Virus record (IMG/VR): IMGVR_UViG_3300019935_000003 | Location: 1 to 56,659 of that record | Direction: 5' to 3' (one strand) | DNA length: 56,659 nucleotides | Origin: a virus | Part shown: positions 1-56,659 of the stretch, one piece after another | Numbering within the stretch: the stretch's first letter is position 1 | How the letters are laid out: the number at the start of each line of letters is the position of its first letter | Made by a program: the position numbers and the translations under genes | The notes under the pieces: generated by a model | What the model saw: only the letters and a program-made list of their open reading frames with translations | What the model was told of the DNA's origin: nothing | Database searches by the model: none

Positions 1-49
1 ATAAATTATAAATATCGTTTTTTTTGGTAAATATAATTAAAACAGCGGT

Positions 50-110
50 TTAGCTACTTTGGGGATGGTGGGTCTGGAGTGACTCGAACACTCGACCTGC
101 CGATTATGAG
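50..110. other. attL: attL, with displaced 3' fragment of the tRNA gene
   Basis: The 61 bases are identical to those at the right end. Positions 66-110 hold the 3' half of the tRNA gene, from CCA through the T arm to the anticodon loop. They then run into unrelated AT-rich phage sequence, so this copy is not a functional tRNA. A weaker match extends left to about position 27, which would be host sequence imitated by the phage arm at the other end. The identity ends in the anticodon loop, a classical crossover region for tRNA-targeting integrases. Confidence 0.9.
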
Positions 111-238
111 CCAGATTTTTTTTATTTTTTCGCCTTAAAAAACAATTATTTACACATAAGTTATTAAAATATAAATATATTTTTTACGTTTGTTTTTTGG
201 TGTATTTACAGGCAAAGATAAAGAAAAGGTAAAGTAAA

Positions 239-1177
239 ATGATGCAAAATAACGGTATATACTTGAGTGCAGAGGAGTTAAATTCTCTTTCAGGATTAGA
301 TACTTACACATTTAAGTTGTATGTTGTTTTTATCCGCCCTCTTATGAATTATGGTACACAAGAAGTTGGTGTATTTTCTAAAATTTCGCTAAAAGGCTTG
401 GCAGATAGATTGTCTGAGAAAAAACGACAAGGTAAAAAAGAGCTTTTATTTTCAGAGGATCAGATTGCATATATGCTAAAAAAATTAGAAGCGGTAGGGC
501 TTATAAAAAGGATAAGTATAGTAAGTAAGCAAGCTAAAAGACTTCAAATAAAATGCTTACTTGTTTCTGTTAAAGGTGTGACTGAAGGTGTAAAAAACGC
601 CGCTAAAAATGCAGCTAAAAAGGTGCAAAACGTTGTTAACGGTAAGAACTCAGAGTACTCCTTTAAAACAAGAGGAGGGGCGTATACAGCACTAAAACAA
701 AAGCAACTTGACATGCTTTATAAGAAGTATGGAAAGGCTGAAAACATTGATATTGATTTAGAGCTTGAACGCATACAAGGGTGGTGTGAAGAGCAAGAGG
801 ATAACAAGTTGTGGGTGCAGTGGAATATATATAAACACATAGAAAGATGGCTTTTAAAAGAAATTGAGGACGCAGGGAAGCCACGCCAACAGGCTAATTT
901 TTACAGCTCAAAAAAACAAGTAAATGATGTTAATGACGATGACATACAAGAGTGTCGCGATGGTTCGCAGCGTCACAATTTGGGTTATGCAGAGCTGCAC
1001 AAAAATAAACAAGATATGCCTGTAAACCCTGATGTACAGCGCATAATGGATATAGAAGATGGGGACGAGATGGAGGACGCATTAAGTGCCTTTTTAGACT
1101 CTCAAAATGTAGAAAAGCAGCAGCCTGTAAATATCAGTGACTTTTTATACACAGGAGAACAAGAATGTCGCATTTAG
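239..1177 (+). CDS. Phage replication initiator, winged-helix type (primosome component)
   Basis: The first 115 residues look like a winged-helix region, with a segment around residues 75-95 (EDQIAYMLKKLEAVGLIKR) typical of the recognition helix and wing of phage replication proteins. The middle is basic and alanine/lysine-rich, followed by a helical region with tryptophans and an acidic C-terminus. It overlaps the start of the DnaC-like gene by 13 bases, so translation is coupled. Initiator plus helicase loader is the usual replication pair of temperate phages: the first protein opens or marks the origin and the second delivers DnaB. I infer the role from fold and neighbour; no catalytic motif is expected. 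Positions 111-238 upstream hold only a weak promoter-like TTTACA near 149. Confidence 0.65.
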   Translation: MMQNNGIYLSAEELNSLSGLDTYTFKLYVVFIRPLMNYGTQEVGVFSKISLKGLADRLSEKKRQGKKELLFSEDQIAYMLKKLEAVGLIKRISIVSKQAKRLQIKCLLVSVKGVTEGVKNAAKNAAKKVQNVVNGKNSEYSFKTRGGAYTALKQKQLDMLYKKYGKAENIDIDLELERIQGWCEEQEDNKLWVQWNIYKHIERWLLKEIEDAGKPRQQANFYSSKKQVNDVNDDDIQECRDGSQRHNLGYAELHKNKQDMPVNPDVQRIMDIEDGDEMEDALSAFLDSQNVEKQQPVNISDFLYTGEQECRI

Positions 1178-1980
1178 CAGCAGCGGAAATATTAAGAAAT
1201 AGTCCACAACTTAGCTCTCTTATTAAAAGCGGGGAGTGGGTAGAAAGAAATTGCGATCAGCATGGTGCTTATAAAGCATGGGTTTTAGGTGGGGAATTTA
1301 AAGAGACAGGTTGTCCTGAGTGTAAAAAAGTACGCTCTCTTGTAGAACATCGCGCCAATATTGAAGCAGAGAAAGAAGAAATTCAAAAAAGAAAAATGCA
1401 GGAATTCATGGAAAGCGCAAGAGTTCCAAAGATTTACAAGTCAGCGTCTACAAAGCAACTCGATGGCTATGTGAGAGATAAGTGTGTTGAATTTCTTTCT
1501 AACTACAGAAGCACAGAATCCCTAAACATGATCATTAATGGCGGGGTAGGTAGCGGTAAGACTCACGCAGTGTGCGCAATGGTTAACTTTATTCTTTATA
1601 AAAAGATAGTTGAATCTGCATTTTCGGATACAGTTTTATTTGAAACTTGGCATGATATGGCTGATAAATTGCGTCGAGCGTCTTCATTGGATAGTGTAGA
1701 AGAAAACCCTATAGAGCTGTATAAAAACGTAGATTTATTGGTGATTGACGAGGTAGGCGGTGCAAGCTTGCGTACAGAAGCACAAATCGAGTGGTTTTTT
1801 AGAATAATGAATGCTAGGTATTCAGAGGGGAAAAATACAATTATTACTACAAACTTAAATGCTAGTCAATTAGAAAAAACGGTGGGAACAAGGTCTTATG
1901 ACAGACTTATGAATGGTAGTAGCTTAACGCTTGAAATTAAAGGAAAGTCAAGACGACAAGCTATACCAAAAACTTTATAA
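1165..1980 (+). CDS. dnaC: DnaC-like AAA+ replicative helicase loader
   Basis: The N-terminus carries a zinc-type cluster (C30, H33, C50, C53) seen in many phage DnaC proteins. A AAA+ domain follows, with Walker A at residues 126-133 (GGVGSGKT), Walker B LLVIDE ending at E196, a sensor-I-like IITTN near residue 227 and a YDRLMNG arginine motif near 247. At 271 residues it is close to the usual length of DnaC/IstB-type loaders. It would load the host DnaB helicase at the phage origin. It is translationally coupled to the preceding initiator. No helicase gene was found in the window, so the host enzyme is presumably used. Confidence 0.88.
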   Translation: MSHLAAAEILRNSPQLSSLIKSGEWVERNCDQHGAYKAWVLGGEFKETGCPECKKVRSLVEHRANIEAEKEEIQKRKMQEFMESARVPKIYKSASTKQLDGYVRDKCVEFLSNYRSTESLNMIINGGVGSGKTHAVCAMVNFILYKKIVESAFSDTVLFETWHDMADKLRRASSLDSVEENPIELYKNVDLLVIDEVGGASLRTEAQIEWFFRIMNARYSEGKNTIITTNLNASQLEKTVGTRSYDRLMNGSSLTLEIKGKSRRQAIPKTL

Positions 1981-2051
1981 GAAAACGCAGTAAGAAAGGG
2001 CTAACAATCCTACGGCATTTACCCAACCAATTATACTAAAGGGGTATTGCA

Positions 2052-2348
2052 ATGTCTAGGGAAGCAAGTGTAAAAATAAAAAGGGTTTTTCATAAAATGG
2101 GTTATATTAATGAGCTTTCTCATGCACTCAGAGTTAAGCGAATCGGTCAAGGCTTAACACAAAAACAGCTTGCAAAAAACATAGGCACAACACAGCAGAC
2201 AATTTCAAGTTTTGAGCGTGCAGTAGGGTGCCAACTCCCTAATTCTTCACACTTAAGACCATACGCAAAAGAGTTGGGCTTTAAAAAATTTAACGATTTT
2301 ATTAGATTTGTAAATGAAAATTCTAAACCGAAACTTGAAAAAGATTAA
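2052..2348 (+). CDS. XRE-family helix-turn-helix protein
   Basis: The protein has a typical helix-turn-helix around residues 28-65 (LTQKQLAKNIGTTQQTISSF), which gives it the HTH_3/XRE signature. A good ribosome site (AAAGGGG) precedes the ATG. It sits 71 bases after the helicase loader and ends four bases before the convergent terminase gene. It is probably a small regulator of the replication module. The target is not visible; a role in replication control rather than lysogeny is inferred from position only. Confidence 0.7.
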   Translation: MSREASVKIKRVFHKMGYINELSHALRVKRIGQGLTQKQLAKNIGTTQQTISSFERAVGCQLPNSSHLRPYAKELGFKKFNDFIRFVNENSKPKLEKD

Positions 2349-2352
2349 AGTA

Positions 2353-3882
2353 TTATTTGTACATTCTATGCCCACCCATTTTGCGTCCTGCACCTGAAAA
2401 AACAGCCTTTTTATTAAGGCTCTCGTCAAATGTTAATGCCAATGCATCCCCCTCATCTGGGGAATGCTTGAGGCGTTTTTTTATGCTGTCTTTGCTTTCC
2501 AGTACGCGCCGCCCTTTCTGATCGTATTTATATGTTGGGGCAGTTAAGTCAGCATGTAATGAATTACTGTCAGGAATATCTACTTCACCAGTTTCTAACC
2601 ACTCTCGCATTAGCCACCACATTTCTGCACGCCGATTTACATATTCATCTTTTTTTATGGCACTGCTGCCAAAATTAACCCCGTTTATCAGACGTTTATA
2701 GTTTGTTTTATGTAGTATATCGACAACACCAGCACCTACGCCCCCCTCGTCAATATTCATGCTTTTTACATCATTATCCCTTAGAATTTCCTCACATTTT
2801 TCTGCAATTTGTGTAATGCTTAGTTTGCTATATGTTTGTATTTTCTCGCATTTATTACCGCGCCTCAGTACTATGGCTGTGTTATCGTCACCAAATCGCG
2901 CGGGATCTACCCCTACTATTAGATCCTCCCAGCCTGTTAAATTCGCCTTATTTTCCCTTGCCTTCATGACAATACTTGGAATTATTAATGCATTCTCATT
3001 GGAACTTTGGAATGCTTCAATGTCATTAAGCGGATAGTCTCGTTTAAACCTGTACAACCCATCACTACCAAATTTCCCGATCTTCATTCTGCGCCAAACA
3101 ATTTGCTCTAAATCCAGCCCATACTCTTGCATAAGCTCATGCTCTTCAGGCTTTAATATGAAATCCTTAGGCACTTTGTGGCGGTATTCCTGCTGCAATG
3201 TCCAACTGAGAAAAACAGGAATAAATTCATTTTCTCCCCTCTTGGCTAACTCCCATATGTCATAAAATAAATTATTCATACCATTGGCTGTACTTTCTAA
3301 AATAACTTCTGTACCTGCTGCATTGGGAACAGTCTCCATTACACCAGAAGCGTGCTCGTAAGAATTTGCCCAAAAACCCACCTCCGATGCATGAAAATTA
3401 TGTGTTGTCCCACTGCGTCCTGTAGACTTATTCTCAGAAGTACCAATGGTGTAATCACTTGTTAATCCTCCAAAATCTAGGACTTTAGAATTATTTTTTC
3501 TGATGCTTGGCTTTATGAATTCAGGTAGGTTTTCATAAAACAGTTTTGACATGTTAAAAATTTTAGTCGATGCCGCCAACTCATGGGCTAGAATGTACGT
3601 GACGCGCCCCCTATTCATTGTTGTATTATGAAAAAAGCGTCCTTCTGTGTACGTTGAAATACCTTGCTGTCTACCCTTTAATACAATAGCCCTAACAACC
3701 CCTATATCTCTTTTTTGTTGTTCAATAATATTATGCAAAAATCTTTGTGATTCATTTATCTTTAATGCCTCCATGCGTCCATTTTTAGTCCTTATTTTTA
3801 GGGCGTGGTGCATATAAAAAATCAAATCATTTCTAAATTTTTGCCGCATTATATTTCTATTCATCAGTGGGCATTCCTGCAT
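2353..3882 (-). CDS. terL: Terminase large subunit (ATPase and nuclease)
   Basis: The N-terminal ATPase has a Walker A-type motif at residues 69-77 (KGRQQGIST) and a Walker B-type strand VILEST with E196. The C-terminal RNase H-like nuclease shows VGVDPARFGDD (D326), NIDEG (D378) and DEGDALAL (D476/D479). It cuts concatemeric phage DNA and drives it into the prohead through the portal. At 509 residues it has the usual length. A second start at 3864 (MNRN...) sits after AGGA and overlaps the small subunit stop by 8 bases; it may be the true start. It lies far from the capsid genes, which is unusual. Confidence 0.92.
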   Translation of the reverse strand: MQECPLMNRNIMRQKFRNDLIFYMHHALKIRTKNGRMEALKINESQRFLHNIIEQQKRDIGVVRAIVLKGRQQGISTYTEGRFFHNTTMNRGRVTYILAHELAASTKIFNMSKLFYENLPEFIKPSIRKNNSKVLDFGGLTSDYTIGTSENKSTGRSGTTHNFHASEVGFWANSYEHASGVMETVPNAAGTEVILESTANGMNNLFYDIWELAKRGENEFIPVFLSWTLQQEYRHKVPKDFILKPEEHELMQEYGLDLEQIVWRRMKIGKFGSDGLYRFKRDYPLNDIEAFQSSNENALIIPSIVMKARENKANLTGWEDLIVGVDPARFGDDNTAIVLRRGNKCEKIQTYSKLSITQIAEKCEEILRDNDVKSMNIDEGGVGAGVVDILHKTNYKRLINGVNFGSSAIKKDEYVNRRAEMWWLMREWLETGEVDIPDSNSLHADLTAPTYKYDQKGRRVLESKDSIKKRLKHSPDEGDALALTFDESLNKKAVFSGAGRKMGGHRMYK

Positions 3883-4354
3883 CTTTCATCCACTGATCAA
3901 AGGAATCTTCTATTTTATTTGCGCCTAAATCATTTTTAAGTCTTTCTATTGCTTTATCTTTTGTGTATAGCTTGTATTTATATACTATTTTACCATTCCC
4001 CTCTGAGTCTAAATGCTCCACAATTGTAGCCTCTTGGACTGCTGCACGAATATGTGTAGGGAATTTATGAGGGCGCAAAGGTTCCCCTGTATTTTTATCA
4101 AATAACTCTGTGAAATCAGAAAAAGCAACACACATATCATGATAATTAATATGTAATGATGTTAGGCTTTTATCTCGCTCATTTAGTAAAGTTTTGCGCC
4201 TTTCTATATCACCTTGAATCCGTTCATTTTCTAGCTCTTGCTGTACTTCACCTTGTGTTTTTTTGCCCTTATGCGCGCCATTTTCTGCAAAGTAATCAAT
4301 GACATATTGGTCTAAATATGTCTTGCCTTTCTGTTTACTATCCATTTCATCCAC
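3857..4354 (-). CDS. terS: Terminase small subunit
   Basis: The C-terminal half has the pattern of small-terminase proteins: a strand with TGEPLRPHKFP, a variable segment, IVYKYKLYTKDKAIERL, then a helix. The N-terminus is charged and helical and could hold the DNA-binding part. It would recognise the packaging site and present it to the large subunit encoded immediately downstream. The two genes overlap by about 26 bases, or by 8 with the alternative large-subunit start. Family assignment rests on this pattern and on the neighbour. Confidence 0.75.
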   Translation of the reverse strand: MDEMDSKQKGKTYLDQYVIDYFAENGAHKGKKTQGEVQQELENERIQGDIERRKTLLNERDKSLTSLHINYHDMCVAFSDFTELFDKNTGEPLRPHKFPTHIRAAVQEATIVEHLDSEGNGKIVYKYKLYTKDKAIERLKNDLGANKIEDSFDQWMKDAGMPTDE

Positions 4355-4387
4355 TAACCTTTTCCTATATAATAAAACAAGTATGTA

Positions 4388-4416
4388 TTGTATTTTACAC
4401 TATTATTTGTTATAGG
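4388..4416 (+). promoter_or_regulatory. Candidate sigma70 promoter for portal/gpF genes
   Basis: TTGTAT and TATAGG are separated by 17 bases in the divergent gap between the terminase and portal genes. Transcription would start about ten bases before the portal ATG, so the leader would be very short. The AGGAG overlapping the -10 element lies 13 bases from the ATG, too far to be a strong ribosome site. Confidence 0.4.
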
Positions 4417-4431
4417 AGCGAATAAACACCC

Positions 4432-5988
4432 ATGCCAAAGCCAAAATCTAGCAGTCTAACAAAGCAACAGGTTTATGATATTATTAATGATATCATTGAC
4501 TTAGATAGTATTGAACATGATAAAATTTTAACGGGTATTGGTATTACAAGGGGGCAACTTGAAGGTGTATTAAAAGATACAGAAATTGATGGAGTATTTA
4601 GTATACGTCTAAATTCTCTATTATCTTATGTCTCAAGAGAAGCCAAAGCGAACGGGAAAAAAAGCCATGAAAAACAAGAATTAAGAGAATCAAGATTATT
4701 AAAATTGGCAGGTGAAAAACATCCGCTTTATGATCATATTTATGATTGCGTGATGGATAATCTTGTTGTTTTTTCAAGAATGGTAATAAATTCATTAAAA
4801 TTTGGTAACAGTGTTACACAGCTGATTTATAAAGAAAAAGATGGTATTTTTATTCCTAATGAGTTGCTGGAGAGTCCAGTGGACTGGTTTTTCCCACTTG
4901 ACAGAATGCATATTTTCACACGCAAGGACGGTGTAGAGAGCTTAAGCAACCTAAGCTGGTCAAGCGGTATATCCCTTATAGGGGTTAATACAGGTGTCAA
5001 TAATGATTCGCTTCTGGACGTTGATAGAAAGTTTCTTTTGTTACGTAACGAGGCAACACACACCAAACCGCGCGGTGTAGCGATGCTTGCAAAATTATGG
5101 TGGTTTCAATTTTTTAAGCAAAACGGTTGGGGATATTGGGCTGATTTTTTAGAGTCCAGTGCTGTGCAGCGTGTCATAGGAGAGGGAAAAGACCCCGAAA
5201 TGATAGCGGAAAGCCTAGGAATGTTGGTTAATAATAGTGTAGCTGGTGTTCCGCAAGGTACTAATATTAAAGAGATTCCAGCGTCTAGCAATGGTGAAGC
5301 ATTCGACTCCTTTGAAAAGAGAATTGTTACACGCATATGGATGTATGTATTGGGACGCGCGCCCCTCTCTGAAATGAGTACAGGATCGCGTGCTGGTCAG
5401 CAGTCAGAGGATTTGCTTAGACTGGATTTGCTACAGTCGGATGTATTTAAATTCTTTGAAGTTTTGAACAAATTCACGGCTATGATTTGCCGCGCCAATG
5501 GGTTACCTGATGATGAATTAACTTGGTATTTTGATAATGAGGCGGGTATACGGCGCGAATTAGCGGATCGTGATGCTGTGCTTGCAAGCTCTCTAGGTGT
5601 CCAGTTTAGTGCTGACTATGTTGCAAGAGAATACAACATAGAGTTAAGTGATATAGAAATTCAAGAAAAACAAAGCGGTACATCGGCGGGGAATTTGTCC
5701 AGTAAGAAAGAAAGCATGATGTTTTCCAATACTGAAGAAAAAGCGGCGGAAAAACAGCATGATCAACTGGATAGTATTATTGAAAATGCAGCAGAAAGTG
5801 ATGATGTAAATGATATGGTACTCCAAGTGCTGAAAAACTCAGAAAATAAAGATGATTTTATAAAGCAGCTCGCATTATGTGCAAGCTATGGTGCAATGGG
5901 GGTTGATAATGAGCTACTTAATATAGTAGACACTGCATCCTTGTTAGGGCTTGCTAATGTCCAAAATGAGAGCAAAGACAATGCCTAA
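4432..5988 (+). CDS. Portal protein, Mu gp29-like (DUF935 family)
   Basis: The central region is characteristic of Mu-type portals: KFGNSVTQLIY, a NEATHTKPRGVAMLAKLWWF segment, then QNGWGYWADFLE, where the chain threads through the capsid vertex. At 518 residues it is the expected size. The C-terminal hundred residues are polar and helical. The portal forms the dodecameric ring through which DNA enters and leaves, and it contacts the terminase encoded divergently upstream. The gpF-like gene follows with an overlap, as in Mu-like clusters. Confidence 0.88.
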   Translation: MPKPKSSSLTKQQVYDIINDIIDLDSIEHDKILTGIGITRGQLEGVLKDTEIDGVFSIRLNSLLSYVSREAKANGKKSHEKQELRESRLLKLAGEKHPLYDHIYDCVMDNLVVFSRMVINSLKFGNSVTQLIYKEKDGIFIPNELLESPVDWFFPLDRMHIFTRKDGVESLSNLSWSSGISLIGVNTGVNNDSLLDVDRKFLLLRNEATHTKPRGVAMLAKLWWFQFFKQNGWGYWADFLESSAVQRVIGEGKDPEMIAESLGMLVNNSVAGVPQGTNIKEIPASSNGEAFDSFEKRIVTRIWMYVLGRAPLSEMSTGSRAGQQSEDLLRLDLLQSDVFKFFEVLNKFTAMICRANGLPDDELTWYFDNEAGIRRELADRDAVLASSLGVQFSADYVAREYNIELSDIEIQEKQSGTSAGNLSSKKESMMFSNTEEKAAEKQHDQLDSIIENAAESDDVNDMVLQVLKNSENKDDFIKQLALCASYGAMGVDNELLNIVDTASLLGLANVQNESKDNA

Positions 5989-7186
5989 TATTCTCAATAC
6001 ACAAACATCCTTGGCTTTTAAGCAAGCAATTGAATCCGCTAAAAAGCGCGGCATTGTTCTGCCAAACGACTACTACACAAAGATTTTTGGTGGTTCCCGC
6101 GCCAAATATTTCAGCATTTCAACACTTAAAACAACGGCTTCTATACGCCATGTAATGGACTCATTAGAGAGTGCGTTAAGCGATGGGCAAAGCTTCCAAG
6201 CTTGGAAAAAAGAACAGCAGAAAAACAGCGGGGAATTACTGCATTTAAGCAAGCAAAGAAAAGAGTTAATTTTTAGAAATGCCATGATGACAGCCTATGC
6301 AGAGGGACGTTGTGCACAGTTTAAAGAGAATGAAGACACACACCCATACTTGCTGTATTTAACCGTAGGGGACGCGCGTGTAAGGGATGAGCACGCAGGA
6401 ATGCATAATTATGTTGCAAAAAAAGTGGCTAAAATTTGGCGATCATGGTTTGCCCCTAATGGTCACGGTTGCCGCTGCACAGTCATGCAGCTAACAGAAA
6501 AGCAGGCAATGCAGCGCATAGAAGCCGACAAGGCAGAATTAAGATCCGATAAGGAAAAAGCGCAAGCACGTATAGACTCCTTAAGTACCCCCCCTGACTG
6601 GAATTACTCAGTGTGTTCTGAGTCTAACAAACCAGCAGAAAATGCAGTAAATGAGCTACTGGATAAGGCAAAGAATGAAGACAACAAGGACTCCTTAGAG
6701 CTGGAGTTTTTAAAAGCACTGCTTATTGAGTTAACAGAAATAGAGGAAAAATTAAGCGATAAAAACCAGCTTGCCAAGAAAATAAGCAAGCAAAAAACAG
6801 AAACCAAGAAAGGAGAAAAAGAAGCAGAAAAACAACGTGATATGATTTTTGTTTCTCATATTTTAGATTTAATAGAGGGTCAGTTTTCTGCACTTCTGTT
6901 TAAGTATTTTTTACCTAATAAGGTGGAATTGAGCAAACAGAAAGCATTACTTGATGATGTGAAAAGCATGATTTTTAAGGACTTTTTTGATTATCTTGTG
7001 GAGCAGGATGACATACTTATGTTTATGCTTGACTTGGAAAAAGAGCATATACAAGAAAGAATGGCTAGTAAGCTAATCGACCCCAACCTAATAAAATCTG
7101 TTAACCAGTGGGGCGATAAGTACAAGAAATTAAAGGATATTGTGTTGAGTAGTGCGGGTATAGAGGATATACGCGCCATTTTTTAA
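5981..7186 (+). CDS. Phage head morphogenesis protein, Mu gpF-like
   Basis: Residues near 130-165 (numbered from this start) carry the gpF signature: VGDARVRDEHAGMHN followed by a W-x-P-N-GHGCRCTV cluster. This family forms a minor head protein associated with the portal. The C-terminal half is a long, charged, helical extension beyond the gpF domain. The chosen ATG overlaps the portal stop by 8 bases; in-frame ATGs at 5957 and 5966 are also possible, and the former has a slightly better AGG spacing. No terminator is visible between its stop and the next promoter, so portal transcripts may read into the early region. Confidence 0.85.
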   Translation: MPNILNTQTSLAFKQAIESAKKRGIVLPNDYYTKIFGGSRAKYFSISTLKTTASIRHVMDSLESALSDGQSFQAWKKEQQKNSGELLHLSKQRKELIFRNAMMTAYAEGRCAQFKENEDTHPYLLYLTVGDARVRDEHAGMHNYVAKKVAKIWRSWFAPNGHGCRCTVMQLTEKQAMQRIEADKAELRSDKEKAQARIDSLSTPPDWNYSVCSESNKPAENAVNELLDKAKNEDNKDSLELEFLKALLIELTEIEEKLSDKNQLAKKISKQKTETKKGEKEAEKQRDMIFVSHILDLIEGQFSALLFKYFLPNKVELSKQKALLDDVKSMIFKDFFDYLVEQDDILMFMLDLEKEHIQERMASKLIDPNLIKSVNQWGDKYKKLKDIVLSSAGIEDIRAIF

Positions 7187-7197
7187 TTACATAAAAT

Positions 7198-7259
7198 AAC
7201 AATTTAATTTAAATATTTTAAATTATTTGGTTGACTTAAATGTATGACTATCCTATAAT
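7198..7259 (+). promoter_or_regulatory. Promoter cassette copy 1 (TTGACT-17-TATAAT)
   Basis: An AT-rich UP-like tract (AACAATTTAATTT...) is followed by ATTATTTGGTTGACTTAAAT and a consensus TATAAT at 7254-7259 after a 17-base spacer. The same arrangement recurs near 8775, 10177 and 12957, and in poorer form at 46805 and 56345. About 45 bases of the downstream leader are also shared with the copy at 12957. Confidence 0.85.
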
Positions 7260-7311
7260 GAAATCACTTTATAGGAAAACGCAACACATCAAGAAAAAAG
7301 GGCTTTTAATT

Positions 7312-8745
7312 ATGACTTCATTAAAAGGTAAAAACGTAATAGCAACAGTTATTCCTAACACCTCGAAAGGAAAAAAAGGTATTAACTACAACACGCATAA
7401 TTTATGCATTTTCAAGGTTGAGCGTGAAACAGCTAAACGTGCATACATTGAAATTGATGGGCAAGAAATTGCTTTTGAAAAGGAAAGTGGCGCTCTTTAT
7501 GGTGAAGGGCGTGATTTAGCGGTTGCTGTAGCCTTCTTTACATTAGAAGAGCTTGAAAAAATGTGTTCAAGTATTAGCTCTTTCTTGCCGATTGTGCGCG
7601 AATTATACCAACGCGCCCTTGGTGTTATTCGTGAATATGAAAATACGGAAAAGGTAAAAAAAGCTAAACATAATAGTGTTGTGGCTGAAGTTCGATGCCA
7701 TATTATTTTTGAGCAAATGGTAGAAGAGTGGCGCAAAGAAGATGGGTATAAAGGTATAAATGCAGCAATGTTACAACGTGCGTACACAAACTTAAGTGCA
7801 CGCGGCTATATTCAGAAAACAGGTGCTTGTAGTAAAAAAGGTGATTCTGTTGAGCAAATATTTTCTAAGCTCATGCAGGGCTACGGAAAAGAAGACGGCA
7901 TGGTTTATACCAAAAATCAACACGGATTATGGGATATTGTCGATGTAAATGAGGTGGTTACTTTACATACGCCCGTTTCTGATATATCAGAACAAGAAGA
8001 AAAAGGCTTTAAAAAACAATTGTTTTCTGAGCTTTGGGAGGATTTAGAAGCTAAAGGATTAAGCAAGCCTTACAACACGAAACATGCAGGGCTTACTTTT
8101 AAGCTTGCTAATATAGAGCTTTTTTCTTACACGCTTCTTAATTTCAAAGAAGGTATTGTAAAAAACGGTTTGGAAAGTTACATACTAGAAAATGATGTTA
8201 CGAATACATTGCATCATAACACTTTGAAAATTATTAAAACTTTCCTAAAGCAACAAGGTTTTAAACTTCAACGCATAGGTAAATGTGGTAGCTTTGACTA
8301 CAAAGTACTTTCCAAAGAAATGCACTTAAAAGTAAAGCTTGAAAAGCAACGTAAAAAGCAACGTAAATTAACGCGCCAAACTCTGAAAATTCAAGGTAAA
8401 CTTGACAAGTTAAAACAGGCGAAAATTCAGCATAATCGGTCTGTTGATTTGAGCGGTTACCAGTCCGAAGAATTTGAAATTAAGCTTGAATGCTTTGATA
8501 ATCAAGATGTTAAATACGCACTAATTCATAAAAAAAATGTAGGCACAGTAAGTTCTGTAAAAAAAGGAATTTGGGGTAAAAATTGGGCGATTTATGGTAT
8601 GGATTTTAGCGCAAACAAAGGGGAATATGAGCGCATAGAGGATGCTGTGCAAGCTATGTGGGATACTAAAGAGCAAGAGCTTAAACACTGGCAAGAGCGC
8701 GGACATTTTGCTGTAGAACAAGGTTACAAGGAGGAAGCTGCATAA
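7312..8745 (+). CDS. Hypothetical early phage protein (477 aa)
   Basis: I do not recognise this protein. The ATG at 7312 was chosen because an upstream in-frame start would lie inside the promoter, and an AAAAAAGGG ribosome site precedes it. There is an N-terminal mixed region, a helical middle, a very basic coiled-coil-like stretch around residues 345-385 (many K, R and Q), and a C-terminal segment with GIWGKNWAIYGMDFS followed by a helical end. It is the first product of the strongest-looking early promoter, which suggests an abundant early protein. A nucleic-acid role is suggested only by the basic stretch. Confidence 0.75.
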   Translation: MTSLKGKNVIATVIPNTSKGKKGINYNTHNLCIFKVERETAKRAYIEIDGQEIAFEKESGALYGEGRDLAVAVAFFTLEELEKMCSSISSFLPIVRELYQRALGVIREYENTEKVKKAKHNSVVAEVRCHIIFEQMVEEWRKEDGYKGINAAMLQRAYTNLSARGYIQKTGACSKKGDSVEQIFSKLMQGYGKEDGMVYTKNQHGLWDIVDVNEVVTLHTPVSDISEQEEKGFKKQLFSELWEDLEAKGLSKPYNTKHAGLTFKLANIELFSYTLLNFKEGIVKNGLESYILENDVTNTLHHNTLKIIKTFLKQQGFKLQRIGKCGSFDYKVLSKEMHLKVKLEKQRKKQRKLTRQTLKIQGKLDKLKQAKIQHNRSVDLSGYQSEEFEIKLECFDNQDVKYALIHKKNVGTVSSVKKGIWGKNWAIYGMDFSANKGEYERIEDAVQAMWDTKEQELKHWQERGHFAVEQGYKEEAA

Positions 8746-8774
8746 TACATTTATTTAAGTCAATTAAATTTTTT

Positions 8775-8835
8775 AACAATTTATTTTAAGAATTTTAAAT
8801 TATTAGGTTGACTTAAATATTAAGGAGCGTATAAT
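8775..8835 (+). promoter_or_regulatory. Promoter cassette copy 2 (TTGACT-16-TATAAT)
   Basis: The UP-like tract, ATTAGGTTGACTTAAAT and TATAAT (8830-8835) match the family, but the spacer is 16 bases and the N10 segment differs. It drives the J-domain gene through a leader of about 65 bases. Confidence 0.8.
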
Positions 8836-8907
8836 ACTACACATGTTAAAGATAAAGCCGCCCACAACGGGAAGGCGCAAAACCAGCGAAAGCAAGGTAA
8901 TTAAAAC

Positions 8908-9396
8908 ATGAAATATTTTGAAGGCTTAACAAAAGTTGAAGACGTTAAAACACTATTCAGACGTTTAGCAATGAAAAACCACCCAGATCGTGGTGGGGAT
9001 ACCGCAACATTTCAAGAGATTCAAGCCCAGTACCAATCTGCATTACGCGGCTGCAACGGTAGTACAAGCACAGGCAGCGACGGAAAAGAGCACACATACA
9101 AATACAATGAAGAATCTGAAATTGATTTAATGGATAAAATAAATGCTTTTCTAGCTCTTAATATGGAAAACGTCAATATTATGCTTATCGGTGTGTGGAT
9201 TTGGATTGATGGAGACACAAAGCCCCATAAGGATAAATTAAAAGAGTTAGGTTGTAAATGGCATGGGCGGCGTAAATGTTGGTATTTCCACAATCAGAAA
9301 AAACGATTCGGTAAGTATAGCAAAGGCAGTTTAGACGAATTAGCCGCAAAGTATGGGCAAAAGGGATTTACAAGAAAGTCTAATAATTTAAGGTAG
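8908..9396 (+). CDS. J-domain (DnaJ-like) protein
   Basis: The first 50 residues are a compact J domain, with helix II rich in basic residues and the invariant HPD at residues 25-27 (KNHPDRGGD). The C-terminal half, with WIWIDGDTKPHKDKLKELG and WHGRRKCWYFH, matches the second domain common in short phage and mobile-element J proteins. Such proteins probably recruit host DnaK to a specific phage complex, for example at the replication origin or in assembly. It is monocistronic, behind its own promoter and followed by a hairpin. Confidence 0.85.
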   Translation: MKYFEGLTKVEDVKTLFRRLAMKNHPDRGGDTATFQEIQAQYQSALRGCNGSTSTGSDGKEHTYKYNEESEIDLMDKINAFLALNMENVNIMLIGVWIWIDGDTKPHKDKLKELGCKWHGRRKCWYFHNQKKRFGKYSKGSLDELAAKYGQKGFTRKSNNLR

Positions 9397-9406
9397 GATT
9401 GAAGCA

Positions 9407-9435
9407 GGGGGGCAAATGATAATAAGCCCCCTTAA
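9407..9435 (+). terminator. Possible weak terminator after J-domain gene
   Basis: A GGGGGC/GCCCCC stem with a 12-base loop lies directly after the gene. It is followed by TTAAA rather than a clear T run, so it is a strong hairpin but a poor canonical terminator. Confidence 0.4.
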
Positions 9436-9468
9436 ACCCTTATAGGGAGTCATTTTATTTTGATATAT

Positions 9469-9497
9469 TTGACATATATATCACTTATCTCATAAAC
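9469..9497 (+). promoter_or_regulatory. Candidate promoter with operator-like repeats for WYL gene
   Basis: A perfect TTGACA is followed after 17 bases by ATAAAC. A near-repeat, TAAACCCTTAT(A/G)GGGA, occurs at 9433-9448 and 9493-9508, exactly 60 bases apart, and its second copy covers the -10. This could be an operator pair for the WYL protein encoded downstream or for another regulator. Confidence 0.4.
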
Positions 9498-9613
9498 CCT
9501 TATGGGGATTTTAAGGTGGTGGAGGGGTGAATGCTCACAAGCCCTATACCGTTTTATTATAATCTCACAAGCAACAAGATAAATCAATTTTTTTAAAGGA
9601 TAAAAGTTTATTT

Positions 9614-10096
9614 ATGGATTTTGACAAATACTGTGATGTTGTTCCACAGAAAAAATTAGACGACAACACCAAGGGGATTTTTGCTAACGCAATTTATCAT
9701 AAAATTCCTGTCAAAGGTTTTTATTATCCTGCTGCTGAAGATGATGAACCGAAAGAAATTATAATTTCAATTCAGAAGCTTTTGAAAACTGAAGATGGGT
9801 ATTATGCTCATGCATACAGACATAATGAGAAGGACTATAGAACTTTTTCACTGTCTCGTTTTTCTAGTGTGGAACTTTGTCAAAGTACTATTTTTAAAGA
9901 CAGATTAAGCCCTGAACTGTTAAATGTTGAAAAACTTGTGTTTATTCCTAATGAAGAGCTGCCAAATAATAAGCGGCTTGCAATTTGTCAGGAGCGCGGC
10001 GTGCTGGACTCCCAAGAGTTAACAGTGGAGTGCGATCAATTTCAAGGTTTTTTTGTTACGCATCAACTAGAAAAACAAGGCTGGAAAATAAAATAA
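9614..10096 (+). CDS. WYL-domain-like protein
   Basis: Residues 20-90 fit a WYL domain: a leading helix with AIYHKIPVKGFYY, a strand with IISIQKLL, then GYYAHAYRHNEKDYRTFSLSRF. WYL domains bind nucleic acid or nucleotide ligands and act as sensors, most often fused to a helix-turn-helix. No helix-turn-helix is present here, so it is a stand-alone sensor domain with a roughly 60-residue C-terminal extension. It is monocistronic and followed by a good terminator. A regulatory role is likely; the target is unknown. Confidence 0.65.
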   Translation: MDFDKYCDVVPQKKLDDNTKGIFANAIYHKIPVKGFYYPAAEDDEPKEIIISIQKLLKTEDGYYAHAYRHNEKDYRTFSLSRFSSVELCQSTIFKDRLSPELLNVEKLVFIPNEELPNNKRLAICQERGVLDSQELTVECDQFQGFFVTHQLEKQGWKIK

Positions 10097-10127
10097 TTAT
10101 TAGTTATTTTTCAGTGATTTAGCATTG

Positions 10128-10156
10128 AAAGGGTGGCTATTTAGTCACCCTTTTTT
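10128..10156 (+). terminator. Rho-independent terminator after WYL gene
   Basis: A perfect 8-bp stem AAAGGGTG/CACCCTTT with a ten-base loop is followed by a run of T. Confidence 0.85.
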
Positions 10157-10176
10157 GTTGGGTACGTAAAGTTTTT

Positions 10177-10237
10177 ACAATTTAATTTAAAAAAATTAGA
10201 TTATTTGGTTGACTTAAATTTATAGCTACTCTATAAT
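10177..10237 (+). promoter_or_regulatory. Promoter cassette copy 3 (TTGACT-17-TATAAT)
   Basis: The UP-like tract, TTATTTGGTTGACTTAAATT and TATAAT at 10232-10237 follow the family pattern. The -10 region is embedded in an inverted repeat TATAG-N5-CTATA (10221-10235), also found in copy 4, which may be a binding site for a common regulator. Confidence 0.85.
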
Positions 10238-10314
10238 GTAATACATACTAGAGAAAACAAAGCAACTATGTACTTATTCTAGTTAACGCACTAACCCTAA
10301 AAAGGAAATTGAAA

Positions 10315-10752
10315 ATGACAACTAACACAATTCAATTAGCAGATTTAGCAAAAACAATTCAACGTAACACACGAGCAAAAGGGAAGGAGCAAAAAATAAA
10401 TGGTATGGTTGTTGAAGAGGTCTTATTTCGCTTGGGAATGGAGGCAGCAACAAGCGTAGATATTGATGCAAAATCGCCAAATGGCGGTCTAACAGATGGG
10501 GATGAGAAAAGCATGATTCATGCAGTTGCTGGTAATATTGAGGAATGCATTTCTAACTTGCATGACTCAAATCCAAACGCAGCACAAAAACATTTTTTAA
10601 TCCATCCTGAAGATGCTGATTACTTGAATAAAATCATGGCTTTTGCTGAAAAATTTACGCGCGTATTTGTTGATGACTTGGGCTTATCAACATGGAGTAA
10701 GAAAGTGAAAACAGTGCGCAACATTTACAGAGGCGCGTTTTTAGCAAATTAA
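10315..10752 (+). CDS. Hypothetical early protein (145 aa)
   Basis: I do not recognise it. The ATG at 10315 follows an AAAGGAAA ribosome site. The protein is predicted mostly helical, with an acidic middle (DIDAKSPNGGLTDGDEKS) and a basic C-terminus. It is the first gene behind promoter cassette 3 and is followed 65 bases later by another small gene and then a terminator, so the two form an early operon. Confidence 0.7.
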   Translation: MTTNTIQLADLAKTIQRNTRAKGKEQKINGMVVEEVLFRLGMEAATSVDIDAKSPNGGLTDGDEKSMIHAVAGNIEECISNLHDSNPNAAQKHFLIHPEDADYLNKIMAFAEKFTRVFVDDLGLSTWSKKVKTVRNIYRGAFLAN

Positions 10753-10817
10753 TATTAAAGGAGTAGGAAGAGGGGCTTCTTACTCCAGCAACTTAAATTA
10801 TACAGGAATAGATAGTA

Positions 10818-11174
10818 ATGTCAGATAACCAACCTAAACACATACCTTGCTCTGTTATAGTGGGCTGTAAATCTCAGCCAATTCTTGTGTGCGACAAAAT
10901 GCCGCCTTATTTGATTATACATAAGGAAACAGACACGAATAACGACATATTGCTTGCAAGTGGAGACACAGATGTGAATTCGGACACAGTATTTAATACG
11001 CGAAATGGCTTCGATTTTGAAGAATGGGAAAATGTGCAAGACGCTGCTTTTAAATTATTCAAAGAGCTTGGGGAGGTTAAAGATACATTGTATTGTTATT
11101 ATAGTTTTCGTAAAAAAAGCTTTTCCGTTTCCCCAACAGGAAAGCGTGCATACTCAACATTAGCAGACATGTAA
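10818..11174 (+). CDS. Hypothetical early protein (118 aa)
   Basis: No family was recognised. The sequence is acidic in the middle and ends with a basic YYSFRKKSFSV segment, with four cysteines in the protein. It has the composition of a small soluble phage early protein. It is the second gene of the operon started by promoter cassette 3 and is followed within 25 bases by a strong terminator. Confidence 0.65.
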   Translation: MSDNQPKHIPCSVIVGCKSQPILVCDKMPPYLIIHKETDTNNDILLASGDTDVNSDTVFNTRNGFDFEEWENVQDAAFKLFKELGEVKDTLYCYYSFRKKSFSVSPTGKRAYSTLADM

Positions 11175-11194
11175 TACACTTGGGTTAATGCATA

Positions 11195-11224
11195 ATGGGT
11201 AGTGTAACAACTACCCATTTTTTT
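11195..11224 (+). terminator. Rho-independent terminator
   Basis: A perfect 9-bp stem ATGGGTAGT/ACTACCCAT with a six-base loop is followed by seven T. It closes the 10315-11174 operon before the convergent minus-strand gene. Confidence 0.9.
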
Positions 11225-11251
11225 GGATAAGATAATGATTTTAATTTAAAA

Positions 11252-11698
11252 CTAGTCCATATTTAACTTTTTAAGTCTAAATAAAACTGTATCGGCGTTC
11301 GGTGTTGTATTCTCTAAAATTGCGGTATAGGTTGACGCGCCGTCATTAATTTTTAAACACTTAATTTCTAATGTGTTGAATAATTCCAAGTATATTGCAG
11401 TACATTCTTTTTTGCCTGCTGTCTTGCCGTCTTTATAATATTTTTCAATACTTTGTGGATTCTCAGACATGGAATTTATTGTGGGCGTGCAGCCTGTTGG
11501 CGCGTCGGCACAAGAAAGTTTATTTATTCCCCCTCCACTTCCTGTATTAATATTTATGTTATTGCCGTTTTCGTCATGGCAATGGTGTCCTTGCTCTTGG
11601 CTGTCATGACAGCCGTTGCTGTCAGTTCGCCCCGATGTCGCAAGCACGTTACAACTGAAAAGTAAAGCTAATAATAGAAAATATCTACCCGCCATCAT
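11252..11698 (-). CDS. Secreted YHYH-type protein, candidate lysogenic conversion gene
   Basis: The first 20 residues are a signal peptide (a basic start, then YFLLLALLFSCNVLA). A cysteine in this region could make it a lipoprotein, but the box is atypical. Mature residues 23-41 carry the RTDSNGCHDSQ...HHCHD motif of the YHYH-type secreted domain, followed by a Gly/Asn linker and a C-terminal part with more cysteines. Export to the periplasm or envelope is inferred. It lies with the repressor in a minus-strand pair inside a plus-strand early region, the typical position of a gene expressed from the lysogen. An AAGGAGA site precedes the start. Confidence 0.7.
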   Translation of the reverse strand: MMAGRYFLLLALLFSCNVLATSGRTDSNGCHDSQEQGHHCHDENGNNININTGSGGGINKLSCADAPTGCTPTINSMSENPQSIEKYYKDGKTAGKKECTAIYLELFNTLEIKCLKINDGASTYTAILENTTPNADTVLFRLKKLNMD

Positions 11699-11775
11699 TC
11701 TATCTCCTTAATCTAAAAATGGTATTCTAACAATTAAATTACATGAAATATAGCGGGGTTTATAAGAATATATAA

Positions 11776-12141
11776 TTATTCTGTCACACTCTCCTTATTT
11801 CTTGCTTTGCCCATGTACTTTTTTCTCTCTATTAACACGATCCCCTCCCCTGCTTTTATCCGCATTAACTCCAGTGTATCCATTAATTTATCATCAATAA
11901 CTCTTGCTTCTGAAGTTGATAATATAGGCGGGTTTTCTGATGGGTAGCCTGTTATTATGTACTGAATATCCGCACCTATTTCTGATAAATACTGCCAATA
12001 TTCCACAGGTGGGCTTCCTTTGCTGTGCTCGTATGCACTCTGTGAAGTCCTCCCTATCGGTGTGTTTTTCACTATTTCAGACTGCTTTAAATCTAGCCTT
12101 ACCCGCTCACCTTTCAATCTATCCCCCCATTTATTAGACAT
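11776..12141 (-). CDS. CI-like repressor, XRE helix-turn-helix
   Basis: Residues 8-60 form an XRE-type domain (LDLKQSEIVKNTPIGRTSQSAYEHSKGSP), ending in the GADIQYIITG motif common in phage repressors. There is a short C-terminal helical tail and no LexA-type peptidase, so induction would not be by self-cleavage. It is divergent from a cro-like gene and the two share an intergenic operator region with TGACATGTCA sites. A GGAGGGG ribosome site precedes the ATG. It is likely one of two lysogeny regulators in this prophage. Confidence 0.75.
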   Translation of the reverse strand: MSNKWGDRLKGERVRLDLKQSEIVKNTPIGRTSQSAYEHSKGSPPVEYWQYLSEIGADIQYIITGYPSENPPILSTSEARVIDDKLMDTLELMRIKAGEGIVLIERKKYMGKARNKESVTE

Positions 12142-12161
12142 TTCCCCTCCTTACAAAATAT

Positions 12162-12229
12162 TGACATGTCATAATAAAGCGTATTTTTATTTACAGATTA
12201 TTGACACGTCCATAATAATGACATACTAT
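12162..12229 (+). promoter_or_regulatory. Switch region: operators TGACATGTCA and promoter for cro-like gene
   Basis: A perfect 10-bp palindrome TGACATGTCA lies at 12162-12171, and a degenerate copy TGACACGTCC lies exactly 40 bases later. Each overlaps a TTGACA. The second TTGACA (12201-12206) is followed after 17 bases by TACTAT at 12224-12229, a good rightward promoter for the cro-like gene. A clear leftward promoter for the repressor was not identified. A third perfect copy lies at 12506. Confidence 0.7.
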
Positions 12230-12268
12230 GTGTTCAACGTGAACACACTTAATAAAAAAACAAAGAGC

Positions 12269-12469
12269 ATGACATACTTAGAACTTAAAAAAATTCTATA
12301 TATAAATGGCATGACACTGTGTGACTTGGCAATGCAGCATGACGCAACTCGTCAAAATATATATAAAGCTTGGAACGACCCAAAAAGAAGGAACGGCAAA
12401 AGCTTTATAGATTTACGCTTACGAATTACTGAAGATGTAAGCAAAATGAAAACATCATTATCCCTGTAG
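12269..12469 (+). CDS. Cro-like small DNA-binding protein (66 aa)
   Basis: This small protein has a helix-turn-helix-like segment around residues 14-36 (MTLCDLAMQHDATRQNIYKAW). It is encoded divergently from the CI-like repressor, directly behind the promoter that carries the operator copies, which is the position of Cro. The ATG at 12269 is taken because upstream in-frame starts precede the predicted transcription start. Basic residues follow the helix-turn-helix. Assignment rests on position and the helix-turn-helix pattern. Confidence 0.6.
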   Translation: MTYLELKKILYINGMTLCDLAMQHDATRQNIYKAWNDPKRRNGKSFIDLRLRITEDVSKMKTSLSL

Positions 12470-12505
12470 TGTTATTTTAGCACACAGCATACAATATAGG
12501 ACTGC

Positions 12506-12515
12506 TGACATGTCA
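12506..12515. promoter_or_regulatory. Third TGACATGTCA operator copy, over a start codon
   Basis: The same perfect 10-bp palindrome as at 12162 covers the ATG of the gene at 12510. A bound repressor or Cro here would block transcription, or initiation close to it. A TACAAT about 15 bases upstream could be the -10. Confidence 0.55.
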
Positions 12516-12890
12516 AGCCATAAAGAGACTGTTAATATATTATCCTTACCTTTCGTAACAAAAGAAGAAGGCGAACTTCCCAATTTATTCGACGTTGATG
12601 ACACTGTAACAGAGAAGCAAGGAAAGGAGTATGCAAGAATTTTTATGGAAAGTTTAGAGCGTTCTGATGATGCGCTAATTGCTCACATGGGCGTGCTAGA
12701 TGCTGCATTTCACACTAAAAATATTGCAGGCATACACTTTATACTTGAAGTTGTTCAAGGCTTAAAAGAGGGGCTTGAAGCGTCTCGTAAGCAACAAGAG
12801 TGCGAGCCTAAGCGTAAGTCAAAAAACACATTACTATTAAGTAAATCGTTGCTTTTATCGCCTCATAAAGAAGCACGCGCCCCCCATTAA
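12510..12890 (+). CDS. Hypothetical protein (126 aa) under switch control
   Basis: No family was recognised. It is an acidic, largely helical protein with a basic serine/leucine-rich tail. Its start codon overlaps a perfect copy of the switch operator, so it belongs to the regulon of the CI/Cro pair. Position makes it a candidate early regulator (antirepressor or CII-like), but no DNA-binding motif is visible. Confidence 0.6.
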   Translation: MSSHKETVNILSLPFVTKEEGELPNLFDVDDTVTEKQGKEYARIFMESLERSDDALIAHMGVLDAAFHTKNIAGIHFILEVVQGLKEGLEASRKQQECEPKRKSKNTLLLSKSLLLSPHKEARAPH

Positions 12891-12956
12891 TTTTTTGGAT
12901 TTTTAAAAAGGTGGAATACATTTAAAACAGTATTTCACCTTTATTTAACACCTAAT

Positions 12957-13018
12957 AACAATTTAAATTAAAAAATTTATATTATTTGGTTGACTTAAAT
13001 TTATAGCAAGCCTATAAT
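12957..13018 (+). promoter_or_regulatory. Promoter cassette copy 4 (TTGACT-17-TATAAT)
   Basis: This copy is close to copies 1 and 3, with the same UP-like tract, TTATTTGGTTGACTTAAATT and TATAAT at 13013-13018. TATAG-N5-CTATA overlaps the -10. The leader (ATGAAGTCACTTTATAG...) is nearly the same as downstream of copy 1. It drives the recombination operon. Confidence 0.85.
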
Positions 13019-13064
13019 GAAGTCACTTTATAGAAAAACGCAGCACACCAAAAGGCTCATTATT

Positions 13065-14327
13065 ATGAATATGCAGGTACAGGGGTTAGAAAAAAATACA
13101 GAGTTTAAAGTTGGCTCTAAAGTTCTCGTTAAGCATAAAGCGGCAAATGGCGCGATTAAGCTTATGAAAGAGTCTATTGTTAGCTCTGAAACTACGCACA
13201 ATGTGCGCGTTGATGGTACTTCTTATTCACGACACACAACAATTCAATATGGCTGTGCAAGTAATGAAGAGTACTGCTTTATTGAGCTTGTAGCAGAAGT
13301 TGCAGAAATCCAAGAACAACAAGAAGCCCCCGAAACTGTAGAAATTCAAGCACAGTTAACAGAAAAAAAACAAGAATATAACGTTGTAGAAGAAAGTGAA
13401 AAACAAACATCTTTGTTGTTACCTAAAAATACCTCTCTGTATTGCGACTTATCCAGTCAAACACCTGAAAACCTACCTTCACTTGTAGAAAAGTCCCGCT
13501 TTTTCGATAGCTTGCAAGAGGATGCATACTACAAAGTTTATCCGTGGGAATATTTAAGTAATAGCGCAATGAGTGAACTGAAAACCCCTGCACATTTCGA
13601 TTACTTTGCCAACAAAGAAAAAAAGGAAACCGCTGCTCTAAAATTTGGTAAGCCTTTCCACTTGTTTGTTCTTGAGCCTGAAGTTTTCATCAAAATGTAT
13701 GTTGTTGTCGACGGTAATTTAAACCTAAAACACAACAAAGAAATCATCGCAGAAGCCGAGATGATGGGTAAAAAAATCATTAAGCGTGATGATATGAACA
13801 GAATCATAGGCATGAGTGAATCAATAAGAAATCACCCTTTTGCTTTAGAATTATTAGAAAATTCATACAAAGAAGTAAGCTCCTTTTGGACGGATAAGGC
13901 GACAGGGGTTAAATGTAAATCACGCGCCGACATGATCAATACAGGTCATCTTTTTGGCGCAGGTACTGACCTGAAAAGCACAATCTGTGCAGAACCCAGT
14001 GAGTTTTTAAGATCAATAATTAAATTCGCTTATCACCGACAAGCAGCAATGTATATGCGTGCATTTAACCTAAGTGATTTTTATTTTATTCCTGTTGAAA
14101 AAGAGCCGCCGTACATGTGTTGCGTTGTGAAGCTTTCTGACGAACTTATACGGCAAGGAAATAAACTTGTAGATGAAGCTTTGATTAAATTCAAGGAATA
14201 CAGGGCTTTAAACCCCAACACAATTAAGCCTTACTACACAAACGAGGTGATAGTTTTAGGTGGGGGTAAGAAGTACGGGCTTGATGATTTGGCAGCCCTT
14301 GATGATGACGAATTTTTGCAAATTTAA
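13065..14327 (+). CDS. RecE-like exonuclease, PD-(D/E)XK (DUF3799-type)
   Basis: Residues from about 165 onward match the RecE C-terminal nuclease family: YLSNSAMSELKTPAHFDYF, then ETAALKFGKPFHLFVLEPEVF. The catalytic core follows: SRADM with the acidic residue, GTDLKST as D-x-K, and the later YHRQAAMY motif. These nucleases resect double-stranded ends for single-strand annealing. The first 80 residues are a separate small domain followed by a Glu/Gln-rich linker. The ATG at 13065 lies downstream of the promoter; an earlier in-frame ATG overlaps the -10. The next gene encodes a likely ssDNA-binding partner. Confidence 0.85.
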   Translation: MNMQVQGLEKNTEFKVGSKVLVKHKAANGAIKLMKESIVSSETTHNVRVDGTSYSRHTTIQYGCASNEEYCFIELVAEVAEIQEQQEAPETVEIQAQLTEKKQEYNVVEESEKQTSLLLPKNTSLYCDLSSQTPENLPSLVEKSRFFDSLQEDAYYKVYPWEYLSNSAMSELKTPAHFDYFANKEKKETAALKFGKPFHLFVLEPEVFIKMYVVVDGNLNLKHNKEIIAEAEMMGKKIIKRDDMNRIIGMSESIRNHPFALELLENSYKEVSSFWTDKATGVKCKSRADMINTGHLFGAGTDLKSTICAEPSEFLRSIIKFAYHRQAAMYMRAFNLSDFYFIPVEKEPPYMCCVVKLSDELIRQGNKLVDEALIKFKEYRALNPNTIKPYYTNEVIVLGGGKKYGLDDLAALDDDEFLQI

Positions 14328-14393
14328 CAACACCAAGCATTGCAACAAAAAACAACACATAATCAATTCTAGTTTAAGGGAAGGACTAAAAAA

Positions 14394-15209
14394 ATGAGCG
14401 CAGCACAAAGCCAAGAGCTTATTTCTCATTTATCCGCTATATCATCAGTAGGGGAGGAATTTAGCGATAATTTTTGCCAAGGTGAAGAAATCGACGCAAA
14501 AACAGTACCTATTTTAACAATCCCAAAATCTGGGAATGGCGGTATGTGGGTTATAGACCATATTGACGGCAAAAAATCCACAGAAGTTTTAAGCGTTATC
14601 GTTGTAACACAGAAGCCCTCAAGAATCCTGTACACAGAAAGTTACGCCGATTCTGGAAAGGATAAAAGCCGTCCTTACTGCTTAAGCCAAGACGGGGTAC
14701 GCGGTGCTATCCATACGCATAAAGAAAATAAACCGTGGTGGCTCCTAGACAAAGGAGAGCCAACTTTTAATTGCAAAACATGCCAGTATTCAAAGTTTGA
14801 ATCTAAAGCATCTACAAAGGAAGGGGAATATACAGCAGGCAAGGCATGTGCTGAGCGTATGAATATATTCGTTTTAACCCAATATAGCCGCATACCTTTT
14901 ATGCTTAGCTTGCCGCCTTCAGCCTTGCACGAGTACGCACAGTTTCGCATGAATTTATTTGGTGCAGGTCAGAAGATAACAAGAATTGTTACAAATATTT
15001 CATTGACAGAGCAGTCAAACAAAAGCGGGCATACATTTACGGTACCTGTTTTCAGCAAAGGCGGGGATCTGACAGACGAGCAGTTTAATGATGTAAAAAA
15101 TACTGTAAAGCCATTTCTATCTGTGATGTCTTCAACTGTAAATGGTACGGCGCATGGCACAGAAGAAAAAGATGCTGTAGTTGTGAATTCAACACAAGAT
15201 CAGATCTAA
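14394..15209 (+). CDS. Zinc-type phage ssDNA-binding/annealing candidate
   Basis: The protein has a conserved-looking core LSVIVVTQKPSRILYT, RPYCLSQDG, then CKTCQYS and KACAERMN. C96, C127, C130 and C152 are placed to bind a zinc ion. This arrangement recurs in phage early proteins of similar length found beside nucleases, sometimes annotated as ssDNA-binding proteins. It follows the RecE-like exonuclease by 66 bases, the position of RecT or an SSB. A role as the annealing or ssDNA-coating partner is inferred from context; it does not look like RecT or classical OB-fold SSB. Confidence 0.5.
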   Translation: MSAAQSQELISHLSAISSVGEEFSDNFCQGEEIDAKTVPILTIPKSGNGGMWVIDHIDGKKSTEVLSVIVVTQKPSRILYTESYADSGKDKSRPYCLSQDGVRGAIHTHKENKPWWLLDKGEPTFNCKTCQYSKFESKASTKEGEYTAGKACAERMNIFVLTQYSRIPFMLSLPPSALHEYAQFRMNLFGAGQKITRIVTNISLTEQSNKSGHTFTVPVFSKGGDLTDEQFNDVKNTVKPFLSVMSSTVNGTAHGTEEKDAVVVNSTQDQI

Positions 15210-15216
15210 TTTTAAC

Positions 15217-15248
15217 GCTGCTTTTCTTGATGCCACAAGAAAAGCAGC
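15217..15248. other. Perfect 13-bp hairpin with an ATG in its loop
   Basis: GCTGCTTTTCTTG and its exact complement flank the six-base loop ATGCCA. No T run follows on either strand, so it is not a standard terminator. It lies between the ssDNA-protein stop and the likely GTG start at 15290, and the in-frame ATG at 15230 sits in the loop. It may be an RNA-processing or stability element. Confidence 0.7.
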
Positions 15249-15289
15249 AAGCCACAATACTACCAACAAAGAAGAAAAAGGTAATAAAA

Positions 15290-15892
15290 GTGAATAACGG
15301 ATTATCCCAAAGCCAAGCAAAAAACGCAACAATTCCCCATGCACGTTTTGCTTTACCGCAAAATAACGAGCTTGTTATGAACGTGGAACGCGTTGTTTTT
15401 GCCTCCTTAAGTGTTGAGTACGGCGGTAACAGCAGTGTGTTGCTAAATAAAATAATGGTAGCTTGTGAGGAAACAGGCGCGTTATTAGTCTTAAATGCAC
15501 CTAAAAGCATCCAAAATGCGGCAAAAGAATTGTATTTACAAAGCCGTAATCTTTTCCCAATGCAATTTTTTGATAGCGAAAGTGATGCTTATTATTACGC
15601 TAAGGAGGAAAGTGTGGGGCTATCTCCTTACTGCAGCAACCCCTTACCCACCAAAAAAGGCGCATTAAAAAACGAGCCTCTGCCCATCACATCAATACAT
15701 CATGCTGAATTACAATCCGCTCTCATGTGTGACGCTCAATGCTTAGTTGTTCTTTGTGATGAAATTGATACAGAGAGCGCAAGCCAACAATTTAAAAACC
15801 ACAATGCATATTGCTTTAAAAACAGTCAGGCGAAAGATTCTAATTACTTGCTTTATTCTGCAATTAGTGGCGGCTTGGATCATCTAGGGTAA
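15290..15892 (+). CDS. Hypothetical early protein (200 aa)
   Basis: I do not recognise it. The GTG at 15290 has AAGG eight bases upstream; an in-frame ATG at 15230 lacks a ribosome site and lies in a hairpin loop. The middle (VVFASLSVEYGG...ALLVLNAPKSIQNAAKEL) and the later CLVVLCDEID alternate strand and helix, as in a Rossmann-like fold. It belongs to the recombination operon that continues with ProQ and HU. Confidence 0.6.
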   Translation: MNNGLSQSQAKNATIPHARFALPQNNELVMNVERVVFASLSVEYGGNSSVLLNKIMVACEETGALLVLNAPKSIQNAAKELYLQSRNLFPMQFFDSESDAYYYAKEESVGLSPYCSNPLPTKKGALKNEPLPITSIHHAELQSALMCDAQCLVVLCDEIDTESASQQFKNHNAYCFKNSQAKDSNYLLYSAISGGLDHLG

Positions 15893-15959
15893 ATAAAAAT
15901 TTATGGTGTGCGGCGTGGTTTGCGTCGCATTTCTTAAAGTTAAATACAAAGGATTTATT

Positions 15960-16556
15960 ATGAAGAAACATAGAGTTAAGAAGCAGAGAAAAAAGCCACC
16001 TGCGGTTACTAAAAAGAGCGTGGTAGGTTGCAAAATATCTTTAGAGAAAACCGATGATCTGACTACTTCTGCTATAAAGGCAATTCAATCACTTCCTGAA
16101 AGTGGTGTTGTTGTGTTTTATCAGGCAGGCGTTGATCGGAGTGTTATTGATGAAATAAAAAAGAAAGTTAAATACACTAATGGAAGTTATGAATACAAGA
16201 TAGATTCTTTTTACAAAAAGCAGGGGTTCGTAGCGTCTTTCTTGAGAGCAAAGCTTTTATTTAGTCGTATAAATCGAATTTTATTTGTACTTCATTGCGG
16301 CAGTGATGCAGATGGGAAGTTGCTTAAGGTATTTCAAGATGAAGTGGATTGCTCTATGGGTGAGCATGATGTGCGACTTGATATTGTATGCCATAAAAGT
16401 GCAAGAGCTAGATTAAAGAAAGGTTTTGAAGGAAAGGTTTTTGTATGTCTTAATTCTGGAAAAAGAAAAGGCATAAAAGTTAGCTCTGGTAAGCCACCAG
16501 AAAATATATTTATCACAAACATAGGTGAGCAAAGTGGCAAACCCATCACAAATTAA
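15960..16556 (+). CDS. Hypothetical early protein (198 aa), basic N-terminus
   Basis: The first 20 residues are strongly basic (KKHRVKKQRKKPP). The remainder alternates strands and helices (SGVVVFYQAGVDRSVIDEIKKK, RILFVLHCGSDADG, VFVCLNSGKRKG). No known family is evident. The ATG at 15960 has AAAGGA upstream. The 3' end overlaps the ProQ start by 32 bases, indicating translational coupling. A nucleic-acid-associated role is suggested by charge only. Confidence 0.6.
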   Translation: MKKHRVKKQRKKPPAVTKKSVVGCKISLEKTDDLTTSAIKAIQSLPESGVVVFYQAGVDRSVIDEIKKKVKYTNGSYEYKIDSFYKKQGFVASFLRAKLLFSRINRILFVLHCGSDADGKLLKVFQDEVDCSMGEHDVRLDIVCHKSARARLKKGFEGKVFVCLNSGKRKGIKVSSGKPPENIFITNIGEQSGKPITN

Positions 16557-17067
16557 AAACAGAAATCGCCGTATTGCATTAGGGCTTAATTTTCTAGCTC
16601 AAAGATTCCCCGCTGCTTTTGCTGCTGAAAAAGTTAATGCATTTTGTATTGGCATTCATGAGCAAATGCAAGAGGAATTAAAGGGGGAAACATTACCTGA
16701 AGGCGTTACTGTTTCCGCAATAAAACAAGCTTTGTACGCATACTGCAACAAATATGCATACATGAAAGCCAAGGGAAAAGTAGGCAACCCGCGTGTGAAT
16801 TTATGGGGGCATGTTGTGGGAGAAGTTACAGAGCAAGAAGTACTACTCCACAACATGGCGCGTAAAGCTAAAAAGCAAGCCTTAGCAGAAAAGAAGAAAA
16901 AGGCAGCAACCGCCAATAAGGCAAAGCAGCAGCAAGCAAAGCAAGTGCAGGAAAAAAAGGCTGTTAAAAAGCCTATTGCAGCTAAAAAGCAAGCTGAAAA
17001 AGTAGTACCTAACACGCCAATCATCAAGAAAAAGAAACGTCGTACTTTATATGTGGGTGCTGCGTAA
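16525..17067 (+). CDS. ProQ/FinO-family RNA chaperone
   Basis: Residues 15-118 follow the ProQ/FinO domain: LNFLAQRFPAAF, IGIHEQMQEEL, IKQALYAYCNKYAYMK, then GNPRVNLWGHVVGEVTEQE. The C-terminal 60 residues are a lysine/alanine/glutamine-rich tail ending in KKKKRRTLYVG, resembling the basic extensions that help these proteins bind RNA. The start is GTG (16525 or 16534). ProQ/FinO proteins bind structured RNAs and modulate sRNA-mRNA pairing. A phage-encoded copy could control phage antisense RNAs or interfere with host sRNA networks. Confidence 0.87.
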   Translation: MSKVANPSQIKNRNRRIALGLNFLAQRFPAAFAAEKVNAFCIGIHEQMQEELKGETLPEGVTVSAIKQALYAYCNKYAYMKAKGKVGNPRVNLWGHVVGEVTEQEVLLHNMARKAKKQALAEKKKKAATANKAKQQQAKQVQEKKAVKKPIAAKKQAEKVVPNTPIIKKKKRRTLYVGAA

Positions 17068-17780
17068 TGAGTAAGAAACTGAATATTTATACAAGTGAGA
17101 AGCCGACTCTTGTTAAAACTGACTTCTTGAGTGAGGACGCTACAGCCTTGCAAATACATTCATCAATGAATTTAAATTCTGATAACGCAATTGTGCAGCA
17201 GCTCATTGATTTGCCTATGCCCATGCGTACATTTGTTTTTACTCAAAGTGAAAATGGGGCATTTTTAAACTATACGGAAAATGGCAACCTAGTTTTGCTA
17301 GACTCCCCATTAGGTAATATTGTTGATGTTGGGACAGTGCTAGAAAAAATGACGCAATGGCTTTGTAAGCATGTAATTATTAATTTGCGTTATGAATTCA
17401 CTGGATTTATGAGTATACACACAGGCTCTCTAATTAAGGAGCTTAACGCTAATAATATGTCTGTTGTTGTTGTCACGCCTATGGATTTTGAAATTGATGA
17501 AAGCCAGTTTGGTATTGCGATCAAAAATCACAAGCCTGATGAGCCAAAAGAGGCTGATGCAGAACGCGTTGAAGCCCTAAAAAAACTTGACGAGATGTCA
17601 AAAAAATCAGTGGGTGCGGGCATTGATAGTGATAATTTTGTTCAATTTGTCGTGGGGCTTACGAAGGTTGAAGAAACGAACCCAGATCTAATGACCCTTG
17701 AAGAAATTCAGAGTGTTTATCAACTTCTTGATTGCTATATAGATTATCGCAAGGATAGAGGGTTTGATCTTGAAAGCTAA
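17067..17780 (+). CDS. Hypothetical early protein (237 aa)
   Basis: No family was recognised. The start codon overlaps the ProQ stop (TAATG), so the two are coupled. The sequence is acidic, with strands such as MRTFVFTQSENGAFLNY and MSVVVVTPMDFEI and a C-terminal helical part. It overlaps the next gene by 17 bases. Its tight linkage to ProQ may mean that the products act together. Confidence 0.6.
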   Translation: MSKKLNIYTSEKPTLVKTDFLSEDATALQIHSSMNLNSDNAIVQQLIDLPMPMRTFVFTQSENGAFLNYTENGNLVLLDSPLGNIVDVGTVLEKMTQWLCKHVIINLRYEFTGFMSIHTGSLIKELNANNMSVVVVTPMDFEIDESQFGIAIKNHKPDEPKEADAERVEALKKLDEMSKKSVGAGIDSDNFVQFVVGLTKVEETNPDLMTLEEIQSVYQLLDCYIDYRKDRGFDLES

Positions 17781-18267
17781 AAAACTCCTAGTCCTACAAG
17801 AGCACAAAAAATGCATTGCACTACGTGTTGCACGTTACGAAATACAAAAAACACGTAAAAAACAGCTTGTTGTTTTGAAAGATGGTTTTCATAGCTTAGA
17901 GGAACTCCTTAATGATTCTGGGAGTCAACTACTCAGAATAAAGAAGTATGACCGTTTTTGCTCACCTGTGGCGCGGGGAGTTTTGGCTGATTGTGAAAAG
18001 CATGGTGTAGAGTCCTGCATTTTTGAGCTTAACAGCTTTAATATAGATGACTCCTTTGATGCACTAAAAGATTGCTTCAATGCACTAAATAAGGCAGGAA
18101 TTGATGTATTAATTACTATGCAAAGAGCACCGAATTGTGTAGTAAAAAAATCAGTTTCTGAGTGGCTGAAAAGGTTTGATTTAAGCGGGTTTAAGGTGGC
18201 TTATGCTTTTATTCCTAATAAAAAAGATTTGGGGTTAGTAAATTCTTGTGAGGCAGAAGGTGGTTAA
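17764..18267 (+). CDS. Hypothetical early protein (167 aa)
   Basis: No family was recognised. It starts with TTG inside the preceding gene, whose reading frame ends 17 bases later. The N-terminus is basic, and the C-terminal half (NALNKAGIDVLITMQRAP...FKVAYAFIPNKKD) alternates helix and strand. It lies between ProQ-linked genes and the HU gene, whose start is two bases after its stop. Confidence 0.55.
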   Translation: MILKAKKLLVLQEHKKCIALRVARYEIQKTRKKQLVVLKDGFHSLEELLNDSGSQLLRIKKYDRFCSPVARGVLADCEKHGVESCIFELNSFNIDDSFDALKDCFNALNKAGIDVLITMQRAPNCVVKKSVSEWLKRFDLSGFKVAYAFIPNKKDLGLVNSCEAEGG

Positions 18268-18269
18268 AA

Positions 18270-18560
18270 ATGGAGAAAGTACTAAGGTCTGATTTAGCTT
18301 TCATGATTGAAGCTAGAATGCGAAACAAAGAATTAACCCCTGAAAATTTTATTGATGCATTTACCGACTCTGTGCAGGACTGCATGAAAAAAGGCAAACG
18401 TATTTCACTTAAAGGCTTTGGGCGTTTTGAGCCTGTTCATAGACAGGAAAGAATGGGACGTAATCCTAAAACTGGAAAAGAAGCTGTGATAAAAGAGCGC
18501 ATACGCCCTGCTTTCAAGCCCTCAGATGGCTTTATGATATTGATTAATGGTTTTAGGTAA
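18270..18560 (+). CDS. HU/IHF-family DNA-bending protein
   Basis: The 96-residue protein has the HU/IHF signature: ISLKGFGRFEPVHR, then GRNPKTGKEAV for the DNA-wrapping arm, and FKPSDGF near the end. It would bind and bend DNA as a homodimer or with a host subunit, and could support recombination, packaging or integration. It is the last gene of the recombination operon and precedes a terminator. Confidence 0.92.
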   Translation: MEKVLRSDLAFMIEARMRNKELTPENFIDAFTDSVQDCMKKGKRISLKGFGRFEPVHRQERMGRNPKTGKEAVIKERIRPAFKPSDGFMILINGFR

Positions 18561-18570
18561 CCCCATCATC

Positions 18571-18605
18571 AGGCGCGGTGTGTTTTATGCTGCGCCTATT
18601 TTTAG
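18571..18605 (+). terminator. Probable terminator after HU gene
   Basis: An AGGCGC/GCGCCT stem with a 15-base loop is followed by ATTTTT. Confidence 0.6.
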
Positions 18606-18626
18606 GCTTTTAAAAGGAGAGGGTAA

Positions 18627-19973
18627 ATGTATATAGCATTTGATAAAGCAACAAATAAGCCTGTTATCTCTGATAGAGAGGGTGCCATAAAAGATAAAAA
18701 TTTAGATATAATAGGACTTAGCGGCAAGGAGATGCCAGAAGAACTATTACCCAATCTAAAGGTAATGCTTGGTAATATTGATATAGAGAGCATTGAAGAT
18801 AATAAGAATTACCTTCATAAGCTAAGAGCAGATAGTGAAGTAAGGAAAAATTCTAATCTAGTTTGCCCTTTGTGTGAGGAAAAGGTTTTCCCTAAGAGGA
18901 ACGAAAAAAGCAACAAATACTTTTTTTCTCATCATCCTAATAATGGTTCCCATTGTCCTTTTAGAGGAAAGGGCGGTAAAGAAGGTTATCAAAGATGGTG
19001 GTATCACGCAAACAGAACATCTTCGCAGCATATAGAAATGCAGAATTTTATTGGGGAGTACTTAAAAAAAGACTCTAGTAACTTCAGTGATGTAAAAGTA
19101 GAGAGTCGTTATGTAGGTAAACACTCCAGCCCAAAAACAGAGAAGGAAGCGAAAGCGTGGCGTTTTCCTGATGTGATAGCTACATCTAATAATAACAATC
19201 TAAAAAACCCCGTAAATATAATTTTTGAGGTTCAAATATCCCCAGTAGCTCCGAAAATCATAGCGGAAAGAACTGGCTACTACAAAGATAGAGGGGATTA
19301 TATAGTCTGGGTTCTTTCTAGCTTCCTAAAAGATCATCGCTCATTTAAAGATGATATATTTTACACAAACAATAGAAATGCTTTTGTGCTCTCTGAAGAA
19401 GCAATGAGTGAGACTATTAAAACTGGGGTATTGCACTTTGAAGTTTATTATGATGAATGTTGCTACAAGGAGGGTCATGTTTTAGTAAAACATGCTAAAA
19501 AAGTAGTACCTATTCATGACCTATGTTATTACCAAGGTGGCTTAGTTATATATAAAGGATATGAAGAATCTATCCTAAAAGTAAAGCAGGAAAAGGCTTT
19601 AGATGAACAAGAAAGGGAAAAGAAAAGGCTGGATTTTGCAAGAGAGTTTTGGTCTAACTTCAAGATTACTATGAACTTTAACGGCAACACTAGAAACCTA
19701 TACACTGCTGACTTTTACCAAGAAAAAGTTGCACGTATTGCATTCACAGCATGGAATAACGAGGATAATTTTAATGTTGGGTTAAATGGGGAAAACTCCT
19801 ATATTTATAGAAATCGCAAGAAAGGAGAGAATAGCAGATCCCCTGATTTTATAGGCAGCATGGATACCAGCGGCGCAGGTCAACGCTTGAATATAGGTAA
19901 AATCCCCGTTGCAATTTGGGTTCGTGATGGGTGTATAAATCTTGTTTCTAATTTGGGGTATAGAAATAAGTAG
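18627..19973 (+). CDS. CoiA-like nuclease with zinc finger
   Basis: Residues 78-112 form a zinc-type module (CPLCEEKVFPKR...YFFSHHP...HCPF), as in CoiA-related proteins. A PD-(D/E)XK core follows: WRFPDVIA with D182, IIFEVQIS with E201 and Q203, and RTGYYKDRGDYIVWVL. The remaining 200 residues contain a charged helix and a beta-rich C-terminal region. CoiA was first described in competence, and related proteins occur in phages and defence loci. It probably acts on DNA. It stands apart from the recombination operon after a terminator and is followed by a small coiled-coil gene. Confidence 0.7.
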   Translation: MYIAFDKATNKPVISDREGAIKDKNLDIIGLSGKEMPEELLPNLKVMLGNIDIESIEDNKNYLHKLRADSEVRKNSNLVCPLCEEKVFPKRNEKSNKYFFSHHPNNGSHCPFRGKGGKEGYQRWWYHANRTSSQHIEMQNFIGEYLKKDSSNFSDVKVESRYVGKHSSPKTEKEAKAWRFPDVIATSNNNNLKNPVNIIFEVQISPVAPKIIAERTGYYKDRGDYIVWVLSSFLKDHRSFKDDIFYTNNRNAFVLSEEAMSETIKTGVLHFEVYYDECCYKEGHVLVKHAKKVVPIHDLCYYQGGLVIYKGYEESILKVKQEKALDEQEREKKRLDFAREFWSNFKITMNFNGNTRNLYTADFYQEKVARIAFTAWNNEDNFNVGLNGENSYIYRNRKKGENSRSPDFIGSMDTSGAGQRLNIGKIPVAIWVRDGCINLVSNLGYRNK

Positions 19974-20047
19974 TTTACACGTATTATTTATATGTGTTAA
20001 TATCACCCGTATAAATTAAGATATTTTCAATTTAACTAGGTGGTAAC

Positions 20048-20344
20048 ATGAATTTAGGTGAGAAAATCAACAAAATAAATGAGCTGCATGATGAACTAAA
20101 TAAGGTTATCGAAAACATTGATAAATTCAATAATATTAAAAGTGAGTTAGAAAAACCAAATTCCAATATACTCTTATCTTTAAGTGGAGCAAAAGATGAG
20201 AATACTGTTATCAACCTCCCTAAATTAGATAGTTACTCATATAAGAAAGAGATGACAGAAGCTTTTGAGTTAATTGGGAAGGCACTTAATTCCAAAAGGG
20301 TTTACTTAGCATTAGAACTCGAAAAACTTCTTTCCAAAGAGTAA
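20048..20344 (+). CDS. Small coiled-coil protein (98 aa)
   Basis: The first 45 residues are heptad-like (INKINELHDELNKVIENI), followed by a serine/asparagine-rich hinge and two more helices. No family was recognised. It follows the CoiA-like nuclease by 74 bases and may have its own promoter (TTTACA about 70 bases upstream with TTAATA). It ends three bases before the convergent end of the late operon, with no obvious terminator. Confidence 0.6.
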   Translation: MNLGEKINKINELHDELNKVIENIDKFNNIKSELEKPNSNILLSLSGAKDENTVINLPKLDSYSYKKEMTEAFELIGKALNSKRVYLALELEKLLSKE

Positions 20345-20346
20345 CC

Positions 20347-20574
20347 CTAAACCCAAAACACCGCCACATTCCCCTGTTCTATCTTTTCAAGTTCCTTTGT
20401 GGCGGTATCAATCCTCACTGCATCCCCTTCTTTAAAGCCGCCAGAAACCACGAATTCAGCCCCACCATTGCGCGTTGCCACGATTACCTTTTTATCAAAA
20501 ACAGCAGTAATTACGCCTGTTTCGCTCTGTTTCTTCTCTCCTATAATTTCCTGTAATTGTGCCAAAGTATTCAT
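20347..20574 (-). CDS. Small late protein (75 aa), tail-tip region
   Basis: It is the last gene of the late operon. The protein has a short helix and then a beta-rich small barrel-like part (GVITAVFDKKVIVATRNG...GDAVRIDTATKEL). Phages with this kind of tail often carry such a small protein after the hub gene. No function can be given; it is probably a virion or assembly component. Confidence 0.6.
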   Translation of the reverse strand: MNTLAQLQEIIGEKKQSETGVITAVFDKKVIVATRNGGAEFVVSGGFKEGDAVRIDTATKELEKIEQGNVAVFWV

Positions 20575-20575
20575 G

Positions 20576-20854
20576 CTATACAGCCTTTAATAATGTAATA
20601 GACATATCATGCAAGCCCCTATACTGGACACTATCCACTATTCCGTAACCCATACCCATATCACCTTCATACCTTACCAAATCACCCTTGTGCAGTTTTC
20701 TTTGAATCATAGATAATTGCACCTCAATCAAGCCTGACTCGTCTATCTCAGCACGCCCCCGCTCAACTGCTGCACCAGTGGAGCATAGCAGCGGATCATG
20801 CACATCCAAAACCGCACTATCAGCAGGCAACCGCTTTACCATAATATTGATCAC
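20576..20854 (-). CDS. Small late protein (92 aa), tail-tip region
   Basis: The start is a GTG overlapping the preceding stop (GTGA), with GGGAG upstream. The protein is beta-rich, with GDLVRYEGDMGMGYGIVDSV suggesting an SH3- or OB-like barrel. It lies between a tail-tip protein and the last small gene of the late operon. A structural role is inferred from position. Confidence 0.6.
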   Translation of the reverse strand: MINIMVKRLPADSAVLDVHDPLLCSTGAAVERGRAEIDESGLIEVQLSMIQRKLHKGDLVRYEGDMGMGYGIVDSVQYRGLHDMSITLLKAV

Positions 20855-21408
20855 TTAATGTCTCCCAAAAAAGTTGCGATAATTGGTACATCACTATCAT
20901 TATTTATAGGCTTCTCAGGTGTTGGTATACGGTATACACTTGCACGCGTTTGGTACTTTAGCTCTAAAACAGCAAGCCCTAACTGTGTTGTTCTAAACGT
21001 CATGCCGTCATCTTGTAGGCTTAGTCCTGCTAGTTCCCCGCTTAAAAAAGCCATTGACTCTACTGTATGGATTGGCTTGCTTGCAGTGACATCATTAAAA
21101 TTATCACCTTCTACGCTGTCATCAACATTGTTAAAGCTTAGACTTTCGTGCACAGATTCAAGATAATTATCTTGCACTAATTCAGGCTGTTGGATACCAG
21201 AACACACCGCCTTAGCCACCACCACGCGTGAAGAATGATAAACCAATGCATAGGCAGTATCGTCAAATGTAAAAGAGGATGCATCAATATACTTACCATC
21301 AACTTTTTTTACAAGTCGTGCGGAAAGATGATCATTACTTGTTGTTTTTTCTTGCGCCGATGCTTTAAATGTAGCTGTAACAGTGGCTTTTATTCTTTTG
21401 AATCTCAT
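20851..21408 (-). CDS. Tail-tip protein, paralogue of the gene at 53109
   Basis: The 185-residue protein follows the hub gene and overlaps it (ATGA). It shares clear segments with the protein encoded at 53109-53666: LSARLVKK versus ISAKLMKK, AYALVYHSS versus LYAFVYRSP, and LSLQDDGMTF versus IKLESDGLTF followed by TTQLGLA/TSQAGLA. These identities spread over the full length show that the genes are paralogues. No named family was recognised; it probably belongs to the tail tip, where it may contact the hub or a receptor-binding part. Confidence 0.65.
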   Translation of the reverse strand: MRFKRIKATVTATFKASAQEKTTSNDHLSARLVKKVDGKYIDASSFTFDDTAYALVYHSSRVVVAKAVCSGIQQPELVQDNYLESVHESLSFNNVDDSVEGDNFNDVTASKPIHTVESMAFLSGELAGLSLQDDGMTFRTTQLGLAVLELKYQTRASVYRIPTPEKPINNDSDVPIIATFLGDIK

Positions 21409-23597
21409 ATTTTAAGCCTTGCTAAGAATTGCGTTTTATCCCCGTCCTTATTGTTGTATACGCCGAATTCATGACGGCGTGCCGTGTAAGTTATTTCAGC
21501 AAGGGAATAGTGATCATCATGCGTAACCATGTTTTTTCCTGAAAATTTAACCTCACCTTCAGGTGGCGTGTAAAACCACTTAATTTTTACAATATCAAAA
21601 ATCGGATCACTTACACTTGCCGCGCCGTCCTTGAATTCTACTTGCTGCGTAATTTCCCTGACCGTGACACCCTTGTATGAAATTTTTACCCATTGACGAC
21701 CTGAGTGCAGTACCTCCACATTTTGCGCCCACGGTATGCGGTATAGGAAAAGCTTACCCCCGCTGTCATCATTACCCTCAAATGTAAACGACCATTGATC
21801 ACTCTCTGCATCGGTCACTCTTACTTGGTTTATATAATCTGTTTTTCCGTAGCCTTCTGAGTAGCTTAGAACGTCGTCATCATCAGTGATATCCACAGCG
21901 GGCGCGGCAATATTCCAGTTTTTACGTTGCACAGAAAAGTGTGGGCGTATCCACAGTGACCCATCACCCAACGTAACTATATTTGCACGTATCGCCCCTG
22001 TGATTTTCTGTATAACCTCCATTGGTGTGACATCGGTATACTGGACACGTTGCGGAAAAATAAACCAGTCTACCGCGTCCCACTTAACGCTAACCCCTGC
22101 CTCGTCTGCCATAAGCTGTACCAGTTCACTAGCCATTAAACCATTTTCAAGCATCACAGCACGTTTTTTAGCCCTAGGCTCTGCCAGTTTAGCAGTGGGG
22201 CAAATGCAATGTATTGTGTATTCAGTACTGGTGGGACTTTGGCGCGACATGCTTTTTTCTTCTACAAGCATCAAATAACTTTCGTCACCTAATACTAATG
22301 TAAACTCAGAATCATAGGAGAGTGCTAAAAATGCAGCGTTATCATGCAGTGTGACCGAACCGCTATACCCATACGTCCCTCTATCGTCATTTATTGAAAC
22401 ATCGGAAATATCATACTTTTTTGCGTTAACTTGTATGTAATATTCTTTATCTATTATTTGGGCACTTGGTACTATATCAGGTTCTGAAGTATTGGAGGAA
22501 TGCAGCGTTTTTATAAAAATGCTTTTCTGCTGTAATTCATTAGAAGAATGGATTCCTTTCTGTAAATATTTGGTACAGGAATTAACACCATGCAGCGTAC
22601 TATCTATTACTTTATTTAATGAATTTACACCGTGAATTTCAGATTCTAAAAACATAGTATTAAATGACTGAATACCCGCTTCTAAATACTTAAATTGCTG
22701 TAGCTCATTAACCCCATGCAATGTACTTTCGTGCTGCTTATGGCAATCATTAAAGCCCTCAATCGACACGGCAAACAGGCAAGTTTTAAACGACTGAATA
22801 CCAGCTTCTAAGTGCTTATACTGCTGCAACTCATTAAAACTATGTAAGCCGCTTTGGTGTTCTTTCTGACAGTCGTTAAAGCCCCCTAGTGATGCAGAAT
22901 GCAGGCAAGTGTTAAGCGATTGAATACCCACTTCTAAATGTGTAAATTGCTGTAATTCATTAACTCCATGCAATGTACTTTCAAGTTCTTTTTCACACGC
23001 ATTAAGCCCACCCAATGATGCAGAAAATAAACAAGTATTTTTTGAGTGTACAGTTGACTCTAATTTATTGTATTGCTCAATATCAAAAAAGCTTTGCAAC
23101 CCACTTTCAAAATAAACAACACTGGAATTTACACCCTGTATACCAGCCTGTAATCTATCTTTCTGCTGAATATGTAAAGTTGATTCTATTAGATTGATTA
23201 CTTTCTGTGTTATTGTGACATCAAATAATGATGTATTGCTACTTTGTATGCCATAATGCAGCTGTATGTATTGTTTCCAATTTATACGTAAAGCCATGTT
23301 GCTACGCATTGAACTCTTTTGTTTCCAGTTGAGCTGTAATGCATTACTACGCCTATTTGTACTATGTTGAACCCAATTTATTTGCAGTCCTGACTTTTCC
23401 CCATAGCTGCTTTTTTGAGTCCAATTAATACGAACTCCTATAGAGCTGGAGGGGCTGCCTTGGTTAGCGGAAAAGTTAAAAACAATATTATTCTTATCAG
23501 GGGGGGTGTAAGACTGCTTAAAATCAAAAACAATATTATTCTTGTTGGGGGGGTATAAGGCATATCGGATTACACTAAATACGTGAAAAAATAACAT
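21405..23597 (-). CDS. Repeat-rich tail hub/tip protein
   Basis: There are three classes of repeat. Residues 15-42 hold two PP(N/D)KNNIVF(D/N)F units. Residues 52-110 hold four units built on (I/L)NW(K/T/V)Q. Residues 115-370 hold about 18 units of 11-16 residues built on (I/L)(H/Q)(G/S)xN, organised in part as a roughly 42-residue super-repeat. The C-terminal 345 residues resemble a baseplate-hub-type domain (YDISDVSIND...YSGSVTL, later VTPMEVIQKITGAI). The ATG used overlaps the upstream gene by 23 bases and has no ribosome site. A better-placed ATG at 23563 is out of frame by one base of a 7-C tract. Confidence 0.75.
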   Translation of the reverse strand: MLFFHVFSVIRYALYPPNKNNIVFDFKQSYTPPDKNNIVFNFSANQGSPSSSIGVRINWTQKSSYGEKSGLQINWVQHSTNRRSNALQLNWKQKSSMRSNMALRINWKQYIQLHYGIQSSNTSLFDVTITQKVINLIESTLHIQQKDRLQAGIQGVNSSVVYFESGLQSFFDIEQYNKLESTVHSKNTCLFSASLGGLNACEKELESTLHGVNELQQFTHLEVGIQSLNTCLHSASLGGFNDCQKEHQSGLHSFNELQQYKHLEAGIQSFKTCLFAVSIEGFNDCHKQHESTLHGVNELQQFKYLEAGIQSFNTMFLESEIHGVNSLNKVIDSTLHGVNSCTKYLQKGIHSSNELQQKSIFIKTLHSSNTSEPDIVPSAQIIDKEYYIQVNAKKYDISDVSINDDRGTYGYSGSVTLHDNAAFLALSYDSEFTLVLGDESYLMLVEEKSMSRQSPTSTEYTIHCICPTAKLAEPRAKKRAVMLENGLMASELVQLMADEAGVSVKWDAVDWFIFPQRVQYTDVTPMEVIQKITGAIRANIVTLGDGSLWIRPHFSVQRKNWNIAAPAVDITDDDDVLSYSEGYGKTDYINQVRVTDAESDQWSFTFEGNDDSGGKLFLYRIPWAQNVEVLHSGRQWVKISYKGVTVREITQQVEFKDGAASVSDPIFDIVKIKWFYTPPEGEVKFSGKNMVTHDDHYSLAEITYTARRHEFGVYNNKDGDKTQFLARLKI
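22605..22982 (-). repeat. Tandem coding super-repeat, three units of about 126 bp
   Basis: Within the hub gene, residues about 206-248, 249-289 and 290-331 are three related units. The first reads STLHGVNELQQFTHL, then EVGIQSLNTCLHSAS, then LGGFNDCQKE. Each is made of three shorter units. The similarity is visible at DNA level as recurring blocks such as CTGTAGCTCATTAACCCCATG-like sequence on the plus strand. Such arrays can expand or contract by recombination. Confidence 0.8.
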
Positions 23598-23904
23598 CGT
23601 TGTATGTGTCCCCGTGGGGGTCTACACAGACAATATAAAAATCATTGCTTGTGTCATCTATATTTTCTATTTTAAAACCCCCATCTTGCGCTGTTCGCGT
23701 CTTAGCAAGTAACGCTCCTGTTTTTCTATCATGCAAAAATACAAGTTTATGCGCCAAAGCAACAACACCTTGTCGAGCTACACCAGAAATCACCCCATTC
23801 ATTTTTAATTGCAAGCTACCCCCCCCTTTTAGCTTACTATTTCTTAAGTATTTCCTACCAAAAGGGGTGAATTTATTTTGCAGTAAAATGCCAAGGTTAG
23901 CCAT
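23575..23904 (-). CDS. Tail protein with carboxypeptidase-regulatory-like (Ig) domain
   Basis: The second half follows a short Ig-like pattern: ALAHKLVFLHDRKTGALLAKT, then DGGFKIENID and DFYIVCVDPHGDTYNDVI. This is typical of small phage tail proteins with a beta-sandwich. The MANLG start at 23904 is preferred over an upstream in-frame ATG because it lies just after the preceding stop. An 8-G tract encodes K-G-G-G-S. It is the immediate upstream partner of the hub gene. Confidence 0.7.
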   Translation of the reverse strand: MANLGILLQNKFTPFGRKYLRNSKLKGGGSLQLKMNGVISGVARQGVVALAHKLVFLHDRKTGALLAKTRTAQDGGFKIENIDDTSNDFYIVCVDPHGDTYNDVIFSRI

Positions 23905-23906
23905 AA

Positions 23907-24845
23907 TTAACCCCACTCACTTATACAGACAAATACTTGTCCAGTGTCGTTGTATGCTCTTAATGGGAGCGCAATGTAAGTGTCTTGCTCTTGCGTTTCA
24001 AAAGTATCAAAATTAGATAAAGGTTTGTCATGCATAGGGGCTAAAATTCCAGGCAATTCCCCCCTTAATAGAGGGGTTCCATCTTCAATTTCAGTGATTT
24101 TTATATCACTATAAAGTAACCCCCCTGTAATTGGATCGGGGTAGCTTGCCCCTTTGCTCCCCGCCAAACCTGTATTACTGCTTTTTAACGACTGTATCAA
24201 AAAAGGTACCTTGAAATCTCCCTGCGCTTGCGTGTAGCGTCTTGCGCAGTAGCTGCCATCTTTTGGGCTTGCTAAAGTTCCAGAATAAAGAAAAATATTT
24301 TGGTCGGGCTTATTGCCCGCTTTTATTTTCTGTGCTGCACATATAGAATTAAAGCTATCTGTGGGAAGGTATGTTTTAAAATCCCCAAAGTATGAAAAAC
24401 ACACATTATTATCTATTGAATCATATGTATCGACCCACAAATAAAATCCGCCATATTTAGAATTATGTATTATTTTCCAGTTTGCAGGGTCTGAATTTGA
24501 TGTGCTTTTGTAACTCTTATAAATATAAAGACCGCCCGAAAAATTCGACTCGCTGGGGAATTTGTTTGCTATATCATCAAAGCCAGAACATTCTTCAGAC
24601 ATAAAAACACGCGCAAAAAGCGGATCGTTATCAAAAATATGTAAGTAAAATTCATTAGAACCCAAGGGCTGTTTGTATACCGCTTTATTCTCTACTGCGT
24701 CATAGAAAACCTTTTGCCAGCCTGCTGCTGATTTTGAGCCAAAGCCATCTACAAGGCATTTATCAAATAACTTTATCAGCTTCCCACTTTCTGCTGTTAA
24801 CACTGGACTAAGCGGATCAGAGTTAGCATAAACAGTTGTTGGCAT
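23907..24845 (-). CDS. Virion structural protein, tail region (312 aa)
   Basis: The N-terminal pattern LIKLFDKCLVDGFGSKSAAGW, followed by a beta-rich domain with FYLHIFDNDPLFARV, is shared by many phage structural proteins encoded just before the hub. The rest is beta-rich and aromatic. It is probably a tail-tip or baseplate component. It directly precedes the Ig-like protein, with a two-base gap between its stop and that ATG. Confidence 0.65.
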   Translation of the reverse strand: MPTTVYANSDPLSPVLTAESGKLIKLFDKCLVDGFGSKSAAGWQKVFYDAVENKAVYKQPLGSNEFYLHIFDNDPLFARVFMSEECSGFDDIANKFPSESNFSGGLYIYKSYKSTSNSDPANWKIIHNSKYGGFYLWVDTYDSIDNNVCFSYFGDFKTYLPTDSFNSICAAQKIKAGNKPDQNIFLYSGTLASPKDGSYCARRYTQAQGDFKVPFLIQSLKSSNTGLAGSKGASYPDPITGGLLYSDIKITEIEDGTPLLRGELPGILAPMHDKPLSNFDTFETQEQDTYIALPLRAYNDTGQVFVCISEWG

Positions 24846-24856
24846 TAATAATTCCT

Positions 24857-25612
24857 TTAGTCAAAAGATGAGTAGCGCAATCCAATTGATTCATCATGAG
24901 CCAGCCTATTTGCAGCGGGAATACTTCTTTTTAGCCACACAACAGCGTGCTCTTGCGGGGGGATTTCCCCTATAAGCAGAGAAGATTCTTCTGTTGCTGT
25001 GTTATGAAAAACGACATCGACGGGTGCTATATCATCAGATTGTAGCAACTCCGCCTCGTAAGTCCCTGTCAGCCTTGGATCTAATCCTATTTGTGATTCA
25101 CTATCCCCTTCAGACTGCTGTTCTATCCATATGCGCACATTATATTCTATATTATTGTTTTCAGAGGAAACTGGCGCGGTATTTTTTAGGTAAAAACAGC
25201 TGTAATCTGTATTACCATTCAGTGCCTCCAAGGGGGTAATATCATCATGCAAATTTCTTTCTATATCGCCGACATTCACACTTGTAGAAACTGATTGACC
25301 AGAAGGAAAATCATCCTTATTTATACTTAGAAATAAATGCCCGCCACTTGCTGCGTGAACTATAACTTTTTGTTTGTCAATAATTTCTATTGCACTTCCT
25401 GCCTCACCGTTTTTATCTTTCCATGAAATTCTGGGAGGACTATTTACAAATACAAGTTCACCTTGACCTGTTTCATTGTTAGCTCCATCAATTATATTTA
25501 TACCGCTTATTGGGCTTTCAATAAAAAAGCTCTGTGATAACAGTGGGTTTATAGATATTGCTCCACCTTTTTTTGTTGTAGCATTAAAACACTGTATATT
25601 TTCTACACTCAT
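24857..25612 (-). CDS. Virion structural protein, tail region (251 aa)
   Basis: A beta-rich protein with a segment YSCFYLKNTAP and NNIEYNVRIWIEQ, a pattern I associate with phage tail-associated proteins in this position. It overlaps the preceding 590-residue gene by four bases (ATGA). No catalytic motif is visible. A structural role near the tail tip is inferred from order and composition. Confidence 0.6.
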   Translation of the reverse strand: MSVENIQCFNATTKKGGAISINPLLSQSFFIESPISGINIIDGANNETGQGELVFVNSPPRISWKDKNGEAGSAIEIIDKQKVIVHAASGGHLFLSINKDDFPSGQSVSTSVNVGDIERNLHDDITPLEALNGNTDYSCFYLKNTAPVSSENNNIEYNVRIWIEQQSEGDSESQIGLDPRLTGTYEAELLQSDDIAPVDVVFHNTATEESSLLIGEIPPQEHAVVWLKRSIPAANRLAHDESIGLRYSSFD

Positions 25613-27381
25613 AAAATACCTATTTTATTCAACACTTCAATTTCACCTGATTTTTTTAAGATTGTTTTTTTATTGTCAATATCAATCAAATAATTACCGT
25701 AACTATCAACAGCATATTTTATTTTTTCATTATCAGCCCACACACCAATTACATCATCCACCCCATTTTTTTCGTAGAAACCAACAAAAAAGTTTTTTAC
25801 ATGCGGAAAAGGAACATCAAATTCATAAAGCAACGCATTATCAACGTATATCTCTAGTTTTTCATGTGAAAGATAGCCAATAACGTCATTAACAACATCT
25901 ATAAATGCTATGCTTCTTGTATATGCAGATTCCTCTTTGTAGCGTGTAAATGTAAAACTATCACTTTCACCTGTTGACAGCGTTATTGTGCCGTTTTCCT
26001 CGTCCTCTTCTATTCCTCCATCAAAAGGAGTTAATGTCCTAGTGCCCGGTGTCCAAATGATTTTTTTAATTGAATTTAGATTTACATCCCCATCTTGAAA
26101 TAACCCCCTTATTGCTGTTCTAGCGTCAAATAGAAAATTGGGATAATAGCCGCTAAATATAGCAGCTTTTAAAAAAGGGATTGCATCCTCATGAATGCCA
26201 GGATTTATGACAGGATAGTGCTCTAAAACATTGTAGGGCCATCTCCACCACGGGTAAGGCTCTCCATTGCTATAATAATAAATTGATAAAGCATCCAGAT
26301 CAGTTTGATAATATTTTTTATCAAAATATTTGCCATTTATTTTTTGATTTATAAACGCTACACGCCCCCTTATTTGTCTGAACCCATAGAGCCGTATACC
26401 TTCATTTTTACAGGCAATTAAGACGTGTTCATCCATGTATGCAGAAAAGTGCGTTCCATCACATGTTAGAAAAGTTGACTCTCCATGCTTGCGACCGTTT
26501 GGGCAAAATGGATCCTCACACACAAGCATTTTTGTCCTTATTGTTTCTAAATCACCATAAAACCAAAATTTTCCCGTTGTTGGGCTGTCGGACTCATAAC
26601 GAGAAACCTTTAACTCAAATTGACCGCGCACCGTTTTAAGCTCTTTGTCTTTGAATTCTGAAGCTAATTCTGCTTCTACTTTTACCTCATCCGAGCATAT
26701 ATTTTTATGTGTTATTTCTAGTGTGTATGCATCTTTTGTGCGTACATGCAGACTATCTAAATCCACTTCTAGCCTTACGGGGAGTCTTATTTTTTCCTCC
26801 ATTTCAGAGTGGTCTAGGCTGAATTTATGCGGATATTTTCTTTGCAAGTACGTAACAGCCTTTAGCCCATCCTCTGAAAAATACATAATATTTGTTACAG
26901 CATAATCTTGTTTTTGATAGCTAATTTCTTTTATATTTAGCCACCCTTTGCTAGATTTAACATGAAAAACTATAGTGTTTTCATCTTTTCTTGTTGCAAC
27001 AAGCGGCGTTTTCTTTTCTTCAAATAGAGTAAAGCAGGCACCAATGACAAGGTATGGGAGTTCGGGCTTTAAGGCTTTACCGCACTTATAAACTTTCTTG
27101 CTTAAATAATGCAAATCCTTCCCAAAAAAGTGCCGATTAGGGGGCGCGTCGATGGATATTGTGCCTGTTTTCTTACCGTTTAATTTTCCACTAAAGCCCA
27201 CATAGCCATATTCTTTTTCCTTCTTTTTCCCTTGTTTGTAATCTTGTGTTTTTTCTTTCCATGAGTAAGTTTTCTGTTGCTCGTTACTACTTGAAATAAC
27301 ACCCACAAGAGCTTCACTACATGCGGGAATGTATTTAGTATAAGTCTCAGTTTCTGTGCCAGCATCAGGATGATAAACCAT
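25609..27381 (-). CDS. Large tail protein of unknown function (590 aa)
   Basis: I do not recognise a family. The sequence is beta-rich, with many aromatic residues and short charged loops, and with clusters such as EDPFCPNGRKHGES that contain paired cysteines. Its length and its position three genes upstream of the hub fit a tail-tip or receptor-binding assembly. It has a lysine-rich stretch near residues 40-60. Confidence 0.6.
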   Translation of the reverse strand: MVYHPDAGTETETYTKYIPACSEALVGVISSSNEQQKTYSWKEKTQDYKQGKKKEKEYGYVGFSGKLNGKKTGTISIDAPPNRHFFGKDLHYLSKKVYKCGKALKPELPYLVIGACFTLFEEKKTPLVATRKDENTIVFHVKSSKGWLNIKEISYQKQDYAVTNIMYFSEDGLKAVTYLQRKYPHKFSLDHSEMEEKIRLPVRLEVDLDSLHVRTKDAYTLEITHKNICSDEVKVEAELASEFKDKELKTVRGQFELKVSRYESDSPTTGKFWFYGDLETIRTKMLVCEDPFCPNGRKHGESTFLTCDGTHFSAYMDEHVLIACKNEGIRLYGFRQIRGRVAFINQKINGKYFDKKYYQTDLDALSIYYYSNGEPYPWWRWPYNVLEHYPVINPGIHEDAIPFLKAAIFSGYYPNFLFDARTAIRGLFQDGDVNLNSIKKIIWTPGTRTLTPFDGGIEEDEENGTITLSTGESDSFTFTRYKEESAYTRSIAFIDVVNDVIGYLSHEKLEIYVDNALLYEFDVPFPHVKNFFVGFYEKNGVDDVIGVWADNEKIKYAVDSYGNYLIDIDNKKTILKKSGEIEVLNKIGIL

Positions 27382-27386
27382 TGTAA

Positions 27387-28313
27387 TTAATCCAGTTTAA
27401 TGCCTTTGTAGCGGTCTTTTAGCACAGAGTGATAGCTGTCCCAATTAAAAGAATTAATATACTGTTTTGCCCACTTTTCCCGTGAATTCCCTTTCTTTAG
27501 ATTGTATTCTGGATTATAGGAATGCACGCCGACATAAGGCTTATGTATGGCGGGGTTGTTACGGCGGCGGTAGAATTGCCCTTCTGGTGTAAGCACTAAA
27601 AGCTCATGTACACGCTCAGCTTCATATGATCCTTCTTCATCAGGCACAGGGTGATTATTTGCGGGGTAATAGGGTTCTTCGCCTCCCCAATCGTTGGGCA
27701 TCTCATATGCCCCACGCTCTCCCTCTGATTCTGCCAGCAGATAACGAGACACAACCCGTGCCACTTCTACCTCATCACGCCCATCATCAAGATCATAAGA
27801 AGGTACGTTAAATGTAGCTGTTTTACCATTTAAAACAGAAATTATTTTGCCTCGAACATTTTCCCGATCCACAAAATCCCCTGCTGTATACTCTAATATT
27901 AAGTAGCTTGTTTTATAGCTGACTTCACCGAATCCGATAATTGGCACATCGCTTTCAAATTGACCGCTTTCAATATTAAAAACAATATTAGCATTAACAG
28001 GTTCAAGTGTTTCTGCATGTAGAACAGGCTGGGCAAGCACAAGAGGCTTTATGATCTGGGAAGCGGGATAGGAGGTTGTTGCAGTATTTCCGTTAAATTC
28101 CACAAGCTCACTTGGCACATCATAGATACCTGTTACGCCCTTTGATTTTACGCTACCAATAACAGCGTAAAATCGATCTGGATTGGCAGGATAATGACGC
28201 ACTAAAACAGTAGAATACCCGTTTTTATGCAACTCCATTTTAGGGCTTATTCTACTTATACCGACTTTGTTTTCTGCTGCAAAAGTAGCTTGTAAGCTTT
28301 CACTTAATGACAT
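27387..28313 (-). CDS. Tail protein of unknown function (308 aa)
   Basis: No family was recognised. The protein is mainly beta-rich in the first 190 residues, with an acidic loop (GGEEPYYPANNHPVPDEEGS), and has an aromatic, basic C-terminus. It follows a beta-rich virion protein by five bases in the late operon and is followed by the 590-residue tail protein. A role in the distal tail is inferred from position. Confidence 0.6.
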   Translation of the reverse strand: MSLSESLQATFAAENKVGISRISPKMELHKNGYSTVLVRHYPANPDRFYAVIGSVKSKGVTGIYDVPSELVEFNGNTATTSYPASQIIKPLVLAQPVLHAETLEPVNANIVFNIESGQFESDVPIIGFGEVSYKTSYLILEYTAGDFVDRENVRGKIISVLNGKTATFNVPSYDLDDGRDEVEVARVVSRYLLAESEGERGAYEMPNDWGGEEPYYPANNHPVPDEEGSYEAERVHELLVLTPEGQFYRRRNNPAIHKPYVGVHSYNPEYNLKKGNSREKWAKQYINSFNWDSYHSVLKDRYKGIKLD

Positions 28314-28318
28314 AAAAA

Positions 28319-29341
28319 TTAATCCGAGCTTGCAAGAGCTTTGAATGCAAAATTATTATTGCTAAATGCTGCTGTATTAGGTTCTACGACATTTTTAACC
28401 CACCACGGCGCGGTGGCTGAATTTGTTGTAAAAGTGATAGCATTCCCACTAAAAAAAGAGCCACTAAATGCAGTGGGGGGAATAGTGAAATATCGCGCTG
28501 TTCTATCCACAGAGAAATCATTGTTTAACGGCGCGGTTTCTGCACTCACATTACCCGTCAAACCTAAGTCTCCCAGCGTGTCGCCCATTACAGTAAATGT
28601 TGTGGAGGAATTAAATGTAAGTGTCCAAGTCTGATCAACAACGCCAAGCTGATCTAACCCAATAAGAGACTCATTAATCACACCATTAGCCGATGTGTTA
28701 GAAAGCCCTGTTATTGTTGCTTTAATATCCCCGTATTCCACAAGGCTTGCGACAATACAATAATCTGTTGGGACTCCATCTGTTTCAATCTTTTCAGAAC
28801 TATAACTATTATTAACACCTTCATTTAGCGTAATCTCTGCAACTGTTCCCGCATAAGTCACAGAGGAAATTGTTTTAATATCATAGTCATGCAATGTACC
28901 CGAAACCATGCGACCAACAACAATTTTACCCCCCGCTTGAAAAACAGGTGTTGATGTTTCACACGCTGCTTTTATCACCGTTGCATTTGCGCTTACATCC
29001 TCATGCAGGAAACCAGCACCATAAACCTGTTCACCTTCTACACTTTCCTGAGTATCTAACGCCGCACCTTTTACTAAAAAAATGCTGTCATTTGCAGTTG
29101 TTGGCAGGGAATTAAAGACATAAACTTCTCTAAATATTTCATTATCTGCATTAGTGAAGTGTGTAAAAAACTTTCTGTAATTTGTTACACCACTTGTGCG
29201 ATTTTCCCGTGTAATAGCTGGCAACATGGCATTACGCTGCATACTTGTGACTTTTTTTGCAATCATGCGCCCCCCATTTTGTGCAGGGGCTGAATTACTA
29301 AATTCAGGATATCTATAAAATATTTCGTTACTATCTGGCAT
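28319..29341 (-). CDS. Virion structural protein, distal tail (340 aa)
   Basis: The N-terminal part (NYRKFFTHFTNADNEIFREVYVFN) matches a pattern common in phage virion proteins encoded after the tape measure. The C-terminal half is beta-rich and serine/threonine-rich. It follows the 126-residue gene by three bases. It is probably a distal-tail or baseplate subunit. No enzyme motif was seen. Confidence 0.6.
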   Translation of the reverse strand: MPDSNEIFYRYPEFSNSAPAQNGGRMIAKKVTSMQRNAMLPAITRENRTSGVTNYRKFFTHFTNADNEIFREVYVFNSLPTTANDSIFLVKGAALDTQESVEGEQVYGAGFLHEDVSANATVIKAACETSTPVFQAGGKIVVGRMVSGTLHDYDIKTISSVTYAGTVAEITLNEGVNNSYSSEKIETDGVPTDYCIVASLVEYGDIKATITGLSNTSANGVINESLIGLDQLGVVDQTWTLTFNSSTTFTVMGDTLGDLGLTGNVSAETAPLNNDFSVDRTARYFTIPPTAFSGSFFSGNAITFTTNSATAPWWVKNVVEPNTAAFSNNNFAFKALASSD

Positions 29342-29344
29342 TTT

Positions 29345-29725
29345 CTAAACTTCCATTAATTTTACGGTGCCATGCCATTTTGTGGCATTTGGTTTAATTA
29401 AGCCTTCAGGAAAAAGGGGGGAAAACTCACAAGCTGGTGGGGCATGGTGACTGAATACCACATTGAAATTTTTATTGTGGAGCACTAAGCCATAGGTATC
29501 ACCAGTGGTAGATAAATCGGTTATTTTTTCCACAGCTCCATAGTCCAACCATGCAGAATTTTCACCAAATACCAGCGTGATATTTATACCGTTTTTCAGG
29601 CGTTTAGGAAAAACTTTATGGTAACCACCTAATGTCTGTACAACGTTCTGCTGTACACCTTGGCTGGTAAATTGCTCCTGCCAAATTGTTTGCGCGGGTA
29701 GCTCTATTCCTGCCAAACTGATCAT
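29345..29725 (-). CDS. Distal tail-type protein (126 aa)
   Basis: The gene starts at the stop of the tape measure (four-base overlap) and encodes a beta-rich protein with WQEQFTSQGVQQNVVQTLGG near its start. Position directly after the tape measure is where the distal tail or tail-tip adaptor genes of long-tailed phages lie. No domain could be named with confidence. Confidence 0.6.
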   Translation of the reverse strand: MISLAGIELPAQTIWQEQFTSQGVQQNVVQTLGGYHKVFPKRLKNGINITLVFGENSAWLDYGAVEKITDLSTTGDTYGLVLHNKNFNVVFSHHAPPACEFSPLFPEGLIKPNATKWHGTVKLMEV

Positions 29726-32700
29726 CTTGCCATACCCATTTTTTTAAGTGCTTGCGCTAAATTTCTAACATCATCAGTGCTTCCAAATGTTGCAGCAATG
29801 GGTTTATCTACCCCTGCAATATTGAACACAGCAGGGGCTTTATCAGTATCATTTTGCAGAAAGTTATTTATAGTATTAGAGATACCGCCTAAGCCTGATG
29901 TATTTTTGACTGCTTTTAAGCCTGTGGACACTATCCCCCCTGTGGCAAATGCTGGGAGGTTGAATTTTTGAGAGCGCAGGCTGTTGAGAAAATCTACACC
30001 ATAATTTTTTACAGCAGCAGCAGGGATAATAAACTCGCCATCACTTAATCTTGCCAGAATAGAATCGCTTGTACCCGTGCCTGCACCTCTAACATGCCCA
30101 CCAGTGGCAAAAGCTGGCAAATCAGATCCGCCGCTTTCCCTAACTTCTTTAACTTTTATCGTGTGCACGCTTTCTGTATTCTTACTTATGCGAGCTAAGA
30201 CAGTATCAAATTGACTGGTATCAGGGTTAAAAATAACGACTTTTTGAGCTGGCGAATTTAGCTTTTTCTCGTCATCAGTAAAGGTTGCATCTTTCTGGTA
30301 AATCAGCTTTTGCTCTATCGTTTCTTGTGCTGTTTCACTCTGTAATGCTTGCAGTTTTTCCTTAGCTTTTTCTGTGCTTACATCAGCTTTATACATAATG
30401 ACACGACTATCAGTATTGATGGTTTCTAGGCTTTGGGTGATAGCTTCTTTATCTCCCATTTTCATTGCAATTTTAAAATCTTTTTGCCTGATACGCTCTT
30501 GTATAGAGTCCAGTTCTTTATTTAACTCTTCTTCATTTACACGTAGTTTTAATGCAATTTCTTTTTGCTGTACACTTGCCACAATCCCCTCTATCACTTC
30601 TACTTGCTTTTGCAGGCTGTCCACATAAGTTTTTTGGGAGTTTGCATTTTCTTCAGTCACTTGTTTTTGTGCTGCCATAGCTTCATTAACTTGTGCATAA
30701 CTGTCTTTTACAGCGTCTACAGCTTGACGGCGCGCATCCTCTTTGCTTATGAGTACATCACCATTATCATCTTTAACATCACCAGCCGCTGCCAAGGATT
30801 TTGCTAATGCTTCACGTTTTTTAGCTATTTCTTGTGCTTTGGAGTAATTGCGCTCTTGCATTGCTTGCTCAAATTCAGCCGATAAACTAGCAAGCTCCTT
30901 TTTCTTGTCTTGGAATGCAGCATAATCACTCATGCCAGCGCGTTCTAAATCTCTTAATGTTTGGCTTTGTCGGCTTTTTTCTTCTACTATGGCTTGTTCT
31001 AATTCCCGCACCTTTTGGGCGTAGGAGTCATAATCTGTTTTAGCTTGGCTTAAGTGTGAGCGGGTAGCATCAAGGGCTTGTTGTGATGCGGCAACCCGCG
31101 CGGCTGCTAATTCTTGAGCGGCTTGTTTTAGCTGTTCGGCTTGCTGTGTGGCAGTTAGTTTATTGCCTTGCTCATCAGCCTGATTTTTTTGTATATAGTC
31201 AGCCTTAGCGGTGTATGTTCGTTCGGCAAGTTCGATGCTTTTAGCGGCTTTTTCTTGCTCAATATTTACAATAGCGTCCATTGCCGTTTGATTTGCTAAT
31301 ATAATTTTTTGGGGATCTGTATCACCATTAATTGTGGCAAGTGTCTCTTTTAAGGCACTGTTAACCTGCAATATTTTTTCATCGGCTGTAGTGTTATTTA
31401 AGCCATTTAGGGAATCAAAGAAGCTTAAAATATCCTCTTTTGAATCAGGTATATCTATCTTTAAATCTGGCATTTTTACGTCAGGTGAAGCGGTGTTTTT
31501 TAATGCTTCACTTACAGCTACTAGCTGCTGCCTAACATTACCGCTTTCCTTTCCTAGCTCTTGCATTTTTGTAGCAAGCTCACTATCACTTAACCCGCCT
31601 ATCTGAATTGCGTCCCAATCTACACCGAACGCCTCCAAGGGGTTAACACCGCTAGAGGCTGAATATAAAGCCCCTTCTGCCTCGTTTAATGCAGAAGACT
31701 GTGCTATTAACTCTTGTTTTAATGTTTCTAATTCTGCTTTTGTTTTCCCAGTAAGCTGCTCTGATAAATTCCCTGTAGCATCTAGTTTTTGATTTTCTTT
31801 AACTTCTTTTAACTTTTCATTGTAGGAATGCAGGCTTTTTTCACTGTCATCTATAACCTTGCTTAAGAATTCCCACGTCTCAAAAGCTGCAATAATTGGC
31901 GCGTAGATTAAAAAGAATTGAACAGCTAAGGCGCGTAGTGTTGTAATTAATGACATTGCTGCACCTTTAACCAAAAACAAAGATTTTGAGAACACTCCCA
32001 TCTTTGCAGCACCTGCTGTACCACTTGCCCCCACTTTTACAAATGTTCCCGCCATGATTGAAAGGCGCACAATTGTGGATTTAATAAGAAGTATTAGAGG
32101 GGCTATAACAAGCTTGGCTAATACACCTAGAACACCCATAAGGGTTGTAACTTTAACCAATGTACCCGCTATTGCGGCAGTCGTACCTGGGAAAATTTCC
32201 TTGAACTTCTCTACAGCATTAGTGGCTAAATTTAATGTGGCTGTTAAAAATTCGGTGTGTTCTTGAAGTGGTTCTGTAAAGGGTTCTTGGATTGAAAGCT
32301 TTAATGCATCCCATGCACTTTGCAGCTCAATAAGTGCACCTGCTGCTGTGTTTTTCATAATCTGAGCAGATTCAGCAGTAAACCCCGCGCTATTTTTTAA
32401 TTGCGTCTCAAACTCAAGCATGGCATTTGCGCCACCTTCTAATGCTTCTCGACTTTGGTCAACTAATGCGCGAAGTGCCGGGCCCGCTTCTATACCAAAC
32501 GCGCGGATTGCATTCTCTCCCTCTTTGCCGCTTGACGCTATAGCCTTAATTGCTGCATGAAAATTAGAAGTATTTGCCCCTATTTTTCTTAACTCTTCTC
32601 TTGCCTTAGATGCAGGATCGGATATTTGTCCCAGCATATTACGTAATGCTGTACCCGCTTTTTCACTACGTATACCCGCTTTTGCAAGTGAATCAAGTAT

Positions 32701-33657
32701 TGCAACCAACGATTCATAACTTAGCCCTATAGCCTTTGCACTACCACCTGAGTATTGAATTGCTAGAGCTAGATCGGATACTGTTGTATTAGCTAAACTT
32801 GCACCCTTTGATAAAACATCTACAACCCGCGCTGTATTTTCAGAACTAATACCAAAAATCCCCATTATATTAGTTGTCATGCTTGCGGCTTCACCCATAC
32901 CGATCATGTTGCCAGTGGCTAGATTCAATACATCAGTAATTGTATTTACAGATTCTGATGCTTTCAAACCTGCACGGGATAATGTTTCTATTCCTTGTAG
33001 GGACTGAATAGCAGTAAAAGGGGTTGCTGCTCCTAACTCTTTAGCTTTATTTATTAGGCTTTGCATTCCCTCTTGAGATGTGCGAGTTACTGCATAAATC
33101 CCAGCAGCAGTACGCTGTAAACCGATTGCTATACTGTTATCTTGTCCTAGCTGATCAAGGTCACCTTTCCATTTTTGCAATGATGTACCGACAGCGGTTA
33201 CAGCTTTTTTTGCACCATTGGTTATAACGCCAAATGCGTTATAAACATTATTTAATGTTCTTGTGATAGGGTTAAATTCTGCAGCAATGTTACGTGCTAA
33301 TGTGCTTGTGTTTGTCGTTACAGACTCTAATGCTGTAACCGCGTCAGACGCGAATGCAGTTATCCCATTTGAAAATGCCTGCAGCGTTGAAACTACAGTC
33401 ACAACCCTCTGTTTTACACCATCGTAACTTTCTTTTAATTCACCATTTTTACTAACAACGCTATCAGCCGCCGCCACAGTTTCATCAATTGGGGTTGCTA
33501 TGCTATTAGCTAAATCTCCATTATTTTTCTTTAATGCATTGACGGTTTCAGCTAATTCATTAAGCACAGACACAGCAGCTTTTGCAAAATCATCAATACC
33601 CGACTTTGCACCACTATCATTAAAATTAATTGTAAATTCTGTGCTTAAACCTGACAT
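29722..33657 (-). CDS. Tail tape measure protein (1311 aa)
   Basis: Residues about 205-410 form the conserved tape-measure domain (KELGAATPFTAIQSLQGIETLS, GISSENTARVVDVLSKGAS, LGQISDPASKAREELRK). Two hydrophobic regions at about 492-540 and 560-595 could form the membrane-inserted part during DNA entry. A long helical, Gln/Glu/Ala-rich coiled coil follows. Near the C-terminus LPAFATGGHV...DSILARLSDGEFIIP and a second PAFATGGIV occur, typical ends of tape measures. It sets tail length; at 1311 residues it implies a tail of roughly 200 nm by the usual 0.15 nm per residue rule. Confidence 0.93.
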   Translation of the reverse strand: MSGLSTEFTINFNDSGAKSGIDDFAKAAVSVLNELAETVNALKKNNGDLANSIATPIDETVAAADSVVSKNGELKESYDGVKQRVVTVVSTLQAFSNGITAFASDAVTALESVTTNTSTLARNIAAEFNPITRTLNNVYNAFGVITNGAKKAVTAVGTSLQKWKGDLDQLGQDNSIAIGLQRTAAGIYAVTRTSQEGMQSLINKAKELGAATPFTAIQSLQGIETLSRAGLKASESVNTITDVLNLATGNMIGMGEAASMTTNIMGIFGISSENTARVVDVLSKGASLANTTVSDLALAIQYSGGSAKAIGLSYESLVAILDSLAKAGIRSEKAGTALRNMLGQISDPASKAREELRKIGANTSNFHAAIKAIASSGKEGENAIRAFGIEAGPALRALVDQSREALEGGANAMLEFETQLKNSAGFTAESAQIMKNTAAGALIELQSAWDALKLSIQEPFTEPLQEHTEFLTATLNLATNAVEKFKEIFPGTTAAIAGTLVKVTTLMGVLGVLAKLVIAPLILLIKSTIVRLSIMAGTFVKVGASGTAGAAKMGVFSKSLFLVKGAAMSLITTLRALAVQFFLIYAPIIAAFETWEFLSKVIDDSEKSLHSYNEKLKEVKENQKLDATGNLSEQLTGKTKAELETLKQELIAQSSALNEAEGALYSASSGVNPLEAFGVDWDAIQIGGLSDSELATKMQELGKESGNVRQQLVAVSEALKNTASPDVKMPDLKIDIPDSKEDILSFFDSLNGLNNTTADEKILQVNSALKETLATINGDTDPQKIILANQTAMDAIVNIEQEKAAKSIELAERTYTAKADYIQKNQADEQGNKLTATQQAEQLKQAAQELAAARVAASQQALDATRSHLSQAKTDYDSYAQKVRELEQAIVEEKSRQSQTLRDLERAGMSDYAAFQDKKKELASLSAEFEQAMQERNYSKAQEIAKKREALAKSLAAAGDVKDDNGDVLISKEDARRQAVDAVKDSYAQVNEAMAAQKQVTEENANSQKTYVDSLQKQVEVIEGIVASVQQKEIALKLRVNEEELNKELDSIQERIRQKDFKIAMKMGDKEAITQSLETINTDSRVIMYKADVSTEKAKEKLQALQSETAQETIEQKLIYQKDATFTDDEKKLNSPAQKVVIFNPDTSQFDTVLARISKNTESVHTIKVKEVRESGGSDLPAFATGGHVRGAGTGTSDSILARLSDGEFIIPAAAVKNYGVDFLNSLRSQKFNLPAFATGGIVSTGLKAVKNTSGLGGISNTINNFLQNDTDKAPAVFNIAGVDKPIAATFGSTDDVRNLAQALKKMGMAR

Positions 33658-33662
33658 TTTTA

Positions 33663-33875
33663 CTACTTTATAAAATCACTAAACCCGTCTTTTTCCGAAT
33701 ACACTGCAACACGTATTGCAATAGCCTGTTTTTTCTGTTCTAAATCTTGTCGTTGCTGGTGCAGAGTGTAGTACTGACAAAGCTGTAAAGCGGTATAATT
33801 CAATGCATCATGACCGCTTGAAATTAGACTCTCTACAGCTATTGCCGCTAATTCCTCCCAACCTATTTGCTGCCC
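33663..33875 (-). CDS. Tail chaperone T part, reached by -1 frameshift (GT-like)
   Basis: This 70-codon frame has no start codon and lies in the -1 frame relative to the upstream chaperone. It runs without stops from the slippery site to a TAG just before the tape measure. It would extend 143 residues of the upstream protein into a 213-residue fusion. Its sequence (GWEELAAIAVESLISSGHDALNY...LCQYYTLHQQRQDLEQKK) resembles the T-type extensions of lambda-like tail chaperones. Position between tube and tape measure is exactly as in lambda. Confidence 0.88.
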   Translation of the reverse strand, partial: GQQIGWEELAAIAVESLISSGHDALNYTALQLCQYYTLHQQRQDLEQKKQAIAIRVAVYSEKDGFSDFIK

Positions 33876-34303
33876 TTTCCCTGTGCTTTTCCGCCTTTAT
33901 TATTGCCTGTATACATGCTCATTGCGGCAGAAATATCAGACATACTAAGCTTGTAAGCTTCTGCTAAAATCGTTAACTGGGAGCTAATAGAAAGGTTGTT
34001 TTTTAGAGCATCCTTTTCATTATCATCTAAGGGGCAACAAGTCATTTCAAGTAGTGTCTGAATGATTTCAGGGGTTTGTAATAGCACATTTTTTAGCTTA
34101 GGAATTGCAGATAAAATATCACCCGCCTTCAACTCTCCACCTTTGCCGCTTGCCGCTGTAATAGTGTTTAAAACTTGCTCTACAACCTCCTTATGCTCAC
34201 CTAGAAGTTTGCCGATATTGCCTACACTTAATGCATAAATTTCTACACGCCCCTCTTTTAATTCAAGGGCTTTTGATAGTGGAATTAAATTTGCTAATGA
34301 CAT
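33863..34303 (-). CDS. Tail assembly chaperone, lambda gpG-like
   Basis: A 146-residue helical protein starting with PLSKALELKEGRVEIYALSVGNIGKLLGEH, in the tail chaperone position between the tube and tape measure genes. It has a glycine/lysine-rich end where the slippery heptamer lies. The chaperone and its frameshifted fusion wrap the tape measure and recruit tube subunits during assembly and are absent from the mature tail. Confidence 0.85.
   Translation of the reverse strand: MSLANLIPLSKALELKEGRVEIYALSVGNIGKLLGEHKEVVEQVLNTITAASGKGGELKAGDILSAIPKLKNVLLQTPEIIQTLLEMTCCPLDDNEKDALKNNLSISSQLTILAEAYKLSMSDISAAMSMYTGNNKGGKAQGKGSK
33875..33881 (-). other. Slippery heptamer GGGAAAG for programmed -1 frameshift
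   Basis: On the minus strand the sequence G GGA AAG is in the zero frame of the chaperone, ten bases before its TAG. It is the same heptamer used by lambda G/GT. After a -1 slip the frame remains open for 70 codons. Confidence 0.9.
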
Positions 34304-34306
34304 TTT

Positions 34307-35338
34307 TTATGATTCCTGTAGTTTGGTAGCAGTAAAGAATGCGCTTTCGCCTTTTGGCACATTTTCCAGTGCGATCAATTCCCCTTCTAATTCCATAGAG
34401 GCGAAATCATCACTGATTAATCCTAATTCTTTTAGCGGTTTAAACTTGATTCGTGAAATATCAATGACCACAGGCGCGTCACTGTCAGCAGTGTTTAAGC
34501 CTTCTACAAGCAATACATATTCTTTACCACTGTTAAGTAAGGATTTAATTAATGTATGCGCCGATGCTGTTGCAGTAATATGTAAAATAGAGTTTTCTTG
34601 AATAGCACCTTCTGACATGACGACCACACCAGCGGCTGTCACTTCAAAATCTGCATCACTGTACTGCACACCGCTAGATAAGGTAGCTTGTGATGATGCG
34701 GTAACCAACTCTTGTGGGTCGCCTGTGATCACATAAACACCAGCATCATTATTTTCCAAGTAGGCGCGAATATCGGACGCTGTTGTAATTGCTTCAGCAC
34801 TGGAATTAGTCGCAAGATTTACAACAATATCACCCGCAGTGTTGGTAATATTCAGGGATTCGTTACTTGTTGCAGGCTTGATAATTTCAATGCTTAGCGT
34901 ATTACCAGCAGTGCCCGATTCCTTAGCATAGAATCGCAAGCCGCCCACTGATAATTCTGCACAAGACTTGACTACAACATTTTTTGCATTCAATCCTTGT
35001 AGGCGAATTAAATCATCATAGTTTCGCAAAACGGCATAGGTTTCCGTTGCCATTTGCCCCTTGTTTTCACTTTCCCCATAGAGGGCTAGAGCCAAGTTTC
35101 TGTTATTCAGGTTGCTTGTGCTAAGTGTTGCGGTAACAGATTCAATACGCGTAGAGCTTGCTGTATTACCGCCGCCCCCTTGGTAATTTGCCAAGGTTTT
35201 AGTGTCTTCAGCAATACTAATTTTTACTTCAGAACAGTTACCTAATCGCATAAGTGACGACTGGATACCGTTGCTCGTTCTTTCTGCTAAAAATACTTTT
35301 CCATTACCAATAAATGCTTGTTCTCTATGCTGTGCCAT
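34307..35338 (-). CDS. Major tail tube protein
   Basis: The N-terminus (GNGKVFLAERTSNG...LMRLGNCSEVKISIAEDTKTL) and the RNLALALYGE segment are typical of tube proteins. Between about residues 140 and 225 there is an inserted module with GTAGNTLSIEIIKP and TTASDIRAYLENND, a surface domain often found in phage structural proteins. It lies directly upstream of the tail chaperones. It would polymerise around the tape measure to form the tube. Confidence 0.85.
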   Translation of the reverse strand: MAQHREQAFIGNGKVFLAERTSNGIQSSLMRLGNCSEVKISIAEDTKTLANYQGGGGNTASSTRIESVTATLSTSNLNNRNLALALYGESENKGQMATETYAVLRNYDDLIRLQGLNAKNVVVKSCAELSVGGLRFYAKESGTAGNTLSIEIIKPATSNESLNITNTAGDIVVNLATNSSAEAITTASDIRAYLENNDAGVYVITGDPQELVTASSQATLSSGVQYSDADFEVTAAGVVVMSEGAIQENSILHITATASAHTLIKSLLNSGKEYVLLVEGLNTADSDAPVVIDISRIKFKPLKELGLISDDFASMELEGELIALENVPKGESAFFTATKLQES

Positions 35339-35355
35339 AGCAACCTCTAAATCTT

Positions 35356-35814
35356 TTAATTACTTTGAATATTAATATTGATACTTAAACCCAATGGAAA
35401 ATAACCCATATTACTAATGAGTTGCGGGGTAAATGGGTTTGATTCTGGTTTTATTCCACTGGTAAATATAATACCGTTTGATTCTGCTGTTTTAGGTCTA
35501 AATTCGTAAACACTCTTGGCAAGCTCATGCATTAATTCGCCTGCTTCTTTTAGTCTGTATTGAGAAGTTGAGCCATTAACAGAACTTGATACAGCAACAA
35601 CAAGCAACCAATACTGCTTGTGAAGTTTTGCGTTTCTTGTTGATTTATGATCACCATCCAAAGGTGCCATATTATTGTAAATAATTGCACATGCTGGTGT
35701 GGTTTTTGAGCCTTCCATAAAAGAATTTAGATCGACATAACTACCCACATGCTGAAATATTCCTAATTCTTTTATGCGCTCTTGTAGCAGTTCACCGAGT
35801 ATAAATAAGCTCAT
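35356..35814 (-). CDS. Tail terminator/completion-type protein
   Basis: A 152-residue alpha/beta protein (LLQERIKELGIFQHVGSYVDL, HKQYWLLVVAVSS, LKEAGELMHELAKSVYEF), as expected for Mu gp37- or lambda U-like terminators, which cap the tail tube and join it to the head. It sits between the gpS/gpG-like gene and the tube protein and overlaps the former by four bases. Confidence 0.65.
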   Translation of the reverse strand: MSLFILGELLQERIKELGIFQHVGSYVDLNSFMEGSKTTPACAIIYNNMAPLDGDHKSTRNAKLHKQYWLLVVAVSSSVNGSTSQYRLKEAGELMHELAKSVYEFRPKTAESNGIIFTSGIKPESNPFTPQLISNMGYFPLGLSININIQSN

Positions 35815-36245
35815 TGTTTAGCCCATATGTCTAATGCGTCTAATAATTCGGCTTTTAACCTTGCTGGCAACCCACGGCTGTTATCAGGCACCACTGCACG
35901 TTGTGGTAAATTCTTTGAACCAGCCTGATGATATTGAGAGTAAGCAGCATTAAAACCTATGTGCACATTAGACCCCATCACTTGATAATTAGCTGAATTA
36001 AAAAGATTTCCTGTATCTTTTAATATCTTTGCACCTGCACCTTTTTTGCGGCGTGCTCGGATTGTTTGAATGCTGAGAGCTTGCCATTTCAACCCATACG
36101 GATCGGTTTCATTTGTGTATGTGCCCTGTATGTAAGAAAGGGAGACAGCCCCCAACAGGTTTAAAATTCGCTGTTTATCGACTTTACTCTTTAGCTCATC
36201 AATTTTTGCTTGTAGATTTCTATCGTTAAAGCTTGCGGATAACAT
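35811..36245 (-). CDS. Virion morphogenesis protein, P2 gpS / Mu gpG-like
   Basis: Residues 50-110 have the tail-completion pattern: GTYTNETDPYGLKWQALSIQT followed by RKKGAGAKILKDTGNLFNS and IGFNAAYSQYHQAG. The start at 36245 overlaps the stop of the small membrane gene (TAATG); an in-frame ATG 12 bases upstream is less likely. It acts in head-tail joining or tail completion. Confidence 0.8.
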   Translation of the reverse strand: MLSASFNDRNLQAKIDELKSKVDKQRILNLLGAVSLSYIQGTYTNETDPYGLKWQALSIQTIRARRKKGAGAKILKDTGNLFNSANYQVMGSNVHIGFNAAYSQYHQAGSKNLPQRAVVPDNSRGLPARLKAELLDALDIWAKQ

Positions 36246-36409
36246 TATGTAATCCACTTAATAAATTGATAAACAAGGAAAAAGAATGATATACCAGAAC
36301 CTATCAGCAGTAGGTGGATGACATCAATATTTACATTGATATAACCTGCACCAATGCAGTACAAATACACAAAGAAAACTAGAATTATGAAAATTGATAG
36401 TGCGATCAT
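36245..36409 (-). CDS. Small two-helix membrane protein (54 aa)
   Basis: This short gene starts with MIALSIFIILVFFVYLY and has a second hydrophobic segment (LLLIGSGISFFFLVYQFI). Its TAA overlaps the ATG of the next gene, which supports real translation within the late operon. Two transmembrane segments with a short loop fit a class II holin-like protein, but no family was recognised, and it could equally be an anti-holin or a tail-associated peptide. Confidence 0.6.
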   Translation of the reverse strand: MIALSIFIILVFFVYLYCIGAGYINVNIDVIHLLLIGSGISFFFLVYQFIKWIT

Positions 36410-36423
36410 GGTGTGTTACCCAC

Positions 36424-36452
36424 CCCCTCCATATTTTAGAAATATGGAGGGG
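36424..36452. other. Perfect 13-bp hairpin in late operon
   Basis: CCCCTCCATATTT and its complement enclose a three-base loop, between the 344-residue gene and the small membrane gene. On the minus strand a G-rich stretch follows instead of T, so it is not a canonical terminator. It could stabilise the upstream mRNA end or attenuate the tail genes. Confidence 0.65.
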
Positions 36453-36464
36453 TAAACTATTTAT

Positions 36465-37499
36465 TTAGCCTGAAATACGGAATGTTGCCGCCGCCTTATC
36501 ATAAATATAAGTAAGTGAAGTCCCCCCTTCAAAAAGAACGTGATCTACAGAGTTCGGATCGGTAAATGTGCCATCTGCTTTTTGGAACTTATGGGCAGCC
36601 ATATTTGCTGGGCTGTCATTAACAACAATAGGAGCTGTACCAATGTTATGGATACGGATTTTCATGCCATCTGTTAATTGTTCTTCAATCATCGTTAAAC
36701 CGCCTTTAGGTGTCACACCGTCGGCTGCAAACTCATCACTTTCTACATAAAAATGAGGGAAATGATTATTGATTGTCCCCATGATTGTGTTTTTATCAAC
36801 ATTAATAACAGCAGGCTCACCGCGATCAACATGCCATTCTGTGGCAGATTTTCGGGTAATAGTATCGCCGGGATAAACGCGTAAAGTCTGATCGCCGTTT
36901 GTTGCATCGGTTAATGTAGTAACTTCATAAGTCCCTGTTACGCTGTACATATCGCCTAAGCGTGTACTGCCTGCTGTCTGGGAAAGTGCGGCAGCATCAC
37001 CAATGATTACATTTGCATTTGTTAATGTTGGGTTAGGGAAAAACGCCATAGTATTTATAAACCTCAGCCCATCAGAAACTATTTGCAAAGTTTCATAAGG
37101 GCTATTAAAATTATAATTAGTCAGCCCGCTGGGTGAATTTAGCCCAAATAGCTGACATCCTTCAAAATTTACGCTTGCATCAATTCCACTCGAGACGAGC
37201 GTAAATTTTTTCCCCGCTAAAAGAGAAGCCGCATTTATTGTGACGACTGCCCCCTTAGCTAGAAATACAGTTTCAATGAATGGGGACGCTGTATAAGTTT
37301 CATTTTCTTCAGTAACATACGTACCGCCCCCACTATTTGCCAGCCCCAAAGATTGAGGGGTTACAGGTTCGACTGTTAAGCCTGTACCCGTGCTGACAAA
37401 TAGCATTCCCTTTGGCAGATTTCCGCCTTCAGGGACTTGTGCTAGTCCTATACGCTTGGGTATTTCAGCATTTACAAAACTCTGAAATGGACTAGCCAC
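36465..37499 (-). CDS. Virion structural protein (344 aa), head-tail region
   Basis: No family was recognised. The protein is beta-rich with many Thr, Ser and Gly residues. An N-terminal segment (RIGLAQVPEGGNLPKGMLFVSTG) is followed by a long beta-structured middle and a domain with RIHNIGTAPIVVNDSPANM. This composition fits a decoration, fibre-like or head-surface protein. It lies between the gp36-Ig fusion and the tail completion genes. The hairpin at 36424 follows its stop. Confidence 0.6.
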   Translation of the reverse strand: MASPFQSFVNAEIPKRIGLAQVPEGGNLPKGMLFVSTGTGLTVEPVTPQSLGLANSGGGTYVTEENETYTASPFIETVFLAKGAVVTINAASLLAGKKFTLVSSGIDASVNFEGCQLFGLNSPSGLTNYNFNSPYETLQIVSDGLRFINTMAFFPNPTLTNANVIIGDAAALSQTAGSTRLGDMYSVTGTYEVTTLTDATNGDQTLRVYPGDTITRKSATEWHVDRGEPAVINVDKNTIMGTINNHFPHFYVESDEFAADGVTPKGGLTMIEEQLTDGMKIRIHNIGTAPIVVNDSPANMAAHKFQKADGTFTDPNSVDHVLFEGGTSLTYIYDKAAATFRISG

Positions 37500-37515
37500 G
37501 AATTAAAAACCTTTT

Positions 37516-39708
37516 TTAAAGCTCTTCTATTTCAACAGTTAAAAGCCCTGTTGTATTAGAAACAGAATTATTCAAGTCACAGTTATAAAACACACTATCA
37601 TTTAAAATTGTGTACTTATTATTGGTATCGTCAGTGGTTGACTGATAGGAGTAGTTATAAGAGCCGCTTTCCCCTTCAGATAAGTTACTGCAACGTAATC
37701 GGCTTGTGTCGTACACTTTGACACCTAAATCTGTTTGTCGATTAGTCCATGCTGCAATCTGTAAAGAGCGACGTAAGAAACCACCTAATGTGTATGTGCT
37801 GCCACTACTGTTTATTGTCGTGACTTCACGCCCTGCCAAGTTGACCGCGCTAATCTCTTGCCAGTCAAAAATCCCTTTTAAATTATCATCATGTACGTTA
37901 ATCGTGTTGATAAAGCGTGTATTATTATTTTGCCCTTGCCAGTTTCCAATAAGTTCACCTGCATCTTCGACAACATCAATTGATGCATTTAGTAAACGTT
38001 GTGTAGAATTAAGTTGTACCGTGTAACTAGGAACACTTGTACCCATATTCCCGCCACTAGCAAGACGCGAAAAAGGCAAGGAAACCGATAATTCAGGCAA
38101 TGTATGAGCAATATTTACAACAGTACTGCGCGTTGTTACTGCACTGTTGGCTGTACGCGTAGCCTTCATTGTTAAGTTGGGCGTATCAATGTTGTAGCCC
38201 CCACCATTGCGTGTCACGGCAAGCTGGGAGGGGGTAGGCGATTCTATTAATAATTCAGAATTTGAAGAGAATGCTGTGGCGGTGTCTGCATTGATCACAC
38301 TGTGAAACACAGTTGCCTGCTCACTATCTTTTAATGCTTGCTGACCAGTTGGGTATTCTGTATTTATAAAGTCGATGCTAGGGTGCAAGTTATTGACATT
38401 TAAGACATGTATACCATTATCACCACCATGTTCTGCTGTGTTGTACATATCAGAACTTGATCCTGTTGAGTCAGTCACATTAAGTACAGCCCCTAGCTGC
38501 TGCAATGTATTACCTTTATCAGCAACTGTGACCGTAAATGTATGGACTGTGTCTTCACTTGCTGTATGCGTTACGGCTTTTAGTGCTTCAGCATTAAATA
38601 CTTGCACCATCTCAACAGGTTCTGACGCGATCACTTTTAAGAGGAATGTATCCCCTTCTTTTAATTCTGTTTGCCCTACTGGATATTCACCAGTGAAATA
38701 AGCATTTAAAATTTTAGGCTTAGATTTCATGGTAACCGTGGCAACATCTTCACCACCGTTAGACTTGACCGCTTTAATATCAAATGTTTGTAGGCTTGCG
38801 GGAATCTCTAAATCAATCACACCACGATAAAGCAGCGGGCTATCAGTACCTGACATTGTTACCGTTTCACCGTTCACCTCAACAACAGGCACATAATTCA
38901 CACCGCTCATGGCATCAACTGTTACACGAATTAGGCGCGTGTCAGATTGGCAAGTTTCAAGCGTTTTGCCTTGACTGCTGAATACTTTAGAGCCAACATT
39001 TCCAGAACCTTGTGGCTCAATATTCGTAATAAAAACACCACCTTGGTTTGTTGTTTCGGTAGGTGCTGTGGGTTCTGTAGGCGTTGGTGCAGTAGGTGCA
39101 CTGGTTACTGTGTTAGGCATAGTGTTGCAACTTGATTTCGCTTGGCAGTTTGGTTGATCATAAAACGTAGCAGGTGAACGCCCATGAAATTTATCCATCA
39201 CATTCTGTGTAAGCCGTTTTGGTTTTCCACATACAAAAATACGACTTGAATTATCAAGTTGCTTTTCTGTAACTGGCAATAAATTTATGTCACTATTAGC
39301 AATTTCTTTTAAGCGTTTTAGAGCTTTTTCGTAACGCTTTAGGACATCTTCAGCAACTGCACCAGACCCGCCACCATGCAGATAGTAGTAAGCAATATCA
39401 CAAGATATGCCGCTAATCATTGCGGGAACTGGTGCGGGTAAAGGTGTTTGATATTTCTTAAAAAGGTACGAGTCCACATCGCTATCAGCACGCTGGCAAG
39501 ACCATGACAACACACGCTTAGCAGATAAAAGCGCGGCATTTTCTTCTTCAGAATTACCGACCGTGTTTAGATCACAAATAGCTTTATAGAAAAATGCTTC
39601 AGTTAACACATAGGGTTTATCGTCTTTTGGCTTAAAGCATAAGTCTTTTAAAGAGCTAGGAAACTCTAAAGACATATATTCAAAAGTTGCATAAACCCCT
39701 GTGTACAT
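37516..39708 (-). CDS. Mu gp36-like head-tail connector fused to Ig-like domains
   Basis: Residues about 30-185 match the DUF1320/gp36 family: YVLTEAFFYKAICDL...VDSYLFKKYQTPL...ISCDIAYYYLHGGG...VLKRYEKALKRLKEIANSDINLL. A Pro/Thr-rich linker (196-222) leads to about 500 further residues with repeated beta-sandwich-like segments (for example LIRVTVDAMSG, GDTFLLKVIASEPVEMV, HTFTVTVADKG). Normal gp36 proteins are near 150 residues, so this is a fusion with Ig-like modules that would be displayed at the neck or on the capsid. Confidence 0.75.
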   Translation of the reverse strand: MYTGVYATFEYMSLEFPSSLKDLCFKPKDDKPYVLTEAFFYKAICDLNTVGNSEEENAALLSAKRVLSWSCQRADSDVDSYLFKKYQTPLPAPVPAMISGISCDIAYYYLHGGGSGAVAEDVLKRYEKALKRLKEIANSDINLLPVTEKQLDNSSRIFVCGKPKRLTQNVMDKFHGRSPATFYDQPNCQAKSSCNTMPNTVTSAPTAPTPTEPTAPTETTNQGGVFITNIEPQGSGNVGSKVFSSQGKTLETCQSDTRLIRVTVDAMSGVNYVPVVEVNGETVTMSGTDSPLLYRGVIDLEIPASLQTFDIKAVKSNGGEDVATVTMKSKPKILNAYFTGEYPVGQTELKEGDTFLLKVIASEPVEMVQVFNAEALKAVTHTASEDTVHTFTVTVADKGNTLQQLGAVLNVTDSTGSSSDMYNTAEHGGDNGIHVLNVNNLHPSIDFINTEYPTGQQALKDSEQATVFHSVINADTATAFSSNSELLIESPTPSQLAVTRNGGGYNIDTPNLTMKATRTANSAVTTRSTVVNIAHTLPELSVSLPFSRLASGGNMGTSVPSYTVQLNSTQRLLNASIDVVEDAGELIGNWQGQNNNTRFINTINVHDDNLKGIFDWQEISAVNLAGREVTTINSSGSTYTLGGFLRRSLQIAAWTNRQTDLGVKVYDTSRLRCSNLSEGESGSYNYSYQSTTDDTNNKYTILNDSVFYNCDLNNSVSNTTGLLTVEIEEL

Positions 39709-40226
39709 TATTGTTTCCCTTCTTTTTCAGAATCAGGAATGGCTTCTTTTAACACTTTCACAGCATCTTGTACTGCTGCTACTGCCTCCAAAGCATCGGC
39801 TATTTTTTCAATATCGATACCTTGAACTGCATCATTAACTTTTTCAGCTTCAGGTGCTTCTTTTGGCTGTGGGGTATTAGATACAAAAGCATTGATATCA
39901 ATCCCTGTCTTCTTGTGTGCAGCACTAAAAATAAGACGCTTTACAGTATCAATTCCTACAAGCGAAATACCGACAACAACACCAAATAAAAGCGGTGCTT
40001 CTGCTGCAATATCAATTTTAAGGAAATGAAATGCTAAGACACCGATACCCGTCGCCACTACACTATTCGACAGTGCAAGAATAAGAATACCGTTCCACTC
40101 TAAATGTGCGTGTGACTTATGGACGCGTGGAATGAAGGCAACAAAACCAGCCAGTACAACAAGAAAAGCGGGTAAGTATTGTTCTAATGAGCTAAGGAGT
40201 TTTTCAGGCATATCCATAGACTCCAT
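39708..40226 (-). CDS. Three-helix membrane protein, holin candidate
   Basis: Hydrophobic segments lie at residues about 18-34, 45-68 and 76-95, followed by a long charged cytoplasmic tail with an acidic helix rich in alanine and valine. Length and topology fit class I or related holins, and no other holin stands out. It lies between the capsid and gp36-like genes, and its ATG overlaps the capsid stop by one base. A holin function is a suggestion only; no endolysin lies nearby. Confidence 0.5.
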   Translation of the reverse strand: MESMDMPEKLLSSLEQYLPAFLVVLAGFVAFIPRVHKSHAHLEWNGILILALSNSVVATGIGVLAFHFLKIDIAAEAPLLFGVVVGISLVGIDTVKRLIFSAAHKKTGIDINAFVSNTPQPKEAPEAEKVNDAVQGIDIEKIADALEAVAAVQDAVKVLKEAIPDSEKEGKQ

Positions 40227-41263
40227 TAGCTCATCTTGGCGCGTACAAGAGCTTTAGGGCGATGACAAAACAGTAAGCGGTTACTCTCTGTTTCCACAAC
40301 AACATTACGTGCTTTTTGCGGATCTGAATGATCTAACCCTTGGCTGGCATAAAGAGGTTTACCAAGTGTGTTTACTTCAGAAATTAAGTTAGCAGGGGCT
40401 TGGTAATCAAAAAATGTATTTGAAGTGCCATCAGGGTATAAAATTGCTTCGCCGTCTGGGATTGTTTCCAACTCTTGACCATTTTTACTTTTGAATTTAG
40501 TTTTCTGAACTTGAAATGTAATACCGCCAAATGTAAAACCATCACTAACGCGATCACCTAGTCGAGCCTGTGCTTTTTCATATCCACGATACACTTCAAC
40601 AACGCTTTCATGCTCAACAAATGCATCAAAAAAGCTTCGAGAACAAAGTGCTCTGACACCTGTCATGCGCTCATTTTGCAAGCCTTCATAAACTTTTTGA
40701 TACGCGTTGTCGCACATGCTACGAACTTTTGTTGTGCTAACATTTAACTTGAAATTCACAACCTGCTGCGCAATCTTGTATTCACTAAACAGATCAATAA
40801 ATTCTGTACCCTCACCATCTACAATCCGACCTTTCAAGCACCCAATCATCATAAATTCAAGTGTAAATCTATGAGAATTAACAAGAACACTTAATTTTTG
40901 ATTCATTAAGTTTGCCAGCGACTCAAGATTGTTTGGGTTGTTGGGGTTGTTATAATTCTGCAATTCTTGCACTGAAATGTTTGTGTCATCTGTAAAATGA
41001 GGCACTTCTATATAGCGTCTACGCTGCGTACTTTTTCCACTAGACTTTACACGCGGGGCTTGTCGGTCTGTAAAAGCTAATACACCAGAACGCTCTTCAA
41101 TTTCACGCACAGAAAATGATGTTGTGCTGATAGGTGAAGGCGTAAAAACACTTAATAAATTTAAGCTGTTATCGACACTATCCATATAAGAGATAGTTTC
41201 TGTTAAATTAGCGTGGCTGAAATGATCGCTATCAAAGGGGTTTTGTACTAGGGGCTGTGGCAT
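40226..41263 (-). CDS. Major capsid protein, lambda gpE-like
   Basis: The 345-residue protein has the gpE-family pattern: YIEVPHFTDDTNISVQELQN, SHRFTLEFMMIGCLKGRIVDGEG, FIDLFSEY, and later ALCSRSFFDAFVEH with TFGGITFQVQ. This is an HK97-fold capsid subunit forming the icosahedral shell. It is encoded after the lambda D-like decoration gene with a two-base gap, as in lambda. Confidence 0.92.
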   Translation of the reverse strand: MPQPLVQNPFDSDHFSHANLTETISYMDSVDNSLNLLSVFTPSPISTTSFSVREIEERSGVLAFTDRQAPRVKSSGKSTQRRRYIEVPHFTDDTNISVQELQNYNNPNNPNNLESLANLMNQKLSVLVNSHRFTLEFMMIGCLKGRIVDGEGTEFIDLFSEYKIAQQVVNFKLNVSTTKVRSMCDNAYQKVYEGLQNERMTGVRALCSRSFFDAFVEHESVVEVYRGYEKAQARLGDRVSDGFTFGGITFQVQKTKFKSKNGQELETIPDGEAILYPDGTSNTFFDYQAPANLISEVNTLGKPLYASQGLDHSDPQKARNVVVETESNRLLFCHRPKALVRAKMS

Positions 41264-41265
41264 TA

Positions 41266-41616
41266 TTAAATTACCTTAATATCTAAATCTTTGAGCTGAC
41301 CAGTGATTTGCACCGTTTCTTCAGGTGTTACAGCTTCAGGAAAGTTCAAGCAATCGCCATACACCAGTGCAGTACCGTTAATCAGCGCGGGGCACGATGC
41401 AGTGGACGTAAACGTTTTATTTTTAATGCAAAGCCCAGCTACAGGGCGCGTGTCAAGTTCTGCTAAAACAACAGGAATCATTAACCCTGCATCGTTTTTT
41501 ACCAAAATGTCGCCATTTTTATATTCACCAGCGGCAAATAAAACATTTTCACGGCAAAAATCTGGGTGTACTTCAAAGTTAATTATATTTTTAATTTCTG
41601 ACTCAACGACTGGCAT
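41266..41616 (-). CDS. Head decoration protein, lambda gpD-like
   Basis: A 116-residue beta-rich protein with GDILVKNDAGLMIPVV...RPVAGLCIKNKTFTS and an ending typical of the gpD trimer-forming family. It stabilises the expanded capsid. It lies between the protease/scaffold gene and the capsid gene, the lambda order. Confidence 0.85.
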   Translation of the reverse strand: MPVVESEIKNIINFEVHPDFCRENVLFAAGEYKNGDILVKNDAGLMIPVVLAELDTRPVAGLCIKNKTFTSTASCPALINGTALVYGDCLNFPEAVTPEETVQITGQLKDLDIKVI

Positions 41617-41618
41617 AA

Positions 41619-42026
41619 TTAAGCATCCCCGCGTTGTGCTTTGGCAGCAGATAATAAAACATTAGTCTGCGCTGGCTGTTGAACACCAGCGGGCGGCTGT
41701 TCATAATTACTTAAGTGCTGCGCTCCTAGCTGCACGGATTTCTGCTGCTGCAACTGAGACATAAGAGAGTCCACAACCTTTAGTTGATGACTACTAAAAC
41801 TCATAAGGCAGTCAGTAATATTTCCCTCAAGCTTAATATCGAACTTGTCGGCGAGAGCTGTTAACTCCATTTTCTTTTTATCATTTTCCATCGCTTGCTT
41901 ATCAGCATTTGCTTTTTCAAGCTCTTGTTTTAAACGTTCATTTTCTGCTGATAGCTCAATAGAATTATCAGTGGCTGGCTGTTCTGTTTTTTGCTGCGGT
42001 TGAATTGTCGCGTTGGGTTTTGGCAT
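41619..42026 (-). CDS. Nested scaffold protein (135 aa) within protease gene
   Basis: An internal ATG at residue 196 of the protease is preceded by TAGGGGAAAAC, an excellent ribosome site at correct spacing. It would yield a 135-residue helical protein (MPKPNATIQPQQ..., then a coiled coil ERLKQELEKANADKQ). This is the lambda C/Nu3 arrangement, where scaffold is made in excess from an internal start of the protease gene. Confidence 0.75.
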   Translation of the reverse strand: MPKPNATIQPQQKTEQPATDNSIELSAENERLKQELEKANADKQAMENDKKKMELTALADKFDIKLEGNITDCLMSFSSHQLKVVDSLMSQLQQQKSVQLGAQHLSNYEQPPAGVQQPAQTNVLLSAAKAQRGDA

Positions 42027-42611
42027 GTTTTCCCCTAAATTTTGGTTTTGTTTATGGTAAGTTTCTGCAAAAGTATCTCTGTCGGCAGGATCAATTGTAA
42101 AAGCAATATGCTTAATAGTGGCATTGCTGATAATCACACCATCATTGAAATCTATACCATTAACCTTGATGGGGTCTGCATTTTTACCAACAGCCGTAAC
42201 CGTTTGATACTCAAAGCCAATACTAAAACGCCACGGCGCATCCTGCTTAGATTCGTTGTAAATGTTTTCCGCATTTTCATTCTGGTGAAAAAATTCACCG
42301 CTCACATGAACTTTGTCTTTTATATCTACTTTTGACACGCCGACACGTTTAGAACTCATATGGTCGAGCAGAGCAAAGATTTTCCCTGTATGTGTTTCTT
42401 CTACTTTTGTAGTGCTTAAGTCGACAATAAAGCGTTGGTATTCTTTACCGTCTACCCACATCCATCTATCGCTGACAACACCACCCGAATAGCCGACACC
42501 ATCAAATCTTTTTTGCTCAACACCTTTTTCATCAGGCTTTGCAGCAGAAAAATTAAATTCCCCCCCTATACAGTCAAGACGAAGGGATTGAACGGGATCG
42601 GGTTGTGGCAT
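41619..42611 (-). CDS. Prohead protease with C-terminal scaffold
   Basis: The N-terminal half shows a head-maturation protease pattern: FDGVGYSGGVVSD, IDLSTTK-like strand RFIVDLSTTK, then FALLDHMSSKRVGVSK with a probable catalytic histidine, and DAPWRFSIGFEYQ with a serine. After residue 195 comes a coiled-coil, Gln/Lys/Glu-rich scaffold region. An internal ATG with a strong ribosome site can produce the scaffold alone. It is the first gene of the late operon. Confidence 0.8.
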   Translation of the reverse strand: MPQPDPVQSLRLDCIGGEFNFSAAKPDEKGVEQKRFDGVGYSGGVVSDRWMWVDGKEYQRFIVDLSTTKVEETHTGKIFALLDHMSSKRVGVSKVDIKDKVHVSGEFFHQNENAENIYNESKQDAPWRFSIGFEYQTVTAVGKNADPIKVNGIDFNDGVIISNATIKHIAFTIDPADRDTFAETYHKQNQNLGENMPKPNATIQPQQKTEQPATDNSIELSAENERLKQELEKANADKQAMENDKKKMELTALADKFDIKLEGNITDCLMSFSSHQLKVVDSLMSQLQQQKSVQLGAQHLSNYEQPPAGVQQPAQTNVLLSAAKAQRGDA

Positions 42612-42662
42612 GACGTATTACACCTATTTTTTATCTGAAATGATATGTAAAAGAATGTAGAA

Positions 42663-42678
42663 AACAATTATAATTGTT
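42663..42678 (-). promoter_or_regulatory. Palindrome with TATAAT ahead of late operon
   Basis: AACAATTATAATTGTT is a perfect 16-bp palindrome in the divergent gap, 52 bases before the protease ATG. Read leftwards it contains TATAAT, with a poor -35 (TTAGCT) 16 bases upstream. This fits a late promoter needing an activator or relieved from a repressor binding the palindrome. Confidence 0.45.
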
Positions 42679-42764
42679 AAAATGTAGCAGCTAAAAAATG
42701 ATACAGCAAAAAAACCTGTGCCTAGGTGTGCATATGAGCAACTAAAATAAGATGGAGTTAAAGC

Positions 42765-43031
42765 GTGCTGAAAAGTGAAGTGATAAATCAACTATCTGAA
42801 AAGATAGATTTTTTAACTAAAAATGGGTACAGTTATTATGCAATATCAAAATTTATAGGGTGTGCACGAACAACAGTTGCAAGACTGCACAAAAAGGAGC
42901 TTAAGGACGTGGGGGGAGATGTTATAGTCGGTTTGTGTTTGTATTTTGACATGGAATTTCCATGCATACAGCACAGGAAAGATTTTCTGAAGCGCGTAGA
43001 TATAGCGCAAAGAAAAAAATACCTGGCATAG
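42765..43031 (+). CDS. Small helix-turn-helix protein (88 aa)
   Basis: Residues 20-42 form a likely helix-turn-helix (YSYYAISKFIGCARTTVARLHK). The gene starts with GTG after GGAG and is divergent from the late operon, so it is a candidate late regulator that could bind the palindrome between them. It has a short C-terminal helix and a basic end. Confidence 0.6.
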   Translation: MLKSEVINQLSEKIDFLTKNGYSYYAISKFIGCARTTVARLHKKELKDVGGDVIVGLCLYFDMEFPCIQHRKDFLKRVDIAQRKKYLA

Positions 43032-43052
43032 AGTAAACTATGCCTAAGCATT

Positions 43053-43886
43053 TTATATATTAATGGTGTATTGTGAGGCAATAAACTTAAAAACAAACTC
43101 GTCGAACTCGAATCGTTTTAAGTCTAGCCTATTTCTAAGTAGATAATTAGAGAGCTTTGCTTCTTTGTCCAAGTACATTGTGTAGTTTTTGCAGTCATTT
43201 TCTTTATATTCGACTTGCCCTCTCCCTGCTGACGATAAACCTTCTTTTATATCAGTAAAGCGTTCAAGACAGTCAAAACCCGATATAAAATCGACAGCAG
43301 AAAGGTATAAATCTCCTATTTCAACCCCTTCTGTTTTGGATATAACGCTTAGTTTTACATAAAGGTAAGTTGGTATAGAAACAAAATCCGCCTTATGAAT
43401 TTTACTTGTTTTTCTACCTCTGCGCTCTTCAGAAAAAGCAGATTCATTTATAAATTCAACGCTTGTTTTTTCCACTCTTAAACTACTGTGTCTTTCTATT
43501 ACACGAAAAGCCATATATGAGTTTAATACGTTTGCAGTGAGGTACAGTCCTTCGCGTAATACAGTCATGCAATCACGAAAAGTTTTCGTAGTAATGCTAT
43601 TTAGGACATACGCTCCTTTTTTTCTTGTTGAGTACTCAATACTGTCTTTGTATTGCGCAAAGTCTTTGTCGGACTGAAAGTCTCCCTTATTATCAAATTC
43701 AGCAATATATTCAGCAAAAATTAAATCAATTGGTGCTCTCCCATAGTACGCTGCGATAACAGTTAAACGTCCTCTATACTCTTCGGGAATAGACATATTA
43801 AGAGACCTGACTGGCTCAATATACTCTACGTTTCTCCTTCTTTTTATTTCATTAACTCTTTCAAGCAGCTTATCAAAACCTTCCAT
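43053..43886 (-). CDS. Putative tetra-ribbon-helix-helix DNA-binding protein
   Basis: Four segments of the 277 residues share a strand-helix-helix pattern like RHH units: 28-62 (LNMSIPEEYRGRLTVIAAYY), 93-128, 167-200 (FVSIPTYLYVKLSVISKTEG) and 234-272, at intervals of about 67 residues. RHH proteins bind DNA as dimers; four in one chain would give two pseudo-dimers. It follows the FtsK-like gene by 78 bases and has its own promoter inside a 12-bp inverted repeat. The repeat assignment is mine from inspection and should be treated as a hypothesis. Confidence 0.55.
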   Translation of the reverse strand: MEGFDKLLERVNEIKRRRNVEYIEPVRSLNMSIPEEYRGRLTVIAAYYGRAPIDLIFAEYIAEFDNKGDFQSDKDFAQYKDSIEYSTRKKGAYVLNSITTKTFRDCMTVLREGLYLTANVLNSYMAFRVIERHSSLRVEKTSVEFINESAFSEERRGRKTSKIHKADFVSIPTYLYVKLSVISKTEGVEIGDLYLSAVDFISGFDCLERFTDIKEGLSSAGRGQVEYKENDCKNYTMYLDKEAKLSNYLLRNRLDLKRFEFDEFVFKFIASQYTINI

Positions 43887-43910
43887 AATTATTTTTTCTC
43901 CATAATATAC

Positions 43911-43956
43911 TGTGTATTTAAGTCATAATTATAATTTATTTATCTTAAATACACAA
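43911..43956 (-). promoter_or_regulatory. Promoter framed by a 12-bp inverted repeat (candidate autoregulatory operator)
   Basis: TTGTGT (43956-43951) and TATAAT (43933-43928) are separated by 17 bases on the minus strand. TGTGTATTTAAG and its exact complement (43911-43922 and 43944-43955) frame the promoter, one arm over the -35 and the other at the transcription start. It lies just before the tetra-RHH gene. Confidence 0.75.
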
Positions 43957-43964
43957 TGTGTTTT

Positions 43965-46553
43965 TTATATCGCTGCTGCCTTTTTTTCTTCTCTTAAAGC
44001 CTTTAATGCTTTGGAAACTGTTCCCTTGTGTGTGTCGAGAGCTACAGCAATTTTAGACTGTGTTACTTCTCCTTTTGCGGAAAGTATTTTGTATACCTCT
44101 ATTACTTTCTGCTTTGTCGTCATACCAGCCGATTCCTTAATAACTTGAATTGGATCAGTTTCCACTTCTTTACTTTTAATAACTGGAGTTTCCTCCTTAA
44201 CTCCCAAGTTTCCACTGGCTACCGTTTCCACTTTGTTTTCCTCACTTCTCTGTGGCTCTGTGTGTTGAGCTGTATTTTCAATATTTGAAGGCTGGTTTCC
44301 AATGTTTCCAGTGGAAACAGTAGAAACACCCTTGGGAGTTGTTGTAAAACTACCACTATCGGCAAAGTTCATGCCATAATATAAGGGAGTCACACCAAAA
44401 TCACGAGGATATTTATTTGCTTTGTTAATGGTAGTATTTGCATTACTAATACTTGGAATGTCTTTTTTATCATGTGGTTTATTAAAAAACCCATCTTTTT
44501 TCTGTGTGGTTTCCATAGTTTCCACTTGAGTTTCCCGCATGGTTTCCATTGATTTAGGGGTTTCCACAGGGGAAACTTTTTCCTTTAAAGGTCTTTCGTT
44601 ACTGGCAACACTGGAAACAACAGGGGTATCTTTCGGTAATGGTTTACGTAAAACTTTCTGTAATTTTTCACGCAATAAAGGTGTAAAACCATGGTGCCGT
44701 GCTTCTAATTTATCAGCAATGTCGTATGTGTCTTGCTCGGATATAAACATTGTTTGAACCTTAATAAGATTCTTACCTTCAAATGCAAATAACCCTTGAC
44801 CCTGCCCCGCTAAATCTTCAGCCCCCTTGTAACCGATAACAGGAACAGATTCACGCCACGAATTTACACGTAATGATAGCTTTGCTGAATTCCCTTTAGC
44901 ATAGCGCGGTACAGTTTCTGCACTGGGAATCTGCGTGGAGAGTATTAAATGTATTCCTGCTGCACGCGCCTTACCTGCTAATTCATTAAGCACCCAAGCT
45001 GCTGTTTGTTCACTATCAGCATTCCCCTTATCATCTAATTCCACTTTTATTTTACTTGAACCAAGCCCTGCAACCTCGTCAACGACAAAGAAAATATAAG
45101 GCATTTTTTCTGCTGAAAACTTAGCGTGAAACTTTTGGATATTAGAGCAACGATTACTACTTAAGCGGCGCAAACGTTTAAGCATTTCATTGTATGTAAA
45201 TACAAGTAAAGCACAGCTATCTTGTACTGTATCTGAGAATCCTATTGTGTGTGGTAAATTTTGGTAGCGGGATAATTCAACGCCACACTTAAGGTCATTT
45301 AAAATTATGTTGACTTGCTCAGGTGAATGATTTTCTAAAATCTGCGTGATATAGGAGTGCATTGCCACTGACTTTCCACTATTAGTCATACCACTAAAAA
45401 TAAGGTGGCAAAAATCTATAAATGATGCATTTAGTTGCTCACCACTACCGATAGCTTTACCTATGCATACAGTAAGTTGTTTTTGCTCTTGCTGCATTTT
45501 TTGATAATGTTTGGGCAAGTAATCAATGATCATGCCTTCCTTTTTTTCTATTTCAGATTGCGCTACTTCAGATGCTACAAGTTTACCAATCTGATCATCA
45601 TCTTTATTTTCAAGCGTAGGGGGGGGGGTGTGACTTTTTACCCAGCCTTGAGAATTACCAGTGTCGCCTTTATTTTTGCCTTTCTTTTTCTTTTCCTGAA
45701 TAACAGCAACGCCCCCTGAAAAATGCGGCGCAAAAAAGCAGAAACTACCAGCAAGCTCGCACAGTATCGCCATAAACCACAATAGGTAAGTTATTGAATC
45801 ATTATAAGTTGCATCACTCCCAAGAGCGTTAAGGATGGACTGTAACATGGTAAATGCGTCATTTCGCTCTTCATTTATGTTAACCGAATTTTTAGATATA
45901 CTATTGAAGTTTTCCCGCGCCTTTTGCTCACGCTCTAATGCTAATTCATAAAGCTTTTTGTTCTCTATAATTTCCAGTGTGTTCTGGTAACTATGGCAGT
46001 ATTTTTTATAATAAAATGAACTGCTTTTAGAAGGCTCACAAGTTTCCGTCATTGCTGCAACAGTTTGCCCTGTGTACTTTCCTGCACTATTTTCAGCAGC
46101 TTGGTTTAATATGTTTTCAGCGTTAATATAAAGTTGCTCAATAGTTTCCCCCCCCCTGTATGTCACAAGCTTGTTAACTTCTTTTCTTGCCTCATCGAGT
46201 TCATTTCTAGCCCCCTCATAAAGCAAACTCTCACGTTTAAGGGTTTCATGACGCTCTTGTATTGTATCGCGCGTATAGCCTGAAAATGAGACGAGAGAAA
46301 CAGCGGTTAATGCCAGCCAGACAAGGAATGTAAGCGCAAAAGAAACAGGCTTTTCATTCGCCCGATGGTATGCCATTAAGTATGCGGTTGAATACTTCAG
46401 TAAATCGAATGCAACACCCATTGCTGCAACAACAAGGCTAAATTGAATGTAAAAATTGAAATTAAAAAATATAGATATAGCACCTAGCACTATACCAATA
46501 AGTGTCATGAAAAATGCAGGGGAATCCCTAAAAAAAGAAGTCTCTTTAGACAT
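43965..46553 (-). CDS. Membrane-anchored FtsK/SpoIIIE-like DNA translocase
   Basis: N-terminal transmembrane segments at about 11-30, 36-52 and 70-90 are followed by a helical extramembrane domain (95-250) and a further segment at 253-278. The motor has Walker A SGMTNSGKS (387-395), Walker B IFFVVDE (487-493) and the LILSTQIPSAE segment (537-546). A long low-complexity linker leads to a winged-helix end (811-855), similar to an FtsK gamma domain. It would pump double-stranded DNA at the membrane. A 9-G tract (codons 133-135) and a 10-C tract (codons 310-312) make it prone to slippage. Phage-borne membrane FtsK proteins are uncommon. Confidence 0.85.
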   Translation of the reverse strand: MSKETSFFRDSPAFFMTLIGIVLGAISIFFNFNFYIQFSLVVAAMGVAFDLLKYSTAYLMAYHRANEKPVSFALTFLVWLALTAVSLVSFSGYTRDTIQERHETLKRESLLYEGARNELDEARKEVNKLVTYRGGETIEQLYINAENILNQAAENSAGKYTGQTVAAMTETCEPSKSSSFYYKKYCHSYQNTLEIIENKKLYELALEREQKARENFNSISKNSVNINEERNDAFTMLQSILNALGSDATYNDSITYLLWFMAILCELAGSFCFFAPHFSGGVAVIQEKKKKGKNKGDTGNSQGWVKSHTPPPTLENKDDDQIGKLVASEVAQSEIEKKEGMIIDYLPKHYQKMQQEQKQLTVCIGKAIGSGEQLNASFIDFCHLIFSGMTNSGKSVAMHSYITQILENHSPEQVNIILNDLKCGVELSRYQNLPHTIGFSDTVQDSCALLVFTYNEMLKRLRRLSSNRCSNIQKFHAKFSAEKMPYIFFVVDEVAGLGSSKIKVELDDKGNADSEQTAAWVLNELAGKARAAGIHLILSTQIPSAETVPRYAKGNSAKLSLRVNSWRESVPVIGYKGAEDLAGQGQGLFAFEGKNLIKVQTMFISEQDTYDIADKLEARHHGFTPLLREKLQKVLRKPLPKDTPVVSSVASNERPLKEKVSPVETPKSMETMRETQVETMETTQKKDGFFNKPHDKKDIPSISNANTTINKANKYPRDFGVTPLYYGMNFADSGSFTTTPKGVSTVSTGNIGNQPSNIENTAQHTEPQRSEENKVETVASGNLGVKEETPVIKSKEVETDPIQVIKESAGMTTKQKVIEVYKILSAKGEVTQSKIAVALDTHKGTVSKALKALREEKKAAAI

Positions 46554-46558
46554 AATAT

Positions 46559-46597
46559 AAACCTGTAAAAAAATGTAAAAAACACAATAACAGGTTT
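46559..46597 (-). promoter_or_regulatory. 5' leader hairpin before FtsK-like gene
   Basis: AAACCTGT and ACAGGTTT (46559-46566 and 46590-46597) form an 8-bp inverted repeat. On the mRNA, the downstream arm contains AGG, the only ribosome-site-like sequence eight bases before the ATG. A TATAAT at 46604-46599 would place the start at the first arm, though its -35 is poor. The hairpin could limit translation. Confidence 0.4.
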
Positions 46598-46665
46598 AAT
46601 TATACTACATAAAACAAAAGACAGGAATGTAAAAAGCTTTAATATACAGGCATATAGAGGGAGTA

Positions 46666-46735
46666 TGAAAGGCGTTTGTTATTGCGTTCTACAAAGTCTA
46701 TATATCTAAAAAACAAAGAGAATACACGCCTTTCA
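46666..46735. repeat. Spaced 10-bp inverted repeat TGAAAGGCGT/ACGCCTTTCA
   Basis: The arms lie at 46666-46675 and 46726-46735 in the 394-base intergenic region between the FtsK-like gene and the 46948 gene. No T run follows either arm, so it is not a terminator. It could be a structured RNA or a binding region; apart from the hairpin and promoter described separately, the rest of the gap shows nothing recognisable. Confidence 0.5.
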
Positions 46736-46804
46736 GGGGGTATACATGGTACTTTACACAGAAACATAAGGCAAGCTATGTATTTTATAATTCATACATT
46801 TTTT

Positions 46805-46882
46805 AACATTTAGATTTAAGAAAATAAAATTATTTAAAAAAACAAAAAAGTTATTGACTAATAGGCTATATATGCCTATAAT
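46805..46882 (+). promoter_or_regulatory. Divergent copy of promoter cassette with 19-bp operator
   Basis: TTGACT (46854) and TATAAT (46877-46882) are spaced by 17 bases after an AT-rich tract related to the cassettes. Between and over them lies ATAGGC-N7-GCCTAT, a symmetrical site that would cover the spacer and -10. This is a strong regulated promoter for the following gene. Confidence 0.75.
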
Positions 46883-46947
46883 ATCCCCCAACAAAGCCAG
46901 AAAAAACTTTTTCAAGGCACAAATCCAGCACTAGCGAGAGATAGAAA

Positions 46948-48138
46948 ATGATTACCAAGAAATTAGCAGCGCGCGCAAAACAAATACAAGAACAGTGCTA
47001 TGAAGATTATGGACATCAATATGATGAAAAGGGTAATGAGATTAACAAATTCCATTATTGTGATTGTTTGAAAGAAGCTATTGAGGAGGAAAAAATGGCT
47101 AAAAAATACTTCAAAGACACAAAAGAAGGTGAAAACCTTATTCTAAACATCCCTTTTGAGAAAAACGCAGAAATCAAGAGCCAAGTCATTGAGTACTTAA
47201 AAGAAAAAGGCGTTATACGAGGATACAATGAGTACAGCAAGTACTACTTTTTTGATTTCAATAAACGCATTAATCGCCACTATAAAAAGTGGTATTGGAT
47301 TCACAACAGCGATGTTCAAATGCCAGAACTTCTGTACCCATATTGCCTAAAAGTTCAGCAAGAAAAAGAGCGCATAAAGAAAGAAGAAGAAAATAAAGAA
47401 TACGCTCCTTTCCATAAAGCCGCGGATTTGGAAAAAGAAGGGACTTTAGAGAGCCTTAAAGAGGCTTTGGAAATACGCCAAGAGATGCTGGCAAAGGAAG
47501 GGGATCCAGATAGACAACAAAGCAAAGAATACAGCATTCGAGTCATTGAAGATAAAATTCTTAAGCTTGAAAATCCAAAGGCTTATGAAGAATTACAAGA
47601 GCGCATAAAATGCGAAGGTGAAGCGCGCGAACAGGAGTACAAGAAGCAACAGCAAGAGCGGGAAGATAAAATTAAAGCCAAGTATACGAAAAAAGAGGAT
47701 AGCTTATTAGAGGGTATTGGCAAAATAGAGGGTTCTATCAATAATGATGATGCTATTAGCTTTATTTTCAGCTACTACAACAAGAGTGTTAAATACCTTG
47801 AAAATGAGGCAAAAGAAGAGCTTGAACGTGACACAGAAAACCAAGAATTTTCAATAAAATACGGTGACCTTGAGCCGCATCGTGCGCAAGATTTTAAATT
47901 AAAAATACACACTCTTGAAGAGAAAGTTAGCAAAACACTTTGGGAGTGTCGTTTTGGAAACATGGATGTAACAATGGACTGTGTAGAAATAGATAACTCA
48001 CCTGTTCATGTAAAACCTCTCTACAATTTGCTTTGTGAGCACCAAGGTTTTAGTGAAATGAAGCGATTACAAGCAGCTTACGACAAACTTTTCAGTGAGC
48101 TTTGCAAGAAAGTAAAACAGAAACTAGAGCAACACTAA
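46948..48138 (+). CDS. Highly charged coiled-coil protein (396 aa), unknown
   Basis: No family was recognised. The first 130 residues include a compact region with cysteines (QEQCYEDYGH...HYCDCLKEA) and an aromatic segment (YYFFDFNKRINRHYKKWYWIH). The middle is a long Glu/Lys/Gln-rich coiled coil (residues 150-260), then a helical C-terminal domain. It has the strongest promoter in this region, with a built-in operator. It may partner the translocase system or be an early host-takeover protein. Confidence 0.65.
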   Translation: MITKKLAARAKQIQEQCYEDYGHQYDEKGNEINKFHYCDCLKEAIEEEKMAKKYFKDTKEGENLILNIPFEKNAEIKSQVIEYLKEKGVIRGYNEYSKYYFFDFNKRINRHYKKWYWIHNSDVQMPELLYPYCLKVQQEKERIKKEEENKEYAPFHKAADLEKEGTLESLKEALEIRQEMLAKEGDPDRQQSKEYSIRVIEDKILKLENPKAYEELQERIKCEGEAREQEYKKQQQEREDKIKAKYTKKEDSLLEGIGKIEGSINNDDAISFIFSYYNKSVKYLENEAKEELERDTENQEFSIKYGDLEPHRAQDFKLKIHTLEEKVSKTLWECRFGNMDVTMDCVEIDNSPVHVKPLYNLLCEHQGFSEMKRLQAAYDKLFSELCKKVKQKLEQH

Positions 48139-48192
48139 ACCTATCACCCCCTCTTTTTCAGCCTGGAGGGGGATTATTTTATAAGTGCAATT

Positions 48193-48660
48193 ATGAATAT
48201 AGAAAAGCTAAGAATCTCACTTTACACACATAGACAAACCAACAATACAAGCCAGAATAATTTTTCAAAAAGGTGTGGGTTGTCCCCTAGAAAATTTCGT
48301 TCATTGACTTCACCTAATGAAGAAAAAAGAGAGAAGGTAACAGTATTGCAAGAAAATTCAATACTATACATTCTATACCTAATTGAAAATAAAGATATAG
48401 ATTGCAAGGATTTATCGACTGCAAATAGTATCAATGTGGATGAAATTAGGAATGATTTACTAAAGCTAAAAATAAGTCAAAATAGTTTTGCAAAGCTTGC
48501 AGGAATGACATCACGCAGAATTCGAGCATTACTATCTCCAACCATAACAAAAAGATCATTACCTCGTATTTTAGAAGCTAATTCAATGCTTTACACTCTC
48601 ATGCAAATAAAAAATGGTAGTATGGAATACAAGGTATCTGAACGTCCACGTACCATCTGA
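48193..48660 (+). CDS. Protein with two tandem helix-turn-helix-like units
   Basis: Two halves of about 65 residues resemble each other: NNFSKRCGLSPRKFRSLTSP...ENSILYILYLIENKD and NSFAKLAGMTSRRIRALLSP...ANSMLYTLMQIKNGS. Each includes a helix-turn-helix-like pattern. This suggests an internal duplication giving a monomeric two-site DNA-binding protein. It lies 55 bases after the coiled-coil gene and before a terminator, so the two form one operon. It is a candidate regulator of the 46854 promoter. Confidence 0.6.
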   Translation: MNIEKLRISLYTHRQTNNTSQNNFSKRCGLSPRKFRSLTSPNEEKREKVTVLQENSILYILYLIENKDIDCKDLSTANSINVDEIRNDLLKLKISQNSFAKLAGMTSRRIRALLSPTITKRSLPRILEANSMLYTLMQIKNGSMEYKVSERPRTI

Positions 48661-48670
48661 TCTTTAAAAT

Positions 48671-48705
48671 GTAGCACTAAAACCACCTAGTGCTACCCCC
48701 TTTTT
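48671..48705 (+). terminator. Rho-independent terminator
   Basis: A perfect 9-bp stem GTAGCACTA/TAGTGCTAC with an eight-base loop is followed by CCCCCTTTTT. It closes the 46948-48660 operon. Confidence 0.8.
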
Positions 48706-48707
48706 CT

Positions 48708-48857
48708 CTATACAGACAAAACCCCCTCCACATTAAATCTTGATAAAACACATAAAATAAGAGGCAATACAACTGCCCAATGAATATTTTTTACTGCATA
48801 TGAGTACATTTTGCACACAAAATTATTGTTTTTTACATTATTTAACCATTTCTTCAT
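48708..48857 (-). CDS. Possible small membrane protein (49 aa)
   Basis: From the ATG at 48857 (AGGGTGATAAGTGCA upstream) the peptide is basic with one hydrophobic segment near the end (HWAVVLPLILCVLSRF). A longer in-frame start at 48947 is possible. There is no recognised family. It may be a small inner-membrane peptide, or not translated at all. Confidence 0.3.
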   Translation of the reverse strand: MKKWLNNVKNNNFVCKMYSYAVKNIHWAVVLPLILCVLSRFNVEGVLSV

Positions 48858-48979
48858 TGCACTTATCACCCTATAAAAGATCATGATATATTGTTTTAAC
48901 TTTATGATATAGAATATATTATGCACTTCATTACATATGGGAGTCAAAAAATTATCGATTGTTAATTAATGTAAAATAC

Positions 48980-49008
48980 TTGTATCAATAATTAATTCAT
49001 AATATAAT
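48980..49008 (+). promoter_or_regulatory. Promoter for candidate small RNA
   Basis: TTGTAT and TATAAT are separated by 17 bases, with an AT-rich flank. No open frame starts within the following 100 bases before a strong terminator. Confidence 0.6.
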
Positions 49009-49014
49009 AAATTC

Positions 49015-49118
49015 TCTTCTTAGGTATCCTTACTTTTTTCTCCTCCTTAGAAAAATGAAGATTTAGCGCATAGCATACGCTCAACCCTCCTTAAAATATA
49101 ATGCTATGCGCTCCCTTT
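49015..49118 (+). ncRNA. Candidate small RNA with two anti-SD-like motifs
   Basis: Transcription from the promoter above would start near 49015. It would end at a perfect 12-bp stem AGCGCATAGCAT/ATGCTATGCGCT followed by CCCTTTTTT. The roughly 104-nt RNA contains CTCCTCCTT (49040-49048) and, in the terminator loop, CCCTCCTT (49085-49092). Both resemble the 16S rRNA anti-Shine-Dalgarno sequence. No credible open frame is visible. It could pair with ribosome-binding sites; the phage also encodes ProQ. The remainder of 48948-49213 shows no gene. Confidence 0.5.
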
Positions 49119-49213
49119 TTTACCCCCTCCATACCCACATTAATCACAGCATCTTTTTAATCACTTTTGCTTTCATGTAGAATACACCTTTATATCTAAA
49201 TAAAGGGCTAAAA

Positions 49214-49591
49214 ATGAAGGGTTCAAAGTTATTAAAGGTATTGGCTTATGTATTTCTTTTTATAGCCTTAATTTCCCTATTAATGTTTCTTGCCAATATG
49301 TTCATGGGCGGTAGTGGGGCTGCAATAAAGATTCCTGCATTCTTCTTTTCTTTCCTATTCAATACAGCAGTGGGCGCGGCATTTTCAGCAGCGGCAAGCT
49401 TTATGAATGCAGCACAGGAACACATGGATAAAAGCGCAGCACAAGACAGAAATACAAAAAAGCAACTGGAGGAACTTGTGCAAATTCAGAAAAGCATACT
49501 TATGACACAACGCGCTTTATTCAAGCAAAGTGGGGGGAATGCTGGCAAGAGCGCAGGGACAAGTAGAAAGGTAAAAGTAACACCTGAGTAA
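49214..49591 (+). CDS. Membrane protein with two transmembrane segments (125 aa)
   Basis: Hydrophobic segments lie at about 8-32 and 40-60, followed by a charged coiled-coil tail (QDRNTKKQLEELVQIQKSI) and a basic Ser/Gly end. An AAAGGGC ribosome site precedes the ATG. It resembles small phage membrane proteins in topology only. It could act in lysis, superinfection exclusion or as a membrane partner of the translocase. No family was recognised. Confidence 0.6.
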   Translation: MKGSKLLKVLAYVFLFIALISLLMFLANMFMGGSGAAIKIPAFFFSFLFNTAVGAAFSAAASFMNAAQEHMDKSAAQDRNTKKQLEELVQIQKSILMTQRALFKQSGGNAGKSAGTSRKVKVTPE

Positions 49592-49611
49592 GGTTTATCT
49601 ATGTATTGATA

Positions 49612-49787
49612 TGGTCGCATGTTAAGCTATTGTTTTACAAAGACAAAAGAAGTAAATATGGTCTTGTTTATTAGTTTACTTGGTCGTACTTTATGATGGG
49701 GTTTAAGTGCGACTTGGTCGCATACCAAACCATTGATTATAAACAAAAATATATCCTAATAAGGTGGGGGCGCGCCTTGATGTGGTC
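49612..49787. repeat. Scattered TGGTC repeats with a TGCGAC-TTG-GTCGCA palindrome
   Basis: TGGTC occurs at 49612, 49659, 49681, 49715 and 49783 in the same orientation within the 430-base gap between genes. The one at 49715 lies in a 15-bp palindrome (49708-49722). The regularity is modest, and it may be an operator or nucleoprotein site. Apart from this and the terminator, the gap 49592-50022 shows no recognisable feature. Confidence 0.35.
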
Positions 49788-49799
49788 ATATTTCAGATA

Positions 49800-49836
49800 C
49801 AAAAAAAGCTGTGATAATTGGAAGTTATCACAGCTT
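49800..49836 (-). terminator. Terminator of the leftward accessory operon
   Basis: A perfect 12-bp stem AAGCTGTGATAA/TTATCACAGCTT with a seven-base loop is followed on the minus strand by seven T. On the plus strand only GTTTT follows, so it is mainly a minus-strand terminator. Confidence 0.9.
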
Positions 49837-50022
49837 GTTTTGAGATTGTTTTAAAAAATCTTTTTCAAGCAAGGCATTTATAAAGCAAGTCCCTTTTTAC
49901 AAGGGCTACACAAGTAGTTCTATTATATAGGTACTAACATATGCATACAAATTTTAGAATTTAAAAGTAACGCCAGCATAATACAATGGTATAAAAATGT
50001 AAAGCACATCTAATACTTGTTT

Positions 50023-50121
50023 TTAAATTCCCATGCATTTCAAAAGAGCTGTAATAACAAGCCCTATACCATAAGAGCCATGCAGCACCACGCGCCGCGG
50101 TCTTTTTTTCTTCTTAGTCAT
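50023..50121 (-). CDS. Microprotein (32 aa), basic then hydrophobic
   Basis: The peptide begins with eight basic residues among the first ten (MTKKKKRPRR) and ends with a short hydrophobic part (YGIGLVITALLKCMGI). Its ATG overlaps the stop of the preceding gene by 8 bases, which argues for coupled translation. It could be a small membrane-associated peptide. No family was recognised. Confidence 0.4.
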   Translation of the reverse strand: MTKKKKRPRRVVLHGSYGIGLVITALLKCMGI

Positions 50122-50548
50122 CTATCCCTCCATTGGTAACTAGCTCAACAAAAGGATTATTACAACCGCCACGAGGTGCGTTTTCTGCATCAATAAAGGC
50201 ATCTTTTACAGGCTCACCAAGCCCAACCCCAACCCCGTTTGGTGTGGATGCAAGATAGTAGTTTTTAGTTCTATCACCACTTCTACCACCGCATGAGGCG
50301 TAATCAAAGGCACTAGGCGGATCAAGCTGATAAGGGTTGCTGGGATTTGCAATGGCTCTATTTAGAAGCATAAACCCCATCATTAAATGATTTACAGCAT
50401 GAGGTATCATACCTTGATCATATTCTGGATTTTCAGCAATACGCTCTTTTATTGCCTGTGCAACATCAATCTCTAATTTTTTGAAAAAATTGATATCTTC
50501 GAGGCATTTATACCTTAACGCGCGATAGTCTTTTCTTTCTTCTGTCAT
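50114..50548 (-). CDS. Helical-hairpin protein, possible Acb2/Tad1-like nucleotide sponge
   Basis: Residues about 10-70 form two helices: CLEDINFFKKLEIDVAQAIKERI, then HAVNHLMMGFMLLNRAIANP. This size, the GFM-L-RAIA-P pattern and the turn resemble the hairpin of anti-CBASS/anti-Thoeris sponges (Acb2, Tad1). The C-terminal 70 residues, with TPNGVGVGLGEPVKDAF, are loop-rich. The ATG at 50548 overlaps the preceding microgene (ATGA). The resemblance is from memory of the family and is not certain; an alternative is a generic phage accessory protein. Confidence 0.4.
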   Translation of the reverse strand: MTEERKDYRALRYKCLEDINFFKKLEIDVAQAIKERIAENPEYDQGMIPHAVNHLMMGFMLLNRAIANPSNPYQLDPPSAFDYASCGGRSGDRTKNYYLASTPNGVGVGLGEPVKDAFIDAENAPRGGCNNPFVELVTNGGIDD

Positions 50549-50649
50549 GAGTTGCTCACACATGGGTTAGGGAATGTTTTTCTTGGATCTTTTTCTTGCC
50601 AATCATCAGGAATCTCTTTAGGTGGAGGCACATCTATGATGCTAGACAT
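50545..50649 (-). CDS. Microprotein (34 aa), acidic and proline-rich
   Basis: The peptide starts SSIIDVPPPKEIPDDWQEKDP. It lies between two larger genes, begins after a GGAAAG site and ends in an ATGA overlap with the next gene, so it is well embedded in the operon. A short disordered adaptor or inhibitor is possible. No family was recognised. Confidence 0.45.
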   Translation of the reverse strand: MSSIIDVPPPKEIPDDWQEKDPRKTFPNPCVSNS

Positions 50650-50654
50650 GGGCA

Positions 50655-51338
50655 TTACTTTCCTGTATCAACGATAATCTGCATATCACTATATTTATCA
50701 CGCAGAAAACCCAATGTATTTTCAATAAAATTATTTCGCTCCTTACCTTCTTCAATACTTTGGCGCAATATTTTATCATCCACTTTATCAGGTGTTATAT
50801 CTGATAATAAAGCAATAGCGTCCCTGCATTGACTCTCCCTTTCTTTATCACCATCCCTAACGGCTGCACAAAGGATTGATTCTAACTCAGATATACCGTC
50901 ATCATGTATCTGTTTTTTGTTGATATATAACCGCGCATCAATAAAGCAACTAGTGGCAATATGAGAGTGGTAGCGATTGATTAACTGGGTATTTGATTCA
51001 ACACCACAACTATGATTCCAAAAAACAAAAAAAGCGCGTTCAAAATGCGACATACTACCCACTTGCAAAGGCTTATCAAAATCAAAACCTGAAAAAAGAA
51101 ATGGATTGCAAATAAATACATCGCAGACCGTGATGCAATCAGGGTCTTGACCAATTTCAATACGACAATCTTCCCACACGCTTAACACCATTTCTCTTAC
51201 GGCATTAATTGTGCTTACACTACAGTTACAAGCAACAATAAATCGCTCTTTCTTCACTGCTGCACTTTTAATTTCACTCTCGAATTCACCTAGACGCGTA
51301 TCATCTTTTTCTGATGTGTCAATATATACTTTCATCAA
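50655..51338 (-). CDS. Hypothetical protein (227 aa) of accessory operon
   Basis: No family was recognised. The N-terminus (MKVYIDTSEKDDTRLGEFESEI) begins with a strand ending in acidic residues, somewhat like a nuclease or nucleotide-binding fold. The middle has several cysteines (FIVACNCSVS, ITVCDVFIC) and aromatic motifs (FERAFFVFWNHSCG), and the end is a charged helix. It lies in the leftward operon after the nuclease-like gene. Confidence 0.55.
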   Translation of the reverse strand: MMKVYIDTSEKDDTRLGEFESEIKSAAVKKERFIVACNCSVSTINAVREMVLSVWEDCRIEIGQDPDCITVCDVFICNPFLFSGFDFDKPLQVGSMSHFERAFFVFWNHSCGVESNTQLINRYHSHIATSCFIDARLYINKKQIHDDGISELESILCAAVRDGDKERESQCRDAIALLSDITPDKVDDKILRQSIEEGKERNNFIENTLGFLRDKYSDMQIIVDTGK

Positions 51339-51395
51339 TGTTATACACCTTATTTTCTTGATTACGTTTTTTAGAAGCAGAGGCTACCGTGATCA

Positions 51396-51905
51396 TCAAA
51401 AATTCCCCACTCGTTTTTTATTGATCAAGTTATCTGCATTTGCACGCTTTCTTAGCACTACATTATCCCTATATATACGCTTCTTGAAATACTCAGAGCC
51501 ACCAAACGCTACAGACCAGCCTTTATAATTATTGATATCTCCAACAATATTTAACACACCTATATTTGCATGATTAGCTAGACATATTGCTGACATCCTT
51601 GAATTAAATTTACCTTTATCAAGCAAGGCAAGTTCATCATGAAAAGAAAGATTTGTAAAAACAAGTACGTACTTAAGCTTAAACCCCTGCTTATTTGGGA
51701 GAGAAAATCTACTTCGCATATATGATATAGCTTGCCAAAAAAGCCTTGTATTCTTATGAGTAAAGCCGTTTGCTCTATGGGGAATATGTTTAACCTCAAC
51801 CCCAAAAGGAGCAGCCTTGAAGCCATTTTTTATGAGATGCTCTTTAGGGTAGAGTACGTAATCTATTCTTACTCCTGTATTTGTGTCTTCGCAAATACCA
51901 GACAC
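51396..51905 (-). CDS. PD-(D/E)XK nuclease-like protein, start upstream of an amber codon
   Basis: The segment RIDYVLYPKEHL...PFGVEVKHIPH has D and E-x-K spaced as in restriction-like nucleases, followed by a helical AISYM segment. The first start codon is GTG at 51905, with no ribosome site. The frame is open for 19 more codons to the left, back to the TAG of the upstream gene, and those codons (LKQYLEDYLVDDFKIFPEVSG) read like the natural N-terminus of such a nuclease. So the protein may normally be fused to, or read through from, the upstream gene. Confidence 0.6.
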   Translation of the reverse strand: MSGICEDTNTGVRIDYVLYPKEHLIKNGFKAAPFGVEVKHIPHRANGFTHKNTRLFWQAISYMRSRFSLPNKQGFKLKYVLVFTNLSFHDELALLDKGKFNSRMSAICLANHANIGVLNIVGDINNYKGWSVAFGGSEYFKKRIYRDNVVLRKRANADNLINKKRVGNF

Positions 51906-51962
51906 TTCAGGGAATATTTTAAAATCATCTACAAGGTAATCCTCAAGGTATTGTTTTAACTG

Positions 51963-52502
51963 CTATTCATTTTGAAATACATCATTAAAACTCTGAATTC
52001 TTTGAAGCTTAGCATCTTCAATTTTATCTAGCTCTTGTCTTAATATAGAAGCAACCTTATCCTCACCAAGCTCACCTACACAGGTTTTTATCATGCTGCA
52101 AAGGGCGTTTTCTTTGTCTTCTTCATGTTTATCACAATCTTTATAGTACACCCCCTCCTTTTCATGTAGAAGCCGTTCCATATCCTTCTTATCTCTCACC
52201 AAGTCAGGAATTTTTTCCCTAGCATAAGGAACAACAGGAGAAAAAATCCCCAAAGAGGAGAGATTACCATTCGTTAACTTTTCAGCTTCTTTTTTACTTA
52301 TTGCATTACCCGCTTGGTGATAACAGTCTTCACACTGCCTCACAAAATGTAAATGATTGTTTATAAATCTCTTTACCACCTTGGTGTTAACATGGTGCTC
52401 ACACTCTTTATCTAAGACATCTTGCAATCCATTAATTTCAGAGCTAATCATGCCGATGATTTCTTGTATCGCTTGTAGCTCTTCTTTATCCCTATTTTTC
52501 AT
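51963..52502 (-). CDS. Coiled-coil protein with CxxC (179 aa)
   Basis: A helical protein with a cysteine pair (QCEDCYHQAG) and heptad-like helices (KKDMERLLHEKEGVYY). It ends in TAG, followed in the same frame by CAG TTA and the nuclease-like sequence. Its stop codon is the only interruption between the two. It may therefore be the N-terminal part of a larger protein produced by stop-codon readthrough, or of a gene broken by a nonsense mutation. No family was recognised. Confidence 0.55.
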   Translation of the reverse strand: MKNRDKEELQAIQEIIGMISSEINGLQDVLDKECEHHVNTKVVKRFINNHLHFVRQCEDCYHQAGNAISKKEAEKLTNGNLSSLGIFSPVVPYAREKIPDLVRDKKDMERLLHEKEGVYYKDCDKHEEDKENALCSMIKTCVGELGEDKVASILRQELDKIEDAKLQRIQSFNDVFQNE

Positions 52503-52505
52503 ACC

Positions 52506-52937
52506 CTACCCTTGAAACAAAAAATAAACTGGCATACCAAAAATTACAGACAAACCCCATATCTCCACAATAATTTTTTCAGTATTTTTATCTAACATAA
52601 GGCGCGGAAAAATAACACTAATATAATGCATATGAAGATAGAACATGCATAACAATGGCACACATAATTCAAACAATGAAATATCAGGGGAATAAGTTGC
52701 TATTGAAAGTGACACAAGTACTGCAGGAACTCCCAAGACATAGGAGCGTGGGTGTGGGCGTAAAAGAGATATAGATGCATGTATAAGAAATGATATGTAG
52801 ATAACAATAAGAAATATGTAGAGTGCATACTTACTTGTTATTAAATCTTCTGACAATGCAGCAAGGGAAAGTGCAGCTAATATATCTAACCCTAGCGACA
52901 TAAACAGCCATTTTTTACGTTTTCTTGCCAAGTTCAT
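52506..52937 (-). CDS. Multi-pass membrane protein (143 aa)
   Basis: Hydrophobic segments lie at about 9-28, 37-59, 65-82, 85-109 and 121-141, leaving little outside the membrane. It is the first gene of the leftward accessory operon and ends three bases before the coiled-coil gene. A role as a membrane partner, sensor or effector of that operon is possible. No family was recognised. Confidence 0.6.
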   Translation of the reverse strand: MNLARKRKKWLFMSLGLDILAALSLAALSEDLITSKYALYIFLIVIYISFLIHASISLLRPHPRSYVLGVPAVLVSLSIATYSPDISLFELCVPLLCMFYLHMHYISVIFPRLMLDKNTEKIIVEIWGLSVIFGMPVYFLFQG

Positions 52938-53108
52938 GGGAGGATAGCCTTTTTGTTTTAGCCTTTAAAATCCCCGCTGCAATGGCTAAAAAAACAGCAG
53001 GGCATAACGTTACTTATATCAATTAATGCATTTAAAACCTGAGCACAAAAAGTAGGTTAATAAATGTAATATACATATTATACTTGTATTTTTTGACAGC
53101 GTAAAGGC

Positions 53109-53666
53109 TTAGGTGTCTGTTACCGCGCCGATAAAGATCACGTGGTTTACAGCCTCCTCCCCATTTAGATCGTTGGCTTTTGGTGGAGATTGTATTTCGT
53201 AAATATCGACGGTGGTGCTATACGTCACTGCGTAGCTTGCTAAGCCTGCTTGTGACGTTGTAAAAGTTAAGCCGTCACTCTCTAGCTTTATACCTTCCAA
53301 TGCGCTCCCATAAAGCAGCTCTAAGGAGTAGTTATTGCCGTGCACTGGCTTATCAACCTTATCATCATTTATAAACTCCTTTTCAGGGTCTATATCCGAT
53401 TCTAGTTTATTAAAGACAATAGCGTCTCGCATGTCTATTGTTTTCTCCCCTACCTTTGCTGCTGTTCCAAAGCTTGTATGTACTTGCGCCACAAATACGT
53501 TAGGACTTCTATAAACAAAAGCATAAAGAGACTCCCCTATTTTTCCCTTGCTTGATGCTGAATATTCCCCAGTGCTTAGTTTCTTCATAAGCTTTGCAGA
53601 AATGTGGGCATCTGTATCCGCGTCTGAGAAAGCAAATCTTGCTTCAAGCGTTGCTGACAAACCCAT
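53109..53666 (-). CDS. Second copy of the tail-tip protein (paralogue of 20851)
   Basis: The protein matches the 185-residue tail-tip protein over its full length, with shared blocks ISAKLMKK, LYAFVYRSP, DKPVHG, ALEGIKLESDGLTFTTSQAGLA and the ending VDIYEIQSPP. The ATG at 53666 follows AAAGG at good spacing. It stands alone, 32 kb from its paralogue, outside the late operon and next to the GTAAAC array. It could be expressed separately and change tail-tip specificity, or act as a decoy. Confidence 0.75.
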   Translation of the reverse strand: MGLSATLEARFAFSDADTDAHISAKLMKKLSTGEYSASSKGKIGESLYAFVYRSPNVFVAQVHTSFGTAAKVGEKTIDMRDAIVFNKLESDIDPEKEFINDDKVDKPVHGNNYSLELLYGSALEGIKLESDGLTFTTSQAGLASYAVTYSTTVDIYEIQSPPKANDLNGEEAVNHVIFIGAVTDT

Positions 53667-53786
53667 ACTTATCACCTTTACCCTTCTAAATAAAAAACAG
53701 CATAAAAAACAGGGCGAAGCCTATTTCTTTCTTTATTTATTTTATTATATACATTGTTATGCAACAAGCTTCTCATTTGTTAACAC

Positions 53787-54098
53787 GTAAACATACCGTT
53801 TGTGTATAATGTAAGTTACTTATTTTATTTAAAATAATTGCGGTAAAGGTCTATTAAGCTTCTATGTAAACTAGCCGTAAACCTTTTTCTTGCTTCCCTA
53901 AGTGATTGAAATTTAGATAGTAAAAAATACACGTTTCAAGTGGTGGCGTGTGTATTTGTATGTTTTATTGCGACCTAAGTAAACATCCACCGTAAACCTA
54001 GCAGTAAGCTTATTTATTTCTTATTGTAAGTACATGTATTCAATCGTTTTTTATGGCAAATATAACGAGTAAACATACCCGCAAACATAGCCGTAAAC
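53787..54098. repeat. GTAAAC repeat array (iteron-like)
   Basis: The gap 53676-54137 holds seven exact GTAAAC hexamers in one orientation: 53787, 53866, 53877, 53979, 53992, 54069 and 54093. Near-copies lie at 53843 (GTAAAG), 54004 (GTAAGC) and 54081 (GCAAAC). Several are paired at 11-13 bases, one helical turn, and flanks repeat as CCGTAAACCTTTTT. No gene is visible in this gap. It may be an origin, an integrase/excisionase arm region, a partition site or a cooperative repressor site. Confidence 0.7.
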
Positions 54099-54137
54099 CT
54101 TTTTTAAGTAAAAAAATATAGGAGAAAAATTCTTTGC

Positions 54138-54611
54138 TTACATAAGGGAGTTTATTAGTGTCTGTAGCTTGCTATTTTCCTCTTTAAGCTCTTGTATCTG
54201 CGTTTTTAAAGCTCTTTCGTCGCGCAATATTGCGAGCAATTCGCTCTCCATTTTCTGTCTTTCTTCTCGCTCTCTTTGTAGTTCAAGTGTTAGTTGGGCT
54301 ATTTTTACATTTTCCTTTCTCTGCTCGGGGGCTGCCCTGTCCATTTCTCCGCGCCCATGTAAAAGCCAGTCGTGACTTATACCGAGGGCTTGGGCAAGCT
54401 CATAAGTCATTTTGGAGTGCTTTATGTCTCCCTTTTCAAGCATACTTATATATTGCTGCTGAGCACCTTCGCCTGCTATGTCTTCGCCATTTTTTTCCCT
54501 TATTTCGTTGACGAGTTTTGCAAGCTTTGACTGTGTAAGTGAGCGCAGTCCTCTTGTGAATTTTAACCTGTCGCTTAGTGTATTTAAAATTATACCGCTT
54601 GTTTTTCCCAT
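54138..54611 (-). CDS. Phage repressor with helix-turn-helix and C-terminal coiled coil
   Basis: Residues 10-90 are an XRE-type DNA-binding domain (LTQSKLAKLVNEI...QQQYISMLEKGDIKHSKMTYELAQALGISHDWLLHG), of the kind seen in CI-like proteins. Residues 100-155 form a leucine-zipper-like coiled coil that would make it a dimer or tetramer. There is no peptidase domain. It is divergent from an RHH gene with a CTTGT operator array in between, forming a second regulatory switch near the integrase. Confidence 0.8.
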   Translation of the reverse strand: MGKTSGIILNTLSDRLKFTRGLRSLTQSKLAKLVNEIREKNGEDIAGEGAQQQYISMLEKGDIKHSKMTYELAQALGISHDWLLHGRGEMDRAAPEQRKENVKIAQLTLELQREREERQKMESELLAILRDERALKTQIQELKEENSKLQTLINSLM

Positions 54612-54673
54612 TACCTTATTCTCCTATATAATCGTTTATATACAATTATTTATGTGATTTTTTATGTTTTTCG

Positions 54674-54734
54674 CTTGTTTTTCGCTTGTTTTTTACTTGT
54701 ATTTAACAAGTCTATAGTATACAATTTTTCTTGT
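54674..54734. promoter_or_regulatory. CTTGT operator array of the second switch
   Basis: CTTGT occurs at 54674, 54685, 54696 and 54730 and inverted as ACAAG at 54706. The first four sites are spaced 10-11 bases, and ACTTGT-N5-ACAAGT forms a symmetrical site. They lie between the divergent repressor and RHH genes. This is the obvious binding region for one or both proteins. Confidence 0.6.
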
Positions 54735-54808
54735 TGGCAGTAAGTATACATAAAAAAAATACATTGTCACATTAAGCAAATAAATGCTTGTTTACTAAGG
54801 AATACATA

Positions 54809-55024
54809 ATGCGACCAAAAAAAACAATGGCAGAAAAGAAAATACAGACAACTGTCCACATGTCAGCGCATGCAATAAGCGAAGTTGAGGAATACCGCGC
54901 GGCATTCGGTGCAACTTTTTCAGGGGCTTGTGAACATCTTTTGAAAGAAGGGCTTAAGTCAATGGGGCAAAAATTCGGTAAAATAGAGAAGAAATTGATA
55001 GCATGTTTACCCATCTTTATTTAA
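54809..55024 (+). CDS. Ribbon-helix-helix regulator (71 aa)
   Basis: The segment KKIQTTVHMSAHAISEVEEYRAAFGATFSGACEHLLKEGL fits the Arc/CopG fold: a strand followed by two helices. The ATG at 54809 has AAGGAA upstream; an earlier in-frame ATG at 54788 is less well placed. It is divergent from the repressor and upstream of the integrase, so it may be an excisionase-like or Cro-like regulator. Confidence 0.7.
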   Translation: MRPKKTMAEKKIQTTVHMSAHAISEVEEYRAAFGATFSGACEHLLKEGLKSMGQKFGKIEKKLIACLPIFI

Positions 55025-55236
55025 TCGCCTTAATCACATTTTTCGCCTTTGTGGGTAGTGTTTCAGCAGCTGAAACTTACCCACGTTGCTTTAAGCGCAT
55101 ATGTCCTGTGGGGGCTGTTGTAAAAGATGCGGATAAACATAAAATATACAGCAAGCCGCCACAGTACGTGAGAATAGAGAAGCCTGAGCGATGCAAGTGC
55201 ATATATCCGCTTGAATTGCGAGCGTCATTGAAGTAA
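55003..55236 (+). CDS. Small secreted cysteine-containing protein (77 aa)
   Basis: The N-terminus (LIALITFFAFVGSVSAAE) is a signal peptide with a probable cleavage after SVSA. The mature part of about 55 residues has four cysteines (CFKRIC and CKC) and many basic residues. It starts inside the RHH gene (22-base overlap) and precedes the integrase by 17 bases. Export to the periplasm is inferred. Its role in or near lysogeny is unknown. Confidence 0.6.
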   Translation: MFTHLYLIALITFFAFVGSVSAAETYPRCFKRICPVGAVVKDADKHKIYSKPPQYVRIEKPERCKCIYPLELRASLK

Positions 55237-55253
55237 TTAGGAGGGGCTAAGGA

Positions 55254-56348
55254 ATGCCAAAAAAAATAGGAGAAATGATACATATTGTATTTTATGTAAA
55301 TGGAAAACGTATGCAACGCACAACCGGGTTAAAATTTAACTCAAGAAATTGGCGTAAAGCTGCAAAAATGGAAACAGAAGAAAGAAGTAAAGCATTAAAA
55401 GATAAGCCATTTTTAAGCATTCCCTCTGAAAAAGAGCGTGCAAATAGATTAACAGTAGAACGTGTTTTAAGTGAATACTTAGAATACCTTGAGTTGAGAG
55501 TCAGATCAGGCGACGAAAAAAAACGCGTATTTGATGAAAAAAAGCGTAACTCTTTAAAATTTGAAGCATTATTTCCTGTAATTATTTTTGAACTGACAAA
55601 AAAAAATGTTTTGGAGCATATAAATACTAGGCAATTAGAATTTAACGAGACAAATGATAATGTAAACAGGCAGTTATCCGTTCTTTCATTGGCTATACAA
55701 CATGCACAAAAATGGCATGGCGTAATAATAAGCAATGTAACAACGGGGTTAAGGTTGAAAAGAAACTCTCCTAGAACTCGACATGCAAGTATTGAAGAAA
55801 TTGAACTGTTATTGTCAGCAGCAAAGAAAAGTGAAAATGTAAAATTATATGATTACGTAGTCATTCTTTTAAATACAGGTATGCGCGTCACAGAGCTGCT
55901 TAGTTTAAAAGAAAGTGAGTTATGTATAGAGGATAGAACAGCGACATTAAAAGACACTAAAAACGGCTCTACGAGAGTAGTTATATTAAATAATAAGGCT
56001 GTTAAATCGTTTAAAAGCCTTTTAGCTATAAAAAAGGCTCAAAGTAAAGGTATTTATAGTCCTTATATATTCCCGTCCGACTCTGAAAAAGGACATGTAT
56101 TATGCTTCAAAAAAAGCTATAACTCAGCGTTAAAAACATCAGGCATAATATGGAAAGGAGAGGATAAATTAACAATGAGGGACTTAAGGACAACATATGC
56201 AACACACGCACTGAACTCAGGTGTACCCCTGAATGTTGTGCAGGGAATGCTGGGGCATAGCAGCCCAGAATTGACAGCTCGTGTATATGCATTTACAAAA
56301 CTATCAGAAGATAAAAATAAAAATATACTGCTAAGATTTAAGATTTAA
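55254..56348 (+). CDS. int: Tyrosine recombinase (phage integrase)
   Basis: The N-terminal half is an arm-binding and core-binding region. The catalytic half has R211 (NTGMRVTELL), K236 (DTKNGST), R312 within TMRDLRTTYATHAL, H335 (MLGHSS) and the nucleophile Y345 (ARVYAFT). The usual first histidine of the HxxR box is R309 here. It would catalyse integration between attP and the tRNA and, with a directionality factor, excision. It lies 185 bases from the attR core and transcribes towards it. Confidence 0.93.
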   Translation: MPKKIGEMIHIVFYVNGKRMQRTTGLKFNSRNWRKAAKMETEERSKALKDKPFLSIPSEKERANRLTVERVLSEYLEYLELRVRSGDEKKRVFDEKKRNSLKFEALFPVIIFELTKKNVLEHINTRQLEFNETNDNVNRQLSVLSLAIQHAQKWHGVIISNVTTGLRLKRNSPRTRHASIEEIELLLSAAKKSENVKLYDYVVILLNTGMRVTELLSLKESELCIEDRTATLKDTKNGSTRVVILNNKAVKSFKSLLAIKKAQSKGIYSPYIFPSDSEKGHVLCFKKSYNSALKTSGIIWKGEDKLTMRDLRTTYATHALNSGVPLNVVQGMLGHSSPELTARVYAFTKLSEDKNKNILLRFKI

Positions 56349-56400
56349 TTTTTTAAAAAAATAAAATTATTTGGTTGACTTATGCGTGTATTTATATAAT
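56345..56400 (+). promoter_or_regulatory. Promoter cassette copy at right end, facing the att site
   Basis: AAAATTATTTGGTTGACTTA is shared with the other cassettes, as is part of the leader (ATGAAAATCACTT). A TATAAT at 56395 is only 14 bases from the -35, so the promoter is weaker or degenerate; another TATAAT lies at 56465. In the lysogen it points into the tRNA antisense. After circularisation it would point at the replication genes at 239. Confidence 0.5.
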
Positions 56401-56532
56401 AATGAAAATCACTTGTTAATTACTTGTTTTTTTAAAAAGTTGGTAAAAAATTGAGAAACAAGGCTATAATTCACATCAACAGTGTAAATTATTAGTATTT
56501 GTAATTAAGGCAAACATAATTAAAACAGTAAC

Positions 56533-56593
56533 TTAGCTACTTTGGGGATGGTGGGTCTGGAGTGACTCGAACACTCGACCTGCCGATTATGAG
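56533..56593. other. attR: attR core, identical to attL core
   Basis: This is the second copy of the 61-bp core, offset by exactly 56483 from the left copy. It lies just downstream of the integrase gene and supplies the 3' half of the intact tRNA, so integration leaves the tRNA functional. The DNA to its right is the host 5' half of the tRNA. Confidence 0.9.
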
Positions 56594-56625
56594 TCGGATG
56601 CTCTAACCAACTGAGCTACAGACCC
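56549..56625 (-). tRNA. tRNA with anticodon CAU (elongator Met or Ile2)
   Basis: Read on the minus strand, the sequence folds as a cloverleaf. It has a 7-bp acceptor stem (GGGTCTG with CAGACCC), a GCTC/GAGC D stem, the anticodon loop CTCATAA, a GAGTG/CACTC T stem with a TTCGAGT loop, and an encoded CCA. The outermost anticodon-stem pair is a U-C mismatch. A CAU anticodon fits elongator methionine tRNA, or an isoleucine tRNA read with lysidine; the acceptor stem alone does not decide between them. Its 3' half is the integration site. Confidence 0.93.
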
Positions 56626-56659
56626 CCTAAGTGAGGCAGGAATTGTAGCAAAACAGAAA

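Follow-up and report, generated by a model that had tools for sequence, protein, structure and literature searches.

What do a phage motor of the FtsK type, predicted to span the membrane, and a neighbouring protein of 277 amino acids do for the genome that carries them, and do they act together? The window analysed here is a single virus record of 56659 bases, which holds both genes on its minus strand, the motor gene at 43965-46553 and the 277-aa gene at 43053-43886. An earlier note on this DNA had proposed that the pair forms a dedicated membrane system for partition or injection, perhaps working when the phage is a circular episome. The surroundings of the two genes point in another direction. 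Specifically, a tyrosine integrase gene (55254-56348) lies beside a tRNA-Met gene (56549-56625) that holds one end of a direct repeat of about 59 bp (roughly 51-110 and 56535-56592), the repeat taking in the 3' part of the tRNA gene. Because of this integrase and of the att repeat in the tRNA-Met gene, the window is, as read from its sequence, a complete integrated prophage. It encodes capsid, portal, minor head, terminase and tape-measure proteins. The capsid proteins of Wolbachia phage WO and of vB_VpaM_MAR share 34-36% and about 30% identity, respectively, with that of the prophage, whose terminase is about 42% identical to that of one Pseudoalteromonas phage; for the phage as a whole no close relative came up. 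In addition, among the window proteins scanned (a set without some small ORFs), we found neither a relaxase, nor T4SS or transfer genes, nor a match to a par ATPase of the ParA or ParM type.

The larger gene encodes 862 amino acids, and on the evidence of family matches its product is a motor of the FtsK/SpoIIIE superfamily with intact Walker A and Walker B motifs. The Pfam FtsK_SpoIIIE domain was matched at an E-value of 3.5e-22 (79.4 bits against a cut-off of 24) and PHROG 1358 at 1.2e-56, and the nearest solved structure is that of E. coli FtsK (PDB 2ius, E 1.5e-22). The motor domain, spanning residues 351-620 (44694-45503), contains the Walker A motif GMTNSGKS at residue 388, the Walker B motif FFVVDEV at residue 488 and the sequence STQIPS at residue 539. 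A simple Kyte-Doolittle hydropathy scan predicts three membrane segments at residues 12-30, 34-52 and 70-88 (46290-46520) and a fourth at residues 257-275 (45729-45785), in agreement with the three or four segments and the Walker motifs that the earlier note had described. Between the third and the fourth segment lies a region of about 167 residues (89-256; 45786-46289) which, judging from the loop charges, suggests a periplasm-facing domain; this putative periplasmic region contains two cysteines (172 and 186) and gave no family match.

The motor had also been credited with a winged-helix end of the kind that reads DNA polarity. Instead, its C-terminus (residues 811-862; 43968-44123) appears to be a tri-helical HTH, MarR/ArsR-like, which when scanned alone matched Pfam HTH families with E-values from 7e-5 to 1e-2, all of them below the cut-offs of those families. 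As translated, this HTH is without a wing, because little of the chain is left beyond the third helix. Neither a Pfam match to Ftsk_gamma nor an alignment to the gamma domain of E. coli FtsK was obtained for the 862-aa protein. The proposed search for short polarity motifs was equally negative: the KOPS-like sequence GGGNAGGG has 0 and 3 sites on the two strands of the 56.7 kb, with no excess, GAGAAGGG has none in the window, and no strongly enriched skewed 7-10-mer was found there. An FtsK-gamma/KOPS reading of the motor was rejected on account of the missing gamma match and of the KOPS-like sites not being enriched. A role in packaging was likewise rejected, since terminase genes are present elsewhere in the genome and the phage does not need the 862-aa motor for this step.

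Like the cellular FtsK/SpoIIIE proteins, of which E. coli FtsK (2ius) is the reference, the prophage protein combines a motor domain and its Walker motifs with four predicted membrane segments, a long linker and, at its end, an HTH of the DNA-binding type. Unlike cellular FtsK, it has a loop of 167 residues that separates segments 3 and 4, it shows no detectable gamma domain and no wing, and GGGNAGGG is not in excess in its genome. Known phage FtsK-like genes come mainly from Bacillus and mycobacterial phages, and the 862-aa motor shares the family PHROG 1358/3551 with the FtsK-like proteins of Bacillus phages and of cluster J mycobacteriophages (Courthouse gp201). Cluster J motors are reported to be without the membrane domain and to have no known function, and their C-terminal domain, as in our case, differs from the cellular gamma domain (PMC3706429). 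For comparison, the motors of five annotated phages, and that of one IMG/VR contig, carry 0-1 membrane segment, against the four predicted here. An FtsK alignment scan of viral sequences then provided 80 loci, 63 of them with a recognisable motor ORF; 57 of these 63 further motors have no segment before Walker A and a single one has three. One match, an Acinetobacter 'phage', is plainly host chromosome. The architecture of the 862-aa motor is unusual for such a phage, as is a neighbour with the looks of a doubled DNA-binding fold. In Pookie and Eoghan the motor adjoins a Replic_Relax protein and not an RHH protein, which shows that phage motors can pair with DNA-binding proteins of the replication type.

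The 277-aa protein had been described as a chain of four RHH units at intervals of about 67 residues. We find two similar halves with four candidate strand-helix-helix units, whose starts are spaced by about 65-73 residues. Unit 1 (residues 27-66, with the sequence RSLNMSIP and helices at 35-48 and 52-66; 43689-43808) and unit 2 (residues 92-132, with helices at 100-114 and 118-132; 43491-43613) are predicted by an AF2 model, with pLDDT values of 72-80 and 54-72, respectively. Unit 3 (residues 165-205; 43272-43394) is placed by its alignment to unit 1 in the half-to-half comparison alone; unit 4 (residues 233-275; 43062-43190), the poorest of the four, is likewise placed by the half-to-half alignment. 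The similarity between the halves (1-143 against 144-277) gave P values of 0.008 with BLOSUM45, 0.016-0.026 with PAM250 and 0.035-0.067 with BLOSUM62, the whole range coming from three matrices tried in local and global mode; other repeat tests gave 0.07 (self-alignment) and 0.148 (ungapped scan). Altogether, these comparisons are suggestive of an internal repetition.

Sequence profiles, on the other hand, did not bear out the RHH assignment. No match to the 277-aa protein was found in Pfam, PHROG, NCBIfam or among PDB sequences, and Pfam was negative also for the separate units; tblastn returned just two matches from phages, at E 2, and none from plasmids. A profile comparison with F TraY detected no similarity. 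With a profile made of eight known RHH domains, their sequences entered by hand, the best window of the protein did not outscore shuffled versions (P 0.18), so that the profile misses the 277-aa protein itself; this window is unit 1 in the correct register. These negative results, together with a strandless model of low overall confidence and with structural matches at E-values above 0.5, would fit the rival view that the 277-aa protein is an unrelated helical phage protein, whose weakly modelled hairpins resemble those of many small DNA-binding proteins. We regard this explanation as possible, if somewhat doubtful, given the structural comparison and the way in which units 1 and 3 line up with the P/G landmarks of RHH domains.

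The AF2 model covers residues 9-143, with residues 144-277 of the same protein supplied as the second alignment row. It places two helix hairpins where they were expected, at an overall pLDDT of 52 and with no strand assigned by DSSP. When this half-1 model was compared with the PDB by Foldseek, the top five matches, and 11 of the 26 overall, were two-unit RHH chains, led by single-chain Arc (1u9p) with a probability of 0.84, then DndE (4lrv) and F TraY (9f0x/y/z and 9f10, with the identity of TraY checked by sequence), followed by AvtR (4hv0). TraY, DndE and AvtR are single chains with two RHH units (PMC12117103, PMC10853773, PMC5569661). The best matches are thus specifically two-unit chains and not a mixture of helix hairpins. 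We take this result as support and not as proof, because all E-values were 0.6 or worse and the second row was taken from the same protein. A full-length single-sequence model was uninformative (pLDDT 35) and returned unrelated Foldseek matches; it is only a rough control, because it differs from the half-1 model in quality and in length. The structure prediction proposed as a check of the 277-aa protein yielded, for half 1 and with these weak E-values, no non-RHH fold of the kind that was to refute the earlier reading. In conclusion, half 1 is RHH-like in a model of moderate confidence and half 2 would have the same fold by its similarity to half 1, so that of the original description the spacing and, to this degree, the units are retained. 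The half-1 model resembles, at these weak E-values, the double-RHH fold of TraY, DndE, AvtR and the engineered single-chain Arc; these have two units per chain, whereas the 277-aa protein would have four, and it differs from the double-RHH proteins in sequence, as the comparison with F TraY showed.

The two genes lie 78 bp apart on one strand, and an intrinsic terminator right after the 277-aa gene (43025-43044, minus strand; a stem with a T-run, fold z -4.6) closes the unit. The gap between them contains an inverted repeat, TGTGTATTTAAG-N21-CTTAAATACACA, perfect over 12 bp (43911-43955, with arms at 43911-43922 and 43944-43955). A repeat of this length is expected with a probability of about 0.002 in random sequence resembling the 78-bp gap and of 0.018 in sequence resembling the 42600-46950 region; the hairpin that it would form, if transcribed, has a z of -4.2. 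On the minus strand the element reads TGTGTATTTAAG-ATAAATAAATTATAATTATGA-CTTAAATACACA, with TATAAT between the arms and a weak -35 sequence over the first arm. The candidate promoter (43928-43956, minus strand) consists of the -10 box TATAAT (43933-43928) and, across a 17-bp spacer, of TTGTGT (43956-43951), which is the best-spaced -35 box for this TATAAT. Of the promoter formerly placed exactly within the repeat, the perfect arms and the enclosed TATAAT stand, but the -35 box matches the consensus at just 3/6 positions and a promoter scan did not report the candidate. The start codon of the 277-aa gene is preceded by GGAG. AvtR is an autorepressor that works from inverted-repeat-like sites (PMC5569661), and for the 277-aa protein we infer a similar autoregulation.

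The sequence TGACTTAAAT runs across the second arm of the repeat (43916-43925, minus strand). The window contains six copies of it against 0.39 expected, all six in non-coding DNA, and four of them form the -35 region of near-duplicate strong early promoters at 7.2, 8.8, 10.2 and 13.0 kb. Another copy lies inverted at 8753, in the 8.8-kb promoter. Inverted TATTTAAG...CTTAAATA pairs are therefore present at exactly two places, 8.8 kb and the 277-aa gene, and these two pairs account for four of the seven CTTAAATA sites in the window. The promoters that share the half-site with the operator of the 277-aa gene are 30-37 kb away from it, and near the gene pair no extra half-site, and hence no iterated site, was found. 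Since TGACT belongs to the -35 box, the shared part outside this box amounts only to about TAAAT. Such a distribution, though noticed after the fact and in part a product of duplication, fits a multi-target regulator better than a lone partition site, and other phage regulators (42765, 48193, 11776, 54138) could equally bind the shared motif.

The account that we prefer, tentatively and somewhat short of an even call, is that of two accessory prophage genes, an autoregulator with four RHH-like units in two double-RHH folds lying beside an accessory membrane motor. The 277-aa protein would be a regulator that binds DNA and in which two copies of the double-RHH, or Arc-dimer-like, fold are fused. 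It probably represses its own promoter through the 12-bp inverted repeat bracketing the -10 box, and it may act too at the early promoters with TGACTTAAAT and, at 8.8 kb, with the inverted CTTAAATA pair. The 862-aa protein would be a membrane-anchored dsDNA translocase, whose cytoplasmic motor may engage DNA at the envelope via the C-terminal HTH. The 277-aa protein looks more like a gene regulator than like part of a DNA-moving machine; cooperation with the motor is only suggested, by adjacency and by the common strand and terminator.

In conjugation, coupling ATPases are served by RHH proteins such as TraY/TraM or those of the PcfF type. By analogy, the two products could form a two-part DNA-handling machine, with the RHH-like protein as an adaptor that recognises phage DNA by its sequence and delivers it to the membrane motor, or as the binder of a partition centromere. 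The shared strand and terminator of the adjacent genes favour this explanation, as do the resemblance of the half-1 model to F TraY and that of the motor domain to TcpA of pCW3 (PDB 6o1x, 2.6e-14), a conjugative coupling protein which is likewise an FtsK-like, membrane-associated motor. We nevertheless consider it improbable. Unlike the TcpA system, this phage showed no relaxase or transfer genes, and T4SS components and a par ATPase are also missing from the proteins scanned; no iterated site lies near the gene pair; and the element is integrated, so that lysogens need no partition. A partition role is disfavoured, because the phage integrates and neither a multi-copy site nor a relaxase was found; the episome and injection roles first proposed gained no support either.

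The co-occurrence of the two genes, also put forward as a check, was not found. No relatives turned up in viral contigs scanned with the single sequences of the motor, the capsid protein or the 277-aa protein, nor in genome contigs scanned with the last of these. The 160 loci from capsid and terminase alignment scans gave no match to the motor or to the 277-aa protein at E 0.05, and the 39 full records among them no match to the motor. A scan for the Walker-A DNA pattern yielded two loci, one of them with a motor at 26-28% identity and without a match to the 277-aa protein. At the 63 viral FtsK loci, the 528 neighbour ORFs gave no match to the 277-aa protein or to its two-half profile, and an RHH-like neighbour was detected neither there nor in six annotated phages, by a test that would miss a diverged protein and does miss the 277-aa protein itself. 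This negative result is weak, because the RHH profile misses the window protein and there is no homologue to track.

The absence of the motor from the 39 head-gene relatives speaks, in turn, for a lysogen-protecting moron, in which the motor would target incoming DNA at the envelope, in superinfection exclusion or in defence, while the 277-aa protein would do no more than regulate it. A terminator of its own and a gap set the pair apart from the late genes, motors of the HerA/FtsK kind are recurrent in counter-invader systems (PMC10853773), and PADLOC SspH matches the motor at 1.4e-33. However, this match is limited to residues 383-615, the generic motor domain, for which PHROG 1358 is the better-scoring family; the SspH/DndH architecture with nuclease and sensor domains is not that of the 862-aa motor, no gene adjacent to it encodes a nuclease or other effector, and no sequence feature specifies defence. 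We would therefore give this explanation little weight. Least probable of all, and very much so, is an undescribed device in which a single-chain four-RHH protein, made of two tandem double-RHH folds, and a four-segment FtsK motor would pull sequence-picked DNA at the envelope, the same protein tying its expression to the early promoters.

Phages of Gram-positive hosts commonly carry FtsK-like genes of no known function, and those examined here are mostly without a membrane anchor. A prophage motor with a full predicted anchor and a large putative periplasmic loop offers a clean case in which to ask what such motors do at the envelope. If its four RHH-like units are real, the 277-aa chain would extend the known double-RHH proteins, and the candidate operator makes its DNA specificity directly testable.

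The prophage is complete in the window, a direct repeat of approximately 59 bp within tRNA-Met (51-110 and 56535-56592) representing its att sites. The packaging and head modules are split: the terminase, portal/minor-head, capsid and protease genes map to 2353-7186 and 40226-42611, with about 33 kb separating the terminase and portal/minor-head genes from those for capsid and protease, and the strands of the two sets differ in part. The 730-aa protein encoded on the minus strand at 37516-39708 matches a head-tail adaptor family over residues 71-174. Over residues 223-730 it shares 38-41% identity with phiKZ 145, a protein from the phiKZ family of jumbo phages that carries the annotation tail sheath or assembly protein. 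Such a phiKZ 145-like protein is surprising for a 56-kb prophage. The public record CAKLQH020000030.1, labelled as an Acinetobacter phage, is host chromosome under a wrong label, since it contains ftsK, minCDE and trxB.

On the plus strand, a ProQ/FinO-family RNA-binding protein (16525-17067, E 1.3e-15) and a 448-aa protein (18627-19973) are encoded, the latter showing DUF6035 and DUF7830 matches as well as weak CoiA nuclease-like ones. From our reading of the sequence, the 155-aa protein at 48193-48660 (+) appears to consist of two similar HTH-like halves, and would be a second duplicated DNA-binding-type protein close to the pair formed by the FtsK-like motor gene and the RHH-like 277-aa gene.

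A promoter element, TTATTTGGTTGACTTA...TATAAT, occurs five times in the window (7208-7263, 8785-8840, 10186-10241, 12967-13022 and 56352-56407), and four of these copies have TTGACT, a 16-17 bp spacing and TATAAT. Three copies additionally share about 98 bp, taking in a reading-frame start, MKSLYRKTQH. Judged by its sequence, the element looks like a repeated early promoter.

In addition, the 8.8-kb early promoter (8752-8819) and the candidate promoter for the 277-aa gene (43911-43955) carry an identical inverted pair, TATTTAAG...CTTAAATA, which may possibly constitute an operator common to both.
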